64,000 nucleotides of DNA, from the IMG/VR virus record IMGVR_UViG_3300025133_000038, positions 55,351-119,350 of that record; one strand, 5' to 3'. Each line of letters opens with the position of its first letter. Position 1 is the first letter of the stretch. The translations under genes and the position numbers were made by a program. A model generated the notes under the pieces. That model saw nothing but the letters and a program-made list of their open reading frames with translations. It was not told the origin of the DNA and ran no database searches. Below, in pieces: positions 1 to 64,000 of this stretch. This DNA comes from a virus.

Positions 1-1
1 T

Positions 2-367
2 CAGATTAAGCTGGGTTATGAAGGTATTATGCTTCGCAACACAGATGGTGTCTACAAGGCGAGAGGTCGAAGCAAAGACCTACAGAAGGTCAAGCTGTTC
101 ATCGACGAGGAGTTTGAGATTGTAGACGCTAAGGAAAACAAAGGTAAGATGGCAGGTCAATGCACCTTCATCTGTAAAACTAAAGACGGACACACCTTCG
201 GGGTTAAACCAGAGGGTACTGATGCAGTAAGAAAACAGTATTGGGTGGACTGGCAGGCTGGCACTCTGATGGGCAAAATGCTCACAGTACGCTTCTTTGC
301 CTGGACCACAAGTAAGAAGAGTGTACCAAGATTCCCAGTGGGAATTGCCATAAGGGATTATGAGTGA
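2..367 (+). CDS. ATP-dependent DNA ligase, C-terminal part (5' partial)
   Basis: The reading frame is open from base 2, so the gene begins before the window. The visible part starts with GYEGIMLRN, which matches nucleotidyltransferase motif IV (EGIMLR). It continues with YKARGRSKDLQKVK, matching the lysine-rich motif V, and then an OB-fold-like tail. ATP-dependent ligases seal nicks between Okazaki fragments or after repair. The active-site lysine (motif I) lies outside the window. An internal ATG at 29 opens the same frame but would cut motif IV, so it is not the true start. The stop overlaps the next start as TGATG, indicating translational coupling. Confidence 0.85.
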   Translation, partial: QIKLGYEGIMLRNTDGVYKARGRSKDLQKVKLFIDEEFEIVDAKENKGKMAGQCTFICKTKDGHTFGVKPEGTDAVRKQYWVDWQAGTLMGKMLTVRFFAWTTSKKSVPRFPVGIAIRDYE

Positions 368-1512
368 TGAAATACCTTAATAAGATTAAGCAGATAGTTG
401 GCTCTAAAAAGAAGGTCGTACTAACCGTCACTGGTGGTGGGACCGGAGTGTTTGGACACCTACTAAACTATGGTGGTGGGTCGGAGTTCCTAGTAGAGGG
501 TATTATCAACTACTCTATGGAGAGTACTCAAGACCTAATAGGTACACCAGACAGTTATGTTAGTAAGGAGGCCGCCCTTAAGTTGGCGGTAGCTGCCTAC
601 CAACGGTGTGTCAAGCTGGGTGTTGACCCTAAGGAAGCACACGGAGTATCAACAACGGCCAAGCTGGTGACTGAGGGTGAGCGAGAGGGTAGGGTCCATG
701 AGATTTACGCGGCCTACCACTCAAACGACAAGTCCTCGTATGTCCACCTGAGGTTTGAACATGATAGGTCTCGCGTGCAAGAGGAGTATCTCTGTGAGAA
801 CTTTATCTTAGATGCCCTAAACCAATGGTTCTGTGGGGTGGACATTGCTGATAAAAAGAACGGTCTTTTTACCTGCATGAAAAAGCCAGAGGTTATAGTG
901 GGAGATACGTGTGAGACTAGCCCTGAAATAAAAGAAATAATTCGCGACAACCGGAAAGTAATCGTTATTCATAAGTCTGAGGGCACTTGGAGCCAGCGAG
1001 ATTTGGAGAAGAGTCGTCCCCTTATTTTTCCTGGGTCGTTTAATCCTATTCATGCTCAACACCTAAGGATGGCTGACGCTGCCTATAAGAAAACAGATAA
1101 GCAGGTATGGCTAGAACTATCTATAGGTAATACAGACAAGCCAGCTCTTGATTATATTACTTTGAGGGATAGAGTCTTAGATATTATAAATAAGGTTGCC
1201 TCTAGGGATAGTGTCGCTGGGGTAGTCATTTCTAATGCACCACTCTTTATCCAAAAAGCTGAGGCTATCAACAGTTGTGCTACCTTTCTAATGGGGATGG
1301 ACACATTCAATAGAATGAATGAAAAGAAGTATTATCCCAAGGAAACTAAACATATCCTTGATGGCTATTGGGTAAAGCTAATGGTCTTCAGTAGGAAGGG
1401 AGACAAGAGAATTTATCCTTCTGAGTTTGGAGACATAACAACTTTCATTTCAAAGCAAGAGTATAAAGATACCGGACTATCGTCCACACAGATTCGCAAC
1501 GCTAAAAATTAA
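367..1512 (+). CDS. PncC/CinA-type NMN amidase fused to NMN/NaMN adenylyltransferase
   Basis: 381 residues with two domains. Residues about 15-150 resemble the CinA C-terminal / PncC nicotinamide-nucleotide amidase domain: TVTGGGTGVFGHLL near residue 21, followed by a pattern like GGGSEFLVEGIINYS. Residues about 215-380 are an HxGH-type nucleotidylyltransferase: GSFNPIHAQH at about 223-232 and the C-terminal SSTQIRN signature near 373. Known PncC enzymes convert NMN to NaMN, and NadD/NMNAT enzymes adenylate NMN or NaMN. Together they would carry two consecutive steps of pyridine salvage. A GTG at 364 is an alternative start, but the ATG at 367 fits the TGATG overlap with the ligase stop. Domain calls are by motif; substrate preference is inferred. 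Confidence 0.72.
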   Translation: MKYLNKIKQIVGSKKKVVLTVTGGGTGVFGHLLNYGGGSEFLVEGIINYSMESTQDLIGTPDSYVSKEAALKLAVAAYQRCVKLGVDPKEAHGVSTTAKLVTEGEREGRVHEIYAAYHSNDKSSYVHLRFEHDRSRVQEEYLCENFILDALNQWFCGVDIADKKNGLFTCMKKPEVIVGDTCETSPEIKEIIRDNRKVIVIHKSEGTWSQRDLEKSRPLIFPGSFNPIHAQHLRMADAAYKKTDKQVWLELSIGNTDKPALDYITLRDRVLDIINKVASRDSVAGVVISNAPLFIQKAEAINSCATFLMGMDTFNRMNEKKYYPKETKHILDGYWVKLMVFSRKGDKRIYPSEFGDITTFISKQEYKDTGLSSTQIRNAKN

Positions 1513-1524
1513 GAGGCACTACAG

Positions 1525-2169
1525 ATGAGTATTGATATAGTAGCAATTGGAGACCAACTGATTGAATATCCCGAAGCTAAAGAAGAGAACTTCGAGGTAT
1601 CTTTTGATAAATATCTAACCATAGCAAAGAAAACAATAAGAACTTTTGCTGCTAGGTTTCGTCCAGGTCTAGTAGAACAAATGATGAAGAGCGATGACGC
1701 TATTTCCAATGTAGCAACAGCTATTATGATGGCTGACTGGAGATGGAGTTCTGAGTATAAGAGCAGTACTGGCAAAGTAAGAACTAAGTATTGCTATCGT
1801 AATCAGTGTGCCATCTGGGCTATTCAAGCCTACGTTGGTAGACAAGCTAAGGCTCCAAGGGTTGATTCCTTAGATAGAACCCTGACTCACGACAGCGAAA
1901 AAGAAAATAGTCTTTCACATAAGATTCCTTCAAAAGATTTGGGACCGCAGGAACAAGCAGAGAGTAATGAGAGTAAGAAGGTTTTAGATAAGATTCTTAA
2001 TCGTTCAGGTCTAACAAACAAACAAGATAAGTATATTAAGCAGTACCACATGGAGGGCTTGACGTATCAGCAGATTGCTGACCAAGTAGGTTCAACGAGA
2101 GAAGCTGTTCGTCAAATTGTAGATAGAGCAATGAGTAACATTCGTCAATTCGGAGACATCCATGAGTAA
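1525..2169 (+). CDS. sigma-70 family RNA polymerase sigma factor (first copy)
   Basis: 214 residues. The C-terminal 50 residues form a sigma region 4 type helix-turn-helix: LTNKQDKYIKQY, then GLTYQQIADQVGSTREAVRQI. The N-terminal half (about 25-110) is helical and aromatic-rich (ADWRWSSEYKSSTG, YCYRNQCAIWAIQAYV), consistent with a diverged region 2 that binds core polymerase and the -10 element. A charged linker separates the two. It would redirect host RNA polymerase to phage promoters. The 3' end overlaps the next gene by 8 bases. A second sigma-like gene lies at 32087-32596. Confidence 0.75.
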   Translation: MSIDIVAIGDQLIEYPEAKEENFEVSFDKYLTIAKKTIRTFAARFRPGLVEQMMKSDDAISNVATAIMMADWRWSSEYKSSTGKVRTKYCYRNQCAIWAIQAYVGRQAKAPRVDSLDRTLTHDSEKENSLSHKIPSKDLGPQEQAESNESKKVLDKILNRSGLTNKQDKYIKQYHMEGLTYQQIADQVGSTREAVRQIVDRAMSNIRQFGDIHE

Positions 2170-2701
2170 TATTCAAAAAGATTTAGCATTTGGTCGGGCA
2201 GCAGAAGATAGGGTCGTTAAGCTATACAAGTCCAGCGGCTTCGACTCTAACATCCAACCAAACAAAGGTAAATTTTCTGACTGGGATATTGAAAGTAAAT
2301 GCCCTATAAAAGGAACTTTGCTTTTTCACAACTTTACCACTGAGGTGAAGCATGATGCGTATGCTGCTCGTAGTGGTAACATTGCAATCGAAATGTTTAA
2401 CCCTAAGTCTGGCAAACCTAGTGGTTTAATGGCTACAAAAGCAGACTTATGGGTACACATCATATCGGACGGTGTTTATGTTGCTAACACAGAGCGGTTG
2501 AAAAAGTGGGTAAATGACACGCCCCCTAAGAGAGTTATAACTGCGGGTGGTGATGGCAATGCGACACTTTATCTGTATAGTATTGATGTTATCTTCGATG
2601 AAACAGAGGGCTCATTGTTCACAGAGATAGATGAATTGGACTCAGACAGCAGAAGAGAGGTAATTTTTGGCTGTTTAAATGAAGATTTACGGATGCTTTA
2701 A
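2162..2701 (+). CDS. PD-(D/E)XK superfamily nuclease-like protein
   Basis: 179 residues. An acidic pair in FSDWDIES (D40/D42) is followed about 20 residues later by TTEVKHD (E61-V-K63). This is the spacing and chemistry of a PD-(D/E)XK catalytic core. The N-terminal AFGRAAEDRVVKLYKSSGFD resembles the leading helix of such nucleases. Holliday-junction resolvase or end-processing activity is possible but not shown. It is translationally coupled to the sigma gene upstream. Recognition rests on the motif alone. Confidence 0.55.
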   Translation: MSNIQKDLAFGRAAEDRVVKLYKSSGFDSNIQPNKGKFSDWDIESKCPIKGTLLFHNFTTEVKHDAYAARSGNIAIEMFNPKSGKPSGLMATKADLWVHIISDGVYVANTERLKKWVNDTPPKRVITAGGDGNATLYLYSIDVIFDETEGSLFTEIDELDSDSRREVIFGCLNEDLRML

Positions 2702-2715
2702 TAACTAACCACTTA

Positions 2716-2733
2716 ATTTAGGGTATAATACTA
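2716..2733 (+). promoter_or_regulatory. GGGTATAATA box just before a GTG start
   Basis: A perfect TATAAT (2724-2729) sits four bases before the GTG start at 2734, in the only gap in this gene run. No TTGACA lies at the right distance. As a promoter it would give a leaderless message. Alternatively AGGG at 2719-2723 is a ribosome binding site with a 10-base spacer and the TATAAT is coincidental. The same arrangement recurs before the gene at 14920. Confidence 0.4.
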
Positions 2734-3081
2734 GTGAACGTACAAATAAAACTATTGATATTAAGCCTCGACTATAAAGACAACTCTGTTTTTATCTTGT
2801 CTGACGAGGAAAGCGAGGCTAAATTGCCTTCTGTCACCCTTAAAGAGGGTGACTTAGACAGGCAAATAAAGAGATTATTTAAGGAGTATTGTAATCTTAG
2901 TTGGGGTTTTATCTCTTGTGAACTAACAGATGTTAAACAGAAAAAAGATATTCTTGAAGTTTATTACGGGATTATCGTTCCTAATGATATCATTATGAAC
3001 AAAGGCTATAAATACATTGTTGGCCCTGCTGAGGGTGAGGAACTTAGGACTTTAGTTAGTGGAGTGGCGAATACATTATGA
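2734..3081 (+). CDS. hypothetical protein
   Basis: 115 residues from a GTG start. No family recognised. Alternating beta-like segments (VQIKLLILSLDY, DILEVYYGIIVP) and a central DRQIKRLFKEYCN helix suggest a small alpha/beta fold, loosely reminiscent of Nudix-like folds. The Nudix box (GX5EX7REUXEEXGU) is absent, so I do not call it. It follows an isolated TATAAT box and overlaps the next gene by 4 bases. Confidence 0.6.
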   Translation: MNVQIKLLILSLDYKDNSVFILSDEESEAKLPSVTLKEGDLDRQIKRLFKEYCNLSWGFISCELTDVKQKKDILEVYYGIIVPNDIIMNKGYKYIVGPAEGEELRTLVSGVANTL

Positions 3082-3524
3082 GTAGATTTTTAGATAGGCT
3101 TGTTGGACTAGACCTACCAACAGCAGAGCGTTTACTAGAGATACAAGCACAAAAACTTCTCCAAGACAGGGCATTAGAGATGGCTTCCCGGTCGCCCGAG
3201 TCTATTGAGTTGGGTGGTCTTGCTAGTGATTCTCTTGCCCAGGTTAAGATTGTACTGAAGTCAGACAATGACTGTAATGTTATTCTAGAGATAGCGGAAG
3301 ACCTAAGTACACAAGAGGAGGCTTCAGCTATTGCTCGAATGCTATTCTCTCTTAATGAGGGTAAGATGAAGGGGACGTTTGCTGGTATCATTCAGCAACA
3401 GATGCTAACTGATGTTAGGGACACTAATTTTGGTCAGGCTATTATGGATGCTTGGGAACAAGAGTATGCTGAGCATGATGATGACTGTGTCCCTCCCTCT
3501 CAAGCACTAACGGGAGCACCCTAA
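3078..3524 (+). CDS. hypothetical protein
   Basis: 148 residues, mostly helical and acidic, with no recognised family. The ATG overlaps the upstream stop (ATGA). The stop codon overlaps the thymidylate synthase ATG (TAATG), so it is co-translated with ThyA. The C-terminus is acidic (EQEYAEHDDDC). Confidence 0.6.
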   Translation: MSRFLDRLVGLDLPTAERLLEIQAQKLLQDRALEMASRSPESIELGGLASDSLAQVKIVLKSDNDCNVILEIAEDLSTQEEASAIARMLFSLNEGKMKGTFAGIIQQQMLTDVRDTNFGQAIMDAWEQEYAEHDDDCVPPSQALTGAP

Positions 3525-4480
3525 TGTTAGCATACTTAGGCATAGTAAACTATGTAGTTAGATGTGGCGTCCGTAAGAAGAACAGAACTGGTATCGACAC
3601 CATCGTTGTTCCTAATATGCACTTCAATCACGATATGAGTGAGGGATTTCCCGCTCTGACTACTAAGAAGTTGGCCTTCAAGACACTGAGTGTGGAGCTT
3701 GAGGGTTTTATTGGTGGTATCACAAGTAAGAAGTGGTATCAGGAACGTGGTTGTAAGATTTGGGATGAGTGGGCTAATCCTGAGGCCGTTAATGAAGTGG
3801 TCAGGGGAGATTGGAACGTCATTAGTAATGGTGTTGACTACCCCTTTCCAGATAGGAAGAAGATACAGGCGAGACTTAATGACCTTGGACCTATCTATGG
3901 TTATCAGTGGAGAAGATTCAACGTCCCTTATGACTCAGACGAATACATCCTACACTCAGGCCAGCCAGAGTGTCCCGTCAATGAGAAGTTAGAACCTCAC
4001 GACGAACCCTACGACCAACTAGCAACCATAGTTAAAACACTAAAGGAAAACCCTAACGACAGGCGTATGGTCTGCTCAGCATGGAATCCCAATCAACTAA
4101 GTCAGATGGCCCTGCCACCATGTCACTTTGTGTGGGAGCTAACCCACGTTGACGGAACACTAAACTTACACTGGACCCAGCGGTCATGCGACCTGATGCT
4201 CGGTGTCCCCTTTAATATTGCAAGCTATGCTCTACTACTAGAGCTACTAGCTAAAGAAGCTGGCATGAAGCCAGGAAATCTCAGTGGTATGTTGTGTGAC
4301 TGCCATATATATGAGAACCAAATTGAAGGAGCTAAGCTTCAACTGAAGCGAGAGCCCCTTAAACTACCTACTTTAAAAATCTCTAACTTTACCAATATTT
4401 TTGAATGGACACACGAAGACGTAGAATTGATTGACTATAATAACCTCGGCAAGATTGACTTTGGTGGAGTAGCGGTATGA
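3524..4480 (+). CDS. thyA: thymidylate synthase (ThyA type)
   Basis: 318 residues. Converts dUMP plus methylene-tetrahydrofolate to dTMP and dihydrofolate. The catalytic cysteine is Cys200 in LPPCHFVWEL. The dUMP-binding signature QRSCDLMLGVPFNIASY is intact. The Asn in PFNIASY is the residue that in known enzymes favours dUMP over dCMP, so this is a thymidylate synthase rather than a dCMP hydroxymethylase. It is longer than the 264-residue E. coli enzyme, with extra sequence around residues 85-165, as in some bacterial and phage forms. It works with the phage dCMP deaminase at 9001, which supplies dUMP. Confidence 0.95.
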   Translation: MLAYLGIVNYVVRCGVRKKNRTGIDTIVVPNMHFNHDMSEGFPALTTKKLAFKTLSVELEGFIGGITSKKWYQERGCKIWDEWANPEAVNEVVRGDWNVISNGVDYPFPDRKKIQARLNDLGPIYGYQWRRFNVPYDSDEYILHSGQPECPVNEKLEPHDEPYDQLATIVKTLKENPNDRRMVCSAWNPNQLSQMALPPCHFVWELTHVDGTLNLHWTQRSCDLMLGVPFNIASYALLLELLAKEAGMKPGNLSGMLCDCHIYENQIEGAKLQLKREPLKLPTLKISNFTNIFEWTHEDVELIDYNNLGKIDFGGVAV

Positions 4481-5091
4481 GGAATAACATGTCTGAAAAG
4501 AAGAAAACGTCACCCCAAGAAATAATCAAGAGAGCGCATAAGTCTGCTTCTATGGCTATCGGAGATAACTTCGAAGCTATAACTGCTGATGAAGCACACA
4601 CTAGAACAGATGACAAGCGGTTCATTGCTTGGGAGAAATGGGTTGACCCATATGGAGACAACTGGGAAGAGCATGAATGGCCTGGGGCTTTTAGTCCTGG
4701 TGGTGCTGAGATGGAATTTGACGAAGATAATATCGAAGAGGTAGGTATGCCTATCGACCTAGGTAGAAATATCCGAATCTTAAATACTCCGCTTGGTATT
4801 ATTCCACTAACCGAAGAGAGTAAACCTAGTACTGTATTCAACTTCTGGCTAGCTGTAACCAACTTTCCAATTACTAGAAAGATGGTCTCTATTCTAGACG
4901 ATGTAGAAGGAGTAGAAATACTAACTATCTATACCAGGTACAGATTCCGTATTAGTATAGGTAAGTTGTTTAAGGACCGTGAAGTAATGGACAGGATTAA
5001 TAGAAGAATGGCCGCATACCTTGAACACAAAGAGAGTAAAAAATGCCAATTAAACTTAACGGGCGAACTCTACAGGAAAAAAGCCAACTAA
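4477..5091 (+). CDS. hypothetical protein
   Basis: 204 residues, unrecognised. The acidic N-terminal half includes an aromatic stretch (WEKWVDPYGDNWEEHEWPGAF). The C-terminal half looks folded (STVFNFWLAVTNFPITRKM through RYRFRISIGKLF). It overlaps ThyA by 4 bases and the ClpP-like gene downstream by 49 bases, so all three are probably co-translated. A second in-frame ATG lies at 4489. Confidence 0.6.
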   Translation: MRNNMSEKKKTSPQEIIKRAHKSASMAIGDNFEAITADEAHTRTDDKRFIAWEKWVDPYGDNWEEHEWPGAFSPGGAEMEFDEDNIEEVGMPIDLGRNIRILNTPLGIIPLTEESKPSTVFNFWLAVTNFPITRKMVSILDDVEGVEILTIYTRYRFRISIGKLFKDREVMDRINRRMAAYLEHKESKKCQLNLTGELYRKKAN

Positions 5092-5723
5092 TATCTGATA
5101 TACACGACCACTCTATAAACTATGAGTCTCGTGAGATATACATGCACTCTGCCTTTCAAGAAGAGGAGGAGGGTGTTGACTTTAGGATGTGTACTAAGTT
5201 AGTAAAGAACCTAAACATCCTATTTCACATGTCTCCCACTGAACCTATCTTGATTCATCAGCTTACGGTTGGTGGAGACTGGAACTATGGAATGGCAATG
5301 TATGATGCTATTAAGTCATGTTCATCTTCTATCACTGTCCTTGCTTATGGACATGCAGGCTCAATGAGTAGCCTTATCTTTCAAGCGGCTGACTATCGCG
5401 TCCTGATGCCTAACTGTGAGTTTATGATTCACGAAGGGCAGATGGGTGCCGATGGAACAACCAAAGGTTTCTTATCTGTAGCTGAACAGCTAAAGAAAGA
5501 CAACAAGACCATGATTGACATCTATCTTGAGAAGACCAAGAAGGGTGAGAAATGGAAAGGTAAGACAGACAACTGGATTCGCAAACAACTACAAACAAAG
5601 ATGGACCTCAAACAAGAATGGTACTTAAACTCAAGGAGCGCTGTGGAATATGGATTTGCAGATGCTGTTCTTGGAGATGAGAACTATGAGAACATCGAAG
5701 TATTATTAAGGCACGAGGAATAA
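5043..5723 (+). CDS. ClpP-like serine protease (S14 family)
   Basis: 226 residues. The ClpP active-site blocks are present: the nucleophile Ser107 in GHAGSMSSLIFQAAD and the general-base His130 in FMIHEGQMG, 23 residues apart, close to the spacing in ClpP. The start overlaps the upstream gene by 49 bases. The AGAGAG site just before supports it; a shorter start (MHSAFQ, 5142) is possible. Phage ClpP-like proteins are usually prohead proteases next to portal and capsid genes, but this one sits among nucleotide and regulatory genes. Processing of the sigma factor or of host proteins is therefore conceivable. No unfoldase is seen nearby. Confidence 0.82.
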   Translation: MPIKLNGRTLQEKSQLISDIHDHSINYESREIYMHSAFQEEEEGVDFRMCTKLVKNLNILFHMSPTEPILIHQLTVGGDWNYGMAMYDAIKSCSSSITVLAYGHAGSMSSLIFQAADYRVLMPNCEFMIHEGQMGADGTTKGFLSVAEQLKKDNKTMIDIYLEKTKKGEKWKGKTDNWIRKQLQTKMDLKQEWYLNSRSAVEYGFADAVLGDENYENIEVLLRHEE

Positions 5724-6365
5724 ATGTATGTAGAATTAGCCTGCTTAGACAAAACCTCTACAGCAGATGACACAAGAAAACATGTTTTTGCAGCGAGCGA
5801 ACTAGCCCTAAACGGAGTAGTGGTTCTACCGCCCTATATCACCGAGGCAAGACAGTATGTTCCAGACATGGTATTAGCGGCGCCTATAGACTATCCTTAT
5901 GGGACTATGGATACCAAAATACGGGAACATGCTGTGCTTTCAGCACTCAGAAAAGGAGCCAATACGGTTGATTTGGTTCTGAACCATACGATGGTGGTGA
6001 ATAAGAGGCTTGAGGCCATGCTCGATGATATTGAGACATGTCAAAAGATATGCTATGAGAATAGAGCCGCCCTCAGAATCATGCTAGAATATAGAATATA
6101 TGATAATTCTAAGCTATTTCTTGACACGCTGGATATGCTAGAGCTAATAGGGGTTGAATACGTTCTTCCTGCAACAGGGCTTAGGGTAGATAATTTTACC
6201 GATAGTCTTATGGCCTCTAGAGGTATGACTCAAAGAAATAACCTTAAAATCATAATGAATGGTGGGATTTTTACCAAAGAACAGTATGAAATAGTTAAAA
6301 AGGCTGGTATTTATGGAATTAGATTTACGTCCATTCCACTGGTTCAAAATATTTTCGGTGTATAA
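5724..6365 (+). CDS. DeoC-like (deoxyribose-phosphate aldolase fold) protein, catalytic lysines absent
   Basis: 213 residues with the TIM-barrel pattern of DeoC: an APIDYPYGTMDTKIREH block like the DeoC VGFPLGANTTEVK region, GANTVDLVLN like ADEIDMVIN, VLPATGL like VKTSTGF, and NGGIFTKEQ like SGGIRT. The Schiff-base lysine of VKTSTG is replaced by Leu148. The second active-site lysine, three residues before GGI, is Ile177. Lyase chemistry by the known mechanism is therefore unlikely. It may be a binding or regulatory relative, or act on another substrate. It begins one base after the ClpP-like stop codon. Confidence 0.6.
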   Translation: MYVELACLDKTSTADDTRKHVFAASELALNGVVVLPPYITEARQYVPDMVLAAPIDYPYGTMDTKIREHAVLSALRKGANTVDLVLNHTMVVNKRLEAMLDDIETCQKICYENRAALRIMLEYRIYDNSKLFLDTLDMLELIGVEYVLPATGLRVDNFTDSLMASRGMTQRNNLKIIMNGGIFTKEQYEIVKKAGIYGIRFTSIPLVQNIFGV

Positions 6366-6370
6366 TAGAA
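6355..6370 (+). promoter_or_regulatory. GGTGTATAATA promoter for the 6444 structural gene
   Basis: TATAAT at 6361-6366 is preceded by CGGTG and followed by AGAAT. It lies at the very end of the DeoC-like gene and 78 bases before the ATG at 6444. The -35 region (about 6338-6343) has no TTGACA likeness. The same 11-base box recurs at 9497 and, on the minus strand, at 60412 and 61704. The unit it opens closes with a strong terminator at 7349-7388. Confidence 0.6.
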
Positions 6371-6443
6371 TGAAGAAGAATAAGGATTTGATTATAGGAA
6401 TTACACAGGATAGGTGTTAGTAGCAATATAAAGGTAAATTCAA

Positions 6444-7337
6444 ATGGCTACAAAAAACATCACAGCTTTCAAGATTGTCAACCCAGCAGCAGGTAACGAT
6501 TATTTCGATACATCCGCTACCGCTACTACGAGTTCGACACAACCTACCCTTAATGTTGGTAGGGCTACAAACTTAGGTACATCCGCAAGCACTACAAGTG
6601 CAGGCATGACCCGTATTGATATGGGTGACGGTGGACGTACTATCTTTGGTTCACAAGTACTTGTTTCTGCTCGTCAGGGCGTTCAAGGTGCTGACGTATC
6701 CGGCTCAACAGCTATCACTAGTGTCGCAGATAGTAGCGGCTTAGCTTTGTTTACTTTGACCAGTCACGGTCTAAGTGTTGGAGATAGCATCGTTGTTTTA
6801 GATGATGGTACTAATAAGGGTGTTACGGGTCCACAAAGAGTTATTGAGGTTCCTCTCTCTAGTACTTTCCGCACAGACAAGGCATATGCCGCTGCTGTTG
6901 GAAGTCTAACCTACGGTACTGTCCAAGGCGACTTCGCCACAATGACAGCGGGACAATATGTTGCCCGTCGTGTTAGCGGTATGACTCTTCGTGGTACAGC
7001 AAGCAACATTCTTAGGAGTGGTGGTTCTGACTATGCGATTCGTCGTTCTATTCATAAAGTAGAAACCGCATTCCGTCACGACGGTGTTGCTACTGCTATC
7101 CGTGCTGGTTATTGGGATGAGTACAGTGCTACGTTCACTACTGCCCCAACAGCTACTAATAGCAGCGTTGGAAATGTCGCTGGCTCTACCGTTACTGATG
7201 GTACTGCTGACCATGCAGCCCAACCTACTCGCGCTATTCCAGGTGAACTGGTTTATCGTCAGAGTGGTGCGCAAACTGCTGGTGTTGCTGCCGCAGACGG
7301 TGTCCAACTTGATGACTATGTCGCAAAGACTGGATAA
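6444..7337 (+). CDS. putative virion structural (decoration-type) protein
   Basis: 297 residues, rich in Thr, Ser, Ala and Gly and without cysteine, a composition typical of virion proteins. A segment near residues 90-115 (SVADSSGLALFTLTSHGLSVGD) matches a beta-rich pattern common in phage structural proteins (HGLSxGD). AAAGG nine bases before the ATG supports the start. It is the only gene in its transcription unit, with its own promoter (6361) and a strong terminator (7349). That suggests high-level independent expression, as for a head decoration or accessory surface protein. Exact role unknown. Confidence 0.6.
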   Translation: MATKNITAFKIVNPAAGNDYFDTSATATTSSTQPTLNVGRATNLGTSASTTSAGMTRIDMGDGGRTIFGSQVLVSARQGVQGADVSGSTAITSVADSSGLALFTLTSHGLSVGDSIVVLDDGTNKGVTGPQRVIEVPLSSTFRTDKAYAAAVGSLTYGTVQGDFATMTAGQYVARRVSGMTLRGTASNILRSGGSDYAIRRSIHKVETAFRHDGVATAIRAGYWDEYSATFTTAPTATNSSVGNVAGSTVTDGTADHAAQPTRAIPGELVYRQSGAQTAGVAAADGVQLDDYVAKTG

Positions 7338-7348
7338 TCTAGCTTAAG

Positions 7349-7388
7349 AGGTCTGCCTAGTGGAAAAACTAGGTAGACCTTCTTTTTT
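7349..7388 (+). terminator. intrinsic terminator after the 6444 gene
   Basis: A 12-base-pair stem (AGGTCTGCCTAG at 7349-7360 with CTAGGTAGACCT at 7369-7380, one G-U pair) with an 8-base loop is followed by TCTTTTTTT. This is a textbook rho-independent terminator. Confidence 0.92.
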
Positions 7389-7418
7389 TACCTTATCCAT
7401 ACCTGAGAGAGTGCAACT

Positions 7419-7745
7419 ATGGACAAAAAGTATATAGAGTATATAGCAACTGTCATGATTACAATTGTTATAAGTATGACGGGCTTCTGGATGATGATGG
7501 GAAGAAACTATGTCACCAGAGCAGAAGTGAATGTCATAGCTGAAGAAAAGATGCGTTCGGTAGACGGCAAATTAAACCTATATCTTAAAAGAGAAGATAA
7601 GTTAGAGGTTATAATTAACCAGAATACGAATGCTATAAATGAATTTAAAGTTCAATCTGCAATCTTAAACCAAACTCTTCAACATATGCAAAAGCAAATG
7701 GAAAACAGAGACCTTGCGTTTGATAAATTAAGGGATGCTATGTAA
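7419..7745 (+). CDS. membrane-anchored coiled-coil protein (possible spanin- or holin-like)
   Basis: 108 residues. One strongly hydrophobic segment at about residues 9-28 (ATVMITIVISMTGFWMMMG) is followed by a charged helical, probably coiled-coil region (40-105, IIxxNxxxINEFK, LNQTLQHMQKQM). This is the layout of an inner-membrane protein with a periplasmic coiled coil, such as an i-spanin or a small phage membrane protein. The stop overlaps the start of the papain-like hydrolase downstream, which makes a lysis or host-envelope role plausible. No lipobox partner is seen. Confidence 0.6.
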   Translation: MDKKYIEYIATVMITIVISMTGFWMMMGRNYVTRAEVNVIAEEKMRSVDGKLNLYLKREDKLEVIINQNTNAINEFKVQSAILNQTLQHMQKQMENRDLAFDKLRDAM

Positions 7746-8425
7746 TGGAAAGAATACTAATGCCGTATGAGCAAGGGAAAGTCCTTGTTAATGAGGCTGA
7801 CGTTCTATTATTTAGGGGAACTGGTTGGGCTAGTTATTTTTTAAGCCGAAGCGGTAAGAGTACGTACACCCATGTAGCTATGGCCTCATGGATTAATGGG
7901 CGTGCTAATACCCCTGATGGTATTCTTGAGTGTGTAGAATTTAGGGAGGGCAGCCCTGTAGCGGGGCTGTTCAACTCTAATGCTGCTGGTAGTGGGCGTG
8001 CCGTTAACTTGAGCCGGGAAGTTGATAAATATCCTGGTTGTATTGACGTATATCGCCCTATACCCTATTGCACTAAGTGGGTCTTTGATGAAGAGAACGA
8101 AGACCTCAAATTGGAAAGAACATTCCTTGTTCATAAGGATGTTACAGATACAATGAGAAGGCTTACAGGTCTTCCCTATGGTTGGAGAAGAATCTGGTGG
8201 CTTGCCAAGCAAAGCATGGCTGGCTTCAGATTGTTCACAAACGTAGAAAGCCTACAGGATGATGAAAGCGGAGACATAATCTATCCAGTATGCAGTACTG
8301 CTGTCGCCTATTGCTTTAATAAAAACGGGTTCGACCTTATCAATAACAAGTCCGACGAGTGGACAGAACCAGGGGACGTTGCTCGTTCAGCGAGACTTTC
8401 TTATCTTTTCACGCTCGAACCTTGA
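7745..8425 (+). CDS. permuted NlpC/P60 (YiiX-like) papain-fold hydrolase
   Basis: 226 residues. The order of catalytic residues is that of circularly permuted NlpC/P60 enzymes: an N-terminal histidine in the segment ADVLLFRGTG...TYTHVAMASW, and the cysteine later in YPVCSTAVAYCF. Members cleave peptide or amide bonds, often in cell-wall peptides or lipids. It lies directly after a membrane protein gene, which suits a lysis or injection role, but no signal peptide is visible. Conventional endolysin domains are not found elsewhere in the window, so it is a candidate endolysin. Confidence 0.62.
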   Translation: MERILMPYEQGKVLVNEADVLLFRGTGWASYFLSRSGKSTYTHVAMASWINGRANTPDGILECVEFREGSPVAGLFNSNAAGSGRAVNLSREVDKYPGCIDVYRPIPYCTKWVFDEENEDLKLERTFLVHKDVTDTMRRLTGLPYGWRRIWWLAKQSMAGFRLFTNVESLQDDESGDIIYPVCSTAVAYCFNKNGFDLINNKSDEWTEPGDVARSARLSYLFTLEP

Positions 8426-8449
8426 CAAAATCGCTTTATCCTCTATAAT
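8422..8449 (+). promoter_or_regulatory. sigma-70-type promoter (TTGACA-N16-TATAAT)
   Basis: TTGACA at 8422-8427 and TATAAT at 8444-8449, with a 16-base spacer. It lies at the 3' end of the hydrolase gene and 40 bases before the ATG at 8489. CCTTGACAAAATCGC is shared exactly with the promoter at 25947. Confidence 0.85.
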
Positions 8450-8488
8450 AAGAGTGTTGAAACCAGATTCTCAAAAGGGAGTTAGTCT

Positions 8489-9007
8489 ATGAAGTTTCTT
8501 GTTTTTCTTACTGTTTTGTTGAGTTCCACCATTTCCTATGGTTTGGATACAATTCATGTAGACAACCTTGTTGTTACGGAAAACGTAGACCTTATAGAAA
8601 CCAACCACTTCTATGATGATGCTGGTAGGCTTGTTTTCGACCAAGCAATCTTTTATCAGTGGGAGTCATACCCTGGTAATCGCTATCAAGTAATAGCATG
8701 GAGGTTGATAAAGCACAACAATCAGCTTCCGACATATAATTATCAAACAAATAGATATGAATGTGTTTGGATGGACGGGCATACTCTGCGAAGAGTAAGA
8801 AGCAAGCAGGTTAGAGAGACGTGGACCCAGCATGACCCAGAGATTCTAGAGCGAGAGCATTTCCCCAAAGAACATAGAAGAAACCTAATCAAACCTAGAA
8901 TAAAAGAACCTCTTCTTGAGAAAAACCCCTTTGGCTTCCTAAATAAAGCAGTAGATGGCATAGTTATATTTAAGGGAACATTGGTGGAGTTGAAAAAAAC
9001 ATGGTAG
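8489..9007 (+). CDS. exported protein with Sec signal peptide, function unknown
   Basis: 172 residues. A classic signal peptide is visible: MKFLVFLTVLLSSTISYG, with probable cleavage around residue 18-19. The mature part has NHFYDDAGRLVFDQAIFYQWES, a tryptophan- and arginine-rich middle, and RVRSKQVRETWTQHDPE, which look like conserved blocks. From memory this resembles an uncharacterised family frequent in planctomycete genomes; I cannot verify this here. It would act in the periplasm or outer envelope. AGGGAG seven bases upstream supports the start. It has its own sigma-70-type promoter and overlaps the dCMP deaminase gene by 7 bases. Confidence 0.65.
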   Translation: MKFLVFLTVLLSSTISYGLDTIHVDNLVVTENVDLIETNHFYDDAGRLVFDQAIFYQWESYPGNRYQVIAWRLIKHNNQLPTYNYQTNRYECVWMDGHTLRRVRSKQVRETWTQHDPEILEREHFPKEHRRNLIKPRIKEPLLEKNPFGFLNKAVDGIVIFKGTLVELKKTW

Positions 9008-9453
9008 ACCACAAATGGAAGAAGAGATTTATAGAACTAGCCAAGCATGTGTCTGAATGGTCACAAGACCCATCTACCCAAGTTGGTTCAGTAATAGTAA
9101 GACCTAATAAAAGCATCGCTTCCTTAGGGTTCAATGGGTTTCCACAAGGCGTAGAGGACACAAAAGAAAGATACTTAGATAGAGAAATGAAGTTAAAGTT
9201 GATGGTTCATGCAGAGCAAAACGCAATTCTTTTTGCTAATGAATCATTGATAGGGTACACAATATTTACCTACCCTCTTTTTCCCTGCTCTATATGTGCG
9301 GGTTTTATTATACAGAGTGGTATAACCAGGGTTATTTCTCCAAGTTCAACCTATGGGAAGTATAGGATGCCTAATACTAGGTGGGATGAGTCTAATAAGC
9401 TGGCTAAGTCTATGTTTGACGAGTGCGGCGTGTCCTATGAGGAATTAATTTAA
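9001..9453 (+). CDS. dCMP deaminase
   Basis: 150 residues. The zinc-dependent cytidine/deoxycytidylate deaminase signature is complete: HAEQNAI (about 72-78) supplies the histidine ligand and catalytic glutamate, and PCSICAG (about 96-102) the two cysteine ligands. DPSTQVGSVIV near residue 22 is also typical. The enzyme turns dCMP into dUMP, the substrate of the phage thymidylate synthase at 3524. It is in one transcription unit with the exported protein upstream. Confidence 0.92.
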   Translation: MVDHKWKKRFIELAKHVSEWSQDPSTQVGSVIVRPNKSIASLGFNGFPQGVEDTKERYLDREMKLKLMVHAEQNAILFANESLIGYTIFTYPLFPCSICAGFIIQSGITRVISPSSTYGKYRMPNTRWDESNKLAKSMFDECGVSYEELI

Positions 9454-9476
9454 AAAAACAAAGTGACCACCACTTT
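9454..9476. terminator. small hairpin with U-run on the minus strand
   Basis: AAAGTG (9460-9465) and CACTTT (9471-9476) form a 6-base-pair stem with a 5-base loop. The run of seven A before it would become a U-run only for minus-strand transcripts. It may block antisense transcription into the dCMP deaminase gene, or be a weak plus-strand terminator. Confidence 0.35.
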
Positions 9477-9490
9477 ACTTATGTAGTAAG

Positions 9491-9503
9491 GCGGTGTATA
9501 ATA
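9491..9503 (+). promoter_or_regulatory. GGTGTATAATA promoter for the candidate RNA
   Basis: GCGGTGTATAATA with TATAAT at 9497-9502. A weak TTTACT lies 17 bases upstream (9474-9479). Transcription would start near 9509, giving about 190 bases to the terminator at 9665-9696, with no convincing reading frame between. Confidence 0.6.
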
Positions 9504-9508
9504 AGATT

Positions 9509-9697
9509 AGAGTTGGAGCATAAAGAGCAGAGATTCACTTCTCACGTTAAAGCGACACCACTCCAACCTTACTATGACCGATGAGTGCAACAGACTATTA
9601 AAGATGTTTTACTAACCAAGATTGCGCAGCAGGTTATCTCAACAGTGTCGCTTCAAAATTTACAGACCTGTCACAGTAATGTGGCGGGTCTTTTTTA
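9509..9697 (+). ncRNA. candidate structured non-coding RNA, or structured leader with attenuator
   Basis: About 188 bases bounded by a promoter box (9497) and an intrinsic terminator (9665-9696). Two long-range helices are visible: GTTGGAG (9512-9518) with CTCCAAC (9561-9567), and AAGCGACAC (9550-9558) with GTGTCGCTT (9645-9653), all Watson-Crick. They cross, so they form either a pseudoknot or two alternative states. A GAGA/TCTC hairpin lies inside the first. A reading frame from 9585 runs through the terminator and is unlikely to be translated. I match it to no known RNA family. It is either a trans-acting RNA or a riboregulator of the gene at 9717. Confidence 0.5.
9665..9697 (+). terminator. 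intrinsic terminator or attenuator before 9717
   Basis: GACCTGTCACA (9665-9675) pairs with TGTGGCGGGTC (9680-9690), 11 pairs with two G-U, and a GTAA loop. TTTTTT follows. The next gene's ribosome site (GGAAAGGA) begins about six bases later, so read-through is needed to express 9717 onward unless another promoter exists. Confidence 0.85.
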
Positions 9698-9716
9698 CGT
9701 CTGGAAAGGAAATATT

Positions 9717-10052
9717 ATGGAACTAAATAACCAGAACGAAGATGAGCTAAAGAAACTCAATGACAGACCCCCAATCGAACTGTCTTTCTATCCTAAGAAC
9801 TCCCAAGGAGAAATTATGGGTGAGAGAAAAGTAGTAAGGGGTGATGGATTTAAGGTGTGGCGAACCTGGACAAATAATAATGGCCCAGGTCGCTCTAACA
9901 AGAAACGAAAGCCCAACTTCAAAAAGAAGCAAGGAAATCAACGCTATAAGGAAGTCTTGCCAAAAGGTAAAGAGGCAGACAATCTAGCAAAGGAAGTGGC
10001 TAAATATGCGGAGAAGAAGCAAGAGGCAAGAGATAATAATGACAACTCATAA
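9717..10052 (+). CDS. hypothetical basic protein
   Basis: 111 residues from the ATG at 9717, chosen because GGAAAGGA lies 7 bases upstream and the longer frame would cross the terminator at 9665. The middle is rich in Lys, Arg and Asn (GRSNKKRKPNFKKKQGNQR) and probably disordered or nucleic-acid binding. The C-terminus is helical and charged. It overlaps the ribonucleotide reductase start by 14 bases. No family recognised. Confidence 0.6.
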   Translation: MELNNQNEDELKKLNDRPPIELSFYPKNSQGEIMGERKVVRGDGFKVWRTWTNNNGPGRSNKKRKPNFKKKQGNQRYKEVLPKGKEADNLAKEVAKYAEKKQEARDNNDNS

Positions 10053-12489
10053 GTATGAGAATGCTGTAGCCGAATCGGAAAAGTACTTTGGGAATAGTTT
10101 GTCGGCCAAGGCTTGTACAGACAAGTACTTATTGAGAAACAATGAAAATAAACTATTGGAGAAGACCCCTGTAGATATGCATACGCGTATCGCTAAAGAG
10201 GTCGCAAGGATTGAGAAGAAGAAATTTAAAAATCCCCTTACCGAACAACAAATCTTTGATTACCTAGATGGTTTTGGAAAGATTATTCCGCAAGGGAGTC
10301 CAATGCATGGTATTGGCAATAAAGAACAATTCGTCAGCCTAAGTAACTGTTTTGTCCTACATAAACCTTTGGATTCCTATGGTGGAATCATGTTGGTTGA
10401 CGAACAAATAGTGCAGATTTCCAAACGCCGAGGTGGTGTTGGTATCTCGCTTGATAACCTACGACCCACAGGTTCCCCAACCCATAACTCTTCTCGTACA
10501 AGTACGGGGATGCGGTCATGGATGGAACGCTACTCTAGTTCAATTAGAGAAGTTGGTCAGGCAGGTAGAAGGGGCGCGTTAATACTTACCTTAAACGTAC
10601 ATCACCCCGACATACTAACCTTTATTACAGCAAAGAATGATGGCACTAGTGTTACTGGGGCTAATATCAGCGTTCAGTATACTGATGAGTTCTTAGAGGC
10701 TGTCTATAATGATGAAGAGTATGAGCAAAGATGGCCCATTGATTCTAAAGACCCAGAAGTTTCCGTTAAGGTTAAGGCTAGAGATATATGGGAAGCCGCT
10801 GTTCATAATGCGTGGGATAGGGCTGAGCCAGGATTACTGTTCTGGGACAATGTCCTAAAGGAGAGTCCCGCAGACTGTTACGAAGACTTCAAGACTATCT
10901 GTACTAACCCCTGTGCTGAGATTCCCCTCTCTGTATTAGACTCATGCCGCCTATTGGTTATGAACCTATTCCAGTATGTTGAGAATCACTTCACAGACAA
11001 AGCTAAGTTTGACTTCAAACGATTCCGTGAAGATACTATGGTAGCACAGCGAATTATGGACGATATTATTGACCTCGAATTAGAGGCTGTTAATCGTATC
11101 ATTCGTAAGATTAAGGCTGACCCTGAACCTATGTATGCTAAGAAGGCAGAGCTTGATACGTGGAATGAGATTAAGAAAGCCTGTGTAAATGGGCGACGTA
11201 CCGGAACTGGTATCACGGCACTTGGTGATACGCTAGCTGCTATGGGTATCAAGTATGGTACTGAGGAATCTATCAGTATGACTGAGATGATTTATCGTGA
11301 ACTTAAACTTGCGGTCTATCGTAGCTCAGTTGATATGGCTAAAGAGATTGGACCTTTCAAGTCTTGGGACCACAATAAAGAGAAGAAGAATCCTTTCTTA
11401 TTGCGCATCAAGAAGGAAGACCCTGAGCTATGGAAGGATATGAAGAAGTACGGCAGGCGTAACATAGCATGTCTTACTACTGCACCAACTGGTACTACCA
11501 GCATGATGGCTATGCTACGTGTCTTGGTTGGAGAGGAATGTTTTAAGGAACACGGTACTACAACAGGTATTGAACCCTTGTTCCAACTCTCATTCATCCG
11601 TCGTAAGAAGGGTAACCCTGGCGACGACGGTTTCCGTAGTGATTTTGTGGACGAGTCCGGTGACCACTGGATGGAGTTTGAGGTCTTCCACCCTGGCGTG
11701 GAACTATGGAAGAAGGTAACTGGTGAGACTGATGTGACCAAGTCCCCATACTATGGAGCTTGTTCACCGGATATTGATTGGACTAACAGAGTAAGATTGC
11801 AGGCTGCTGCCCAGCGACACGTAGACCACTCTATCTCTAGCACTGTAAACCTCCCTGAGGATGTGTCGGAAGAGACAGTGGGTGAAATCTACTTGGAAGC
11901 ATGGAAGTCTGGCTGTAAGGGCATGACGGTATACCGTCAAGGTTGTCGAACTGGAGTCCTGTTGGAAAAGAAGGTGGGTATTCCTAAAACGAATGCTCCT
12001 CCTCGACCAAAAGAGTTAGACTGTGATGTCTATCATATCTCTGTCAAGGGTCAACCATACTTTGTTATAGTTGGTCTATATGAGGGAGACCCCTACGAAG
12101 TTTTCGCAGGAAAGAATGGCGTTATTGGTAAGAAGATTAAGACAGGCAAAGTTGTTAAGAAGGGGCGTAAGCAATACAAAGCTATCTTTGATGATGATAG
12201 TGAGCTATCTCCTCTAAGTGCTTTCTCTTCTGACGAAGAAGAAGTGGTGACAAGAATGTGTTCTACTGCCTTACGTCATGGTACTGATATTAGTTTCCTG
12301 GTCCATCAACTAGAGAAGTCTAATGGTAGCTTGGACTCATTCTCCAAGAGTATTGCGAGAGCCCTAAAGAAATATATCGGTGATGGGACCGAGGTAAAAG
12401 GCGAAGAGTGTGAACAGTGTTCTGGAAAGCTAATCAGACAAGAAGGCTGTATGACTTGCCCCGGCTGTGGCTGGGCAAAATGTACGTAA
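10039..12489 (+). CDS. nrdJ: adenosylcobalamin-dependent (class II) ribonucleotide reductase
   Basis: 816 residues. Reduces ribonucleotides to deoxyribonucleotides with a cobalamin-generated thiyl radical. Visible signatures are SLSNCFVL (N-terminal redox cysteine), KRRGGVGISLDNLRP, TNPCAEIPL (catalytic loop with Cys and Glu) and TTAPTGTTSMM. The C-terminal zinc ribbon is C-x2-C ... C-x2-C-G-x4-C in the last 30 residues, typical of the NrdJ group. Being a single-chain, oxygen-independent enzyme, it needs no NrdB partner, and none is present. The start is the ATG at 10039 rather than 10006, because the family begins near this point. Its terminal stop is followed by a promoter for PhoH. Confidence 0.93.
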   Translation: MTTHKYENAVAESEKYFGNSLSAKACTDKYLLRNNENKLLEKTPVDMHTRIAKEVARIEKKKFKNPLTEQQIFDYLDGFGKIIPQGSPMHGIGNKEQFVSLSNCFVLHKPLDSYGGIMLVDEQIVQISKRRGGVGISLDNLRPTGSPTHNSSRTSTGMRSWMERYSSSIREVGQAGRRGALILTLNVHHPDILTFITAKNDGTSVTGANISVQYTDEFLEAVYNDEEYEQRWPIDSKDPEVSVKVKARDIWEAAVHNAWDRAEPGLLFWDNVLKESPADCYEDFKTICTNPCAEIPLSVLDSCRLLVMNLFQYVENHFTDKAKFDFKRFREDTMVAQRIMDDIIDLELEAVNRIIRKIKADPEPMYAKKAELDTWNEIKKACVNGRRTGTGITALGDTLAAMGIKYGTEESISMTEMIYRELKLAVYRSSVDMAKEIGPFKSWDHNKEKKNPFLLRIKKEDPELWKDMKKYGRRNIACLTTAPTGTTSMMAMLRVLVGEECFKEHGTTTGIEPLFQLSFIRRKKGNPGDDGFRSDFVDESGDHWMEFEVFHPGVELWKKVTGETDVTKSPYYGACSPDIDWTNRVRLQAAAQRHVDHSISSTVNLPEDVSEETVGEIYLEAWKSGCKGMTVYRQGCRTGVLLEKKVGIPKTNAPPRPKELDCDVYHISVKGQPYFVIVGLYEGDPYEVFAGKNGVIGKKIKTGKVVKKGRKQYKAIFDDDSELSPLSAFSSDEEEVVTRMCSTALRHGTDISFLVHQLEKSNGSLDSFSKSIARALKKYIGDGTEVKGEECEQCSGKLIRQEGCMTCPGCGWAKCT

Positions 12490-12506
12490 ATTTTCTTGTT
12501 TCGACC

Positions 12507-12534
12507 TTGACAGGGCCGAATCATCCTCTATAAT
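12507..12534 (+). promoter_or_regulatory. sigma-70-type promoter upstream of phoH
   Basis: TTGACA 12507-12512 and TATAAT 12529-12534, 16-base spacer. It shares TCCTCTATAATA with the promoter at 8422. TTCG (12500-12503) and CGAA (12517-12520) flank the -35 as an inverted repeat. The leader to the ATG at 12556 is only about 15 bases. Confidence 0.85.
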
Positions 12535-12555
12535 ACTTTCTGAGGCTAGAACAAC

Positions 12556-13323
12556 ATGACGAGACGAAGACAAAAGCAACGTAGACCTAAGGATAAACAG
12601 GACAATTTGATTAAGCAAACACCTAAGCCTACATTCCGTAAGCAAAAGGTTGAAGCTAGAACTAAGAACCAGCGAACCTTTATTAAGTCCATCAAAGCTA
12701 ATAAGCTAACGGTGTGCTTGGGGCCTGCTGGTACAGGTAAGACCTATTTACCTACTGCTCTTGCTATGATAGCTTTAAGGAGTGGTGATGTTAAGCGCAT
12801 CATTATTACTAGGCCCGTAGTAGAAGCTGGAGAGAGATTAGGGTTCTTACCTGGGGATATGCAAGCTAAGCTAGACCCCTACTTTAGGTCTATTTACGAT
12901 GAGATGCTACAATTTGTGGACCAAGCGACACTAGATGCTTGGTTCCTTGATAAGACTATTGAGATTTGTCCCTTCGCATTTATGAGGGGACGCAACCTAC
13001 ATGGCTCATTCATTATTGCTGATGAGGCACAGAACGCAACGAGGAAGCAGCTAATCATGCTTGTTACTCGGTTCGGAAAGTCCTCTAAGATGATAATTAG
13101 TGGTGACCATACGCAGGTTGATTTACGACCAGAGAGTCAGAGTGGCCTTGCATGGCTGGCTGACGAAATTGTGCCCCGTATGCGTGATGACTACGGTAGT
13201 GATGCTGATATAGTCACTATGGACAATGCAGACATCGTGCGTGAAGGGCTTGTTGAGGACTTCATTAACGCAGTTGAGGAATACGATGAAGACAGAGCAT
13301 CAGAGGACACTAGTTTTAAATAG
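12556..13323 (+). CDS. phoH: PhoH-like ATPase
   Basis: 255 residues. The P-loop GPAGTGKT at 56-63 is followed by TRPVVEAGERLGFLPGD, a PhoH hallmark, then Walker B with IIADEAQN, and SGDHTQVD (sensor-like). The basic N-terminal 40 residues (RRRQKQRRPKDK) may contact nucleic acid. PhoH proteins are common in aquatic phages and are thought to be RNA helicase or nuclease-associated ATPases. The phage role is not established. GAGG ten bases upstream fits the start. Confidence 0.9.
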   Translation: MTRRRQKQRRPKDKQDNLIKQTPKPTFRKQKVEARTKNQRTFIKSIKANKLTVCLGPAGTGKTYLPTALAMIALRSGDVKRIIITRPVVEAGERLGFLPGDMQAKLDPYFRSIYDEMLQFVDQATLDAWFLDKTIEICPFAFMRGRNLHGSFIIADEAQNATRKQLIMLVTRFGKSSKMIISGDHTQVDLRPESQSGLAWLADEIVPRMRDDYGSDADIVTMDNADIVREGLVEDFINAVEEYDEDRASEDTSFK

Positions 13324-13885
13324 TAATGGTAGCCCTATGGGTATAATCTCTTGGAAGAGAGCTGTCACCATGTCAGTTCTTAACCAACAGAAACAAGACG
13401 AAGGGCTAGTTGTTCTAACATACTTTCAAAATGACTATATCCTGGGAGCTTCTGGAAAGAAGTATGAAATCCCCGCTGTTGTCATGTGTCCAAGGTATGT
13501 CAAACGTAAGGACAAAGGTGTACCATTCTCTCGTAAGAATGTATATCTGCGTGACCAAATGACTTGTCAGTACTGTGGTAAAACAGACGGTACTGCTCGT
13601 AATCTAACTTACGACCATGTCATACCAAGGTCTACTTGGAACAAGAAGGGGTATAATGGCACTCCTACTAATTGGACAAATATCGTGGCTTGTTGTGAAC
13701 CATGCAACAAATTAAAGGCTGACCGTACTCCTAAGCAGGCAGGTATGAAGTTGCTTAAGCAACCGAAACAACCTAACTCTCAGCAGTACATACTAGGACT
13801 AAGTCCTTGGTGTAGGATTCCCGAAGAGTGGGAACCATTCATTACACCATTGTATAAGCACCTGGAGCCTGGAAACAAGCCGTAG
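13286..13885 (+). CDS. HNH endonuclease (McrA-like)
   Basis: 199 residues from the ATG at 13286, which gives the family's usual opening RTLVLNSNGSPMGIISWKRAV. The HNH core is complete: C94-x2-C97 (CQYCG), the catalytic D110-H111 in TYDHVIPRS, N at TNWTNIVACC, and a second C-x2-C (CCEPCNKLK) making the structural zinc site. It overlaps the end of phoH by 38 bases, in another frame. It could be a free-standing homing nuclease or a host-DNA degrading enzyme. There is no sign that it interrupts a gene. Confidence 0.85.
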   Translation: MKTEHQRTLVLNSNGSPMGIISWKRAVTMSVLNQQKQDEGLVVLTYFQNDYILGASGKKYEIPAVVMCPRYVKRKDKGVPFSRKNVYLRDQMTCQYCGKTDGTARNLTYDHVIPRSTWNKKGYNGTPTNWTNIVACCEPCNKLKADRTPKQAGMKLLKQPKQPNSQQYILGLSPWCRIPEEWEPFITPLYKHLEPGNKP

Positions 13886-13891
13886 GGACAT

Positions 13892-13929
13892 GGGGAGTGG
13901 CTACAAATGTGGTCACTTCCCTATTTTTT
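13892..13929 (+). terminator. intrinsic terminator after the HNH gene
   Basis: GGGGAGTG (13892-13899) pairs with CACTTCCC (13914-13921) with one G-U pair; the stem can extend inward by two or three pairs. TATTTTTTA follows. A GTG inside this stem opens the next frame but is not a credible start. Confidence 0.8.
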
Positions 13930-13938
13930 AGGAATAAA

Positions 13939-14898
13939 ATGAGATATAAACTATCCGCTACAGACAAAAGACTGATTGAAAAGACAACATCAGACTTCAG
14001 TACGAAAATCTACGGAAATAAGGCCCTAGCTCTCCGTTCTAGAGCCTCTAAGAGGCAATCCCCACTGAACCTTAATGGTAATCTATACGCCTATAAAGGC
14101 CCTTCTCAGGGGTCTCCTGCTTTCAAAGTAAACTGTTCAGGAGCGCCCAGCTCTGCCGGAAATGCCTGCTCAGGGGCTCTTCCTCTTTATATGTCTCCTA
14201 TCTCAACAGGAACGAAGTGGAATGACCGAGACTTCAACGGCTTCGCCACGGGTAATTCATATCCAGAACCCCTTCCTCTCATAACAACAGAAGAACCCAT
14301 TGTTGGAGGAACGAAATCTGTTGACGGAGCAAGGTCAAGTATAAACATATCATATTTCTATGATGGCCCTTCTACAGAAAGAGGGAAAGTCCTAGTAAAA
14401 AAGAAGACTGACGCTACTATGCAAGCAGCAAATGAGGTCTGCTGCCTGCCAGAAAGAGACGTTAAGCAATCTTATCCTCTGAAGGATGAAATTCCCATAG
14501 GGATTCTTCTTACTGATGTTGTCAGCTTAGACCTTACTAAGCAACACACTATGGGTGACCAAGTACAAACAGGTAGTAAGGTATCCCTCTTAACAAGAGG
14601 CTCCGTAGTTCTTAGGGCAGTAGGAAATCCCCAGTCGTGTGAGACTGCTTACTATAATAAGAATGGTAATGTGACCAATCAGAAGGTGTCTAGGCCAATT
14701 GGCTATTTCGCATCTGAGATAGACGACGACGGCTATATCAAAGTAGAAGTTAAAATTCCCGTAGTCTCTACAAATAAGTACCCAGGTCGTGATTACGACT
14801 CCCGAAATCGTACAGTAGATGGTATGTCTGAGAAGGAATACCTTGAGACCAACCTAGCAATACTAGACAATAGACGAATCATTTTAGACTCAATTTAA
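13939..14898 (+). CDS. hypothetical protein, possibly structural
   Basis: 319 residues. The start at 13939 has AGGA five to six bases upstream, directly after the terminator U-run. The middle is rich in Gly, Ser, Pro and Asn (about 50-120, SAGNACSGALPLYMSP), with several cysteines. The C-terminal half has beta-like segments (KVSLLTRGSVVLRAVG, DGYIKVEVKIPVV) suggesting a beta-barrel or beta-sandwich fold as in phage structural proteins. No family recognised. A promoter for it is not obvious unless read-through from phoH occurs. Confidence 0.6.
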   Translation: MRYKLSATDKRLIEKTTSDFSTKIYGNKALALRSRASKRQSPLNLNGNLYAYKGPSQGSPAFKVNCSGAPSSAGNACSGALPLYMSPISTGTKWNDRDFNGFATGNSYPEPLPLITTEEPIVGGTKSVDGARSSINISYFYDGPSTERGKVLVKKKTDATMQAANEVCCLPERDVKQSYPLKDEIPIGILLTDVVSLDLTKQHTMGDQVQTGSKVSLLTRGSVVLRAVGNPQSCETAYYNKNGNVTNQKVSRPIGYFASEIDDDGYIKVEVKIPVVSTNKYPGRDYDSRNRTVDGMSEKEYLETNLAILDNRRIILDSI

Positions 14899-14904
14899 AA
14901 GAAA

Positions 14905-14919
14905 AGGTGTATAATACAG
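14905..14919 (+). promoter_or_regulatory. AGGTGTATAATA box directly before the 14920 start
   Basis: TATAAT at 14910-14915 ends four bases before the ATG at 14920, preceded by AGGTG. Either it is a promoter of the GGTGTATAATA class producing a leaderless or near-leaderless RNA, or AAGGTG is the ribosome site with a 10-base spacer. It parallels the box at 2716-2733. Confidence 0.4.
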
Positions 14920-15249
14920 ATGCCGATTTATACTTTCCTATGTGATGAAGAAGCCAACGGTTGTAACGAGCGTTTCGAGAAGAGCCTGTCGATGAAAGAG
15001 TTCGACGAGAAGGTTCCTACGAAGAAGATAACTTGCCCTAACTGTAAGAAACGCAAACCAGTTATAACCCAAATAGACATACCCCTCCATGTAACTATGG
15101 CAGGACGTACTGTTGGTGCGGTCGCTGACCGTAACTCAACCCGTCTAAGTAAAGATGAGCAACATCACTTACACAAAAAACACACAACTTATGACAACCC
15201 AGACCTTAAACTGCCTGATGGTATGACCCAAGGCAAGGATATGGTATAG
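14920..15249 (+). CDS. FmdB-like zinc-ribbon protein
   Basis: 109 residues. The start MPIYTFLCDEEANGCNERFEKSLSM resembles the FmdB zinc ribbon (MPxYxYxCxxCGxxFE), with a second cysteine pair CPNCKKRKPVI. The first pair is spaced irregularly (C8 and C15). The rest is polar with a histidine cluster (EQHHLHKKH). FmdB-type proteins are found in many phages, sometimes near packaging or regulatory genes. Function unproven. Confidence 0.65.
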   Translation: MPIYTFLCDEEANGCNERFEKSLSMKEFDEKVPTKKITCPNCKKRKPVITQIDIPLHVTMAGRTVGAVADRNSTRLSKDEQHHLHKKHTTYDNPDLKLPDGMTQGKDMV

Positions 15250-15262
15250 GTTGTTACAACCT
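15248..15262. repeat. 15-base perfect palindrome
   Basis: AGGTTGT-T-ACAACCT straddles the stop of the FmdB-like gene in the 38-base gap before 15288. It could be a protein-binding site or a short hairpin. No U-run follows (TTCCTTTCC), so a terminator is unlikely. Confidence 0.35.
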
Positions 15263-15287
15263 TTCCTTTCCTAGAAGAGACTTACCT

Positions 15288-15797
15288 ATGACGCAAGAAA
15301 ACCCTATTGTCCTAGAGGGAGATATACATCAACCTCGCCCAAAACTCTATTGTCCAATACACAAGAGAGAAGAACTATGCCCTGTCCCAAGAGGCAAGGC
15401 TGTTTCGGGAAGAAATTCTACAAGTATGCGTAGCGGTGGTGGTATTAAAACCAGAGACCCTAAAGTATACGATGCCCCAGATGGTTATGTTTGCATGACC
15501 ACTTCTAGTATTCCTTACAAGGGCACCCCTATCTATATTAAAGAATCAACAGCATATCCTAAATCAAAGGAACAAGAATGTCCGAAGAAAAAGAAATCAT
15601 TCCTCACCAAACTATTATGCAGTTTCAAGGAGAGGTTTTTGCAAGGCGTCCAGATGGTAAGGTCAATCCCCTTGCTCTGTGTAGGCTTGATAAAATCTTT
15701 ACCATCTTTGGCGACTCGCTTGAAGAATGTAAGGCTAAAATGGAAGCGTTCGCGGAGGCAATTAACCGAATCCCAGAAGAAACAATCCAAGAAATAA
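15288..15797 (+). CDS. hypothetical protein, C-terminal part overlaps the next gene out of frame
   Basis: 169 residues. The first 97 residues look like a normal protein, with cysteines in LYCPIHKREELCPVP. From about 15578 the frame overlaps the gene below for 220 bases and becomes very basic and low in acidic residues (LKNVRLKWKRSRR), like a shadow frame. The true product may be the short N-terminal domain plus this tail. It may instead be joined to the following protein by a -1 frameshift at the A-rich stretch 15585-15596. Confidence 0.5.
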   Translation: MTQENPIVLEGDIHQPRPKLYCPIHKREELCPVPRGKAVSGRNSTSMRSGGGIKTRDPKVYDAPDGYVCMTTSSIPYKGTPIYIKESTAYPKSKEQECPKKKKSFLTKLLCSFKERFLQGVQMVRSIPLLCVGLIKSLPSLATRLKNVRLKWKRSRRQLTESQKKQSKK

Positions 15798-15820
15798 TGA
15801 AGGAACAAAATGACAAATAG
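15578..15820 (+). CDS. small hypothetical protein
   Basis: 80 residues with balanced composition (MQFQGEVFARRPDGKVNPLALCRLDKIF, then an amphipathic helix to the end). AAAGGAA (15566-15572) is six bases before the ATG, a good ribosome site, so it is translated independently. It lies inside the 3' part of the previous frame and overlaps the next gene by 11 bases. No family recognised. Confidence 0.6.
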   Translation: MSEEKEIIPHQTIMQFQGEVFARRPDGKVNPLALCRLDKIFTIFGDSLEECKAKMEAFAEAINRIPEETIQEIMKEQNDK

Positions 15821-16286
15821 ACAACGCCCAGGTAAGGCAACGAACGATGATTTGTTTGCCCCTAATGGAGACAAAACCGCAGGCTTAACTGCCTACGAGA
15901 AAAAGATGGCAGCAGAAGATACTGAGGCCATATATACAATCTCTGGTAAGCAACATGACTATGATGATAATGGTCTTCCTGTCCTATATGACGTACAATA
16001 TGACGACGGGCAAATTGAATATGCTCACGACTCACTTGATGCTCACGTCAAGGTCACTACTACCAAAGGTAGAGAAGAGTATTATGCTAAGATTGGTGCT
16101 GGTGGTCAGCTCCGTAATCCTATCGGATTATATGAGGGTGCTGGTCGGAGAACAGACGAAGTAAGAATGGGCAGGGCTCAGTTCGTATGGAAGAGGGTGA
16201 GTGCAAAGTGTATTAACTTCTACCTTGAATTTCTAAAAACTAAAAACTTAAGGCATCTTAAAAATGCACAGCGAGAGGTGATTTAA
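15810..16286 (+). CDS. hypothetical protein
   Basis: 158 residues, unrecognised. The N-terminal third is polar (LFAPNGDKTAGLTAYEKKMAAED). The middle has beta-like repeats of DYDDNGLPVLYDVQYDDGQIEYAHD, and the C-terminus is basic and helical. AAGGAACAAA before the ATG supports the start. It overlaps the next start by one base (TAATG). Confidence 0.6.
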   Translation: MTNRQRPGKATNDDLFAPNGDKTAGLTAYEKKMAAEDTEAIYTISGKQHDYDDNGLPVLYDVQYDDGQIEYAHDSLDAHVKVTTTKGREEYYAKIGAGGQLRNPIGLYEGAGRRTDEVRMGRAQFVWKRVSAKCINFYLEFLKTKNLRHLKNAQREVI

Positions 16287-17008
16287 TGGCTAAGAAGAAA
16301 GCTAAAGTAAAAGGGACTCTATCCCAAACAGAGAAGTATGCTATCCAGGGTATGATTCAGGACGGTAAAGAGGTCTCAGAGATTGAGGACACCCTTGGTC
16401 GAACAGGAACTGCCGTTAAGAACTACATCACTAGTGAGCTTCCCAATCTAATTGATAACATCATCGAGGCTCGCCTCCAACGTGTTGATGCAGGAGCAAA
16501 GGCTGAGGATGTCTTTCCTGAGGAGTTTGAAAGAGAGTTCACTGACGAAGACTACTACGATGTAGAAGACGAGGAGGTTGCTCGTTCTGATAGTGGGAAT
16601 AAAATAGTCTCTAGTAAAGACCTCATTAAGAAGAAGCTCGAACAAGAAAACGCTCCTATCCATGTGGATGAAGAGATTGAGAAGGAAACTATCCATAAGC
16701 TGAGAGGCGTGGGGCTTGACCAAGAGGAGGCCGAAGACTTACTTAGGAGAGCAAAGCGCAAGCTGGTAAGAACTCCTGACAATGCAGGGCAGCTTCTTTC
16801 TTTCTGCCTGAAACAACTTAATGTTGGTGACCATACAGGGTCAAAAACTATGGGTGGTAAGCCTGGAGTTGCTGTGTGGAACGGTACTGCTTCTGCTATT
16901 GCAGATGACGGTCGTAAGAGCAGGGCTTTAGACCAGAACCAAGTTAATCGTAGCACTAGAGGTCGTGGTAACAGTATGTATAACCCTAAGACTGGAGAAA
17001 CCCGCTAA
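16286..17008 (+). CDS. hypothetical protein with N-terminal helix-turn-helix-like segment
   Basis: 240 residues. Residues about 10-50 (LSQTEKYAIQGMIQDGKEVSEIEDTLGRTGTAVKNYI) have the spacing of a helix-turn-helix. The middle is strongly acidic (85-110). A helical pair around 140-160 (LRGVGLDQEEAEDLLRRAKRKL) resembles a UBA/HhH-like helix pair. The C-terminus is Gly/Arg/Asn-rich. A DNA-binding or transcription role is a guess. It is coupled on both sides by one-base stop/start overlaps. Confidence 0.55.
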   Translation: MAKKKAKVKGTLSQTEKYAIQGMIQDGKEVSEIEDTLGRTGTAVKNYITSELPNLIDNIIEARLQRVDAGAKAEDVFPEEFEREFTDEDYYDVEDEEVARSDSGNKIVSSKDLIKKKLEQENAPIHVDEEIEKETIHKLRGVGLDQEEAEDLLRRAKRKLVRTPDNAGQLLSFCLKQLNVGDHTGSKTMGGKPGVAVWNGTASAIADDGRKSRALDQNQVNRSTRGRGNSMYNPKTGETR

Positions 17009-17472
17009 TGGCAACTGTCTATGAGAAGACAGACAACAGATGTTACCCCTCTAAGTATTCTCCCGGTAAGTATGTAACAGGCGCACAGTATGTTATTGAA
17101 CTTATCTGCGAACGCAAGGCGGCACTCAATGGTGAGGTGCTGTCTTTGCGTTTCTGGAGGAACGAGGAGTGGGCCAAGGAATTTAGTTCACAAACTAGGA
17201 CAGTAAATTCGTTATTGAAAAAGTATTCAGTTAAAGCACTGGTTCATGTGCTTCACGACAACCCCAGAATCTACTCGTTGAGGGCGGCTTGGATTAGACC
17301 AAAGATTGACGATGCCCAGAGATTAGTTGACAAAGCAGAGAAAAGAAAAGCCGAAGCAGTTAGTCAACAAAAGCCTGTCAAGAGGGTTACAGTAGATGTA
17401 AACAGTAAGCCGCGACAGCGGGTTGTGAGAAAGAATGCTCTTTCTAAACTATACGAATTGGACGAGGTATAA
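17008..17472 (+). CDS. hypothetical protein
   Basis: 154 residues, unrecognised. The folded N-terminal part (YSPGKYVTGAQYVIELICERKAALNGEVLSLRFW, EWAKEFSSQTRTVNSLLKKY) is followed by a basic tail (KRVTVDVNSKPRQRVVRKN). It ends one base before the RecA start codon, so it probably shares the recombination operon. Function cannot be assigned. Confidence 0.6.
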   Translation: MATVYEKTDNRCYPSKYSPGKYVTGAQYVIELICERKAALNGEVLSLRFWRNEEWAKEFSSQTRTVNSLLKKYSVKALVHVLHDNPRIYSLRAAWIRPKIDDAQRLVDKAEKRKAEAVSQQKPVKRVTVDVNSKPRQRVVRKNALSKLYELDEV

Positions 17473-17473
17473 G

Positions 17474-18604
17474 ATGGCTAAGAAGAAAAAAGCTAAGAAG
17501 AAAATTGAGAAGACCGAGGAAATTCTAATCCCTAACCTGGATGATATTTTGAAGGGTATGGAGAAGGAATTTGGAGAGGGAATATTTGTCGCTGGTAATG
17601 ACATTATCTCTCGCAATAGGCAAGTTATCTCCTTCAGTCCTAAGATGGACTTAATGCTTGGGGGAGGTATCCCAGAAGGGAACATTTTAATTTGCACAGG
17701 ACCACCCAAGGTTGGTAAAACAACAGGGTGTCTACACTTCGCTGGTATGGCTCAGCGCCCAGAATACGACCACCCTAAGCATGGTCCAAGGCACGTATTC
17801 TTCCATAATGTTGAGATGAGACTTAAGGACAGAGACCTTGAGGGTATCCAACATCTAATCACAGACGGTACGAGATTCACATCTATTGAATCCAAACCAG
17901 GAAACATCCTAACTGCTGAAAAACACGCTAGAATCTTTGAGAGATTGGTTCATCAGGTTCCAGGTGCTATCTTTGTGTTTGATTCCTTTTCTGCTCTGTG
18001 TACTGAGACTAGGCTTAATAGTGAGCTTGGAAATAAATTCAGAGATAATCAAGGAAGTATCCTATCAGATATGTTGATTAGAACTCAGCCTGTCATCTTG
18101 ATGAATGATGCCATTGTCCTTGGTGTGACACATATTGTGGCTAACACCAGTGGGTTTGGCAGTAACAAGAGTGAGACTGCGGGTGTTAAGATTCAGTATC
18201 ACTCTGATATTAAGTTGCGCGCTACACATCGTACTGCTTGGAAAGTGGGCGGGACTAAGGAGAAAGATGGGACTCAAGTAGGTCAGCATGTTCACTGGAA
18301 TTGTGACTGGTCTGCCATTGGTCCTCCTGGCACTAAGTGTGAGAGTTTACTTCGTTACGGATATGGTATTGATAAAGAGTCAGAGATGATTGAGGTCTGT
18401 AGCGACCTTGGCCTTATTAATAAGGCTGGTTCTTGGCTTACATTCCCAGACGGAACGAAGGTTCAGGGCTTAGAGAATGCTAGGGAGGTACTAGCAGCAG
18501 ACCCTGAGTTGTATAGCGACCTTAATAAACAGTTTAGAGAAATGATGGGGTTCGTAGATGAAAGTGACAGACCTGTTGGGAAAGACAACAAATTGGAGGC
18601 TTAA
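17474..18604 (+). CDS. RecA/UvsX-like recombinase
   Basis: 376 residues. Walker A GPPKVGKT is at 76-83, followed by IFVFDSFSALCT (Walker B) and a long ATPase core. The order KMDLMLGGGIPEGNIL before the P-loop matches RecA/RadA (LDxxLGGGIPxGxI). It forms filaments on single-stranded DNA for strand exchange and replication restart. The start is the ATG at 17474 with GAGG seven bases upstream; the lysine-rich N-terminus follows. The longer frame from 17435 is not supported. A Vsr-like endonuclease gene follows eight bases after the stop. Confidence 0.88.
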   Translation: MAKKKKAKKKIEKTEEILIPNLDDILKGMEKEFGEGIFVAGNDIISRNRQVISFSPKMDLMLGGGIPEGNILICTGPPKVGKTTGCLHFAGMAQRPEYDHPKHGPRHVFFHNVEMRLKDRDLEGIQHLITDGTRFTSIESKPGNILTAEKHARIFERLVHQVPGAIFVFDSFSALCTETRLNSELGNKFRDNQGSILSDMLIRTQPVILMNDAIVLGVTHIVANTSGFGSNKSETAGVKIQYHSDIKLRATHRTAWKVGGTKEKDGTQVGQHVHWNCDWSAIGPPGTKCESLLRYGYGIDKESEMIEVCSDLGLINKAGSWLTFPDGTKVQGLENAREVLAADPELYSDLNKQFREMMGFVDESDRPVGKDNKLEA

Positions 18605-18611
18605 GGGACAT

Positions 18612-18980
18612 ATGGCTGGAGAAGGACACCGTGTTGCTTCAGCCCCCCATAAGGCTGCAAGGGCAGTTATTAGAGGTATGTTTCCCACTATCTCATTCAA
18701 AGAAGAGGTTCCCATATCAACAGGAAGGGGAACCCTCTACTTAGATTTCTACCTGCCTATTTATAAGCTGGCTATTGAGGTACACGGCCAACAACACTAC
18801 CAATATACACCTCATTTTCACCATACTAGAGCTGGTTTTCTTGCTTCTAAGCAGAGAGATAGAGATAAAGTACTATGGTGTGAAATAAACGGCCTGACAA
18901 TAGTTGAACTACCATATAATGAGGAAGAAGATGACTGGAAACAAAGAATTTACAACGCTCACTACGGACAAGATGAATAA
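18612..18980 (+). CDS. Vsr/EDxHD-like endonuclease
   Basis: 122 residues. The core LYLDFYLPIYKLAIEVHGQQHYQ gives the D...E-x-x-G-x-QH pattern of Vsr-related (EDxHD) PD-(D/E)XK nucleases, with a preceding ISFKEEVPI strand and a final ELPY strand. AAGGG just before the ATG at 18612 supports this start; a longer frame begins at 18558 inside recA. The compact single domain lacks a DNA-recognition module, so it could be a repair nuclease or a reduced homing enzyme. Vsr-type homing nucleases are known next to recA in phages (I-Bth0305I family). Confidence 0.7.
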   Translation: MAGEGHRVASAPHKAARAVIRGMFPTISFKEEVPISTGRGTLYLDFYLPIYKLAIEVHGQQHYQYTPHFHHTRAGFLASKQRDRDKVLWCEINGLTIVELPYNEEEDDWKQRIYNAHYGQDE

Positions 18981-19437
18981 GGCCATCAAGATACTTGATG
19001 ATTATGAGAACCAGATAGGATTACCTGCTCACGATGCTCCTGGTAGTGAGGAAGAGCTTAATGATTACTTTACATGGGATAGAAGTATGATTGAGCAATT
19101 ACCAGCAGAAACACTGGCTGCTTGTTCCTACAGACTAGCCCAATACTCTGTATATATTCAGCGCGAGGCCAATAGGGAAACAGCTAGGATGAAATGGGCT
19201 AAGCATGAGCTTGATGATGCTGTTGTAGGGCAACTAGATGATTACGATAAGTTTATGAAGTTTGAAATGAAGGTCGTGGCTATCTGTCGAGACAATTCAT
19301 ATGCCAATGCCCTTAGGAAAATTATGATTAAGGCAGAACAGCGTGTGGATAGATTAACCTATCTATCTACTGGCATAAAAAACCTATCAGACAATATGAA
19401 GTCTGCTACAATAACAAAGGGTAGAAGAAATGAGTGA
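18931..19437 (+). CDS. hypothetical protein in the recombination operon
   Basis: 168 residues from the ATG at 18931, which has GAGGAAG upstream and overlaps the nuclease gene by 50 bases. Almost entirely helical and charged (AKHELDDAVVGQLDDYDKFMKFEMKVVAICRDN), with EQRVDRLTYLSTGIKNLSDNMKS near the end. No family recognised. Its position between RecA and DnaB suggests a recombination or helicase-loading accessory role, by context only. Confidence 0.55.
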   Translation: MTGNKEFTTLTTDKMNKAIKILDDYENQIGLPAHDAPGSEEELNDYFTWDRSMIEQLPAETLAACSYRLAQYSVYIQREANRETARMKWAKHELDDAVVGQLDDYDKFMKFEMKVVAICRDNSYANALRKIMIKAEQRVDRLTYLSTGIKNLSDNMKSATITKGRRNE

Positions 19438-20020
19438 TGAATTTAATATTGGGGACGCAATGGACTCCCTGGACGATGGTGATATGGCTAGAGTCGAAAG
19501 GCTTATCGAAAAATTAGCCAAGCAAAAACAGAAAAATTCTCAGGGTCGCCCACCAAAAAATGGTGGAAATCAGAGGAAAAAGAGAAGGTCAAACCTTGAC
19601 AATTCTCAATCTGAGCCTAGTATACAAGGGAAGACGCGAGGAAAACGACCTCCGAGACAACCAAATCCTAACACTAACAATGGAGTTCAGCGTAGGGGTC
19701 AAGGTCAACAAAAGAGGAAGACCTTTACTAAGCGTGAGGCTATTGATACGTCAGGTCAGAGACACAATAAGTTTGAAGACTTTGGTTATGACGACCAGTT
19801 CAAGCAAGACTCTGAGCTAGACCAAAAACTAAGCGGAAACAACAGACCAACCCCTAGAATGGGAAGCAACAACAACCCCTATGTTGAAGCGACATGTGTG
19901 ATTTGTAACTGGATATTTGATGTGACCCCTAACGAGGTTTATAACGACCCAGACAAGGGTCCAATTTACAAATGTAATGATTGTGCATCGCAAGAAGCAA
20001 GAGGCGGAAGAAGAGGTTAA
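19430..20020 (+). CDS. hypothetical protein, disordered basic region plus zinc ribbon
   Basis: 196 residues. A short acidic N-terminus and one helix are followed by about 90 residues rich in Arg, Lys, Gln, Asn and Gly (probably disordered, nucleic-acid binding). A C-terminal C-x2-C ... C-x2-C zinc ribbon follows (TCVICNWIFDV ... YKCNDCAS, about 150-187). It lies directly before the helicase gene, so a single-strand binding or loader function is possible. No homolog recognised. Confidence 0.55.
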   Translation: MSDEFNIGDAMDSLDDGDMARVERLIEKLAKQKQKNSQGRPPKNGGNQRKKRRSNLDNSQSEPSIQGKTRGKRPPRQPNPNTNNGVQRRGQGQQKRKTFTKREAIDTSGQRHNKFEDFGYDDQFKQDSELDQKLSGNNRPTPRMGSNNNPYVEATCVICNWIFDVTPNEVYNDPDKGPIYKCNDCASQEARGGRRG

Positions 20021-20023
20021 TGA

Positions 20024-21469
20024 ATGGCGATACTATCAAACGCCCCAGCAGAAAGAGCTATCCTTTCTGGAGTATGTAAGTTTGGTGATGATGCTTGGTT
20101 GGACGTAGCGGATATGATTCAGCCAACGACATTTACTATTGATAGCAACAGGATGATTTGGCGATGCATGGAGCAAATATTTAAGGACCAGTCACACGAC
20201 TATGTTGACGTTCCTATGATTTTGTCTGCGGCTCAAGACCTAAGCATTGGAGCCCACTTTGACAGGTCAGAAGAGGCTAAGCACCTATCTGGTATTATGA
20301 ACATGCCAGTTCAGCTTGACTCAGTGAGAAGGTTTGCTGCTAAGTGTAGAAAGTTAGAGGTGGCTAGAGTAGTCAGAGGACAGCTAGACCTCGCCAAGGA
20401 AGAACTATTAGATGTAACAGGTGACGAGAGTGTGCTTTCCATCATTGGTAAGGCTGAGATTGATTTCTCATCTATGATGAAGGATAGTGAGAATGGCCCC
20501 AAGAGAATTGGTGCCAGTATCATGGACCACCTCAAACATCTGGCTGATAACCCCGTTGAACAGATTGGTATTGCTACTGGTTTTCCAGCCTTTGATAATG
20601 CTATTGGTGGTGGACTTAGACCTGCAACTATTAATGTTATTGCTGCTCGACCTAAGACAGGTAAGACACTACTCTCTGATAATATGGGCTATGCCATAGC
20701 AAAGAGTGGGGTTCCTGTTCTTAATCTTGACACTGAAATGACAGAAGAAGACCACCAGAACAGATTGGCCGCAATGGTGTCTGGCTGTACCATTAACAGT
20801 ATTGAAAGCGGGCAGTTTGGACAAGACCCTGAATCTAGAATGCGTGTTAGAAACGCAGGTGAAGAAATTGCCAAGGTTCCCTATGATTACATGTCTATTG
20901 CTGGCAAGCCTTTTGAAGACCAACTATCTATCATTAGGCGATGGTTAAAGAAAACTGTTGGACTACATCCTGATGGCACAGCCAAACCCTGTGTTATTAT
21001 TTATGACTATCTAAAGCTAATGGACTCGTCAGGTATCTCCCAAGAGATGCAAGAGTACCAAATGCTTGGGTTTATGATGACTAGCTTGCATAACTTTGCA
21101 CACCGCTATCAAGTACCATTCTTAACATTCATGCAAACAAACCGTGTTGGTATGGAGAAGGAAGACACGAGTGCTGCTGCTGGTTCAGACAGAATCATCT
21201 GGCTATGCTCTAACTTCACGCTATTCAAGATGAAGACTAATGATGAGATACAAGAAGACGGTATTGAAAACGGTAATCGAAAACTAAAACCTATTGTCTG
21301 TCGTCATGGTCAGGGAATGGATTTTTTAAACTATATTAACTGTGCTATGACTGGTGAGAACGCTAGAATCATAGAAGGTAAAACTAAATTTGAGACTGAA
21401 CTTGAGCGTAAAGAAGAAAACGAGGGTTATGTAGATGGCGAAGATGGAGAAGACATCCCATTCGACTAA
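20024..21469 (+). CDS. dnaB: replicative DNA helicase (DnaB family)
   Basis: 481 residues. The N-terminal domain (SNAPAERAILSGVCKF, typical DnaB opening) is followed by the RecA-like ATPase. Walker A ARPKTGKT is at about 208-215, LNLDTEMTEEDHQNRLAAM is the DnaB H1a-type motif, and VIIYDYLKLM is Walker B. It unwinds DNA at the fork as a hexameric ring and pairs with the primase gene that overlaps its 3' end. Oddity: the last residues (GEDGEDIPFD) imitate the acidic tip of bacterial SSB, as does the phage SSB itself (DDIPF). Confidence 0.92.
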   Translation: MAILSNAPAERAILSGVCKFGDDAWLDVADMIQPTTFTIDSNRMIWRCMEQIFKDQSHDYVDVPMILSAAQDLSIGAHFDRSEEAKHLSGIMNMPVQLDSVRRFAAKCRKLEVARVVRGQLDLAKEELLDVTGDESVLSIIGKAEIDFSSMMKDSENGPKRIGASIMDHLKHLADNPVEQIGIATGFPAFDNAIGGGLRPATINVIAARPKTGKTLLSDNMGYAIAKSGVPVLNLDTEMTEEDHQNRLAAMVSGCTINSIESGQFGQDPESRMRVRNAGEEIAKVPYDYMSIAGKPFEDQLSIIRRWLKKTVGLHPDGTAKPCVIIYDYLKLMDSSGISQEMQEYQMLGFMMTSLHNFAHRYQVPFLTFMQTNRVGMEKEDTSAAAGSDRIIWLCSNFTLFKMKTNDEIQEDGIENGNRKLKPIVCRHGQGMDFLNYINCAMTGENARIIEGKTKFETELERKEENEGYVDGEDGEDIPFD

Positions 21470-22604
21470 TTATAATCATGTCGGGCAGGAGAAAATGGCA
21501 GCGATGGGTGAAGAACTCGTCGAGCGAATAGATGAGTTGTTTGATGTATTGGGCGTTACTCTCAGACGAGAGAAGAGGAAGTATGTAGGGTGTTGTCCAG
21601 TTCACGGTGGTGATAGAGACAATGCCCTTAACTTGTTCTATGAGGGTAATAGTATGGTGGGCAACTGGAAGTGTCGCTCACACTCCTGTCACGAACGATT
21701 TAAGCCTACTATAGTAGGGTTTATACGAGGTGTCCTGTCCAACAGAGAGTTGAACTGGGAGGCTCCTGGTGACGAAATGTATAGTTTTCACGACACTATC
21801 AAGTTCATCACAGGCTTCCTCGGTAGTGACTTAGACAAGTTCTCTGTTGACCTGAGCAAGGTTGAAAAGTCCCGCTCAGGTGACCACACTAATAGATTCT
21901 ACGCTAAGAAACAAAATATTAAAAATAAGATACCCAGGGCTACAGTAAGGAAGTTTATAGTTGAACCAACGTACTACATCGACCGAAACTATTCAAAGAA
22001 AATCCTCGATAAGTATGATGTTTCCTTCTGCAACAATCCTAAGAAGCCAATGTATAAGAGGTGTGTAACACCGATTTACGATGACGACCATAAGTTTATG
22101 GTTGGCTGCACTGGGCGCAGTATATTTGAGAAGTGTGGTGACTGTGGGGGTTTCCATGACCCTAACAGGCCATGCCCTCTACCTGATGAGGTTCGCAGGT
22201 ATTCCAAATGGAAGCACAGTTATCAGTTCGCAGCAGAAGAGTGGTTATATAACTACTGGTATGCCAAGAGGCATATCTTAGAGACTAAGTGTGCTGTGCT
22301 AGTAGAAAGCCCTGGTAATGTGTGGAGGCTTGAAGAAGCAGGCATCCACAATAGCCTGGGGTTGTTTGGAATAGCCTTGAATGATGGTCAGCTAGATTCT
22401 CTGAACAGATGTGGGGCGATGAATATCTTGTTAGCCCTTGACAATGATGACGCTGGTTCTTTAGGTGCTGAACCTATTATAGAAGAGCTGTCTAACTTAT
22501 ATAATGTAGAAGTACTAGATATTTCCGGTGCGGACATCGGAGATATGACACCAGAACAGGTCAAGAAAGACTTATTACCACAGATTGAGAGATTTTACGT
22601 ATGA
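21435..22604 (+). CDS. DNA primase (DnaG-like)
   Basis: 389 residues. Zinc-binding domain: C54-x2-H57 ... C80-x4-C85. Toprim domain: AVLVESPGN with Glu291 and LALDNDDAG with Asp336 and Asp338. A second cysteine cluster (CGDCGGFHDPNRPCP) lies between them. It makes RNA primers for the DnaB/Pol III system. The start at 21435 overlaps the helicase gene by 35 bases and has GAGGG upstream; a later in-frame ATG at 21495 is an alternative. It is short compared with DnaG (about 580) and lacks an obvious helicase-binding C-terminal domain. Confidence 0.88.
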   Translation: MAKMEKTSHSTNYNHVGQEKMAAMGEELVERIDELFDVLGVTLRREKRKYVGCCPVHGGDRDNALNLFYEGNSMVGNWKCRSHSCHERFKPTIVGFIRGVLSNRELNWEAPGDEMYSFHDTIKFITGFLGSDLDKFSVDLSKVEKSRSGDHTNRFYAKKQNIKNKIPRATVRKFIVEPTYYIDRNYSKKILDKYDVSFCNNPKKPMYKRCVTPIYDDDHKFMVGCTGRSIFEKCGDCGGFHDPNRPCPLPDEVRRYSKWKHSYQFAAEEWLYNYWYAKRHILETKCAVLVESPGNVWRLEEAGIHNSLGLFGIALNDGQLDSLNRCGAMNILLALDNDDAGSLGAEPIIEELSNLYNVEVLDISGADIGDMTPEQVKKDLLPQIERFYV

Positions 22605-22939
22605 ATATCCTATTCCTAGACGATGATAAAAAGAGACAGAGAGATTTTAGAAGTAAGGTGCCGTCTGCAAAGATAGTGTCAACTGCTGAGGTCTGTATTA
22701 ACAATATTCAAAAAGAAGATGTCTGGAATATCTTATTCTTAGAGGGTGAGTCGTGTGGTGGTACAGAAATAGTACAGTGGATAGTTGAGAACGAACCTCA
22801 GGTTCGCAATATCATTGTCCACGCACAAAATCCAGATACTGGGATGGAGATGGTACAGGCTCTTAAGAGCGCACAGTATCAGGCTTCTTACATGCCCTTT
22901 AATACAATGCTTAAAAATATGGAGAAGGTAAATGGCTAA
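22601..22939 (+). CDS. receiver-like domain protein (cREC-type), altered acceptor site
   Basis: 112 residues, a single domain. MNILFLDDDKKRQRDF matches the first strand and acidic pocket of receiver domains. In phage single-domain relatives (recalled as 'cyclic-phosphate processing receiver') a later strand reads LFLDHDLGG. Here it is ILFLEGESCGG, so the acceptor aspartate is replaced by glutamate. IIVHAQNPDTG and YMPFN fit the remaining strands. No kinase or output domain is present. It may be a nucleotide-processing or binding protein. Overlaps by 4 and 8 bases tie it to the primase and the dNMP kinase. Confidence 0.5.
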   Translation: MNILFLDDDKKRQRDFRSKVPSAKIVSTAEVCINNIQKEDVWNILFLEGESCGGTEIVQWIVENEPQVRNIIVHAQNPDTGMEMVQALKSAQYQASYMPFNTMLKNMEKVNG

Positions 22940-23771
22940 TATAGTAGCGTTTTCTGGTAAGAAACAGAGTGGAAAGAACACCTCTGGGAACTTCTTACTG
23001 GGTATGAAAATGATAGACCTTGGTTTGACTCATGGTATTGAGATGACCAAGAAGGGGCAGTTGCTTATCCGAGATTTGTACGGTGACGCTCAATGGGAGG
23101 GTGTTTTCGCCTATGAAAGCACAGTGCAGACAGTCAGGGACTTTATTGATACGGAGATTCATCCCTGGTATAAGATATACAGCTTTGCTGACCTCCTTAA
23201 GGAGTCTCTGTGTATTGAGCTGCTTGGCTTGACCCATGAACAGTGCTATGGTACTGATGAACAGAAGAATACTCCTACTCACTTGAAGTGGGAGGATATG
23301 CCTGGAGTCGCCACAACAGACGTGTGGGGTACAATTGACGGAAAGAAAACTCTAGATAGTCTAGGGATGGCCTATCATACCCCTGGATTTATGACAGCCC
23401 GTGAGGTTATGCAGTTTGTCGGAACAGACATTATGCGTAAGATGTATGGTGATGTATGGTCCAAAGGAACAGTAAATAGGATTCTCAAAGAGAACTCTGA
23501 GATGGCAGCAATATGTGACTGTCGTTTTCCTAATGAGGTAGAGGCAGTACAAGAGGCTGGCGGGAAAGTAATTAGATTGACACGATTTACAACAGATGTA
23601 GACCCACATCCTAGTGAGACAGCATTGGACGGCTACAAAGGGTTTGACGCCGTAATTGATAATCAAAATATGAGCCTGGGTGAACAAAACGGAGCTATCT
23701 ATGACCAACTTACGAAGTGGGGTTTCCCACTACCAAAGCTTGACGGGTTAGAGACTAACATTAAAGAGTAA
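22932..23771 (+). CDS. deoxynucleoside monophosphate kinase
   Basis: 279 residues. The P-loop GKKQSGKNT is at the extreme N-terminus (9-17), and AREVMQFVGTDIMRKMYGDVW and CDCRFPNEVEAVQEAGGKVIRL are typical of the phage dNMP kinase family (T4 gp1 type). It phosphorylates dNMPs toward dNDPs, feeding replication. It begins inside the receiver-like gene. About 40 extra residues (30-75) compared with shorter family members. Confidence 0.82.
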   Translation: MANIVAFSGKKQSGKNTSGNFLLGMKMIDLGLTHGIEMTKKGQLLIRDLYGDAQWEGVFAYESTVQTVRDFIDTEIHPWYKIYSFADLLKESLCIELLGLTHEQCYGTDEQKNTPTHLKWEDMPGVATTDVWGTIDGKKTLDSLGMAYHTPGFMTAREVMQFVGTDIMRKMYGDVWSKGTVNRILKENSEMAAICDCRFPNEVEAVQEAGGKVIRLTRFTTDVDPHPSETALDGYKGFDAVIDNQNMSLGEQNGAIYDQLTKWGFPLPKLDGLETNIKE

Positions 23772-23777
23772 ATTTAT

Positions 23778-24875
23778 ATGGGAATGCCTATAACGTATTT
23801 TAGAAGCAGTAGTTACAATGGCTGGGACATGTGTCCTATGCAGTACATGATTGAATATGTCTTAGGGCATAGAGGTAAGTCAGGTCTTGCAGCAGACAAG
23901 GGAACTATTGTCCACAAGGTACTTGAAATAATAGCTAATGCTAAGATTGCCCATCAGGGTGGACTAACATCAATTACGGAGACTGACATTGGTACTCATA
24001 CCTGGACTGTTCACGAGGATACCATCCTTGACGAAGAACAGGTTGATGAGATTACCAACGTGGTCTTTGAATACTATAAGACGAGGACTCCACACAAGTG
24101 GGCTCCTAAGGACTACCGTGACGTTCACAAGTGGGTACAAAAAGCACTCGCTCTGAATGATGGTGAGTTTGACCCTCGTAACAAAGATATTGTTGAGGCT
24201 GAGGCCCGCTTTGACTTTGAGATTGAGGAGCCTTGGGCTTACTATAAGTTGGATGAGGTAGAGGGCTTCCTTGCTTTGAAGGGAACTATTGACCAAGTTA
24301 ATAGGGTGGACGATACTACGTTAGAAATCCTTGATTGGAAGACAGGGCGTAGGCTTAACTGGGCGACTGGCAAAGAGAAGGATTATGCTGCTCTGTGTAA
24401 AGACCCTCAGCTACGTATCTATCACTATGCTGCGCATAAGATGTGGCCTGAGATTGAGCAGATACTAGTGACCATCTACTTCATTAATGATGGTGGGCCT
24501 TTCACGGTGTGCTTCGGACCTGAGGAATTAAAAGAAACAGAGAAGATGCTACAGAAGAGATTTGAGGAGATTAAGACCAATGAGATGCCTCAAAAGAAAG
24601 TCTCTTGGAAGTGTAGTAAGTTCTGTGGTCAAGGTAAGAGTACGTTTGAGGGGACTACCAACAAGGAGGGTGGTGACATCAAACCTCTTATTCAAAGGCA
24701 GGATGGTCACGTTACAAAGGCTGGACAGGTGATGTCTAAGTGTGAACAGACCGACTATGCACTAAGACACAAGGGTATGGAATCAGTAATTAAAAATATG
24801 ACCGCCGATGGACACGAGGTTGCCTTTTATAAGGCTCCAGGCGAGGTCGAGGAGGAGAAAAAAGATGAAGCGTAG
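23778..24875 (+). CDS. PD-(D/E)XK exonuclease (Cas4/RecB family)
   Basis: 365 residues. The RecB-type nuclease core is visible: YFRSSSYNGWDMCPMQYMIEY (N-terminal QxxCP-like block with a cysteine), GTIVHKVLE (catalytic His), LKGTIDQVNRVDD (GxxD) and EILDWKTG (D-x-K). Downstream cysteines (WKCSKFC ... CEQTDY) could complete a Cas4-like iron-sulphur site. It would process DNA ends for RecA-dependent recombination. The C-terminal 40 residues overlap the Tat-exported protein gene by 11 bases. Confidence 0.82.
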   Translation: MGMPITYFRSSSYNGWDMCPMQYMIEYVLGHRGKSGLAADKGTIVHKVLEIIANAKIAHQGGLTSITETDIGTHTWTVHEDTILDEEQVDEITNVVFEYYKTRTPHKWAPKDYRDVHKWVQKALALNDGEFDPRNKDIVEAEARFDFEIEEPWAYYKLDEVEGFLALKGTIDQVNRVDDTTLEILDWKTGRRLNWATGKEKDYAALCKDPQLRIYHYAAHKMWPEIEQILVTIYFINDGGPFTVCFGPEELKETEKMLQKRFEEIKTNEMPQKKVSWKCSKFCGQGKSTFEGTTNKEGGDIKPLIQRQDGHVTKAGQVMSKCEQTDYALRHKGMESVIKNMTADGHEVAFYKAPGEVEEEKKDEA

Positions 24876-25476
24876 AACATTTATGAAGGCAGTAGCAGCG
24901 ACTACTAGCCTTGTAGTCTTGCCTTTTAAGGCATTAGCTAAGAAACAACCTATGAGTTGGGAATATCCTGCGATAGGTAAGATTGAGAGTATCTATTGCT
25001 CTAATGATATTTCTTCTTCTGTTATGTTTAATGGTGGTCCAAGTTATGAGCTTCCTCGTAAGAATGGTCCCTATATTAGATGGATAAACTTTCCTATCGA
25101 GACTATGCTGGAGATAAACTTCGAGAACGAGGCTTGTATTGTCTACAAGGGGTTTAACTTCAAGCGAGAGCAGATAGAAGGTAAGACACTAGATGAGATG
25201 ATTCACCATGTTAAAATATCAAAGATGGGTATCTCAGAACTATACTTAGATAAAAAGAATTGCTTTAAGATGAGCAGCGTAACCTTTCCAAACCCAACAA
25301 AGGAAACGATTGTAGTAAACCTAGAAGACTTAGGTTTGGGAGACATGAGGAGGGTTCCTAATGATAATGCTCCACGCATCACCTATGAGACATTGTTTGA
25401 TGGAAAGCCTGCTAGTGAGGTGGATTTATCTCGTTACCGAGAATCGGAAGCCGAAATACTAAAGAGGTATATTTGA
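24865..25476 (+). CDS. Tat-exported protein of unknown function
   Basis: 203 residues from the ATG at 24865, chosen for the GGAGGAG site seven bases upstream. The N-terminus KRRTFMKAVAATTSLVVLPFKALA is a twin-arginine signal: the RRTFMK motif, a hydrophobic stretch and an A-x-A cleavage site near residue 25. The mature protein begins KKQPMSWEYPAIG and has no recognised domain. Tat export implies folding in the cytoplasm before transport to the periplasm, which is rare for phage proteins. It lies in the replication block, between a nuclease and a MazG-like gene. Confidence 0.7.
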   Translation: MKRRTFMKAVAATTSLVVLPFKALAKKQPMSWEYPAIGKIESIYCSNDISSSVMFNGGPSYELPRKNGPYIRWINFPIETMLEINFENEACIVYKGFNFKREQIEGKTLDEMIHHVKISKMGISELYLDKKNCFKMSSVTFPNPTKETIVVNLEDLGLGDMRRVPNDNAPRITYETLFDGKPASEVDLSRYRESEAEILKRYI

Positions 25477-25928
25477 TGCACCCTGGATGGCCTGCATATT
25501 GGGCTGATTACAAGAGGTGCCTGAGGGCACAAGGAATTGAAGTAAAGGAACCAAAGATGGACCTGACATTTAAGAAGTTGGCAGAAGGGCTAAAGGAAAG
25601 CAACAAGAACTACTTTCCTCATGCTCGTAAGTGGACTGGGTCGGACTGGATGACAGCCCTATGTGGTGAGGTGGGTGAAGCCGCCAACATAATCAAGAAG
25701 ATTAACCGTGGTGATTTTAAAACAGAGGAAAAACTAGCTATCGCCCATAAGGAACTAAGCAAGGAGTTTGCTGATATTCTCATGTACTTAGAGCATATCT
25801 CTCGTCACTATGGTATAGACCTAGAGAAGGCAGTTCTTGACAAGTTTGAGGAAGTTATGACTCGCGTTGACAGCGACCTTTCTCTCAGAGAAAAAGATGA
25901 CAAAAAATCGGTTTACCCACAATATTAG
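25476..25928 (+). CDS. MazG-like nucleotide pyrophosphohydrolase
   Basis: 150 residues. The all-alpha NTP-PPase pattern is present: TALCGEVGEAANIIKKINRG (E-x2-E metal site), then KELSKEFADILMYLEHISRHYGID (E-x2-D). Such enzymes hydrolyse dNTPs or (p)ppGpp-related nucleotides to monophosphates. In phages they are proposed to adjust host starvation signalling or nucleotide pools. The start ATG overlaps the upstream stop as TGATG; AAAGAGG precedes it. A promoter for the polymerase follows the stop. Confidence 0.78.
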   Translation: MHPGWPAYWADYKRCLRAQGIEVKEPKMDLTFKKLAEGLKESNKNYFPHARKWTGSDWMTALCGEVGEAANIIKKINRGDFKTEEKLAIAHKELSKEFADILMYLEHISRHYGIDLEKAVLDKFEEVMTRVDSDLSLREKDDKKSVYPQY

Positions 25929-25946
25929 AATTTTCCGCGAGCGACC

Positions 25947-25974
25947 TTGACAAAATCGCCTTTCGCCCTATAAT
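25947..25974 (+). promoter_or_regulatory. sigma-70-type promoter for the polymerase operon
   Basis: TTGACA 25947-25952 and TATAAT 25969-25974, spacer 16. GCGA (25941-25944) and TCGC (25956-25959) flank the -35 as inverted arms. Leader about 35 bases to the ATG at 26016. Confidence 0.85.
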
Positions 25975-26015
25975 ACCCAAAGACAACTTGAGACTTTTCA
26001 CAAAACGAGATTGAT

Positions 26016-27896
26016 ATGAAAACTTATACACCACTACATTGTCATACTCATTACAGTCTACTTGATGGCCTATCAAAGCCAGAGAAGGTAGCTGAGAGAC
26101 TTGACGAGATAGGTGTTGAGGCGTGTGCTATCACAGACCACGGTAATATCAGTGGTAGTGTGGCCTTCTCTAATGCCCTAAGGGGCCATGAACGCCCTAA
26201 GAAATCTATTCTTGGGTGCGAACTATATGTTTGTAGTGAACATGCTACTATTCAAGTTCCAGAGAACCAAAAGCTACTACATCTTCCAGTCCTAGCTAAG
26301 AACAAGGCTGGTTGGAACAAGTTAATTCACCTAACTAGTAGTTCTAATTCCTCGGAACACTTCTATCATAAGCCCCGGCTGTCCCTAGACCAGATAACGG
26401 AGTATTCTGGTAACCTTATTGGCTTCAGTGGTCACCTGGGTTCCCATATTGCCTCCTCTATCCTGGTTGATGGTAAGCCCCATGATAACTGGCGTAAGCA
26501 AACAGCTAAGCTAGCCGAATGGATGCGAGACTGTTTCGGTAAGGACAATTTCTACCTAGAAATCCAACTAATGGACCACGTAAGCAATCCCCTACAGAAG
26601 GTGGTAGCAGACTGCGTGCGAACAATTAGTAAGGACACAGGTATCCCCTGCATTGCTACTCCTGACGCCCACTATGCTAGGTCAGAAGACGCAATCGACC
26701 AGAGGATTCTTCTCTGCACCAACTTGAGAAAGACTCTAACTGAGTGTTATAACGATAAGAATCAAACTATGGGTTGTTTCTTCAAGTCTGAGAATTATCA
26801 CATCCCTTCATACGAAGAGATGCTTTCATATGGGCATACTGAGGAAGAGTTAGATAACACAATGGCTCTGACTAGTACTGTTGATGACTATCAGATTGTT
26901 GGCCCTCCTATTTTCCCTCAGTTTGAATGTCCTGGTGGCATTAGTGCTGATGACCACCTAAGGCAGATGTGTAGGGATGGTTTTAGGCAAAAGGTACTAG
27001 AGAAGGGATTAGATACAGCCCAATATGGGGCTCAGGCAGACAAAGAACTTAAGGTATTTGTAGATGCTCAACTATCTGCGTACTTCCTGATTGTTCAGGA
27101 TGTTCTACAGTTTTGTACTGATAAAGGGTGGATGTTAGGACCGGGGCGTGGCTCAGCAGCAGGCTGTCTAGTCTCATACCTGATTGACATTACTCAGATT
27201 GACCCTCTTCCACATGAGTTGTGGTTTGAGCGATTTTATAACGCTGGCCGTAATAGTGCTGACCATGTATCTATTCCTGATATTGATATGGACGTGCCTA
27301 TCACCAAGCGGGCGGCTGTTATTGACTATTTAAAAGAGAAGTACGGGCAAGACAAAGTCTCTCAGATGATTACCTATCAGACAATGAAGGGTAGTGGGGC
27401 GTTGAAGGCTGTACTAAGGGCTCACGGTGGTGTTCCGTTCGAGATGATGAACGAGATGACCAAGAACATGCCTGAGGAGGCTAAGATTTCCAGTGAGCTT
27501 CAGGCGATGAAGGATGCTACTGGTAGTGCCTCTATTATTCAGTGGGCGCTGGAGAACAGAGCGAAGGATTTTGCTGACTGGGTGACGATGGATGACGAGG
27601 GTAACCTTGAGGGTCCATTCGCACAGCGGTTTGAACAGGCTATGAGACTAGAGGGTACTAAGGTAGCTCAGTCTAAGCACGCTGCTGGTGTAGTTATTGC
27701 ACCGGAGGCCCTAAGTAACATCTGTCCGATGGTACTGGATACAAAGAGCAAGGAACGCAACATGATTGCGGGACTTGAAATGAATGACCTTGAGGCGTTA
27801 GGCTTAATCAAATTTGATGTACTTGGCATTGCTTACTTGGATAAGATTATGGGTATTCAGGACATTCTTGGGACAGGGGAGATTCAGTGTGCGTAA
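26016..27896 (+). CDS. dnaE: DNA polymerase III alpha subunit, N-terminal half (PHP and palm)
   Basis: 626 residues. The PHP domain opens with HCHTHYSLLDG. The polymerase active site follows: GPGRGSAAG at 375-383 and the catalytic aspartates in PDIDMD at 421-426. KHAAGVVI and LGLIKFDVLGIAYLDKIMGIQDI are the last conserved blocks before the frame stops after GEIQCA. In intact DnaE the next block is VFQLES plus the fingers, and here that lies 2 kb downstream (29892). The polymerase is therefore encoded as two polypeptides that must assemble. Confidence 0.93.
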   Translation: MKTYTPLHCHTHYSLLDGLSKPEKVAERLDEIGVEACAITDHGNISGSVAFSNALRGHERPKKSILGCELYVCSEHATIQVPENQKLLHLPVLAKNKAGWNKLIHLTSSSNSSEHFYHKPRLSLDQITEYSGNLIGFSGHLGSHIASSILVDGKPHDNWRKQTAKLAEWMRDCFGKDNFYLEIQLMDHVSNPLQKVVADCVRTISKDTGIPCIATPDAHYARSEDAIDQRILLCTNLRKTLTECYNDKNQTMGCFFKSENYHIPSYEEMLSYGHTEEELDNTMALTSTVDDYQIVGPPIFPQFECPGGISADDHLRQMCRDGFRQKVLEKGLDTAQYGAQADKELKVFVDAQLSAYFLIVQDVLQFCTDKGWMLGPGRGSAAGCLVSYLIDITQIDPLPHELWFERFYNAGRNSADHVSIPDIDMDVPITKRAAVIDYLKEKYGQDKVSQMITYQTMKGSGALKAVLRAHGGVPFEMMNEMTKNMPEEAKISSELQAMKDATGSASIIQWALENRAKDFADWVTMDDEGNLEGPFAQRFEQAMRLEGTKVAQSKHAAGVVIAPEALSNICPMVLDTKSKERNMIAGLEMNDLEALGLIKFDVLGIAYLDKIMGIQDILGTGEIQCA

Positions 27897-28842
27897 ATCA
27901 AGACACAAAGATATGTCTCGTCAAAAATTTCATATGTTTACTCTTATAAAGAGGGTGGAGAATACTAAGCATGGAGAAGTAAAATATTTATGTGAATGTG
28001 ATTGTGGAACAATAAAAGAGGTTGTTTTATCACACCTAAGAAGAAATAGTGTGAAATCTTGCGGCTGTAAGAGAAGAAGTAGTCTAGAGGGTAAAAAATT
28101 TGGAAGATTATTGGTTAAAAAATATTCCCACACAGATAAGCATCGTTGTATGAGATGGGAATGTTTATGTAAATGTGGAAATATCTGCTATCCAACTTCT
28201 GCCCATTTAACTACTGGCACTGTAAAGTCTTGCGGGTGTTTAGTCGCAAAGAGCAATCAAATTAAATTGGATAATATAAAACAGGATAGGGTTTTAAATA
28301 ATAATTTAGCAAAACTACATCCTAACCTTTGTTTAATATGGGATTATAAAAAAAACAACAAAACGCCAGAAGAATTTACTAGCGGCAGTGGAGAAAAAGT
28401 GTGGTGGACTTGTGATAAACACGAGTCTTATCTACAAACTATATATGCTAAGTCTAAAAGGAATCATACTTGTCCAAAATGTAAGGTTTCCCATGGAGAA
28501 AGACGGATAATATCTATCCTAGATAAGTTAAAGATAGAATATTTATTTGACCAGAAAGAAAATAAGTATAAAGAGATAGAAGATTGTAAAATAGATTTTT
28601 ACCTACCAAGGTTTGACCTGTATGTAGAATATCATGGGCGACAACACTATAAAGCTATTGATATTGGAGTATGGGGAATAAAATCCAAAGAAGAAGGTGA
28701 AGCTAGATTGAAGAAACAACAGATAAGGGACCAATTGGTCCGAGACACACTAGGTAACAAACTACTAGAAATTCCATACTGGGATTTCGATAATATTGAA
28801 ACTTTAATTTTGGAGAAATTAGAATGGTTAAAAGAGAACTGA
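27889..28842 (+). CDS. homing-type endonuclease (Vsr/EDxHD) inserted in dnaE
   Basis: 317 residues from the GTG at 27889, preceded by AGGGGA at 27875-27880. Two copies of a cysteine-rich DNA-binding module are visible (ECDCG ... SCGCK, then GKKFGRLLV ... CLCKCG ... SCGCL). A zinc-ribbon repeat follows (LHPNLCLIWDY ... WWTCD ... CPKC, DUF4379-like), and then a Vsr-type nuclease core (KIDFYLPRFDLYVEYHGRQHYK). This resembles the EDxHD homing endonucleases known from fractured phage genes. It overlaps the end of the dnaE N-terminal half by 8 bases, exactly where the polymerase is split. Its DNA looks more AT-rich than its flanks, consistent with later acquisition. Confidence 0.85.
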   Translation: MRKSRHKDMSRQKFHMFTLIKRVENTKHGEVKYLCECDCGTIKEVVLSHLRRNSVKSCGCKRRSSLEGKKFGRLLVKKYSHTDKHRCMRWECLCKCGNICYPTSAHLTTGTVKSCGCLVAKSNQIKLDNIKQDRVLNNNLAKLHPNLCLIWDYKKNNKTPEEFTSGSGEKVWWTCDKHESYLQTIYAKSKRNHTCPKCKVSHGERRIISILDKLKIEYLFDQKENKYKEIEDCKIDFYLPRFDLYVEYHGRQHYKAIDIGVWGIKSKEEGEARLKKQQIRDQLVRDTLGNKLLEIPYWDFDNIETLILEKLEWLKEN

Positions 28843-29204
28843 AGTTTAAAGACCTAAGCGAAGGAGAAATCTTTAAGCATAACGGTAGATGGCTAAAGAA
28901 AGTTCGTCCTCATGGATTGCTCTGGGCTCCAAAGAAGAACGCTACTGAAGTTAACACAGGAGATGAAGATTTCTTTGTAGATGATTCAACCCTAGTTAGC
29001 GTCGATAGCGAACTACCACAAGTAGACGAAGCCCCAGAGATGGAGCAGGTATTTGAACAAGGGCAACTTGAGTGTGAAGACCCACTTGGAGTAGAGAAAA
29101 CCCCTGAAAAGTCAGACCTAACCTTTGACTATGGTAGTTCTGAAGAGGATTCTGAAAAGGGCTGTGATGAAGACTGCGATGAAGGTTGCGGGAGTTGTGA
29201 CTAA
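28824..29204 (+). CDS. hypothetical acidic protein with cysteine-rich C-terminus
   Basis: 126 residues. The N-terminal 40 residues (LKFKDLSEGEIFKHNGRWLKKVRPHG) look like a small SH3-type or beta module. The rest is highly acidic, ending in a Cys/Asp-rich tail (CDEDCDEGCGSCD) that may bind metal. It lies between the homing-type endonuclease and the exonuclease inside the split dnaE. Overlaps of 19 bases and one base couple it to both. No family recognised. Confidence 0.6.
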   Translation: MVKRELKFKDLSEGEIFKHNGRWLKKVRPHGLLWAPKKNATEVNTGDEDFFVDDSTLVSVDSELPQVDEAPEMEQVFEQGQLECEDPLGVEKTPEKSDLTFDYGSSEEDSEKGCDEDCDEGCGSCD

Positions 29205-29911
29205 TGAATTTCAAAAACATCGTAGTCTATGACTGGGAGACAGACTCACCTAAACCTGAGACCTGCAACCCAGTCCAACTCGGTGCTGTAGTTATCAACC
29301 CTCGTAAGCTAGAGTTCATTAAAGGTGCTGAGTTTAACTCAGATATGAGACCTCTAGACATTGATGATGATGACTATTTCGACCGAAACAAAAGCACCAT
29401 CGAGTGGCACTCTAGAATTTCTAAGTGTTCAACTGATGAGGTTATTGCAAGATGGAAGGCAGCTCCTTCACAAGAGTCGGTATGGCGTAGTTTCACTCAG
29501 TGGCTATCAAAGTATCACCTAAAGCAATCTCGTCAGTCTAAGTTCACGGCCCCTATTAGGGCTGGGTATAACATTCTCAAGTTCGATGATGTTATCACTC
29601 AGAGAATGGCCGAGAAGTATGGTGACGTTGAAAAGGATGGGACAATCAAGATTTGGTCACCTAGAGACCACATTGACTTGCTCCCTATGATGTTCTGGTG
29701 GTTTGAGAACCAAGAAAATCCTCAGAAGTATACTATGGATGTAATGAGACCCTACTTTGGCGTTAGCGCTGAGAAGGCTCACGATGCCCTTAAGGATGTA
29801 TATGACGAAGGCCAGATACTAATTAAGTGTCTACAGACACAACGATGGCTGACTGACAAACTACTTACCCAAGGAAAGTTAGGTCCGAAAAGTGGAAAAG
29901 TTCAAGTTTAA
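29204..29911 (+). CDS. DEDDh 3'-5' exonuclease (DnaQ/ExoI-like)
   Basis: 235 residues. The exonuclease motifs appear in order: VYDWETDSP (D-x-E), GYNILKFDD (Asp of motif II) and KAHDALKDVYDEG (H-x4-D, motif III). This is the proofreading family. Lying between the two halves of the polymerase, it is the natural candidate for the epsilon-like proofreader. A separate role such as exonuclease I cannot be excluded. Its 3' end overlaps the C-terminal polymerase gene by 20 bases, so the two are translationally coupled. Confidence 0.82.
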   Translation: MNFKNIVVYDWETDSPKPETCNPVQLGAVVINPRKLEFIKGAEFNSDMRPLDIDDDDYFDRNKSTIEWHSRISKCSTDEVIARWKAAPSQESVWRSFTQWLSKYHLKQSRQSKFTAPIRAGYNILKFDDVITQRMAEKYGDVEKDGTIKIWSPRDHIDLLPMMFWWFENQENPQKYTMDVMRPYFGVSAEKAHDALKDVYDEGQILIKCLQTQRWLTDKLLTQGKLGPKSGKVQV

Positions 29912-31553
29912 CTACTGTGATTGTGAATTTCCCTGCACTGGCAGCGGAGATGATTTGAAGATTATCTTCAATCCTAGTCTCGAAAGCATCCCTATGTACT
30001 GTGAAGCTACATGGGACTTGATTGGGTCTGGGAATACTAAAGGTGTCTTCCAATTAGAGTCTAGGTTGGGCCAAATGCTGGCTAAGAAGTTAAAACCTAG
30101 GAATATTGACCACCTATCGGCCCTTGTCGCCATCATGCGTCCAGGTTGTCTGGAAGCTATGCGTGATGGTAAGTCGGTTACCCAACACTACATCGACAGA
30201 AAGAATGATGAAGAAGCGGTGACGTATTTTCACCCCTCTTTGGAGCCAAGTCTACGTTCTACCTTTGGTGAAATGATTTACCAAGAACAAGCCATGCAAA
30301 TAGCGAGAGACCTAGCGGGTTTCTCTCTGCAAGAAGCTGACGTTCTACGTAAGGCCATCGGTAAAAAGAAGGCTGACATGATGAATAAGGTTGAATATAC
30401 CTTTATGGAGGGCTGTAAGTTCACTGGTGTTGTTCCTAATGATGTAGCTAAAGAAATTTTTGAGTGGATTCGTAAATCTCAGAGATATTCATTCAATAAA
30501 TCTCACTCCGTTAGTTATGCTTACAATGCATACCTATCGGCTTATACCAAGGCACACTTTCGGCGTGCCTTTTTTACCTCCTATCTTTATTATGCAAAGG
30601 AAAAGATTAAACCGCATGATGAGGTTAGAGAGTTAGTTAATAATGCAAGGACTATGGATGTAGACGTATATCCTCCTGACTTGCGTAAGCAGAATGCTCA
30701 CTTCGCCCTATTTGACCGCAAAGTATTCTTTGGTTTGGTTGATATTAAGGGTGTGGGTGAGTCTGCAATCACACGAATGACGAAGAAAATAGTTCAGGCA
30801 GAAGAAGAACTGGGTAGGCCAATCGAGGATTGGTGTTGGTCAGACTTCTTACTGTTCCTGTCCCAAAACATTAGCAAGACCGCTGTCGAAGCCATGATTA
30901 AGGTCGGGGCTTTACGATGGATGAACGTGTCACGTCAACGAATGTGGTTTGAGTTCGAGCAATTCTCTGCTGTCTCTGATAGGGAGCAGAAGTGGCTCAA
31001 AGAGAAGTATATAGATGATAGTCAGAGTGATATGAGCTGCTCTGAACTATTACAAATACTGTTGGACTCCCCTGTTGGGAGAAAAGGTGGTATATCCAAT
31101 AAGAATAGGCATAAGAAGGTGGTTGGTATCAAGGCAATAGTCGATAAGCCACCATCTAGCCTAGAGGATACGCCTGAGTGGATAGCCTCTGTTGAAGAAT
31201 CACTAATGGGAATTTCCATCACATGCACTGTGGTAGACTCGTGCGAAACGAGCGCTGCTAACACAACATGTAAAGATTTTAACAGTGGTACTAGTCGCAA
31301 AAACGGTATAATGATGGCTGTAAAAGTGGACGAGGTGAAAGAGATTACAACTAAGAAAGGGAAGAACCCTGGTCAGAAGATGGCCTTTCTTTCTGTTTCA
31401 GATAGTTATGGTGCTTTGGATTCTTGTGTCCTATTTCCTGACGAGTGGACTCAAAGTAGGGTGAAGCTGTTCATAGGCAACACTGTTATGCTTGGAGGCG
31501 AACGAGGTAAGGAAAAGGATAGTTTTATAGTTAATAAAGTTTGGCAAATTTAG
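29892..31553 (+). CDS. dnaE: DNA polymerase III alpha subunit, C-terminal half (fingers, HhH, OB)
   Basis: 553 residues from a GTG at 29892 with TTAGG eight bases upstream. After a short leader (FKFNYCDCEFP) it resumes at the DnaE block TKGVFQLES ... RPGCLEAM, then YQEQAMQIARDLAGFSLQEADVLRKAIGKKK and FNKSHSVSYAYNAYLSAYTKAHF (fingers). VDIKGVGESAI is the helix-hairpin-helix and MAVKVDEVKEIT ... SCVLFPDEW the OB fold. With the N-terminal half it totals 1179 residues, the usual size of a complete DnaE. No intein splice motifs are seen at either broken end. Confidence 0.92.
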   Translation: MEKFKFNYCDCEFPCTGSGDDLKIIFNPSLESIPMYCEATWDLIGSGNTKGVFQLESRLGQMLAKKLKPRNIDHLSALVAIMRPGCLEAMRDGKSVTQHYIDRKNDEEAVTYFHPSLEPSLRSTFGEMIYQEQAMQIARDLAGFSLQEADVLRKAIGKKKADMMNKVEYTFMEGCKFTGVVPNDVAKEIFEWIRKSQRYSFNKSHSVSYAYNAYLSAYTKAHFRRAFFTSYLYYAKEKIKPHDEVRELVNNARTMDVDVYPPDLRKQNAHFALFDRKVFFGLVDIKGVGESAITRMTKKIVQAEEELGRPIEDWCWSDFLLFLSQNISKTAVEAMIKVGALRWMNVSRQRMWFEFEQFSAVSDREQKWLKEKYIDDSQSDMSCSELLQILLDSPVGRKGGISNKNRHKKVVGIKAIVDKPPSSLEDTPEWIASVEESLMGISITCTVVDSCETSAANTTCKDFNSGTSRKNGIMMAVKVDEVKEITTKKGKNPGQKMAFLSVSDSYGALDSCVLFPDEWTQSRVKLFIGNTVMLGGERGKEKDSFIVNKVWQI

Positions 31554-31563
31554 TGAAACGACC

Positions 31564-31592
31564 TTGACAAATGGGTCGGTGGTGGCTATAAT
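31564..31592 (+). promoter_or_regulatory. sigma-70-type promoter upstream of ssb
   Basis: TTGACA 31564-31569 and TATAAT 31587-31592, spacer 17. CGACC (31559-31563) and GGTCG (31574-31578) flank the -35. The leader of about 48 bases carries GGAGG before the ssb ATG. Confidence 0.85.
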
Positions 31593-31646
31593 GCTACTAT
31601 GAAGTGTGTTTTTTGACAATAACAATTTTTTGGAGGAACAGAACTA

Positions 31647-32087
31647 ATGAATATCGTAGTTCTAAAAGGTAATCTCGCAAGAGACCCAGAATCGCGTGAA
31701 GTAACAGCAAACGGACGTACAACCACAGTGGTAAACTTTTCGATTGCAGTCTCTCGGTTCTTTAAAAAGCAGGATGGCACTAAGGATAAGGACGTAACTT
31801 TCATCGCATGTGAAGCATGGGATACTGGTGCGGAGACCATCGCTAAGTATGTGAAAAAGGGTGACCCCATCCTTGTTCACGGTTCGCTTAAGACCGAATC
31901 ATGGCCTGATAAGGACAACCCAGAAAAGAAGCATTCTCGAACTAAGGTTCGCGTAGAACGCTTCGATAAATTGTATCGGGCTCCTAAGAATGAGGATGGC
32001 ACCTATGTCAACTCCTCAGCAACTTCGGAACCTGTTCCTGCTAACGCTGGACCATCCGATACAGAGGGAGACGACATCCCGTTCTAA
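31647..32087 (+). CDS. ssb: single-stranded DNA-binding protein
   Basis: 146 residues. The bacterial-type SSB OB fold (VVLKGNLARDPESREVTANGR, NFSIAVSRFF, DVTFIACEAWDTGAETIAKYVKKGD) is followed by a flexible linker and the acidic tip GDDIPF, the docking peptide for SSB partners. Strong ribosome site GGAGGAACAG. It coats single-stranded DNA at the fork. The stop overlaps the second sigma factor start (TAATG). Confidence 0.95.
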   Translation: MNIVVLKGNLARDPESREVTANGRTTTVVNFSIAVSRFFKKQDGTKDKDVTFIACEAWDTGAETIAKYVKKGDPILVHGSLKTESWPDKDNPEKKHSRTKVRVERFDKLYRAPKNEDGTYVNSSATSEPVPANAGPSDTEGDDIPF

Positions 32088-32596
32088 TGGAATGTCGCTA
32101 TAGTCCACAACAAGTTGACGACTTGGTCCATGAGAACATGGGCCTTGTCGTCTCTATTGTTAAATCCCTGAGACCCCCTAACGCAACTGAGTACGAAGAG
32201 TATATTCAGTTGGGTAGGATAGGGTTATGGAAAGCAATTCGCAAACATGACCCGAAGCTGGCTAAACTATCAACAATCGCATGGGACTACATTAGATGGG
32301 AAATTATTCGTTATATCAATAAGAGCGTTAAATATAACACCTTGATGAATAACCCAGATGCCCAATATAGACTTCAATGCGTTCATTCTGAACGAACCCA
32401 AGAGTTGTTTACAGACAGTGTTGCCGAAGCCATACCAAGTTCCCTTTCAAAATCTGAATGCATAGTAGTGGATATGCGTCACCAGGGATATACCTTCGAA
32501 GAGATAGGTAAAGAGCTTGGAGGTTATACACGAGGTTGGGCAAACAAACTATTCAAACTAGCAATAAAGAAGATACAAGATGCCAACGAAAACTAA
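32087..32596 (+). CDS. sigma-70 family RNA polymerase sigma factor (second copy)
   Basis: 169 residues. The region 2 pattern is clear: HENMGLVVSIVKSLRPP, EEYIQLGRIGLWKAIRKHDPKLAKLSTIAWDYIRWEIIRYI (core binding and -10 recognition helix). A region 4-like HTH follows: LSKSECIVVDMRHQGYTFEEIGKELGGYTRGWANKLF. It is the more canonical of the two phage sigma factors. Expressed with SSB from a strong sigma-70-type promoter, it could drive the GGTGTATAATA promoters of the tail operons. It overlaps the glycosyltransferase gene by 17 bases. Confidence 0.85.
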   Translation: MECRYSPQQVDDLVHENMGLVVSIVKSLRPPNATEYEEYIQLGRIGLWKAIRKHDPKLAKLSTIAWDYIRWEIIRYINKSVKYNTLMNNPDAQYRLQCVHSERTQELFTDSVAEAIPSSLSKSECIVVDMRHQGYTFEEIGKELGGYTRGWANKLFKLAIKKIQDANEN

Positions 32597-34253
32597 GAAG
32601 CGTATATTGATGGTTAATGAAGGTGGTCATCTTCATACTGGATATGGCAACTACGGATTAGAAGTTCTAACCAGACTGTATAATACTGATAAGTATGAGA
32701 TAGCTGAGTTTTCTAGTTTTACAACCATAGAACAAGCAAGAGACAACAAGGCTATTTGTCCTTGGAAAATCTATGCTAATGCTGTTCATAAAGATGACCC
32801 TAGATACGAACAAATGAAAGCTAGAGGAGATTGTTCCTTTGGTTCTTGGAGGTTTGAGAGGGTTGTGCTAGACTTTAAGCCAGATATTGTCTTTGACATA
32901 CGAGACTACTGGATGCTTGCCTTTGAGAATGACTCCCCTTTGAGGGAGTATTTTCATTGGAGCATAATGCCTACTGTAGATTCTTCTCCCCAAAACGAAT
33001 CATGGCTAGAAACCTTTATTCAAGCAGATAGTGTATTCACCTATTCTGATTGGGGAAAGGAAGTTCTAGAGGACGAAGGTGGAGGTAAGATTGAAACATG
33101 TGGAGTAGCATCTCCTGGTGTTGACCTCAATGTTTTTACCCCTACTAAAGATAAGAATGTCCATAGAGATAGTATGGGGTTGAGTGGAGACCTTAATATA
33201 GTAGGTACGGTTATGCGTAACCAAAAACGTAAACTATACCCAGAATTATTTGAAGCCTTTGCAAACTATATAGAAAAGTGCATCAAAGAAGGTCGTGAAG
33301 ACTTAGCTAAAAAAAGCTACTTATATGTTCATACTTCATATCCTGATAGCGGATGGGAAATACCACAGCTATTAGCTAGGTATGGATTAAGCCATAAGGC
33401 TCTCTTTACATATCTATGTGGAAACTGCGGGTATTATTTCTCTTCCTTCTTCCAAGATGCTAGAACAGTATGCAAGAAGTGCAGTCATACCTCAGCTATG
33501 CTACCTAACTCAGCCAAGGGCTTAACAAGAAAGCAACTAGCTGATGTCTACAACCTATTTGACGCATATGTTCAATACTCTATCTGTGAGGGTTTTGGTA
33601 TGCCTCAGGTAGAAGCTATTGCTTGTGGAGTTCCTATCTTTACCGTTGGCTATAGCGCCATGACAGAGATTGGGGTTAAGTCAGGAGGCTTTGTTGTACC
33701 CCCTAAGACTAAATTCTTAGAATTAGAGACAGGAGCTTATAGGGTATACCCTGATAATGACTATCTTGTTGACTCTTTGTTTAACTTCTTTATAAAACCT
33801 CTTCCTGCAAGGGCTAAGTTTAATTTCCAAGCAAGGCAAACAGCAGAAAAATTCTACGACTGGGATGTTACAGCTAAGATATGGGAAAACCATTTCGACT
33901 CTATTGAGCTAACCGGAAACCAAGGCAAGTGGGACACTAAGGTTAGTATCCACGAACCAGCCGAAAGCATTCCTCCTCAGCATGAAAACTGGAACAACGA
34001 AGATTTTGTAGAATGGTTAATCCTAGATGTTTTAGGAAGACCAGACCTAATTAATGGACATTATTCTATGGAAGCCTATAGAAGTCTTCATTATGGAATT
34101 AGAAAGGTCGGAGAAGAATATGTTAACATTACTAGACAAGACCTATTCAATGCAGCTAAGGCTAAGGCTAAGTTAAAAGCCCTAGCTGAAAAAGCTAGGA
34201 TGGGAATGGTTACCGTTCTAAAGGAAGATTTTATCGAGGCTGCAAATGAGTAA
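32580..34253 (+). CDS. GT4-like glycosyltransferase with an inserted zinc ribbon
   Basis: 557 residues. The GT-B fold is visible: N-terminal ILMVNEGGHLHTGYGNYGLEVL and C-terminal YSICEGFGMPQVEAIACGVPIFTVGYSAMTEIG, the donor-binding E-x7-E region of GT4 enzymes. Between them, near residues 280-305, lies CGNCGYYF ... CKKCSH, a four-cysteine zinc ribbon not usual in GT4 proteins. The C-terminal 100 residues are a separate helical region. The acceptor is unknown: DNA base, virion or host glycan. First gene of the sugar island. Confidence 0.78.
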   Translation: MPTKTKKRILMVNEGGHLHTGYGNYGLEVLTRLYNTDKYEIAEFSSFTTIEQARDNKAICPWKIYANAVHKDDPRYEQMKARGDCSFGSWRFERVVLDFKPDIVFDIRDYWMLAFENDSPLREYFHWSIMPTVDSSPQNESWLETFIQADSVFTYSDWGKEVLEDEGGGKIETCGVASPGVDLNVFTPTKDKNVHRDSMGLSGDLNIVGTVMRNQKRKLYPELFEAFANYIEKCIKEGREDLAKKSYLYVHTSYPDSGWEIPQLLARYGLSHKALFTYLCGNCGYYFSSFFQDARTVCKKCSHTSAMLPNSAKGLTRKQLADVYNLFDAYVQYSICEGFGMPQVEAIACGVPIFTVGYSAMTEIGVKSGGFVVPPKTKFLELETGAYRVYPDNDYLVDSLFNFFIKPLPARAKFNFQARQTAEKFYDWDVTAKIWENHFDSIELTGNQGKWDTKVSIHEPAESIPPQHENWNNEDFVEWLILDVLGRPDLINGHYSMEAYRSLHYGIRKVGEEYVNITRQDLFNAAKAKAKLKALAEKARMGMVTVLKEDFIEAANE

Positions 34254-35367
34254 GAATATTTTATTTATAGCGCCCTATCGACAGGGTGATGGTTGGGGTA
34301 AGGCTTCTCAAGATTTTGCCCTAGCTATGGAAACTACTAAGCATAATATTGCTATTCGCCCTATATATATGGACAGAGGTTTCTTTAAGCAAGAAGCTAT
34401 AGACCCAAAACTAATAGAAATGGAAGGTCGTTCTTTTGATAAGTATGATATGGTTATCGAAAATGTTCTTCCTAACTACTATGAGAAAACAGAGGTTCCT
34501 ACTCTGGCGTTTTTGTTCTTAGAGACAAACAATCTTGATAAAACCTTTTGGTATAGACCTATGTCTATCATGGATGGTATAATAGTTGCCTCTGATGCAG
34601 AGAAAACGACTGTTGACAGAGAAATCAATACACCTTGTTGGAACGTAGGTGGTCCCCTAGACAGCACTGTTGAAGATGAGGGCGACCTTGAGGGAATACC
34701 AAAGGACACTTTTAACTTCTACTTTATTGGAGAGAGTATTGATAGAAAGAACTTGGAGGCTTTAATTACAGCTTTCCATCTTGAGTTCTACCGTAGCGAA
34801 CCTGTGAACCTTATCCTTAAACTAAATAAAAGTGGTATGGATTCTCGCACTCTAAGCCAGCATATGCAAAAAGAGATACAGGGTATAAAAAACAAACTAC
34901 GCATCTACGAAGATAAAAATCTTTACAAGTCTGAATATCTTATTACAGATAGGCTGACAGAGAAAGAAATGGTACAGCTACATACGTCGTGCAACTGTTT
35001 TGTTATGCCTTCTAGAGGAGAGGCTTTCTGTAGACCTGCTGCTAGGGCTATGGTGTACGGCAACACTCCTATTGTTACAGACAATACAGGAATGACAGCC
35101 TTTATTAATGATGAAACAGGATGGGTTGTTCCATCGAAAGAAGTTCCTCTTGTTTCTAGGGATTATCCCCTAAAAGGAATATACACAAGTCGTGAAACGT
35201 GGTATGATATTGATATACTCGCTCTAGGCAAGGCTATGAGAGAGGCTTATACCTCAGACAGAACAGATAAGATTAAAGCAGGAATGGAAATGGCTAAGGC
35301 CCTAACTTATGAATCTGTTGGAAAAAATATAGAAAGGGTCATTGATGAGTACGACTCCAGTCAGTAA
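34246..35367 (+). CDS. GT4-like glycosyltransferase
   Basis: 373 residues. A GT-B protein with ILFIAPYRQGDGWGKASQDFALAM at the N-terminus, FNFYFIGESIDRKNLEALITAF at the start of the second Rossmann domain, and VMPSRGEAFCRPAARAMVYGNTPIVTDNTGM as the donor-binding block. It overlaps both neighbours (8 and 23 bases), so it is in one operon with the other sugar genes. Confidence 0.78.
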   Translation: MSKNILFIAPYRQGDGWGKASQDFALAMETTKHNIAIRPIYMDRGFFKQEAIDPKLIEMEGRSFDKYDMVIENVLPNYYEKTEVPTLAFLFLETNNLDKTFWYRPMSIMDGIIVASDAEKTTVDREINTPCWNVGGPLDSTVEDEGDLEGIPKDTFNFYFIGESIDRKNLEALITAFHLEFYRSEPVNLILKLNKSGMDSRTLSQHMQKEIQGIKNKLRIYEDKNLYKSEYLITDRLTEKEMVQLHTSCNCFVMPSRGEAFCRPAARAMVYGNTPIVTDNTGMTAFINDETGWVVPSKEVPLVSRDYPLKGIYTSRETWYDIDILALGKAMREAYTSDRTDKIKAGMEMAKALTYESVGKNIERVIDEYDSSQ

Positions 35368-36271
35368 TATACTACACAGAACATTAAACAAAAGAGATAA
35401 GCTCAACATACTATGTTTCTTCTTTGATGGGCGGTTTGAAGACGTTCTAGTAAAGACAGGTCATAATATCTACGGTGCGGAAAACTCCTTTATCTCTAAC
35501 TGCGATAGAAATCCAAACCTAAGGTACTTGCCTGACAATATCTCTCAAGTAGAACAGGATATGTGCTGGGATTTAATTCTATATAACCATGAAGAATCTC
35601 AGTTCAATAACGCTAGAAAAATGAGTGCGATATTACACGTACCAGCTCTAAGAGTTGAGCACTTCCTTTCTGCCACAAACATACCAACCGAGATTACAGA
35701 AGACACGGTCTTTTCTCACTCTGTTGTCAAAAATTCTTATAAGGCAGACGGCGAAATTATTCGTTATGGTATTGAAGATTCAGGCGAATCAGAAGAAGAA
35801 CGCGATATTGATGTGTTGATTCATGGTAACTTTATTCCTAGTGACTATCAAGCCGTAAGGTTTATTGAAGGATTAGACTACAATGTTGAGGTTTGGGGAG
35901 ACAGTCCTGGTTTATCAGAACAGATTTCTAATGAAGACTTAGTAAGTAAGCTCAAAAAGACCAAGGTTTTTATCAACCTCTCAACTCAGGGCGGTGTTCC
36001 TTATAGTGCCTTAGTTGCTATGATGTCTGGGTGTGCTATTATTTCTAATAAGACTGAAGCTACAGAGGGTGTCTTTACTGATGACTTTGCTATCTTAGTC
36101 AAGACACTTGAGGATTTTGATGTGTCGCTAAACCATATTCTGTCCACTGATTGGAAAAATATGGGAAAAGCTGCTAGAAAGGTAGCCCTTGAAAACTTTA
36201 ATATCGAAACTAATGCTAAGTTATGGGACAAAAAACTAAGACAAAAAAGTGAAGAGGTTTATATAAGATGA
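35345..36271 (+). CDS. glycosyltransferase-like protein (GT-B)
   Basis: 308 residues from the ATG at 35345, with AAGGG six bases upstream. The C-terminal half resembles a GT-B donor domain: DIDVLIHGNFIPSDYQAVRFI, VFINLSTQGGVPYSALVAMMSGCAIISNKTEATEG. The N-terminal domain (ILCFFFDGRFEDVLVKTGHNIYG) is diverged. It lacks the full E-x7-E signature, so activity is less certain than for its neighbours. Confidence 0.68.
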   Translation: MSTTPVSNILHRTLNKRDKLNILCFFFDGRFEDVLVKTGHNIYGAENSFISNCDRNPNLRYLPDNISQVEQDMCWDLILYNHEESQFNNARKMSAILHVPALRVEHFLSATNIPTEITEDTVFSHSVVKNSYKADGEIIRYGIEDSGESEEERDIDVLIHGNFIPSDYQAVRFIEGLDYNVEVWGDSPGLSEQISNEDLVSKLKKTKVFINLSTQGGVPYSALVAMMSGCAIISNKTEATEGVFTDDFAILVKTLEDFDVSLNHILSTDWKNMGKAARKVALENFNIETNAKLWDKKLRQKSEEVYIR

Positions 36272-36693
36272 AGATTCAAATAACTAAGGAACAACCTGCT
36301 ACTAAAGAGCCTGACGTAGTACCTGTTCATCCAGACGAGATAGATATTGTTGAAGATGGTAGCTGCGAACTAATTAGGTTAAGTCAAACCCTTGACTATT
36401 GCCCAACTCCAGTTCGTAATGAACTATTCGAAAAAGTCCTCAAAAAAGTAAGGTATGAAGGTACTGTTTGCATCTCTGGATTAGACATTATCTCTTTTGG
36501 ACTAGGTATAGCCAATGGTAAATATGATATTGATGAAATAAACCTTCTTTTGTTCTCAGGAGGGCAGTCTATCTCAGACTTAGGAACAACTAAGGCTATT
36601 TTACTACAAAAAGATTTTGTTATCAAGAAGACTAGGTTCGATGGGGATATGTACTTCATTGAAGCTCAGAGACCAGGACCATCAAATGAGTAA
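36268..36693 (+). CDS. hypothetical protein in the sugar island (methyltransferase-like fragment)
   Basis: 141 residues. CELIRLSQTLDYCPTPVRNELFEKVLKKVRYEGTVCISGLD looks like the late strands of a Rossmann methyltransferase that has lost its SAM-binding N-terminus (no GxGxG). The last part (AILLQKDFVIKKTRFDGDMYFIEAQRP) fits the final beta hairpin. It may be a reduced, non-catalytic partner. Recognition is weak. Confidence 0.5.
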   Translation: MKIQITKEQPATKEPDVVPVHPDEIDIVEDGSCELIRLSQTLDYCPTPVRNELFEKVLKKVRYEGTVCISGLDIISFGLGIANGKYDIDEINLLLFSGGQSISDLGTTKAILLQKDFVIKKTRFDGDMYFIEAQRPGPSNE

Positions 36694-37495
36694 AACTAAA
36701 GAAACTAAAGACACTGTATGTCAAGGATGCGTCTTTATTAGTGAGTCTAATAGGTGTGAGGCTCACATGCTAAGCTCTGCTGAAAACGCAGGTCTTGACG
36801 TTGTAGAATGTTGGAATGAAGAGGGTGAGTTTAATGTCATTCCAGGACGAAAGTGTACTATGAAAAGACCTGCTTCTTGGGCAGCGAAACAAGGTGTTGA
36901 TATTCGAAATAGTGATGTTGTACAGACCCCTCCAAGCACTAAAGAATTAATAGCTTATGCTCAGGCCGAGATGAAAGTAGATTTCTCTGCTATGGTTGTA
37001 TGTCAAAAAGATACTACTATTGAAGACATCGCCCAAACACTACAAAGCCTAGTCGCTCAAGAGCATGAACCTGTATTCGTTGGGGTTGTAAGAGAACACG
37101 CATGTAAGGTTGACCCTAAAGACATCTTTTTACTTATTAATGCTATGGGATTCGATGAATGGAAGATTGAAAACCCTGTAGATGGAAGAAATGGTAGAAA
37201 AGCTGTTGAAGGTATCTTAAAGTTTAAATTAACCACCTATTTTGCCACCTTTAAGGCTGGTCGTAATGTAGATGAAAACTTCTTCTCTGATTTAAACTAT
37301 AAAATTACTAGAGAATGGTTTACTTTTGCTATTATCAAGAACGACAAAGACCCTATTGACGGGGTCGTGGTCCCTAGTCTTATTTACAAATACTTTGGAA
37401 ACAACTTCGATAAGCTCGAAGAAATAATAGAGGAAGAGGCTCAAACATGTCAGGGAATACTGAACATACAGCAGATAAACAAGACATTCCAGTAA
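36686..37495 (+). CDS. hypothetical protein, cysteine cluster plus GT2-like domain
   Basis: 269 residues from the ATG at 36686, with AGGA seven bases upstream. The N-terminus has a cysteine cluster (CQGCVF ... CEAH ... CW ... CTM), probably zinc- or cluster-binding. From about residue 95, MVVCQKDTTIEDIAQTLQSLVAQEHEPVFVGVV resembles the first strand and helix of GT-A (family 2) glycosyltransferases. The DxD motif is not clear. It is in one operon with neighbours by overlaps of 8 and 49 bases. Confidence 0.5.
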   Translation: MSKTKETKDTVCQGCVFISESNRCEAHMLSSAENAGLDVVECWNEEGEFNVIPGRKCTMKRPASWAAKQGVDIRNSDVVQTPPSTKELIAYAQAEMKVDFSAMVVCQKDTTIEDIAQTLQSLVAQEHEPVFVGVVREHACKVDPKDIFLLINAMGFDEWKIENPVDGRNGRKAVEGILKFKLTTYFATFKAGRNVDENFFSDLNYKITREWFTFAIIKNDKDPIDGVVVPSLIYKYFGNNFDKLEEIIEEEAQTCQGILNIQQINKTFQ

Positions 37496-38007
37496 TACTA
37501 CTGGTCCATAGAGCAAAAGCAGGGTTGATAAAACAAACCTATGAGAACCTAATGATTATTTCCTCTGGAGAAGGTAGTGCGGCAGAATTTTTCCAAGCAA
37601 ATATCAAAGAGGATAAGGCAGAAGCTCTCTATGGTTTTCTTTCAGAGCATGACTACCTAGCTACAGAAGACGCTATAGAAAAAATAGCAAAACTTCTTAT
37701 CGAAGACCCATATATAGGAGCAGTATATTGCGACGGAATAATTAGGGCTCATAATGATACTCCTCAAATATTCCCTCCTTTTTCAAAGGAATCCTATACT
37801 ACTTGTATTATTAACACTCCTTTGTTCGCTCAACATAACCTTTTACAAGAATGGGACGAGGAGCTAAACTCTACATATTTTTATGACTATTATAAGAAAC
37901 TTGGTGCTACTACACTAGTAGGACATATTCCAGAACAACTAATTTTAACAAAGTATAATCCTACATCGTCAGAAGAAATTCAAAAGGTAAGAGAAAAGCA
38001 TGGGTAA
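37447..38007 (+). CDS. hypothetical protein in the sugar island (GT-A-like)
   Basis: 186 residues. VILLVHRAKAGLIKQTYENLMIIS and YIGAVYCDGIIRAHND recall GT-A fold strands around the donor site. FAQHNLLQEWDEELNSTYFYDYYKKLG resembles the acceptor-side helix of GT2 enzymes. It could be a second piece of a divided GT-A enzyme together with the gene before it. The call is tentative. Confidence 0.45.
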   Translation: MSGNTEHTADKQDIPVILLVHRAKAGLIKQTYENLMIISSGEGSAAEFFQANIKEDKAEALYGFLSEHDYLATEDAIEKIAKLLIEDPYIGAVYCDGIIRAHNDTPQIFPPFSKESYTTCIINTPLFAQHNLLQEWDEELNSTYFYDYYKKLGATTLVGHIPEQLILTKYNPTSSEEIQKVREKHG

Positions 38008-38722
38008 AGCTAAGAGAAATGTTGCTGCTATCTCATCACCCAGTAAGCAAAAATATAGTATTATCATACCTGCTGCGGGTCAGGGACAACGAATGAAGTC
38101 GTATGGAGCTAAGCCTCTTATAAAACTTGGTGACAAAACGCTTATTCAACACCAACTAGATAGAATTAAGAAAGCTTTTACTCAGTATAAAGTTACTGTT
38201 GTAACAGGATTTCAATCTACTAAGGTTGAAAAGAACCTTCCTAAAGGCATAGACCATATAGAAAACCCTTACTACGAACATACAAATGTAGCATATAGCA
38301 TTTCTCTAGGTATGAGTCGTGCAGAAACAGAGAATGTTCTCATCATCTATGGAGATTTGGCGTTTAATAGGGCGGCTTTGAAACTGCCTCTTATGGGAGA
38401 ATCTCTTATCTCTATAGACACCTCTGGGCAGATGAAGAAGGATGAGGTTGGTTGTGTAGTTCATAACAATCTCGTAACCAATATGATGTATGGCCTTCCT
38501 CTTAAATGGGGTCAGATGATGTTCTTAACAGGCAAGGAGCTGAAACTCTGGAAGGAAATAGTAACAAGTCAAGACTGTTCCAAGTGGTATGGCTTTGAGG
38601 TGTTGAATGAGATAATAAACAGAGGTGGAAGCCTTAGGGCATTTACCCCTAAAAATGCAGTAAGCACAGATATAGACACATCTAAAGATATAGAAAGAGC
38701 AAGAAAAATATGCGAACTATAG
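38000..38722 (+). CDS. nucleotidyltransferase (sugar-1-phosphate or LicC-like)
   Basis: 240 residues. The signature IIPAAGQGQRMKSYGAKPLIKLGDKTLIQHQLDRI is the NTP-binding G-x-G-x-R-M ... K-P-L motif of sugar-phosphate and choline-phosphate nucleotidyltransferases. VLIIYGDLAF supplies the metal-binding Asp. It activates a small phosphorylated group as an NDP-linked donor, probably for the glycosyltransferases around it. The small size favours LicC/GlmU-N-type enzymes. Confidence 0.78.
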   Translation: MGKAKRNVAAISSPSKQKYSIIIPAAGQGQRMKSYGAKPLIKLGDKTLIQHQLDRIKKAFTQYKVTVVTGFQSTKVEKNLPKGIDHIENPYYEHTNVAYSISLGMSRAETENVLIIYGDLAFNRAALKLPLMGESLISIDTSGQMKKDEVGCVVHNNLVTNMMYGLPLKWGQMMFLTGKELKLWKEIVTSQDCSKWYGFEVLNEIINRGGSLRAFTPKNAVSTDIDTSKDIERARKICEL

Positions 38723-39585
38723 TAACCATTTATTCAGATTCTCAGCCAGCAGATGGGATTATGTCTACCCTATCTGCCTTAGACGCTAAGAATGAGAACT
38801 TTAGGGTAGTAGACTGGAACCCTAATGTTAAACCAGCCTTTGATATGTTTGCTGAGCTTAATCCAGACCTTATTATTTCGGACGCAACCAATACCCCTAA
38901 CCTATCTGGAGCCCTGAAGGAGTATAGTTGTAAGACAGTAGTCTGCGGTAGTATGCCGCCAGCGAGTTTGGAGCCAGACCTTCTTCTCCTGCCTGAATCT
39001 ATTCCAGAAATGATAATAAAACATTGTACCCTTCCATATTTACAGGTTAAAAACGCTGCAAATTATGCTAAGTTTAGAGGGGGCAAACGAGATAGAAAAA
39101 AACAAGCAGACATCTTGTATTTTGCTAGTCATAAAGAGGCTCAGAGTCAAGAAGCAGACATATTAAGCATATTGTCTGGTCTACCTTACAGTTTTCGCGT
39201 CGTTGGACACAAAAGACCCTTACTACAGTATGTTGGGGCGACAACACTACAAGAAACTGCGGATTTCATGGCTTCTTCTAAAATAGTTATTGATATTGGG
39301 GGTTTTCAGCTACATGACATAGCTATGCAAAAGGGATTTTGTCTTTCCAATGTTGAAAATGGCCTATATCCATGCTTACACAGTCTTGACCCTGAAAAGA
39401 TAGAAGAACAGGTCGAAGACCTTCTTTCTCAGGACAAGAAGCGAGATTCAATTGCTAAAAAAGCCTATAAAGAGACAGTGTCTAAGGATACTTACTTTCA
39501 TAGGTTATCAGAGGCATTTATCCTACTAGGGTGGGATGATGAGGCTAAAGAAGTAACAAAAACACTAAAGGAATTGACTGAATAA
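38710..39585 (+). CDS. glycosyltransferase-like protein (diverged GT-B)
   Basis: 291 residues. The C-terminal half follows the GT-B donor domain order (SKIVIDIGGFQLHDIAMQKGFCLSNVENGLYPCL, then PEKIEEQVEDLLSQDKKRDSIAKKAYKETVSKDTYFHRLSEAF, like the terminal helix of GT4 proteins). The N-terminal half is a small Rossmann unit (LIISDATNTPNL, KTVVCGSMPP). Activity is uncertain because the conserved Glu pair is missing. Confidence 0.55.
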   Translation: MRTIVTIYSDSQPADGIMSTLSALDAKNENFRVVDWNPNVKPAFDMFAELNPDLIISDATNTPNLSGALKEYSCKTVVCGSMPPASLEPDLLLLPESIPEMIIKHCTLPYLQVKNAANYAKFRGGKRDRKKQADILYFASHKEAQSQEADILSILSGLPYSFRVVGHKRPLLQYVGATTLQETADFMASSKIVIDIGGFQLHDIAMQKGFCLSNVENGLYPCLHSLDPEKIEEQVEDLLSQDKKRDSIAKKAYKETVSKDTYFHRLSEAFILLGWDDEAKEVTKTLKELTE

Positions 39586-40064
39586 TGATAAGAGCAGGCT
39601 TCTTAATAGATGCACTGGGTGCATCGCAGCAATCTATAGCTTTAACGTCCCAGATGAACGAACTGATGGCTCAGAAGGCGAATTACAGCATGTGTCTGTT
39701 CTACAGAAACTATGACAGGTCGCTAATTTCTCCTCATTTTGCCATGTTTAGCGAATATGTGGCATGGTCCTTTAGCGGGATAGCTATTGCCACCGATATT
39801 AAATCAGCAAAGACGCTTTTGAAGTGTCCTGGCCCCAAAAAGAAGTTCTTCTATGTGTGGAGTACTGAGTGGGCTTTTAACAACAGGTTGAGTTATTCAG
39901 ACTTAGCCAAAGTATACCAAGCGGACGATATGCAGTTAATAGTGAGGAGTGAGTCGCACTACGACATCGTTTCTAAGCTATGGCAGAGGCCCGCAAAGAT
40001 AATAGAGGAGTTTAACTATGAGCAAGTTGCCGATTTCCTTACAGAAGAAAGCCAAGGACTATAA
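39585..40064 (+). CDS. hypothetical protein at the end of the sugar island
   Basis: 159 residues. Alpha/beta pattern (AGFLIDALGASQQSIALTSQMNELM, KKKFFYVWSTEWAFNNRLSYSDLAKVY, LIVRSESHYDIVSKLWQRP) resembling the N-terminal half of a GT-B protein with no C-terminal partner. The upstream stop overlaps its ATG, and its 3' end overlaps the Vsr-like endonuclease gene by 47 bases. This suggests the endonuclease insertion may have truncated it. Confidence 0.5.
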   Translation: MIRAGFLIDALGASQQSIALTSQMNELMAQKANYSMCLFYRNYDRSLISPHFAMFSEYVAWSFSGIAIATDIKSAKTLLKCPGPKKKFFYVWSTEWAFNNRLSYSDLAKVYQADDMQLIVRSESHYDIVSKLWQRPAKIIEEFNYEQVADFLTEESQGL

Positions 40065-40863
40065 AAACCTTAGTGATGCAGCGAAAGAGAAGCTGTTGAG
40101 GGAACTTTACGTAAACAGGGAGATGAGCTACCCACAAATAGCTGAAGTTGTGGATTCCTACGCTAAGAAGGTTAGTCGGGACGCCAAGAAGTTGGGTATT
40201 GAGTCTCGTACACTAGCAGAAGCACAAAGTCTGGCTCTAAAAACTGGACGTAGGACTCATCCTACTGAAGGTAAGGGGCATAGTGAGGAGTCTAAGTTGA
40301 GAATTAGTGAGAAAATGGCCTCTACATGGGACCAATTAACAGAAACAGAGAAGGAACATCGCTCTCAGATTGGTAAAGACCACTGGAATAGCTTCTCAGA
40401 GGAGAAAAAGGCCGAAATGAGACAGGCGGCGGGCGATGCCGTGAGACAAGCCTCAAAAGATGGGTCTAAATTGGAAAAATTTATCTACGAAACCTTGACA
40501 AACGCAGGAATCGTCGTAGAATTTCATAAGGAGAGGATGGTTGTCAATCAGCGACTACAGGTTGACCTTTTCCTGCCTGAGCTTAATACTGCTATTGAAG
40601 TAGATGGCCCATCTCACTTTAAACCCATATGGGGACAAGAGACATTGGACCGTAATAGACGGGCTGATAACCAAAAGGCGGGTTTGATACTTGCTCAAGG
40701 TTGTTGCTTAATAAGACTTAGGCAAACGCAGTCCTTATCTCAACACTATAAGAGAGAGGTTGCGAAGAATTTACTAGAAGAAGTACTGAAGATTAAGAAA
40801 AAGTTCCCTGCTAGGGGACATCGTTTAATTATTATTGGAGGTGAAGAGAATGACGAAGAATAA
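40018..40863 (+). CDS. homing-type endonuclease: HTH, NUMOD3-like and Vsr/EDxHD nuclease
   Basis: 281 residues. The N-terminal part has a resolvase-like HTH (SYPQIAEVVDSYAKKVSRDAKKLGI, about 35-62). One NUMOD3-like segment follows (GKGHSEESKLRISEKM, about 85-100), and the C-terminal nuclease core is LQVDLFLPELNTAIEVDGPSHFKPIWG with a following RLRQ. The core gives D ... E-x-D-G-x-SHF, the Vsr/EDxHD pattern shared with 18612 and 27889. AGAGGAG seven bases upstream fits the start. It lies at the end of the sugar island. Confidence 0.8.
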   Translation: MSKLPISLQKKAKDYKNLSDAAKEKLLRELYVNREMSYPQIAEVVDSYAKKVSRDAKKLGIESRTLAEAQSLALKTGRRTHPTEGKGHSEESKLRISEKMASTWDQLTETEKEHRSQIGKDHWNSFSEEKKAEMRQAAGDAVRQASKDGSKLEKFIYETLTNAGIVVEFHKERMVVNQRLQVDLFLPELNTAIEVDGPSHFKPIWGQETLDRNRRADNQKAGLILAQGCCLIRLRQTQSLSQHYKREVAKNLLEEVLKIKKKFPARGHRLIIIGGEENDEE

Positions 40864-41638
40864 AGACGACGCTGTTTTGGATGATTTCGATTTGGACCAA
40901 TGTGAACCAGTTGAAGAGGAAGAAGCTCAAAGTATCGACCTTGAGGGTGAGGAGAAGATGACTCCTGTTCATCCTAATTGGACACAATATGTGTTGGACC
41001 AACTTGAGGACCATGAGAAGGTGGGGAATGCCCCAACAACTGATGGGCTTAGGCGTATTTGCGAGCGTGTGTTTGGTGAGATTATTAGTAGTGAGACAAG
41101 GATTCTTCAGTGTCCTACTGTAGAGAACCAACGTCATGCTAGTGTGACAGTAGAACTTCTTATTAACAGATATGGCGTTCCCCCTGGTATGAATCCAGAG
41201 AGGGCGGTCATGGGTGCTGCTGATGTCTATTGGGGCAACACAGAGGCTCCTTATTGTAACCACTCAGTTGCTACTGCCGAAACTAGAGCAGAGGGACGAG
41301 CGATACGAAGAGCAATGAGATTGACGAAAGTCATTGTTGCAGAGGAGAACAGCGCGGTTGTTGAACATGACTATTCTGACAAGTCCGAGGCATCGCCTCA
41401 AGCTGATGGTTTTGTTAGTGTGGCTCAGGTTAACAGTGTGGGAGTTGTGTGTAAAAGACTTAACGTAAATGTTGATAAATTTGTCAACAAAGAGTACTCT
41501 TATGCACATAATATTAGAGAGGTTAAGTACACCGACTTCTTTGATTTACTAGCCAAGCTAAATGGCTATCAGGGTGAAGACGGTATTGGTATCCCAGAAG
41601 ACGTAGAGGGATACAACGAAGATTGGCGTTCTAAATAG
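40850..41638 (+). CDS. hypothetical protein, possible single-strand annealing type
   Basis: 262 residues from the ATG at 40850, preceded by GGAGGTG. The acidic N-terminus is followed by SVTVELLINRYG and HSVATAETRAEGRAIRRAMRLTKVIVAEE. The A-E-T-R-A-x-G-R-A-x-R-R-A pattern is reminiscent of Rad52/Erf-type annealing proteins, in which an (A)TRAxGRAL helix is conserved. The identification is weak. The gene may have its own intragenic promoter (TTGACA at 40495). Confidence 0.5.
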   Translation: MTKNKDDAVLDDFDLDQCEPVEEEEAQSIDLEGEEKMTPVHPNWTQYVLDQLEDHEKVGNAPTTDGLRRICERVFGEIISSETRILQCPTVENQRHASVTVELLINRYGVPPGMNPERAVMGAADVYWGNTEAPYCNHSVATAETRAEGRAIRRAMRLTKVIVAEENSAVVEHDYSDKSEASPQADGFVSVAQVNSVGVVCKRLNVNVDKFVNKEYSYAHNIREVKYTDFFDLLAKLNGYQGEDGIGIPEDVEGYNEDWRSK

Positions 41639-41649
41639 GGAACAATTTT

Positions 41650-41997
41650 ATGAGTAAGATGAAGGTAAACTACAAGGCGAAACCAAACCTAGTTATTGAG
41701 TTTGAGGCCGCAGGGCAAAAAGAGTTGTTTGAAGAGATGGCTGGGTTGCAAGAAATCCTTAACCATAGCTGTCAACGAGACGGATGTAAGGGTAAGGATA
41801 CTAAGCTCCATTACGCTGTCCGAGAAGTTGAAGGCAACAAGTTCTACGAACTAAAATGTGAGTGTGGTGGAGCCCTGGGCTTCGGTTCTCACAAGGTTGG
41901 TGGAACACTATTCCCACAGAAGAAAGACCAAGAGGGAGAATGGCTTCCTTACAACGGTTGGACCAAGTGGAACAACGAAACTAAGAAGAGAGAGTAA
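41650..41997 (+). CDS. hypothetical zinc-ribbon protein
   Basis: 115 residues. Cysteines in SCQRDGCKGK and LKCECGGALG suggest one zinc site between residues about 40 and 75. The first part (NYKAKPNLVIEFEAAGQKELFEEMAGLQEIL) resembles a beta hairpin plus helix. Last plus-strand gene before the convergent terminator. GGGAA lies seven bases upstream. No named family. Confidence 0.55.
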   Translation: MSKMKVNYKAKPNLVIEFEAAGQKELFEEMAGLQEILNHSCQRDGCKGKDTKLHYAVREVEGNKFYELKCECGGALGFGSHKVGGTLFPQKKDQEGEWLPYNGWTKWNNETKKRE

Positions 41998-42020
41998 CAC
42001 ACTATCTCCAAGAGTGTTTA

Positions 42021-42056
42021 AGGGTGGTAGGGCTTATGTCCTACTGCCCTTTTTTT
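42021..42056. terminator. intrinsic terminator between convergent arms
   Basis: AGGGTGGTAGG (42021-42031) pairs with CCTACTGCCCT (42040-42050), 11 pairs with two G-U, followed by TTTTTT. It stops plus-strand transcripts. The minus-strand reading has only TTAAACACT after the stem, so it is weak in that direction. Confidence 0.85.
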
Positions 42057-42633
42057 ATGTACCAAAGGGATGGGCGGTAAAGTTTCCGTTTGTACAAAAA
42101 GCCCCGCCGTTCCAATTCATCTGAAACGAACCCCCTGTTAAGTCTATCGCCCCGCTACAACCACCTGGGATTGCAGTGGGATAACTAGCAGAAGCCGTAA
42201 TAGCTGAGGCTCCTGGGTGACCACTACAAGCTCCTGAAGCAGCTTCTCTTAATTTAAACAATATATTACAACTAGTTTCATGTACCAGTAAATGCATTTG
42301 TTTATTGTCGAATATTCCACTACAATTACCAGGAGAGCTATAAACATCACTAGAAGAAGACCATATTTGATAGTCCGTTCCACCACAAGTTGCCGCTCCT
42401 ACATAAGTTACAGGAAGTCTAACATTCATTATAGTAGCACAGTCCGAACAACTATTGCTACCAAACCCTATTCCTTCTACGTCAAAAGTTTCGGGAAATG
42501 TGCAACTACAAATAGTAGGAGGCCCACCTCCTCCCCCTTCACAAGAAGGACACGATGGGCAAAATGATATTCCTTCATTTCTCATTATAATTCCTGAGTC
42601 ATCATTATATATCCAAGGTCCACCAGTTGGCAT
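42055..42633 (-). CDS. cysteine-rich distal tail protein
   Basis: 192 residues, with 14 or so cysteines and many Gly and Ser (EGISFCPSCPSCEGGGGGPP, SNSCSDCATIMN). Its stop lies in the U-run of the convergent terminator. No recognised domain. As the last gene of the tail operon it is a candidate tail-tip or receptor-binding protein. The unusual cysteine content suggests disulfides or metal sites outside the cell. Confidence 0.6.
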   Translation of the reverse strand: MPTGGPWIYNDDSGIIMRNEGISFCPSCPSCEGGGGGPPTICSCTFPETFDVEGIGFGSNSCSDCATIMNVRLPVTYVGAATCGGTDYQIWSSSSDVYSSPGNCSGIFDNKQMHLLVHETSCNILFKLREAASGACSGHPGASAITASASYPTAIPGGCSGAIDLTGGSFQMNWNGGAFCTNGNFTAHPFGT

Positions 42634-42635
42634 AA

Positions 42636-45600
42636 TTAAGCTCCTGAACAGTCTACTATTGGCACTCTAACTAAACAACCATCAGTATCTACACCCAAGA
42701 CATAAGCAACCCCAGTACCACTAGCTATTGGGGCACTATTAACATCTATTCCCATTACAATGCTACAGGCATCTGAACCAGTGTCTGCTACTAATCCTGC
42801 TCCAAGCTCAATATTACTTATCAAGTTAGAGGCTGAAACATCTCCAGAACTAATACATGTATTGTTTTGAGTAATGCTTAATCCTGCGCCAATTTTAATT
42901 TCACAATCATTATCCCCATCTTCTACATGTAAACCCCCATGAAATTCGATAGCATTCATTAGACCAGGATTAGCAGATAAAGTTCCTGTTAAACAACCGC
43001 TTCCTGTGGAAGGGGTAAATCCAGCATTAAGAACAATGCTTGATGGGTTACAACAAGCATCCACCCCAGTATCAACAGCAAAATTGTTAACAAGGTCAAG
43101 GCCCTTTCCTACAACAATATGTCTAACGTCGTATGCTGTTAAACTAGACTCACCAACCGTTGCTCCTGTTGGACAGCCAGTTCCATCATAAAAAGTAACA
43201 CCCTTCTGGGGTTGATTGACGATATTATAACTACAGTCTTCAGCGTCATAATCAGCCATGATAGTGTCACCAGAGCAGGCTGTAACACCAATAAGATTGT
43301 CTACATAAAAGGCTGCATCAAAAGGATTTCCACTACAATCATATCTTGTTGTATTATCTGTAAGATGACATAGTGCTGAGCCACCAGGGCATAGGTCTTC
43401 TTGCAATATACCATGAACCAATGTATAGGCTGGTGGAGATACCCAAACAGCCCTATCCCTATCGTAACGTAAGTCGATTGGTGCTACGGGCCAAGTCTGA
43501 GGCTGTCTCAAGTGGTCATCAAGAAATTTACACTCTAGATTAGAAGAAGTAAAAGTTCCAGTGCTTGCATTGGCATAAGTATCTGCTTTATTCGGTACAG
43601 GAAAACCATCTAAATCATAGCCCCACGCCTGCATTAGAATAGGTCCACGAGTAGCAAACATTCTATAGTCGTCTTGATAGTCCCCGCTCTCTTGGCTTGC
43701 ATTGTCTACATATCCCTGAATGGGCATCACCATACTAGACGCTGGTGGACCATCACCAGTACCAGAACCTTGACGACCAATAATCTCTATATGATGACCA
43801 CGGTCAGTAGTATCACTCCTGTTTGTAGAAATCTGACTTCTTTGTTTACCAGCAGGATTAGTGAATGGGTTCAAGTAATCAATATCAATAGTTGGATTGT
43901 ATTCGTCCAAAGCTCCACCAGCAGCACCTTGTTTATCCATTGGTGGCTGAGCCCTACGAGGATGACCAGAGGTACACCCAGCATCAGGAGTAGCATACTG
44001 AGGAAGACCACCATCACCATCCATAGAGACAGGCATAATCAGTCCGTCCCAAGACATAAAGGCTTTTGTATCATACCTAGCGAACTCTGTTACCATTTCT
44101 CTAGCTGATTCGTCTGCTATATTAGACCTTCTAAAGTTTGTTCCAGTACCCCAAGGGTTTGAAGAACCAACCAAGACTACGTGAGGGGTTGATGATTCTT
44201 TTGAACCATCTTGGTTTAATCTTATCCCAAAATTATTCTTTCTGAATGTAGCAAGATTTTGAGATGATTGACTCCTAGCTTTTATTCTTTGTCTATTAAA
44301 AGCTCTCATCTCTTTACTAGCATTTAACCGATTTTGCCCTGCTGCTTTTAGTCTATCGGCATTATACTTAGCGAACCTGCCAAACTTAGGGGTATAAGTC
44401 CTCATTGTATAGGTTGTGGTAAACCCACTAACACCCACACTAGTGGTTACCCCTGTAATATTAGGCCCGTATGTGCCGTCCCATGAGCCAATAGTAGTAC
44501 TGACATACTGACCATAAGAACCACCCGTAACAGTAAGAGTTCTATTCTCATATAGGTTGTTTCCACCACCATTAAAAGGACCGGCTCCAGCGAATCCATT
44601 TGCAGCGCTTGCAGATAGAAGCTCAGCACCAATCGGAACAGTTGGATAACCAGGGATGTTTAAACTACCCTTCTCTCCAACCTGCATAGAGGTAATACCC
44701 TCTGTGGACAGTAGTCCACCAGCAGTATTCATACCAGAGTAACTACCGTATGACCAAGGAACAAGACCTTCTTCGTGAACTACATTTGCTTTTCCTGCAA
44801 CAGTAGAAGAACCATAAGGACCATATTTCAAAGCATTACTCTTAATGCCAACAGCCGCAGCAATAGGCATTTTTGACTTATATCCATATTCCCCATATAC
44901 ACCTCGTCCACCAACCTTTTTCAGTGCTTCTTTCTCTCTTTCTGCCATAGCAGCCTTAGCTACCTCTGTTGAGTTTTCGATAGCAGGAGCCCAATCTATT
45001 AACTTTCCTTCTCCTTCGTCCTCAACGTCGTCAACATTACCAGAAATAGTTAATATAGCTCGGGGAGAAGCAAGGGTGTATTTGTTAGTATAAACAAAGT
45101 CAGCTTCTATCTGAGCTTTGACCCACAAGTCTTTATTGACCGCATCTACTACGAACTCGTCAGGATTAAGAGAAGCAAAATCTGTCTTATCTGCACTATC
45201 AAACCTCACAAAATTCATAAACCTACCATCTTCATGGCGAAAATAATCAGCAGCAACAGAAGGATTAGTTATTCCTATTACAGTAGACAGTTCTGTCCAA
45301 CCACCATCACTAGGTTCCTCACTGGTTTGAATCTCCCCACCCCATCCAACAAAAGCAGCATCTTGACTGGTTGCTATATATCCACAAGAATTAGGGACTA
45401 GAACTTGAAACTTCTTGCCGTAAAATTCGGTAGCATAATTATGAACAAAATCAAAAACCTTTTGTAAAGCCCATCTCAGCTTATCATCATCTACATCACC
45501 AGCTTTAAACTGCGCCCCACCAAGATTAACTATATCAGTAGCCTGAATTTCATCAACAGGGATTCCAGTTAAAGCCTGAAGCATGTCTAGTCTAATTTTA

Positions 45601-47069
45601 CCCTTACCATAACCATCAGACCCAAACGCAGTATATAAATCTGTAGCGACCTTCATTGCCGAAGCACCAACCCATATTTCCATACCCCCAAGAGCAGCTC
45701 TTAGCTCTCTTTCAGTAATAGTAACTGAGCTAACACCCATAGCTAAACCATAATCAGCAAGCTGAATGTTTAAATTTGTAATATCTGCTTCAAATTGCCA
45801 ATTACCACTAGCATCTCTAGTTGGGACAATAACATTTCCGTCTGAGTCTAATCCAAAATACGGAAGAACAACCTCATTACCAGGACCAACCCCATTTTCA
45901 GTTTCGTATATATTCTGCTTCTCTCCACCAACAATTAACTGTTGGGTCTTCTCATTGCGAAGCTCTCGACCCACTTGATTCTTAATGGTTCCTGAGCCAA
46001 CAGCATCAGTAATAGTTATAAACTCTTCAATAGCACCGAATAATGGTTGAGCATCACGGTCTGACGTGCGAATTTTGATAATCTTAACTATGTCTTGACT
46101 ATCAACCACAGTATTTGTCCAACTAGCACCAGTTGCATCAACAGGCACCAGCTCTACATAATAATCGTGACCGGAGATTCCAGTTACTTGAGAAATAAGT
46201 TCTTGCAGAGAAGAGGCTACCCCGTTCATTCTAATCTGAGCTGGAAGAGTTGGTACTTCTGAGAAGTCTACCACATAGTGGGCTTCATTGGTGGCGTTTT
46301 CGTCTAAAAGGCCCATACCTGAGGTAAGACCAGTGACACCTGAGTAGCCTGTATTAGATGTTCCTTTGAATGCTATATAACCTGTAGAGAATACTCCCCC
46401 AAGGGCACCTACAGTACTGGAACCACTTAGAAGAACCTCTGCGCCCGCTCGAATGTTATTCCAGGGCATACCATTAGAGTCAACATCAGACCCACCGAAA
46501 CCTGCTGCTGGTGAACCAAAGATAGTGCCGTCTACGCCCTGAGCAAGGGGACCGCAATTAGCTGAGAGAGCTTCCATGAAACCGTAGGCATTAACGATAT
46601 TGTCTAAGCCTGTTGTAAAGCCAGCATATTCATTGATAACTACCTGGGTGGCGGCTAGTAGCTCTCGGGGGTCTTCTATCTTAACAACATAAGCATTGTT
46701 ATTAATCATAGATTTGACAGGCAGGCCAGTATTAAGAGAGCGAATATCTGTCTTAGACCAGTCTGAGATTAGACCACTAAATTCAAAATCACCCACTCTA
46801 AAGTAAACTGGGGCACCAACAATATTGTTCTCTTCTCCAATAAAGCCTGGGTCTGCACCTGTCCACGTCTGTTGGTTTAAGGAGCGGTCGTAGTATTCTT
46901 TACTTCCTCCGCAAGGGTCTTGGATTAGCTGAACTGTTAGCTCAGACTTCTGCTCTCCCCAACCTGCGCCTGCATCAAACGATACGACACTACAGCCCAA
47001 GAATAGGGTCTGAGTAATCCCTCCGAAGACGCTCGCTGGCGTACATGTATTTTTTACTGGTAGTACCAT
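42636..47069 (-). CDS. large distal tail / tail-tip protein
   Basis: 1477 residues. The N-terminal region (about 1-130) reads as a tail-hub-like beta domain (PVYFRVGDFEFSGLISDWSKTD, DPRELLAATQVVI). Long beta-rich and Gly/Ser-rich regions follow, with a coil-forming segment near 950-1000 (RFAKYNADRLKAAGQNRLN). The C-terminal 300 residues are cysteine-rich and repetitive in IxLGAGLxxDTGxDACSI-type units (VVGKGLDLVN, IKIGAGLSITQ, IELGAGLVADTG), like a tail fibre with repeated beta segments. Position after the tape measure and before the small cysteine-rich gene fits a tail hub with attached fibre. Confidence 0.7.
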   Translation of the reverse strand: MVLPVKNTCTPASVFGGITQTLFLGCSVVSFDAGAGWGEQKSELTVQLIQDPCGGSKEYYDRSLNQQTWTGADPGFIGEENNIVGAPVYFRVGDFEFSGLISDWSKTDIRSLNTGLPVKSMINNNAYVVKIEDPRELLAATQVVINEYAGFTTGLDNIVNAYGFMEALSANCGPLAQGVDGTIFGSPAAGFGGSDVDSNGMPWNNIRAGAEVLLSGSSTVGALGGVFSTGYIAFKGTSNTGYSGVTGLTSGMGLLDENATNEAHYVVDFSEVPTLPAQIRMNGVASSLQELISQVTGISGHDYYVELVPVDATGASWTNTVVDSQDIVKIIKIRTSDRDAQPLFGAIEEFITITDAVGSGTIKNQVGRELRNEKTQQLIVGGEKQNIYETENGVGPGNEVVLPYFGLDSDGNVIVPTRDASGNWQFEADITNLNIQLADYGLAMGVSSVTITERELRAALGGMEIWVGASAMKVATDLYTAFGSDGYGKGKIRLDMLQALTGIPVDEIQATDIVNLGGAQFKAGDVDDDKLRWALQKVFDFVHNYATEFYGKKFQVLVPNSCGYIATSQDAAFVGWGGEIQTSEEPSDGGWTELSTVIGITNPSVAADYFRHEDGRFMNFVRFDSADKTDFASLNPDEFVVDAVNKDLWVKAQIEADFVYTNKYTLASPRAILTISGNVDDVEDEGEGKLIDWAPAIENSTEVAKAAMAEREKEALKKVGGRGVYGEYGYKSKMPIAAAVGIKSNALKYGPYGSSTVAGKANVVHEEGLVPWSYGSYSGMNTAGGLLSTEGITSMQVGEKGSLNIPGYPTVPIGAELLSASAANGFAGAGPFNGGGNNLYENRTLTVTGGSYGQYVSTTIGSWDGTYGPNITGVTTSVGVSGFTTTYTMRTYTPKFGRFAKYNADRLKAAGQNRLNASKEMRAFNRQRIKARSQSSQNLATFRKNNFGIRLNQDGSKESSTPHVVLVGSSNPWGTGTNFRRSNIADESAREMVTEFARYDTKAFMSWDGLIMPVSMDGDGGLPQYATPDAGCTSGHPRRAQPPMDKQGAAGGALDEYNPTIDIDYLNPFTNPAGKQRSQISTNRSDTTDRGHHIEIIGRQGSGTGDGPPASSMVMPIQGYVDNASQESGDYQDDYRMFATRGPILMQAWGYDLDGFPVPNKADTYANASTGTFTSSNLECKFLDDHLRQPQTWPVAPIDLRYDRDRAVWVSPPAYTLVHGILQEDLCPGGSALCHLTDNTTRYDCSGNPFDAAFYVDNLIGVTACSGDTIMADYDAEDCSYNIVNQPQKGVTFYDGTGCPTGATVGESSLTAYDVRHIVVGKGLDLVNNFAVDTGVDACCNPSSIVLNAGFTPSTGSGCLTGTLSANPGLMNAIEFHGGLHVEDGDNDCEIKIGAGLSITQNNTCISSGDVSASNLISNIELGAGLVADTGSDACSIVMGIDVNSAPIASGTGVAYVLGVDTDGCLVRVPIVDCSGA

Positions 47070-47088
47070 TATTCCTTAGTTTCCCTTA

Positions 47089-48624
47089 TTAACATACTGT
47101 TGTGCTGCCAGTACCAGAGCATTCCTGATATGTCCAGCCAATATTCCTACTATATCGTCCTTGTTGTGCGACCCAAGATTCATTATCTTGATGTTTGAAT
47201 ACTTGGTCAGCAGCGTCCGTTAGCTCCGTTTGGAACTCACATAAAATGTCTGCTACTCCAGACTTAACTTGGTCTCTATAGGCATTCCAGAGAGTAATAG
47301 AGCATCCTGTTGGAGGGTCAACGAGAACCTCAATGGAAACGTCTCTCTTCAACTCAGTGGTTGTACTTATCTCCTGCAAGACTGGACCATTAGGTCTTCC
47401 TAAGACAGGAATAACAGCAAAGACATCTGTGTGATTGGAGTCATTCACCGTAATAATTTCACTTAGTACGCTTCCACTTAAAGAACCTGTTTCAAGCAGG
47501 AAGCAAACTCTGTTGTCGTACTCATATGTATAGTTTATTGCACCCTTGGCCTTAGCGTGGGCGATTGTATAGCTTAGGGCGTCTGTGTGTAATGACCTAT
47601 TCAAAGAGAGTGGGTCTGACACGGCTTTAGCTCTGGCATATAGCCTATTCTGTACTGTTGACCAGTATGAGGAGGCATTGGCATATTTATCTGTGGTAAT
47701 AGTAAAGTCACCTGGGTCAGTACCATAGTCTCTCACTTCCAACCCTTGAATACTACCTTCAACTCTAACGGTAGTGTTAGGACTAGACTTAGCTGTCGTT
47801 ACAGTGACGGTAAAGTCTTCCGTTGCCCCGGCAGAAGCTAATCCTGAGATACCAGTATTAACTAATAGCCAAGTCTCTGTTGCTGCAAACGAACCATTAA
47901 CCTCATCCTGATTGTTGGTTCTCATATGGCTGTAGACGCCTAAATCACCAACGTCTACATTAATAACACCGCTAGCACCATCGCTAATTCGAGTTGAATC
48001 ATAACCTAGTCTCGGAATAACCCAGTCTCTAGCCTCTTCCCACCCATCACTACTGTATCCACCACTACCTGTACCAGAACACATAGCGATACCTTCTGCT
48101 GAAAGCTCATGCGTTAATACTAAAGCATAAGGAGTAGCGTCTTGTCCTGTATCAATAGTCTCTGTATACTGACTGTATTCATCCGCAAACTCTAAGCTCC
48201 AAGACTCACTAGTAGCTTTTACATTCTCTGTATAGTTAGTAGACTCACCAACTTCAACAGCGAACTGTAGAGTTATTGTAAACTCAGTAGTTAGTGTCCA
48301 ATTGTTATTGCTCGTACTAAACTGAGGAGGTGTTACAATCTTAGGATATGCCCTAACAATATCTACAGCCCCACACTGAACTAAGAATAATTGACAATCA
48401 TCTTTAAAAGCATCTCTTAGGGCATCAATCCTAGTCTTAAGGTTTTCAATACCCGCATCGCCCTGAAGATTGTTTGACGCTACTATAGTACCTGTAATTG
48501 TGACAGATGTAACCTCTTGAATTGGAGAATCATCACCAGACCTAGTTATTTCCTTAGAAATCTCGATAAAAGGAACGGGCGAAAATGAATACGCTCCGTA
48601 TGTCATCGTTGTTGTTGCTGCCAT
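47089..48624 (-). CDS. distal tail protein (Dit-like position)
   Basis: 511 residues. Beta-rich, beginning MTYGAYSFSPVPFIEISKEITRSGDDSPIQEVTSVTITGTI, which resembles the opening of tail-completion or distal tail proteins. Low in basic residues. The gene lies directly after the tape measure (start/stop overlap TAATG-like) and before the tail hub, the usual place for Dit. No further domain recognised. Confidence 0.65.
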   Translation of the reverse strand: MAATTTMTYGAYSFSPVPFIEISKEITRSGDDSPIQEVTSVTITGTIVASNNLQGDAGIENLKTRIDALRDAFKDDCQLFLVQCGAVDIVRAYPKIVTPPQFSTSNNNWTLTTEFTITLQFAVEVGESTNYTENVKATSESWSLEFADEYSQYTETIDTGQDATPYALVLTHELSAEGIAMCSGTGSGGYSSDGWEEARDWVIPRLGYDSTRISDGASGVINVDVGDLGVYSHMRTNNQDEVNGSFAATETWLLVNTGISGLASAGATEDFTVTVTTAKSSPNTTVRVEGSIQGLEVRDYGTDPGDFTITTDKYANASSYWSTVQNRLYARAKAVSDPLSLNRSLHTDALSYTIAHAKAKGAINYTYEYDNRVCFLLETGSLSGSVLSEIITVNDSNHTDVFAVIPVLGRPNGPVLQEISTTTELKRDVSIEVLVDPPTGCSITLWNAYRDQVKSGVADILCEFQTELTDAADQVFKHQDNESWVAQQGRYSRNIGWTYQECSGTGSTTVC

Positions 48625-51600
48625 TATATTGTTCCTTCTTGAGTTTCACCAGTGATTGGGTTGATACTATTTCCAAGAGCTTCTCTTACCTGAGTAGCAA
48701 TCATATCTTGAATTGGTTCCTCGATGTTAGCAAGAGCCTCTGCTCCGTTAATATTCACGTTGACCTGAACTGGTGCAATCTGTACCTCTATGGTTTCTGG
48801 AATGGTTAAGTTGGCTAGCGTCTGAGCTGCCTGATTCAAAGTAGTTACCGCCTGAGTAAACCCATCTAGAGATGGAACTACTGTAGCTAGTTGAGCAGTA
48901 GCAGTAGCAAAGCCATTTAGGGCTGTTTGAGAGGAGGCGTCTAGCTTCATCTCTGATTGTGTTCCTCCAGCGCTTGGTGCAGAGAAAGGAAGGTTTTCTT
49001 GGGAACCATCAGCAAATCCACTTACTTTCTTACCTCTATTCATTGCTTGTAGCACTGCTAGGTTAGCCTGAACACCCTTCTTGTTCACTACGAACTCTCC
49101 TGGTGTTAGCATTGCGGGAATACTATCTGTATTTCCAATACCTGGAACTCCACCGCCTGTGTTATAGGCAGACCTTCTACCTCCTGGGCGGCGCTTTTTA
49201 AATACAGGGGTCTCCTCAGGTTTAGACCTAGAAGTGGCTACTGGTGTGTTATACAGAGATGTATCACTACCAAAACCCCTAGCTCTTATTCTTTGTTGAG
49301 CCTTTATAGTAATCCCATTGCTGCTTTCTTGAGAAGCTTGAAACTGCTCAGCGTGCTTGGCTTGAGATTCTCGTAGTTTGCTAGCTAATGCCCACTGCCC
49401 ATCTTTTTCTAAGCTTGCAACAATTGAGGCTATTCTGTCGCTGTTTCTCTTACTAGGTCCAAAAGTAGCTAGTTGCCTTAACTCAAATCTAGCATTATCA
49501 ATGGAGTTACGAGTTCTTGTTGCTTCTGCGGTTCCTTTAACGCTTCTGTCTTGAACTGCTTGTCTAGCTGCAACCTTCGCGTCAAACTTCGCTCCTATTT
49601 TATCAATAAGTCCTTTGTGTCCGTTTTCTCTTTCTTCTCTTCTCTTTTTTACACTTTCTGGTTGGACAAACCTAGGCCCAGTTCTTCTGTTTGTGCTTAC
49701 TCCAGGAGTAAGACCCCTTCTTCCTCTAGCCCTACTAGCACCACCAGCAGTTGGTCCACCAGCTTTTGCAATGCGAGCAGCAGTTCTGTCTGCACTTGTT
49801 GCCTCAAGAGGTAATCCTAGTGCTTTATTTGCTCTTTGAGCAGCCTCATCAGCGCCAAAACCCTGAAGGGCTTTGTCTACCGGGGTAAGACTTTCTATAT
49901 TAGCTTTTCTAGCAGCTATAGTCGCAGCTCTATCGGTTCTTTTCTTTTCATTCTTAGCTATTAGAGCTTCTCTTTTTTTCTGGGCAATCTCTTGAGGTGT
50001 CAATCTTTTACGATTAAAGCTTACTCTTGAGTTGTTACTATTACTATTCTCTTCTTCAAGAGCTTTGTCAATCTGAGCCCCTAAGTGCTGAGGCCCTTCT
50101 CCAGGAATAATTTTATTGGCTCTTCTTTGAGCTTCTTGTTCAGAAACACCGTCTTGCCTTGAGAATCTACGAACTATCTCATCTCTACGCTTCTTATCTT
50201 CTGCCCTCTTAATATCTTGATTAGTAGCAGTGCTTGGGTCTAAACCTAAGCTTTTAGCTTTAGCATTCCTTCGACCTCTTGCCCCAAATCCACCGGAAGG
50301 ACCATAAACATCTCCTCGTCCAAACCCATTTTGAACAATAGATTGAGCGTGTGAGGCAAAGAATCCTTGACCAGGGCCTGAACTTTGGGTTTGAACTTGG
50401 TCTGACTTATCCTCTTCAGGGTCATTAAAACCAAACAGTTTTCTACCTGCATTAAAAAGACTGCCTAATAATCCGCCACTAGCTAATCTTACTCCTCCGC
50501 TATTGATAGCACTCAGTAATCCACTATGCCTATTGGCAGCAGTTTTGTTTACTACGAACTCACCAGGGGTAAGTTTAGCATTGACAGTGTCTGTGTTTCC
50601 CGCACCAGGAACGCTACCACCCTTGTTCAAATGCAACCTAAAGATGTCAGGGTCTGTGTAATTAATAGGAGAAGCAGGAGTAGGTGCCGAAGCTGGGTCG
50701 TACCTTAAGACTCCTGTCGTGGGAGTATGGGCCTGACTTGCTAATTGAGTAGGAGTTAAGGAGCTGTTTTGCCTCTTTTGTATGGCTTTATTTTCTGCAT
50801 CTCTAAGCTGATTTCCTTTTTTAACCACAAGACGTTCTGCATCTAATTCTTTTTGGCTTGCGATAGTGGCTTGATTACGAGCCTTATACAAAGCTTCTTG
50901 AGCAGCAGCAACGGCTTCTGGGTCTTTACTTCTTTTTATGTTTGCTATCTCGTTCGTAGCATCTTTTCTTACTTGAGCTTTTGCCGCTGCCTTTTGAGAG
51001 AAATCTAATCCTTCTTCTTGAAGTTCTCTTATCTTTCTCCTTCTCTTGTTCTGTTGAACTACAGTTCCTCCTTTCTTCTCAGTTAAAGCATCAGCTTCTT
51101 TAAACTTTGCATCAGCTTTATCCGTAAGTTCTTTTTCAGAAGCAGTCTTTCTAGTTAAAGGCTCTAGTTTTGCAATACGAGCTTCCTCAGCTCTAGACAA
51201 GGGTTTCTTTGCCTTATCTAATTTAGTCTCAGCAGCAAGAACCCTTGCGTCTGCCGCATCAGTATCTGACTTAGCTGTGCGAAGAGCGCCTTCAGCCTCT
51301 TTAAGAGTTTTCTTGGAGGCAAGAGTGCCGTCTTCATCTATTTTACCTGCTTCAAGAGCTTTCTTTCTTTCCGCAGCATCTAATTTAACAGCAGTCTCAA
51401 AAGCCGTAACCCCAGCAGCAAAAGCACTAGTAGTTTTATTCCATACCTCAGGAAGTTTACCAGCCATATAATCAGCTTGAGCCTGTTGAGCTTTTCGCTG
51501 TATCTCAAAGACAGCTTTCATCTGAATTATAAGCTCTTTTTCTCCAGAAGTTTCACCTTTATCTGTGCTAGCTAATCCCTCAATCGTTTGACCGTCACCA

Positions 51601-54600
51601 AGGTCTATATCAAGACCCCTAGTTACAGGACCAGCAGCCCTAAGCCTAGCATCACTAATAATCTTTCTTGTCACCTTAGCCTCTTCTGGGCTTTGCAATG
51701 CTGCTATCTGCTCTAATCTCTTAGTTGCTTTAGCAAGAGCTGGTCCTTGAAGTTGTTCTCCAGCCCTTAGTCTACCGGCAAGGTCTACTTCTCTTGCTAT
51801 TTCCCTTCTTTGAAGAGGGTTTGCCTCAGCTATTTCTTGAACTAAATTCTTCGCTCCAGCTCTACGATTTTCAATCTCTGCAAGTTTTGATTGAATAGCA
51901 GTAAGTCTTACTGTTGACTTAGCCATTAAACCTAAAGCTTTATTGTTTGCATTTAGAGCTTCAGAATTAAGTCTTTCTTCCTCTGCTAATGCATCAAGAG
52001 AAGCAATGGTGTCTGCGCCCTGAGCATCCCCACCGGCTAGAGCTAACCTACGAGAATCAATACCTTCTTTTTCTGCTTCTAATTCAGCAATTCTGGTTGT
52101 AATACCAGCTACTCCACCAAGAGGATTAGCCCCACCTCTTGCTTGAAGTCTAGCTAGCTGGTCATCTTCTGGTCTTGCTTGTTGGTCAATAGACAGGATA
52201 TTCCCAGCAGCTTTATCTAAAACAAGAGCGTTCTTAGCTGTGTTTAGTAGAACCTGGTCTTGAGCAGCATTAACTTTATTCTGCAAGGCAATAAAATTAT
52301 TTAGAGATGTTTCATATTGAGAGTTCAAAGTAGCCAATGCCTTAACAAAGACTTGTCCTTGCTCAGCTATCTTCTTTGCTAAAGGAGCTAATACTCCTGT
52401 TAGGTCTCCATCATTTAAGAAGCTTTGTATTCTTTCTGTGTCAAAAGTTCCTCCTTCAGACTGCCTAGAAGCAAGAGCCCCTTCAAGATTTTGCCTAACT
52501 ATCTTCTGTAGTTGTTCTGGCAGTGAAGAGAGAGCCCCACTAGAGTCTATATTATCTATAATCTGTGCAGCATTTAGTTTTTCTCCACCGGAAACAGCGC
52601 CAAGGAGGGCTTCTTTCATAACCTCTTCTATTTGGCGACTTCCAACAATGCCTGCTTTTAGGTCTTTCTCTAGTTGAGTACCAACAATACCTGTTGTTCT
52701 AGCAAAGTTTTCAAAATTCTTAGCTATCTCTTCTGTGCTTTTAGTCAAGGGCGCTTCGAAAGGATTCACAGCATTTAGCGTTGTTACTCCAGCACCAGGA
52801 CCATTATTAATATCTGCTGATATTGATTTAATAGCTGCGTTCTGAGTCTTTAGGGTTGATTCAAAGACTACAAGTGCTTGGGATGCAACATTAACTCTTG
52901 AACCTATATTATCAAATTCTTTACCCGCAAGGTCTGCTGCTGATTTAGCTGCTGCCATCTGAATAGCTGCAAGCTCAGCCTCTTTAGCTGTCTTGATTAA
53001 TCCTGCATCCAGTCCCTTAAAAGGACCAGAACTAAAGAATGAGTCTATATCTGCTGTTGCTTCTTCTAGGGTTAAAGAACCTTCTTGAAGTTTATGAGCT
53101 AAAACAGCAGTATTATTACCAATAGCGGGAGCTGACCTATCTAAGAACTCTTGGGTGTCTACTTTGTTGACAATCTTTTCTTGTTCTCTTAGGGCTCTAA
53201 TTCCAGCCTCTCCATCTCCTCCTCCATAGAGGTCTCCTATTGTTGCTCCTACTGCCCCTATGACACCAGAACTGCTTTGTCTTCCTGCTTGTCTAAGGGT
53301 CTCTGTTCTATTTTTATTTACCCCTGGAAGAAATTCATCGAAAGCATTGGCTAGTGTACCAAAAAGAGTTAGCTCATTTTTAGACGCGTTCGTTACATCT
53401 GATGAAGATTCTAAAACTCTTTTTATCCTAGCCTGAGTTCCACTGTCGTCTTTTGTAAGCTCGAATGTCTTAAAGCTTATAGCTAATTCTTTCGTTGCTT
53501 TGTTTAATTCAAGCATAGCGTTAGACTTAACTGCTTTATTAAAGGAGTCTATTCCTGAAGCAGCAGCTCCTAAGCCTGCGCCAATAATTATTCCAGGAGC
53601 ACCAAAAACAGAACCTGCTGCTGCTCCACTAGCGGCCCCAGATAAGGCCCCTGCTCCAGCAGCTAATCCGGCATTTTGTTTTTTCCCAGGGGTTTGAAGT
53701 TGAGCAAGTAAGGCAGGAGCGGCGAACGCTAAGCCACCAGCACCAGCTTGGAACGCGCCAAGAGCCTTCTGTCTTCCAGCAGCTTTTCTTTCTGCTATCT
53801 TTGCTTTAGCTTTATCTCTAAACCTTCCTGTTTTCTGGAACCCAGTAGGGCCTTGTTGAACAGGAGGTTGACCATTAACGAAGGCACCTCCAGCACGAGC
53901 AGAATCAAGTGTTGCTTGAACATCACCTGGAAACTTCGCTGATTCTTTTTTGCTTTTAGCGTTATTGTAATCCCTATGTATTAGGGTCTCTCCTGGAGTA
54001 TACGTTCTTGCATTAGCCAGTCTTGGGTCTAATGGCTGGAAGCCCTGACGACTAGAAGCAATTCGATTTCTTGCTGCTCTTGTAGCATTTTTAACACTAT
54101 CTCCCTTATCTAGCTTACCTTTAGCTGCACGAATACCCTCTATCATTTCGGCAGTTGTAGCACCAGCAGCTTTAAGTCTCTTTGCTAGATTTGCTAATTC
54201 ATCTCTGACCTTACCCGAAGCTTGAGTTGTTTGCTTCTGTTGTTTTTGCTGCTTCTTCTGTTGCGATTGTTGCTGCTTTTGTTGTTGCTTTGCCTGAGGA
54301 GTAGGCTGAACAGGAGTAACTGTTGTTCCAGCAGGAGCGCCAGCAGCTTGAGCTGCGGCTGTAGCCTGTGCCTGTGGACTAGGTACAACATTAAGACCTT
54401 TGCTTGCTTTTGCTAATTCTTTTTGCTCTCTTTCAGCTTCTCTTTTTAGTCTTTCTTTTTCTTTATTAGCAGCTCCTCTTACTTTCTTCTTACTTCCGCG
54501 AGCAAGTCTTACTCGGTCTCCAACAAAACCACCTTTATTAAAACCTTGGACCTTACCTTGGTTCATCTTACGTAGGTTGTCCTCACCGATTCTATCTACA

Positions 54601-57600
54601 GCATCCTTATTGAATACGAACTCACCTGGGGTCAGTAGGGCTGGAATGGTATCCTTCGGGGAAATACCTCTTGCTGAACCACCTCTATTAAAGAACTCAT
54701 CAGGAATTTTTAAATTTTCTCTTTGTTCTAACTGAGCTTGTCTTACTAGGGACTGAGAGCCTCTCTTGTCCCTACCTTTATCTGTACCAAATCTAGACTT
54801 ACCAGTGTCCTTAAAGGTTTTTTTATCACCCCTTAGAAAATTTTGAACTTGTTTTAAAAACTTTGTATTATTCTTACCATAAGAACCAATAGTTCTGGTC
54901 GCATCCGTAGGTATATCAGAAGGAATGTTAAAGTTTTCCCGTGAAGCTAATTTTTTACCAAGACCAAGAGGAAAATCAATAGACTTACCAAAGACTCCTT
55001 TTTGTCCCTCAAAAGGGGCTCCAAGAGAACCCAGCGCTGCCTCAAAGATTATACCAGCAGCAGCGGTCATATCTGTTGCTGCCATTGCTTCTTTTATATT
55101 TGTTGACTTACCAGCACTTAATCTACCAGCCATTGCTGATGAAGTATTCTTTACAGCAGTTTCTAGGTCTCCTTCTATTCCAGCCTCTGCCTTGTCTTGA
55201 AACTTATCCCCAAGAGTTCCCTTATAAACAACTACCTTCTTTTTATCTGTTGGAGTTTTAGAAGTAAAAGGATTAGCTCCTTCTATAGGGTTTGGTCCTA
55301 GTCCAACAAGACCAATCTTAATAGCCCCTTCTGTTTCTATAGCTTCCTCTGCTTCTATCTTAGCTAAGTCGTCTATTTTAAGACTATGTTCTTTATTAAA
55401 ATAAACCTTTTTTTGAAAACTATTCTTTAAAATATCCCTAACACCTTTGGTGTTTTTAGGTTCTGCATTGGTTGCATTTAAATATTCATCAGAACCAGCT
55501 AGTTGTATCAAGTCTGCTTCTGATAGTCTTTGTATGTTGTCAGAAATACCGCTCCCAGTAAAAAGCTTCCTACCTGCTGCAAGTGCTTTTTTTGCTTCTT
55601 CTAGATTAATATAGTTAGGCGGAGCCCCTTTCATTCTTCTGCTCGTAGAATCCCCATCAGCAAACCTAACACGACCACCCTTGTTGTAACCAAACTTCTT
55701 ACTAAACCTACTAGTTCTACTCTTGTTAATCTCACGCAGACGAGCCCTGTTCGAGACAAGCATCTCCCTTTCTTCTTCTGTCAAAGAAGCCTTCTCCTCA
55801 GCCTGCTCTATCTTCTGCATCAACGCTTGCTTTTTCCTACCAACATTACCAGGAGAACGACCGCGAGTTGTAAGATTAAACTTAGCAGAACCACCCCTAT
55901 TTAGTCTTTGTAGATTTTCGTGACCAATACCCTCAGCAACCTTCTTACGGATTACGAACTCACCTGGAGTTAGGTCGGCCCTAACAGTATCAGAACTACC
56001 TTGACCTGGAACTACACCACCAGTATTGAAACCTAGAACTTTACCTCCACCACTAAATTTCTTACTACTCTTGATAACATTAGTTAGATTAATAAGAGCT
56101 GTGGTGTTAGCCTTCACCATTGTTGTATTAGCAGAGATAGCAGCACTACCTCCTCCAGTTGCAGCCTTAGCAGTAGCAGAACCTAAACTCTTAGCTCCAC
56201 CAGCCCCACCAGAACCCTCTCTTAGACCGCCAAAGAAACCCTTGCCGAATTGTGATGCAGCAGAAGCAACCTTAATGGCGGCAAATGCCGTTAGCAGGGG
56301 AAGAACAGGCTTGACAGCACCAGCCAGTGTGATTAGGCTCTTGGCTGTTGTCAGAACGATGGTTGCAATAGTCTTAAAGGAACTCGTATTAGTCAAGTCA
56401 CGAATAAGGGCAGAGAACTCTTCACGAGTCTGCGCGATTTGAACAGCTAGGGTCTTCTGTGCTTTAGCGGCATCAGTAGCTAGGGAGTCTTGACCTTGTT
56501 GAGCAACCTTAAGGGCTTTCTGAGCATCCCCAAACCTTTGGATTAACGGGATAACTTTACCTACCTGACGGAAACCACCAAGTTCTTCAACCAACTGGTT
56601 AAACTTAGCGCTACGTGGGTCAAGGTTTTTTAGCCCGTCAGAAAGTCTTTCAACAGCCTTGAAGGCACCAACGAAGTTACCTTCTGTATCTTGTAGCTGA
56701 ATACCTAGTTCTTTAAGGTGAACAATGGTGGAACCACGCTGGATACGTGTAAAGACGGTTCTCAAACCAGTAGCGATAGTCTCAGCAGATTCACGGGTCG
56801 TAGCACGAACGCTAGTGAACAAAGCAATAAATTCTTGTAGTTTTTCCAACTTGAATGAGTTGGTAAATGTTTCAACATCACCAGAAGCAGCAGCAAACAC
56901 ACCACCAGTACGTCGTACAGCAGCGATAATATCTTCAGCTTCTACGGCGAACTTACCAGCAACAGCATTAATAGAACCTAGAACCTTCTCTAGGTCTTGG
57001 GCGCCAATTCTAAACTGCCTCATAGCAGCGATAGCACCTTCCGTTGTCTGTTTGATTTGACCAAATGTTGGGGCTAGGTCAGACTTAGCTAGGGCTTCAA
57101 GAGCAACCTTAGTGTCTCTTGCGCTAAGACCTGTCTGAGCCAAGCTACGAGACACCTCCAATAGAGAGGCAGATGAAGTACCAAAGGTTGTAGATAATCT
57201 TGTTATCTCTTTAGTTAGGGAGCTAAGGGAGCCAATGCTTCTATCTCCCACCTGTGCAATCTTAACCAACTGACGCTCAAAATTAATAGCCTCAGAAGCA
57301 GCAGACGAAATAGCCCTTACAAATCCAAACACCAACCCAGTAGCAATACTAAAACCAGCGAATCTCTTTAGGGCTAGACCACCAGCCTTACCAAGCTCGA
57401 ACATAAAGGTAGTAGCTTCTTTTGCAGCATCACCTGTTGCTTTAACCCCAGTGGCAGCGGCCTTTGCTGCGGAAGAAGTTTTAGCTAGACCAGTAGCGGC
57501 AGCGGAAGCAGACTTACCCATACTACCTAGAGAGGCAGCGGCAGCAGCAGATTTGGCTGCAATAGAAGTGAGCGTCTTATCAACGGCCTGTAGCTCTTTA

Positions 57601-57758
57601 TTTAGAGCTGTTACTTGTCTTTGTGTGGCTTTGTTTAGACGTAAGGTTATAGAACCATCTAAAGCTGATAGTTCTGCCTTCGCCTTCTTAACTACTTTAC
57701 TTAAACCTGTTGGTCCTGCGAAGTTAAGTACTGCTGTCAGATTGAATGCACTAGCCAT
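48624..57758 (-). CDS. tail tape measure protein (3044 residues)
   Basis: The largest gene in the window. The N-terminal 450 residues match the TP901-type tape measure core (NFERQLVKIAQVGD, FGTSSASLLEVSRSLAQTGLSARDTKVALEALAKS, TIATGLRTVFTRIQRGS). Hydrophobic and Gly/Ala-rich segments lie near 145-170 and 1335-1400 (possible membrane-active regions). Four copies of a G-G-x-V-P-G-x-G-x-x-D-T-x4-L-T-P-G-E-F-V repeat are found near residues 595, 1045, 2400 and 2885. Lys/Ala/Gln-rich coils lie between. In siphoviruses the length of this protein sets tail length. The AGGG ribosome site is right after the hairpin at 57771-57845. Confidence 0.95.
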   Translation of the reverse strand: MASAFNLTAVLNFAGPTGLSKVVKKAKAELSALDGSITLRLNKATQRQVTALNKELQAVDKTLTSIAAKSAAAAASLGSMGKSASAAATGLAKTSSAAKAAATGVKATGDAAKEATTFMFELGKAGGLALKRFAGFSIATGLVFGFVRAISSAASEAINFERQLVKIAQVGDRSIGSLSSLTKEITRLSTTFGTSSASLLEVSRSLAQTGLSARDTKVALEALAKSDLAPTFGQIKQTTEGAIAAMRQFRIGAQDLEKVLGSINAVAGKFAVEAEDIIAAVRRTGGVFAAASGDVETFTNSFKLEKLQEFIALFTSVRATTRESAETIATGLRTVFTRIQRGSTIVHLKELGIQLQDTEGNFVGAFKAVERLSDGLKNLDPRSAKFNQLVEELGGFRQVGKVIPLIQRFGDAQKALKVAQQGQDSLATDAAKAQKTLAVQIAQTREEFSALIRDLTNTSSFKTIATIVLTTAKSLITLAGAVKPVLPLLTAFAAIKVASAASQFGKGFFGGLREGSGGAGGAKSLGSATAKAATGGGSAAISANTTMVKANTTALINLTNVIKSSKKFSGGGKVLGFNTGGVVPGQGSSDTVRADLTPGEFVIRKKVAEGIGHENLQRLNRGGSAKFNLTTRGRSPGNVGRKKQALMQKIEQAEEKASLTEEEREMLVSNRARLREINKSRTSRFSKKFGYNKGGRVRFADGDSTSRRMKGAPPNYINLEEAKKALAAGRKLFTGSGISDNIQRLSEADLIQLAGSDEYLNATNAEPKNTKGVRDILKNSFQKKVYFNKEHSLKIDDLAKIEAEEAIETEGAIKIGLVGLGPNPIEGANPFTSKTPTDKKKVVVYKGTLGDKFQDKAEAGIEGDLETAVKNTSSAMAGRLSAGKSTNIKEAMAATDMTAAAGIIFEAALGSLGAPFEGQKGVFGKSIDFPLGLGKKLASRENFNIPSDIPTDATRTIGSYGKNNTKFLKQVQNFLRGDKKTFKDTGKSRFGTDKGRDKRGSQSLVRQAQLEQRENLKIPDEFFNRGGSARGISPKDTIPALLTPGEFVFNKDAVDRIGEDNLRKMNQGKVQGFNKGGFVGDRVRLARGSKKKVRGAANKEKERLKREAEREQKELAKASKGLNVVPSPQAQATAAAQAAGAPAGTTVTPVQPTPQAKQQQKQQQSQQKKQQKQQKQTTQASGKVRDELANLAKRLKAAGATTAEMIEGIRAAKGKLDKGDSVKNATRAARNRIASSRQGFQPLDPRLANARTYTPGETLIHRDYNNAKSKKESAKFPGDVQATLDSARAGGAFVNGQPPVQQGPTGFQKTGRFRDKAKAKIAERKAAGRQKALGAFQAGAGGLAFAAPALLAQLQTPGKKQNAGLAAGAGALSGAASGAAAGSVFGAPGIIIGAGLGAAASGIDSFNKAVKSNAMLELNKATKELAISFKTFELTKDDSGTQARIKRVLESSSDVTNASKNELTLFGTLANAFDEFLPGVNKNRTETLRQAGRQSSSGVIGAVGATIGDLYGGGDGEAGIRALREQEKIVNKVDTQEFLDRSAPAIGNNTAVLAHKLQEGSLTLEEATADIDSFFSSGPFKGLDAGLIKTAKEAELAAIQMAAAKSAADLAGKEFDNIGSRVNVASQALVVFESTLKTQNAAIKSISADINNGPGAGVTTLNAVNPFEAPLTKSTEEIAKNFENFARTTGIVGTQLEKDLKAGIVGSRQIEEVMKEALLGAVSGGEKLNAAQIIDNIDSSGALSSLPEQLQKIVRQNLEGALASRQSEGGTFDTERIQSFLNDGDLTGVLAPLAKKIAEQGQVFVKALATLNSQYETSLNNFIALQNKVNAAQDQVLLNTAKNALVLDKAAGNILSIDQQARPEDDQLARLQARGGANPLGGVAGITTRIAELEAEKEGIDSRRLALAGGDAQGADTIASLDALAEEERLNSEALNANNKALGLMAKSTVRLTAIQSKLAEIENRRAGAKNLVQEIAEANPLQRREIAREVDLAGRLRAGEQLQGPALAKATKRLEQIAALQSPEEAKVTRKIISDARLRAAGPVTRGLDIDLGDGQTIEGLASTDKGETSGEKELIIQMKAVFEIQRKAQQAQADYMAGKLPEVWNKTTSAFAAGVTAFETAVKLDAAERKKALEAGKIDEDGTLASKKTLKEAEGALRTAKSDTDAADARVLAAETKLDKAKKPLSRAEEARIAKLEPLTRKTASEKELTDKADAKFKEADALTEKKGGTVVQQNKRRRKIRELQEEGLDFSQKAAAKAQVRKDATNEIANIKRSKDPEAVAAAQEALYKARNQATIASQKELDAERLVVKKGNQLRDAENKAIQKRQNSSLTPTQLASQAHTPTTGVLRYDPASAPTPASPINYTDPDIFRLHLNKGGSVPGAGNTDTVNAKLTPGEFVVNKTAANRHSGLLSAINSGGVRLASGGLLGSLFNAGRKLFGFNDPEEDKSDQVQTQSSGPGQGFFASHAQSIVQNGFGRGDVYGPSGGFGARGRRNAKAKSLGLDPSTATNQDIKRAEDKKRRDEIVRRFSRQDGVSEQEAQRRANKIIPGEGPQHLGAQIDKALEEENSNSNNSRVSFNRKRLTPQEIAQKKREALIAKNEKKRTDRAATIAARKANIESLTPVDKALQGFGADEAAQRANKALGLPLEATSADRTAARIAKAGGPTAGGASRARGRRGLTPGVSTNRRTGPRFVQPESVKKRREERENGHKGLIDKIGAKFDAKVAARQAVQDRSVKGTAEATRTRNSIDNARFELRQLATFGPSKRNSDRIASIVASLEKDGQWALASKLRESQAKHAEQFQASQESSNGITIKAQQRIRARGFGSDTSLYNTPVATSRSKPEETPVFKKRRPGGRRSAYNTGGGVPGIGNTDSIPAMLTPGEFVVNKKGVQANLAVLQAMNRGKKVSGFADGSQENLPFSAPSAGGTQSEMKLDASSQTALNGFATATAQLATVVPSLDGFTQAVTTLNQAAQTLANLTIPETIEVQIAPVQVNVNINGAEALANIEEPIQDMIATQVREALGNSINPITGETQEGTI

Positions 57759-57770
57759 TAAGTTACCCTA

Positions 57771-57845
57771 TAAAAAAGTGGTCATACCGAAAGGATGCAA
57801 AAGAGATATATTTCTCGCCTGCATAACTCTTCCGGTATAACCACT
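57771..57845 (-). terminator. long hairpin with U-run (attenuator) before the tape measure gene
   Basis: On the minus strand, bases 57845-57829 pair with 57793-57777 (17 pairs, two of them G-U), followed by TTTTTT. Inside the loop there is a second stem, ATGCA with TGCAT, and a third, GAGA with TCTC. It is an intrinsic terminator, but only 13 bases separate the U-run from the tape measure ATG, so it would act as an attenuator that reduces transcription of the 9 kb gene. Confidence 0.8.
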
Positions 57846-57855
57846 ATCCATTTAC

Positions 57856-58803
57856 TTAGTTCGTTTCTGAAACGACTTCTTCTTTAGCTTTAGCTTTAGC
57901 CTTAGCTTTGGTCTTGGTCTTCTTCTTAGGTTCTTCTGACTTGGTTTTATCCTTGCCGTAGCCCCAATCATTATCAGCGACCTCAGAACCATCGTCCTCC
58001 AAGAAGGGAGATGCTTCAACCAAATAGTCTCCATCTTCATCAACAAGGACGCCATCCTTATCTACTCGCTTACCCTGAGCGTTTACTAGGTAACCCTCTT
58101 CATCGACCTTATTTCCGTCAATATCAACAAAGTCTCCCTCTTCATTAACAAGTCTTAGCTCATCATCCATGAACCCAAACTTAGTCAAAAAACGGTTTTC
58201 AACAAGACCCTTTTCATAGTTGTCATCGACACCATAAAGGTCTTGAGCCAAGATGTTAGCGCCTTGAATGGCTACTTTATTAGTGTTGTTGTTTAAGTAG
58301 TCTTCATAAGAAGCAAAATATCGTTTCTTACTATCATTATACACCACACAAGAAGAAACAAGACAGTTAAACTGCTCTGCATCAGCCTGTCCCTCAGCGG
58401 AATTAACATCCATTGCTGTTCGAGCTGACAACATACCAAAGATTTCACTCCTAAGTCGCTTAATCTCTAAGGCAATAGCCCTAGCAGCCGACAACTTAAT
58501 ACCACCCTTAGCCAGCGCCTTCTCCTTCTCTAGGGACTGCTTTTGCAATCCTTGAAGCTCAGCGGCCTTCTCGTCGTTCCACAAACCCTGGGCTCGTAGC
58601 ACATCATCCATCTTTGACCTAACAATAGTATTACTATTTAGACAATTGCTAAATGTTATATTATATATTTTTTTAGCCTCTTGGTAATCCTTAACGGATG
58701 GTTTAACCACGGCTAAATTGACCTTCTTCTTAACTGGCTTGTCTTCACCAGGAACATTAACGTCAATTTCTACTTCGAATGTTTCGATAATATTATCGCT
58801 CAT
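57856..58803 (-). CDS. hypothetical tail-assembly protein with tandem 7-residue repeats
   Basis: 315 residues from the ATG at 58803, with AAGGAG seven bases upstream. The first 190 residues are helical (LSAARAIALEIKRLRSEIFGMLSARTAMDVN). Residues about 215-262 hold six tandem copies of V-(D/N)-x-x-G-x-x: VNEEGDF, VDIDGNK, VDEEGYL, VNAQGKR, VDKDGVL, VDEDGDY. An acidic and then Lys/Thr/Ala-rich tail (KKKTKTKAKAKAKAKEE) ends the protein. Position between tail tube and tape measure is that of the tail assembly chaperones. A short gap and hairpin follow. Confidence 0.6.
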   Translation of the reverse strand: MSDNIIETFEVEIDVNVPGEDKPVKKKVNLAVVKPSVKDYQEAKKIYNITFSNCLNSNTIVRSKMDDVLRAQGLWNDEKAAELQGLQKQSLEKEKALAKGGIKLSAARAIALEIKRLRSEIFGMLSARTAMDVNSAEGQADAEQFNCLVSSCVVYNDSKKRYFASYEDYLNNNTNKVAIQGANILAQDLYGVDDNYEKGLVENRFLTKFGFMDDELRLVNEEGDFVDIDGNKVDEEGYLVNAQGKRVDKDGVLVDEDGDYLVEASPFLEDDGSEVADNDWGYGKDKTKSEEPKKKTKTKAKAKAKAKEEVVSETN

Positions 58804-59209
58804 CACTTTTCTCCTTGTTGTCCGCTGTAATTGTGATACTCTTAACAGGTAATTTTAGCTGATAGCCATTGTATTCAACATCATAATGTGCTGACTCTTC
58901 TTTAATAGCCCTCAACTGATTGTTTCCATTATTCAGAACTTCAGTACGAGTTACGTCCCAAATTTCTCTCCATACTCTTTCCTCTTCTGTGAGGTCGCTA
59001 GGTGCTTTACCATGACCCCATAGCTCGCCAAATCTCTCTTCAAACCGCGATAGAGAACCAATCATAGTAGTCTTAAACTTCTTCTCTATTACATTATCAA
59101 GTTTACGTCGGGAGTTAGCCGAAGTACGTTCCTGATTAGCCTTTTTCTGAGCCTCTTTTAACTTCTTGTTTGTAAGGAAGTCGGTGAGGTTTTTTGTCTT
59201 CTCTCCCAT
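58793..59209 (-). CDS. hypothetical protein in the tail chaperone position
   Basis: 138 residues, helical and basic (KKLKEAQKKANQERTSANSRRKLDNVIEKKF), with a conserved-looking RFEERFGELWGHGKAPSDLTEEERVWREIWD. The C-terminus is beta-like (YNGYQLKLPVKSITITA). It lies between two other chaperone-position genes, separated by 11 bases from the one before and overlapping the one after by 11 bases. No frameshift site is evident. Confidence 0.55.
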   Translation of the reverse strand: MGEKTKNLTDFLTNKKLKEAQKKANQERTSANSRRKLDNVIEKKFKTTMIGSLSRFEERFGELWGHGKAPSDLTEEERVWREIWDVTRTEVLNNGNNQLRAIKEESAHYDVEYNGYQLKLPVKSITITADNKEKSDER

Positions 59210-59220
59210 TTTGTTTTCCT

Positions 59221-60291
59221 TTATCCTTTACTAGATTTAACATTCTGAGATAGCAATTGTGCAGCCTCAGTTCTTATTCTTATTTGCTGGTCGGGCAATG
59301 CAGCGTCATGCAATTTACCACCAGCGGCCTTAATAGCGGCCTCTCTCTGCTTCTTAATCATTTGGTTTGGCATATCATTCAAAGAGTTAATCTTCTTAGC
59401 ATCCTTCTGTGAGCCTGCTACTACGAATAATTCATTTGCGCTCTCATGCTTGCCACCAGTAATATCATCAACCATTCTTTGATTCTTATCTTTCTCGCCC
59501 TTACGTCGCTCTTTAATCATCCACCCATCAAAAGCATCATCGTCATTTAGTATGTCTTCATCAGGACAATCAGGATGTTCATAAGCACTATCGTACATCC
59601 TACTCATCTGACAAAGCAACCTTTGGTCATCAGTTAGTTCAACAGAAGGTTTTCCAAATGGATTTCCACTAGCCTTACCTAAAGACCAATAACCCCGCCA
59701 TGATTCCATACGAGATAAAAATCTAATTTGACCCTCATCTATACGGCGTGAGTTTAATATGCGAATTATTTTGTCGAGCAGGGAAAAATTGGCGTCAAAT
59801 ATCTCTTCCTCTGCGAAAACAGGGCGGCCTTGCTCGTCTTTCATAGTCATGGCAACAAGGGCTTGCATCTTTATTATTTCGGCATAGCCCTCTCTAGTCA
59901 TTGCATCATACTGGTGGCGGCTCATGTGCATTTCTGCAACTTTGGACTTTACCTTTCCTAGTATAGTGCGAATTTTATCTTTTTTCTTAGAGTCAAATGC
60001 CGATTCAAATAGTTCGACCTTTAGGTCTTCTATGCGTGTTTCGATTTCTTTGAAGTTTTCGTCTATCTCTTTAGAGATTTGTCCCAGTGAGATAAGCAGG
60101 CGTTTATTGACGAAATCAGTAGTCCACATGTCATAGGCTGTATCTTCATACGCCTCTTGTGCTATTTCTGCTGCTCGCCGCTTTTGGGAGATAGTCGGAC
60201 TGTGTACTTGATACGTTTTACCTTCAACGCGCACTACAACGTGACCCGACATTATTTGATATAAGAGGGTCTCTGCCTCTTTACTTTCCAT
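59221..60291 (-). CDS. hypothetical tail-assembly protein (chaperone position)
   Basis: 356 residues, mainly helical. ETRIEDLKVELFESAFDSKKKDKIRTILGKVKSKVAEMHMSRHQYDAMTREGYAEIIKMQ and SRMESWRGYWSLGKASGNPFGKPSVELTDDQRLLC resemble phage proteins located between tail tube and tape measure genes. Its own GGTGTATAATA-class promoter (60412) and a structured leader of about 110 bases precede it. The leader holds GCGAT/ATCGC and GGTTAG/CTAACC pairings. Confidence 0.55.
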   Translation of the reverse strand: MESKEAETLLYQIMSGHVVVRVEGKTYQVHSPTISQKRRAAEIAQEAYEDTAYDMWTTDFVNKRLLISLGQISKEIDENFKEIETRIEDLKVELFESAFDSKKKDKIRTILGKVKSKVAEMHMSRHQYDAMTREGYAEIIKMQALVAMTMKDEQGRPVFAEEEIFDANFSLLDKIIRILNSRRIDEGQIRFLSRMESWRGYWSLGKASGNPFGKPSVELTDDQRLLCQMSRMYDSAYEHPDCPDEDILNDDDAFDGWMIKERRKGEKDKNQRMVDDITGGKHESANELFVVAGSQKDAKKINSLNDMPNQMIKKQREAAIKAAGGKLHDAALPDQQIRIRTEAAQLLSQNVKSSKG

Positions 60292-60406
60292 ATAAGCTCC
60301 TGCTTGTCCTAGGGATAGGTTAGATTATCCACTTGCCCCGCCAAGGTGTTCTATAAGCGATTTTTGGGCTATCGCAAAATAAACTAACCAACCTCATACA
60401 TTTAAT

Positions 60407-60415
60407 ATTATACAC
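60407..60415 (-). promoter_or_regulatory. TGTGTATAATA promoter for the tail-chaperone and tape measure operon
   Basis: On the minus strand TATAAT occupies 60412 to 60407, preceded by TTGTG and followed by ATTAAA. At 17 bases upstream lies TCAACA, a weak -35. The box follows a terminator for the tail tube gene, so it starts a new unit. Confidence 0.6.
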
Positions 60416-60435
60416 AATAAGTGGTCAAATGTTGA

Positions 60436-60473
60436 GAAAAAAATAGGACGTAGCCCCAAATGAGGCTACGCCC
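60436..60473 (-). terminator. intrinsic terminator after the tail tube gene
   Basis: On the minus strand GGGCGTAGCC (60473-60464) pairs with GGCTACGTCC (60455-60446), ten pairs with one G-U, followed by TATTTTTTT. It ends the tail tube transcript 15 bases after the stop codon. Confidence 0.9.
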
Positions 60474-60488
60474 TTTAAATCTGACATC

Positions 60489-61646
60489 TTACAGTAGGTG
60501 TGTTGCTCTCGCTGTCCACCAAGCTGAACCACTAGCGTGTGGGTCATTCAAGTGCAAGACCGTTAGGTCGTTGAACGTGGAGTAAGAGTAAGTTACACTT
60601 ACGTTACCACCACCAGAATCACCACCGGTATAGTTCACAGAAGATAGCTTGTTCTTAGTACCAAGCCATAGTCTAGTACCTTCACATGTTGCAACACGGA
60701 TAGAAGCATCAACTAAGTTGCCTCCGCTATCGCATGGGTGAGTACCAGTACTGTAAATACCGTCTTCCGTTGCGGAAATCAAGTCACCAGAGTGAGAAGT
60801 AACTTCAAACTCACAGGTCACTTCGATTGGGAATGTTACGACACGGTGATAGGGACCACGACGACCAAGCTCATTAATCTCTTCACGACCAAGGTCGGCA
60901 GAAACGGAGATGCTTGAAAGGTGGGCACCAAACTCAGTACCTGTGTCGATATTATATCCCGTACCATTCAAACCAGAAATACCAGGTATTTCAAGAGGGA
61001 ATGCACATACGTCGTGAATCTCAATACCGATGGAGGCATTACCCGTACCCATGATAAGGTTTTCACGTCGGTTTACTCCACCAGAACCAGTTGGCTCGTC
61101 GTCATTATTCTGGAACGGAGTAATAACAATATTTTCGTTAGCAGGCAGCGTAGCTGTTGCGTTAGGGTCATTACTCCAAACCTTGTTGTTTCCAACCAAA
61201 GTAACGTCTTCAGTGAAGTTATCTTCTAGTGGGAAGTTGTATGACAATGAAGATACAAACATTCCTGAGCAGTTCAGGCGTGAACCTGGGCTACCACTAG
61301 CGGATTCTTGAGTGTCGTCGAAAATTTCGAGTCCAATCACACACTTAGCATTAGAGCGACCAGCCAGTGTTGGGCCAGTAGCATTAGTTGTTGATTCGTG
61401 ATAAATCAATGGGTAACCATCCAGAACCTTAGTCAACGAGACTTCGACATCTGGTAGGTCTTCGATATTATCGTAGATAGCCAACTGACCTAACTCAAAG
61501 ACTTGCTCCAAGTTAAAGTTAGTGGTAATACCTACAGACTGTGCACCACGAATAGCGTTTAGGGTAGACGATAGAATGTCTCCATTATCATCAAGGCCCT
61601 TAGCGCCAACGGCGTGTACAGCATAGTAAATTCGCTTATTTGCCAT
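60489..61646 (-). CDS. major tail (tube) protein
   Basis: 385 residues. RIYYAVHAVGAKGLDDNG, then ARGAQSVG-like IRGAQSVGITTNFNLEQVFELGQLAIYDNIEDLPDVEVSLTKVLDGYPLIYH, fits tube proteins of long-tailed phages. It is beta-rich and lies in a unit with its own promoter (61704) and terminator (60446-60473), as expected for a protein made in hundreds of copies. AGGAG upstream of the ATG. Longer than minimal tube proteins (about 200), so it may carry an extra surface domain after residue 200. Confidence 0.75.
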   Translation of the reverse strand: MANKRIYYAVHAVGAKGLDDNGDILSSTLNAIRGAQSVGITTNFNLEQVFELGQLAIYDNIEDLPDVEVSLTKVLDGYPLIYHESTTNATGPTLAGRSNAKCVIGLEIFDDTQESASGSPGSRLNCSGMFVSSLSYNFPLEDNFTEDVTLVGNNKVWSNDPNATATLPANENIVITPFQNNDDEPTGSGGVNRRENLIMGTGNASIGIEIHDVCAFPLEIPGISGLNGTGYNIDTGTEFGAHLSSISVSADLGREEINELGRRGPYHRVVTFPIEVTCEFEVTSHSGDLISATEDGIYSTGTHPCDSGGNLVDASIRVATCEGTRLWLGTKNKLSSVNYTGGDSGGGNVSVTYSYSTFNDLTVLHLNDPHASGSAWWTARATHLL

Positions 61647-61688
61647 CAGAAAACTCTCCTATAAATTGTTTGCAGTAGTCAAGCGATG

Positions 61689-61708
61689 GGTGTAATTAAT
61701 TATACACC
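61689..61708 (-). promoter_or_regulatory. GGTGTATAATT promoter for the tail tube gene, inside an inverted repeat
   Basis: On the minus strand TATAAT occupies 61704 to 61699 with CCGGTG before it. The plus-strand arms GGTGTA (61689-61694) and TACACC (61703-61708) form a perfect inverted repeat with an 8-base spacer around the -10. A weak TTTACG lies 19 bases upstream. The tail tube ATG is 43 bases beyond. Confidence 0.6.
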
Positions 61709-61712
61709 GGAA

Positions 61713-62711
61713 TTAAACATTACCGTAAACTATCTCCAATGTTGCCGTTACTGTACCCTCATAAAGGTTAGGATGTATAGCCTGAACCTCAGATAAGACA
61801 CAATTTTCAAACCAACACTTTTTATAGCGATATCCACCCTCAGCCACCAAATCAGGATACACATTTGAATTGGCGATGTCACCATTAGAATCTAAGGGCC
61901 AAACATCAGCCGCTATAATAGCGTCAGTATCAAACAACCAGATAGTTTTATCCTTCTGGAACCGAAAAGTATCCACAAGGTTGTTCCTCATATAAGAATC
62001 CTCTGCCACTATGTGAAACATCACATCTTGGCTAATCTTGAGAGAACCGTTTCCTAACTCATATCCTTCCGATGTTCCTCTTGGTACTGCCTCTACTACG
62101 ACTGCTGGCAATTGAACACGGTGTTGTCCATTAATGGACCATCCACCGCCCGCTGAGTCCTGCTGAAGGAAGTCAGAGTTATCTCCGTCGAAAGAGTGCG
62201 TCTGAATCTCCCTAAACCATTTTGCCTTATCCATAGTGTAAGTGTGTACCCAGCGAAATGCATATTCCGCCCTCACCTCTACTGTAGTGGCCTTTGCCGT
62301 ATTGAAAATTATCCTTCCAAGACGATAGTTAACCACATAGTTAGAAGAGCTTTCTAGGACACCATCTACATATACTGTTACCGTGTTAGGGTTATATGTA
62401 GCTGCGTCTACTGGACTAACATAGTCCACTCCTTGTTCCCAGACCCACTGCATCCTAAATGCTTCCCAAACTTGACCCGAAGTATAACTTGGGTCATCAA
62501 CTAGCCTGCACCTTGCAGGGTCAGCCGTCTTTGGGAAGGAAGTATTACTGCCGCCGCCGGGAGTGTAATCTACATCCCACCAGTTGCCCATTTGCATGAA
62601 CGCCCAGTTTATATATTGTTCTAGGTTTGTCTCCAAATTATTTAATAATAGAACATCCCCAATAGCATCAGGGACTAATTTGAATTTTGTATAATCTGGA
62701 GAAGCTACCAT
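61713..62711 (-). CDS. putative tail/neck structural protein
   Basis: 332 residues. Beta-rich, with aromatic-rich segments (YINWAFMQMGNWWDVDYTPGGG, FRMQWVWEQGVDYVSP), TVYVDGVLESSSNYVVNYRLGRIIFN, and VSEVQAIHPNLYEGTVTATLEIVYG near the end. The position between connector-like genes and the tail tube suits a head-tail joining or tail terminator protein. No family named. Confidence 0.6.
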   Translation of the reverse strand: MVASPDYTKFKLVPDAIGDVLLLNNLETNLEQYINWAFMQMGNWWDVDYTPGGGSNTSFPKTADPARCRLVDDPSYTSGQVWEAFRMQWVWEQGVDYVSPVDAATYNPNTVTVYVDGVLESSSNYVVNYRLGRIIFNTAKATTVEVRAEYAFRWVHTYTMDKAKWFREIQTHSFDGDNSDFLQQDSAGGGWSINGQHRVQLPAVVVEAVPRGTSEGYELGNGSLKISQDVMFHIVAEDSYMRNNLVDTFRFQKDKTIWLFDTDAIIAADVWPLDSNGDIANSNVYPDLVAEGGYRYKKCWFENCVLSEVQAIHPNLYEGTVTATLEIVYGNV

Positions 62712-63362
62712 TTATTTTACCTGTTTTATTAGTTCAGTCTGAATCAAAGCTACTATTTCTGCCTCTGTGGTCTCTAACGCCCTAGTAACAAAATTATTAC
62801 GAGCAGTACCAGCAAAACCAGGAGGCACGCGCCATCTTCTACCCTTACCTCTTACCATTAGGGCTCGCCCTGTTCTACCCCTTCTTGCTGCACGAGGGTC
62901 AAAAGTCACCCCATAGTCCCTTACTATAACTTTGTTACCAAAAGTAAGCAACCACTCTAGCCAAGGTAATTCTACACCTTTTTCTGTAGTTATCCTCGCT
63001 GCTGGGTGAGCTAGGGCGTCTGCCCAGTCTCTTTGTATAGCAACTAAGGTAAAACCACCTCTTATTCCAGCCTTAATAGAGCGAACGGGTTTGATTATAA
63101 CCTTAACGCTGTTAGCCCAAAGGTCTATGATTGCATCTAGTTTCGCAATATCTGCCATACCAATCTCACCACCCAACTTACCAAACTGAATTGACAAGTA
63201 CTCGCCAGTACTCTTAATAGCCTTAATCAGTATCTCTCTAACCTTTGGAGTTAAAGAGATTGCAGTTCTATTAAGAGCAGAGTTTAAGTCTTTTAACAAT
63301 GCTCTTTGGGCTTCAGCCTGAATAACCTTTTGAGTCGGAAGCTTTGCTGTTACTTTAACCAC
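62712..63362 (-). CDS. putative head-tail connector / neck protein
   Basis: 216 residues. A helical N-terminus (QAEAQRALLKDLNSALNRTAISLTPKVREILIKAI) and a basic C-terminal stretch (RAARRGRTGRALMVRGKGRRWRVPP) are followed by FAGTARNNFVTRALETTEAEIVALIQTEL. The pattern resembles HK97 gp10-like proteins, which sit at the neck. It abuts its downstream neighbour (1-base spacing) and overlaps the upstream one by 8 bases. Confidence 0.6.
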   Translation of the reverse strand: MVKVTAKLPTQKVIQAEAQRALLKDLNSALNRTAISLTPKVREILIKAIKSTGEYLSIQFGKLGGEIGMADIAKLDAIIDLWANSVKVIIKPVRSIKAGIRGGFTLVAIQRDWADALAHPAARITTEKGVELPWLEWLLTFGNKVIVRDYGVTFDPRAARRGRTGRALMVRGKGRRWRVPPGFAGTARNNFVTRALETTEAEIVALIQTELIKQVK

Positions 63363-63876
63363 CTATTTTTTTCCACATAGTTGTGAAGTGCGTAGTAGCA
63401 CCAAAACCGCAAGGCTCAGGCTCACTAGCTCTCTCAAAGGTATGGCGAACCTTACCTTCCAGGTCTTCATCTACAACTAGCTTATTAACCCTCTTCAAAA
63501 TCAGAAGGTCATCAATACTAGTCAAGGTTTGGACATGCACTTCTGGAGCATTGATTCTTGATGCAGAAGCAACAGTATTAATCCAACTTTTCGAATCCCA
63601 AAGGACACATATATAAACAGTATCACCCGCCGTGGAAGTATCCTCAACAGCATCCCCATGTGGGGCGAATCGAGGACCGCCGTGTAGGAAGATGGGAGAG
63701 GGCTTATTCCCTATGGGGTCTACAGCATTACCACCAGTGATGGCTTCTGTTTTACTACCCTCATAGATGGGACGACATGGAACTGTGAGGGCCGCATCCT
63801 CTAGGAGCGAATCTATCATATTTTTCCACATCGTCTTCATCTCTGTGGTTATAATACCTGAAAAGGGATTTGTCAT
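63355..63876 (-). CDS. putative head-tail connector protein
   Basis: 173 residues from the ATG at 63876, with GGAGAG nine bases upstream. A longer reading frame starts at a TTG at 63894 and is less likely. Short beta-rich protein (TVYICVLWDSKSWIN, EVHVQTLTSIDDLLILKRVNKLVVDED) in the connector position. Its start overlaps the stop of the partial gene upstream as TAATG. No family recognised. Confidence 0.55.
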   Translation of the reverse strand: MTNPFSGIITTEMKTMWKNMIDSLLEDAALTVPCRPIYEGSKTEAITGGNAVDPIGNKPSPIFLHGGPRFAPHGDAVEDTSTAGDTVYICVLWDSKSWINTVASASRINAPEVHVQTLTSIDDLLILKRVNKLVVDEDLEGKVRHTFERASEPEPCGFGATTHFTTMWKKIGG

Positions 63877-64000
63877 TATTGCATTTCTCTCCAAGTCATA
63901 CTGGCTTCAACATCGTGACCAGCCGTTCCACCGACAGGTCTCCAACACAATACTATTTCATCTACAGTATCATCTATAGCAGCACCTAGTCGTAGGGCGT
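63876..64000 (-). CDS. structural protein fragment (5' partial)
   Basis: A frame open to the window edge on the minus strand, giving the last 41 residues of a protein ending in VLCWRPVGGTAGHDVEASM and then TWREMQ, with a TAA at 63878-63876. The remainder lies beyond the window. As the upstream neighbour of the connector genes it may be a head-completion protein. Confidence 0.55.
   Translation of the reverse strand, partial: ALRLGAAIDDTVDEIVLCWRPVGGTAGHDVEASMTWREMQ

What the first reader, a model, noticed from the sequence alone, without database searches (positions are those of the whole stretch)
26016..31553. Split DNA polymerase III alpha with the proofreading exonuclease encoded between its halves
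The N-terminal half stops after the GIAYLDKIMG block; the C-terminal half restarts at VFQLES. The break is occupied by a homing-type endonuclease, a small acidic protein and a DEDDh exonuclease. Both halves have their own start signals, no intein motifs are seen, and together they equal a full DnaE. Fractured genes with EDxHD endonucleases are known, but a two-chain replicative polymerase with its own proofreader inside the gap is striking and may be a fixed, functional architecture.
Basis: partly seen in the sequence, partly recalled or inferred. Interest (0 to 1): 0.78.

Follow-up and report, generated by a model that had tools for sequence, protein, structure and literature searches.

The report
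Phage DNA polymerase in two chains
A phage DNA-copying enzyme that is normally one protein is encoded here as two separate proteins with a likely proofreading enzyme encoded between them, and the same arrangement recurs in about 170 other uncultured viruses, so it is a stable, ancient design and not a broken gene.

Summary
In detail: a DnaE-type polymerase III alpha is encoded as two ORFs (26016-27896: PHP, palm, thumb; 29892-31553: fingers, HhH, OB), with a homing endonuclease, an acidic protein and a DEDDh exonuclease between them. Nothing of the catalytic core is missing; the break lies in the palm-fingers linker.

The endonuclease did not make the split. A 95-97% identical phage (L003) lacks it and is split at the same place. 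Of 178 distinct loci of the family (most 30-57% protein identity), 168 read N-half, exonuclease, C-half, and none is fused. In a basal clade the halves lie 1-12 kb apart with other genes between and no exonuclease. The family is one clade (SH-aLRT 100). Catalytic residues of palm (66/66) and exonuclease (80/80) are invariant; dN/dS is 0-0.075. No intron or intein fragments occur at the break. PHP metal sites decay only where the exonuclease is present.

Best reading: a fixed two-chain C-family replicase, assembled non-covalently, with its likely proofreader in the same operon. Split phage PolIII alphas are known (minimal enzyme of jumbo phages; phiT1, cut at the same linker), so this is a new variant. 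Assembly and activity were not tested.

The parts
25947..25974 (+). Perfect sigma-70-type promoter TTGACA-N16-TATAAT upstream of the N-half
   Evidence: 4 perfect matches in 64 kb, 0.04 expected
26016..27896 (+). DnaE N-half, 626 aa: PHP (metal site 9/9), palm with catalytic D422, D424, D601, thumb
27913..28842 (+). Homing-type endonuclease (CxCG modules, treble-clef DUF4379, E-x-H-G-x-x-H nuclease end); AT-rich insert absent from L003; not part of the conserved architecture
28824..29204 (+). 126-aa protein with acidic tail; its first ~60 aa resemble the small ORF at this place in many relatives
29204..29911 (+). DEDDh 3'-5' exonuclease, 235 aa (D10, E12, D128, H193, D198 invariant); likely proofreading subunit
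29892..31553 (+). DnaE C-half, 553 aa: Cys motif, fingers, HhH, OB; start overlaps the end of the exonuclease gene
31564..31592 (+). Perfect promoter TTGACA-N17-TATAAT after the C-half, upstream of SSB; marks the end of the block
31647..32087 (+). Single-strand binding protein gene, following the C-half (also in L003, L095 and L097)

Best explanation
This is a replicative C-family DNA polymerase (DnaE) that has become a stable two-subunit enzyme. One chain carries PHP, palm and thumb with all catalytic aspartates; the other carries fingers, HhH and OB domains. The chains are translated separately from one operon and associate non-covalently through the normal palm-fingers contact, with no splicing. 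The DEDDh exonuclease encoded between them is most likely the enzyme's proofreading subunit. The split happened once in an ancestor of a large clade of uncultured tailed phages; the exonuclease became fixed in the gap in most descendants. The endonuclease is a recent selfish insertion into the intergenic gap. Shown here: the split, its single origin in this family, its conservation, intact active sites, absence of fused relatives, purifying selection. Inferred: complex formation, polymerase activity, the proofreading role, operon transcription.
For: Halves together cover the whole one-chain model. L003 lacks the endonuclease but has the same split. 168 of 178 distinct loci N-EXO-C, none fused. 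Basal relatives keep the halves as separate genes 1-12 kb apart. Family one clade, SH-aLRT 100. Palm Asp 66/66, exonuclease residues 80/80. dN/dS 0.075, 0, 0.048 for N, EXO, C. C-half folds alone at pLDDT 94.9 and matches DnaE. PHP sites decay only in members with the exonuclease. Two perfect promoters bracket the block. No PolA or PolB found in the record.
Against: No experiment and no complex prediction: binding of the halves is not shown. The exonuclease resembles exonuclease I and RNase T as much as DnaQ. The record is a viral contig that may be incomplete, so another polymerase could be missed. Distance correlations among the three genes (r about 0.9) could come from shared ancestry alone.
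Confidence: 0.85

Rival explanations
1. The halves are rejoined: an intron containing the gap genes is spliced out, or a cryptic split intein (or a translational bypass) makes one chain.
For: Introns and inteins do invade phage polymerase genes; L003 and L192 carry inteins inside the C-half. The C-half overlaps the exonuclease gene.
Against: No Rfam intron in 26000-31600. N-half tails after LDKIM are short and unconserved and C-half starts lack intein ends. Gap content and length vary from overlap to >3 kb. In basal relatives 5-12 kb of intact genes separate the halves.
Confidence: 0.04
2. A dnaE gene recently fractured by the homing endonuclease, on the way to decay or tolerated by chance.
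For: An endonuclease sits in the gap; fractured genes with free-standing endonucleases are known (Dassa et al. 2009, known by citation only).
Against: L003 is split without it; endonuclease-like ORFs lie in the gap in only four distinct loci; selection is strong; the split is older than the whole family.
Confidence: 0.01
3. The polymerase is two-chain, but the gap exonuclease is not its proofreader: it is a separate recombination or nucleotide-recycling nuclease that happens to be fixed there.
For: Its best structural matches are E. coli exonuclease I; basal relatives have other genes in the gap, such as a uracil-DNA glycosylase and a macrodomain protein.
Against: DnaQ and PolC exonuclease domains match too; the PHROG family is 'DNA polymerase exonuclease subunit'; PHP metal sites decay only where it is present; position kept in 168 loci.
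Confidence: 0.22
4. The halves do not form one enzyme: each acts apart, for example by pairing with or interfering with the host DnaE.
For: Host factors are needed anyway, since no beta clamp was found in the record.
Against: Both halves always occur together where the record is long enough and evolve in step; all catalytic residues are kept.
Confidence: 0.04

Closest known systems
Minimal split PolIII alpha of group 2.2 jumbo phages (Iyer et al. 2021, PMC7824862)
   Same: C-family catalytic subunit encoded as two standalone proteins, without an intein
   Different: There only the catalytic and template-binding core, no PHP or other domains, genes distant, and a family B polymerase alongside. 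Here full PHP-palm-thumb and fingers-HhH-OB chains, an exonuclease between them, no PolB found in the record
Rossellomorea phage phiT1 (PV767480) gp20/gp18
   Same: DnaE cut at the same palm-fingers linker into two ORFs in one operon
   Different: Lies outside this family in the tree, apparently an independent cut; a 49-aa ORF and no exonuclease between the halves
Phage DnaEs split elsewhere: Microbacterium OverHedge/Ajin, Mycobacterium Papyrus (PHP | core); Bacillus Jayan, Cellulophaga phiST (just before PDIDMD)
   Same: Two-ORF DnaE without intein
   Different: Different break points; no exonuclease between (Jayan has one after the second half)
Cyanobacterial split DnaE joined by a split intein
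   Same: DnaE encoded by two genes
   Different: There trans-splicing restores one chain; no intein parts here
PolC, and Bacteroidetes DnaE1 with a built-in exonuclease domain (PMC3919608)
   Same: C-family polymerase genetically tied to a DEDDh-type proofreader
   Different: There the exonuclease is a domain of the same chain; here it is a separate gene between two chains

Membership tests
C-family DNA polymerase III alpha (DnaE) | PHP, palm with three catalytic Asp, thumb, fingers, HhH, OB in order | tested here: met
   spread over two chains
C-family DNA polymerase III alpha (DnaE) | DNA polymerase activity | not testable with these tools
   Needs purified proteins
Jumbo-phage minimal split PolIII alpha (Iyer 2021) | Core only, no other PolIII domains, accompanied by a family B polymerase | tested here: not met
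   PHP and HhH present; no PF00136 match in the record, which may be incomplete
Fractured gene with EDxHD homing endonuclease | The break is made or kept by the endonuclease | tested here: not met
   L003 split without it; family split without it
Split-intein DnaE | Intein N and C fragments at the break | tested here: not met
   Ends of both halves across 80 loci show none
Intron-interrupted gene | Group I or II intron between the halves | tested here: not met
   No Rfam match; unrelated and variable gap contents
DEDDh (DnaQ-like) exonuclease superfamily | D-x-E, D, H-x-A-x-x-D active-site residues and RNase H-like fold | tested here: met
   Invariant in 80 aligned sequences; AF2 model matches ExoI, PolC-exo, RNase T, DnaQ
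PolIII epsilon (proofreading subunit) | Binds the polymerase and removes mismatches | not testable with these tools
   Only gene order, PHROG name and the PHP pattern point to it

The most novel reading that the evidence does not exclude
A three-subunit C-family replicase (palm chain, exonuclease, fingers chain) in which the separate exonuclease has taken over proofreading from the PHP domain, letting PHP decay or shrink several times, in an ancient phage lineage that has kept palm and fingers on separate chains throughout its diversification.
Probability: 0.45. Interest if true: 0.78.

Novelty: new variant of a known kind. Interest (0 to 1): 0.66.

Why it matters
If the halves assemble, a replicative polymerase can keep its active site (palm) and its fingers on different chains over deep divergence, a natural test bed for how C-family polymerases are built. 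The family holds members with and without the exonuclease and with intact or lost PHP sites, so the open question whether PHP and epsilon-type proofreading exclude each other (raised in PMC3919608) becomes directly testable. It also warns annotators that 'half dnaE' genes in viral metagenomes are not fragments.

Tried and rejected
Intron in the gap: none found. Fracture by the endonuclease: rejected by L003 and the family. Exonuclease relatives in cultured phages by tblastn: none at 1e-5. Single-protein viral scans found only the same two contigs; alignments were needed. Frameshift fusion of exonuclease and C-half: the junction varies from overlap to more than 2.5 kb, so it is not conserved. 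Fusion of N, EXO or C ORFs: none. Endonuclease against solved structures: no match. Host from MAG membership: contigs binned as Flavobacteriales (2), Chitinophagia, Alphaproteobacteria and SAR202, too inconsistent to name a host. Literature searches found no description of this family, but only open-licence papers are held; Dassa et al. 2009 itself is not held.

Full report
CHECK. The N-half (626 aa) holds PHP and the PolIII core, the C-half (553 aa) fingers and HhH. On the one-chain NCBI model TIGR00594 (1022 positions) they cover 1-571 and 581-1021; on T. aquaticus DnaE the N-half matches up to 625 and the C-half from 647. The break is therefore in the linker between palm and fingers, with no catalytic part missing. 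All three palm aspartates are in the N-half.

THE ENDONUCLEASE IS NOT THE CAUSE. L003, a phage 95-97% identical at the nucleotide level, has a few bases where the window has about 910: it lacks the endonuclease, yet its N-half ends at the same place (IQDILGTGEIQ, two residues, stop), followed by the acidic protein, the exonuclease and the C-half. The insert is AT-rich (33% GC against 43-46% for its neighbours). Related ORFs occur in the gap in only four distinct loci: the window phage, L068, L094 and L130.

THE ARRANGEMENT IS FIXED AND OLD. A scan with the C-half alignment brought 80 viral contigs, the window phage itself and others at 34-57% identity. 78 read N-half, exonuclease, C-half; none is fused. 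Scans with the exonuclease and with basal C-halves raised this to 178 distinct loci: 168 N-EXO-C, no fusion. Four more show N-EXO with the C-half not in the fetched stretch: in L158 the contig ends inside the start of the C-half; in L133, L140 and L152 more than 1 kb of other sequence follows the exonuclease. One (L222) begins at the C-half. The remaining five loci (L095, L097, L189, L190, L192) are basal. L097 has a macrodomain-like and a uracil-DNA-glycosylase-like gene between the halves, about 1 kb (names read from the sequence, not searched). In the others the halves are about 5-12 kb apart; in L095, L189 and L190 the genes between look like sugar- and methyl-transferases. No exonuclease of this family was found in these five records, which may be incomplete.

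TREE. In a maximum-likelihood tree the family (33 rows) is one side of a branch with SH-aLRT 100; L095 and L097 branch together apart from the rest; intact and otherwise split phage DnaEs lie outside (quick search, no bootstrap, long branches for phiST and Epa7).

FUNCTIONAL CONSTRAINT. Palm Asp are invariant in 66 of 66. Exonuclease D10, E12, D128, H193 and D198 are invariant in 80 aligned sequences. Window versus L003: dN/dS 0.075 for N, 0 for EXO, 0.048 for C. Pairwise protein distances of the three genes correlate at r about 0.90 over 64 loci, as expected for genes inherited together; shared ancestry alone could give this. AlphaFold2 gives the C-half alone mean pLDDT 94.9 with DnaE structures as best matches. 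The exonuclease model (94.1) matches ExoI, PolC-exo, RNase T and DnaQ folds.

PROOFREADING. Of N-halves with a full PHP and a gap exonuclease, 33 of 43 keep all nine metal ligands; a few have lost most (L045, L053, L093). A short-PHP group (21 sequences) has lost the site (0-1 of 9), and all of them have the exonuclease. The four basal N-halves examined, from records without the exonuclease, keep 9 of 9. This fits the exonuclease replacing PHP proofreading, though the exonuclease-less set is small and is one clade. The C-half's N-terminal Cys motif goes with the full PHP (39/45 against 0/21), again confounded by clade.

NO REJOINING. No Rfam intron. N-half tails after LDKIM are short and unconserved, and C-half starts show no intein end. 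Inteins do occur, but inside the coding halves (L003, L192). Distance and intact intervening genes in basal relatives make cis-splicing implausible.

CONTEXT. Two perfect sigma-70-type promoters bracket the block (25947-25974 and 31564-31592); four perfect ones exist in 64 kb against 0.04 expected. The acidic protein, exonuclease and C-half genes overlap end to start. Neighbours include a DnaB-like helicase, a Toprim protein, RecA, SSB, sigma-70 region 2 protein and ribonucleotide reductase. The record has no detectable PolA, PolB or beta clamp, but it is a viral contig that may be incomplete.

KNOWN OR NEW. Iyer et al. (PMC7824862) describe a minimal PolIII alpha split into two distant genes in jumbo phages that also have a family B polymerase. 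Rossellomorea phage phiT1 is cut at the same linker with a 49-aa ORF between, and other cultured phages are split elsewhere. So the kind is known. New, as far as the held sources show, are the full-domain two-chain enzyme as the fixed state of a large uncultured clade and the exonuclease encoded in the gap. No close isolate of the family was seen among 50,697 phage records: the window C-half's best-ranked match was 30% identical and every match was under 60%.

Noticed in passing
L003:7001-9391: The near-identical phage carries a 243-aa intein with an HNH-like core in the C-half, at RPG^C; the window lacks it.
   Followed up: partly
L192:5789-8623 and L264/L265 (same record, G005): A basal relative has an intein near the same C-half site (RPGPLE^C), and its N-half open frame (1153 aa) is interrupted within PHP by about 1 kb in frame, probably another intein.
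   Followed up: partly
window 27860-27896: The last ~34 nt of the N-half before the endonuclease insert differ from L003 at about a third of positions, almost all silent, while the preceding stretch is nearly identical: a possible co-conversion or target-recoding footprint of homing.
   Followed up: partly
window 8422-8449, 12507-12534, 25947-25974, 31564-31592: Four perfect TTGACA-N16/17-TATAAT promoters on the + strand (0.04 expected), three with the same CTATAAT end and 16-nt spacer; likely early or middle operon promoters.
   Followed up: partly
window 24808-25928 versus L003:3654-4034: The genes just upstream of the N-half (a protein with a twin-arginine-like leader and a MazG-like protein) are replaced in L003 by an unrelated 126-aa gene, so this flank is a recombination spot.
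   Followed up: no
window 26016-27893 versus L003: dS of the N-half (0.27) is about five times that of the C-half (0.05), with clustered changes, suggesting mosaic recombination within dnaE.
   Followed up: no
L103:1861-4935; L057:3778-6120; L027:3148-4933: In some relatives the N-half itself is broken again near the GPGRGSAAG/PDIDMD region; in L103 an endonuclease-like ORF sits in that second break.
   Followed up: no
L049, L097, L107, L109, L110 (gap); L106 (gap); L108 (gap): The N-C gap is a variable cargo site: uracil-DNA-glycosylase-like, GroES-like and dehydrogenase-like genes occur there besides the exonuclease (read from sequence only).
   Followed up: no
N-halves of L064-L069, L071-L075, L077-L079, L081, L083, L085, L086, L089, L090, L096: A subclade has a shortened PHP domain (about 100 aa shorter) without metal ligands; it also lacks the Cys motif at the start of the C-half.
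   Followed up: yes
L182:2658-5940 (phiT1): A cultured Rossellomorea phage has an apparently independent DnaE split at the same palm-fingers linker.
   Followed up: yes
window 48624-57758 (- strand): A 3044-aa ORF on the minus strand next to a 1477-aa one (42636-47069); not examined.
   Followed up: no
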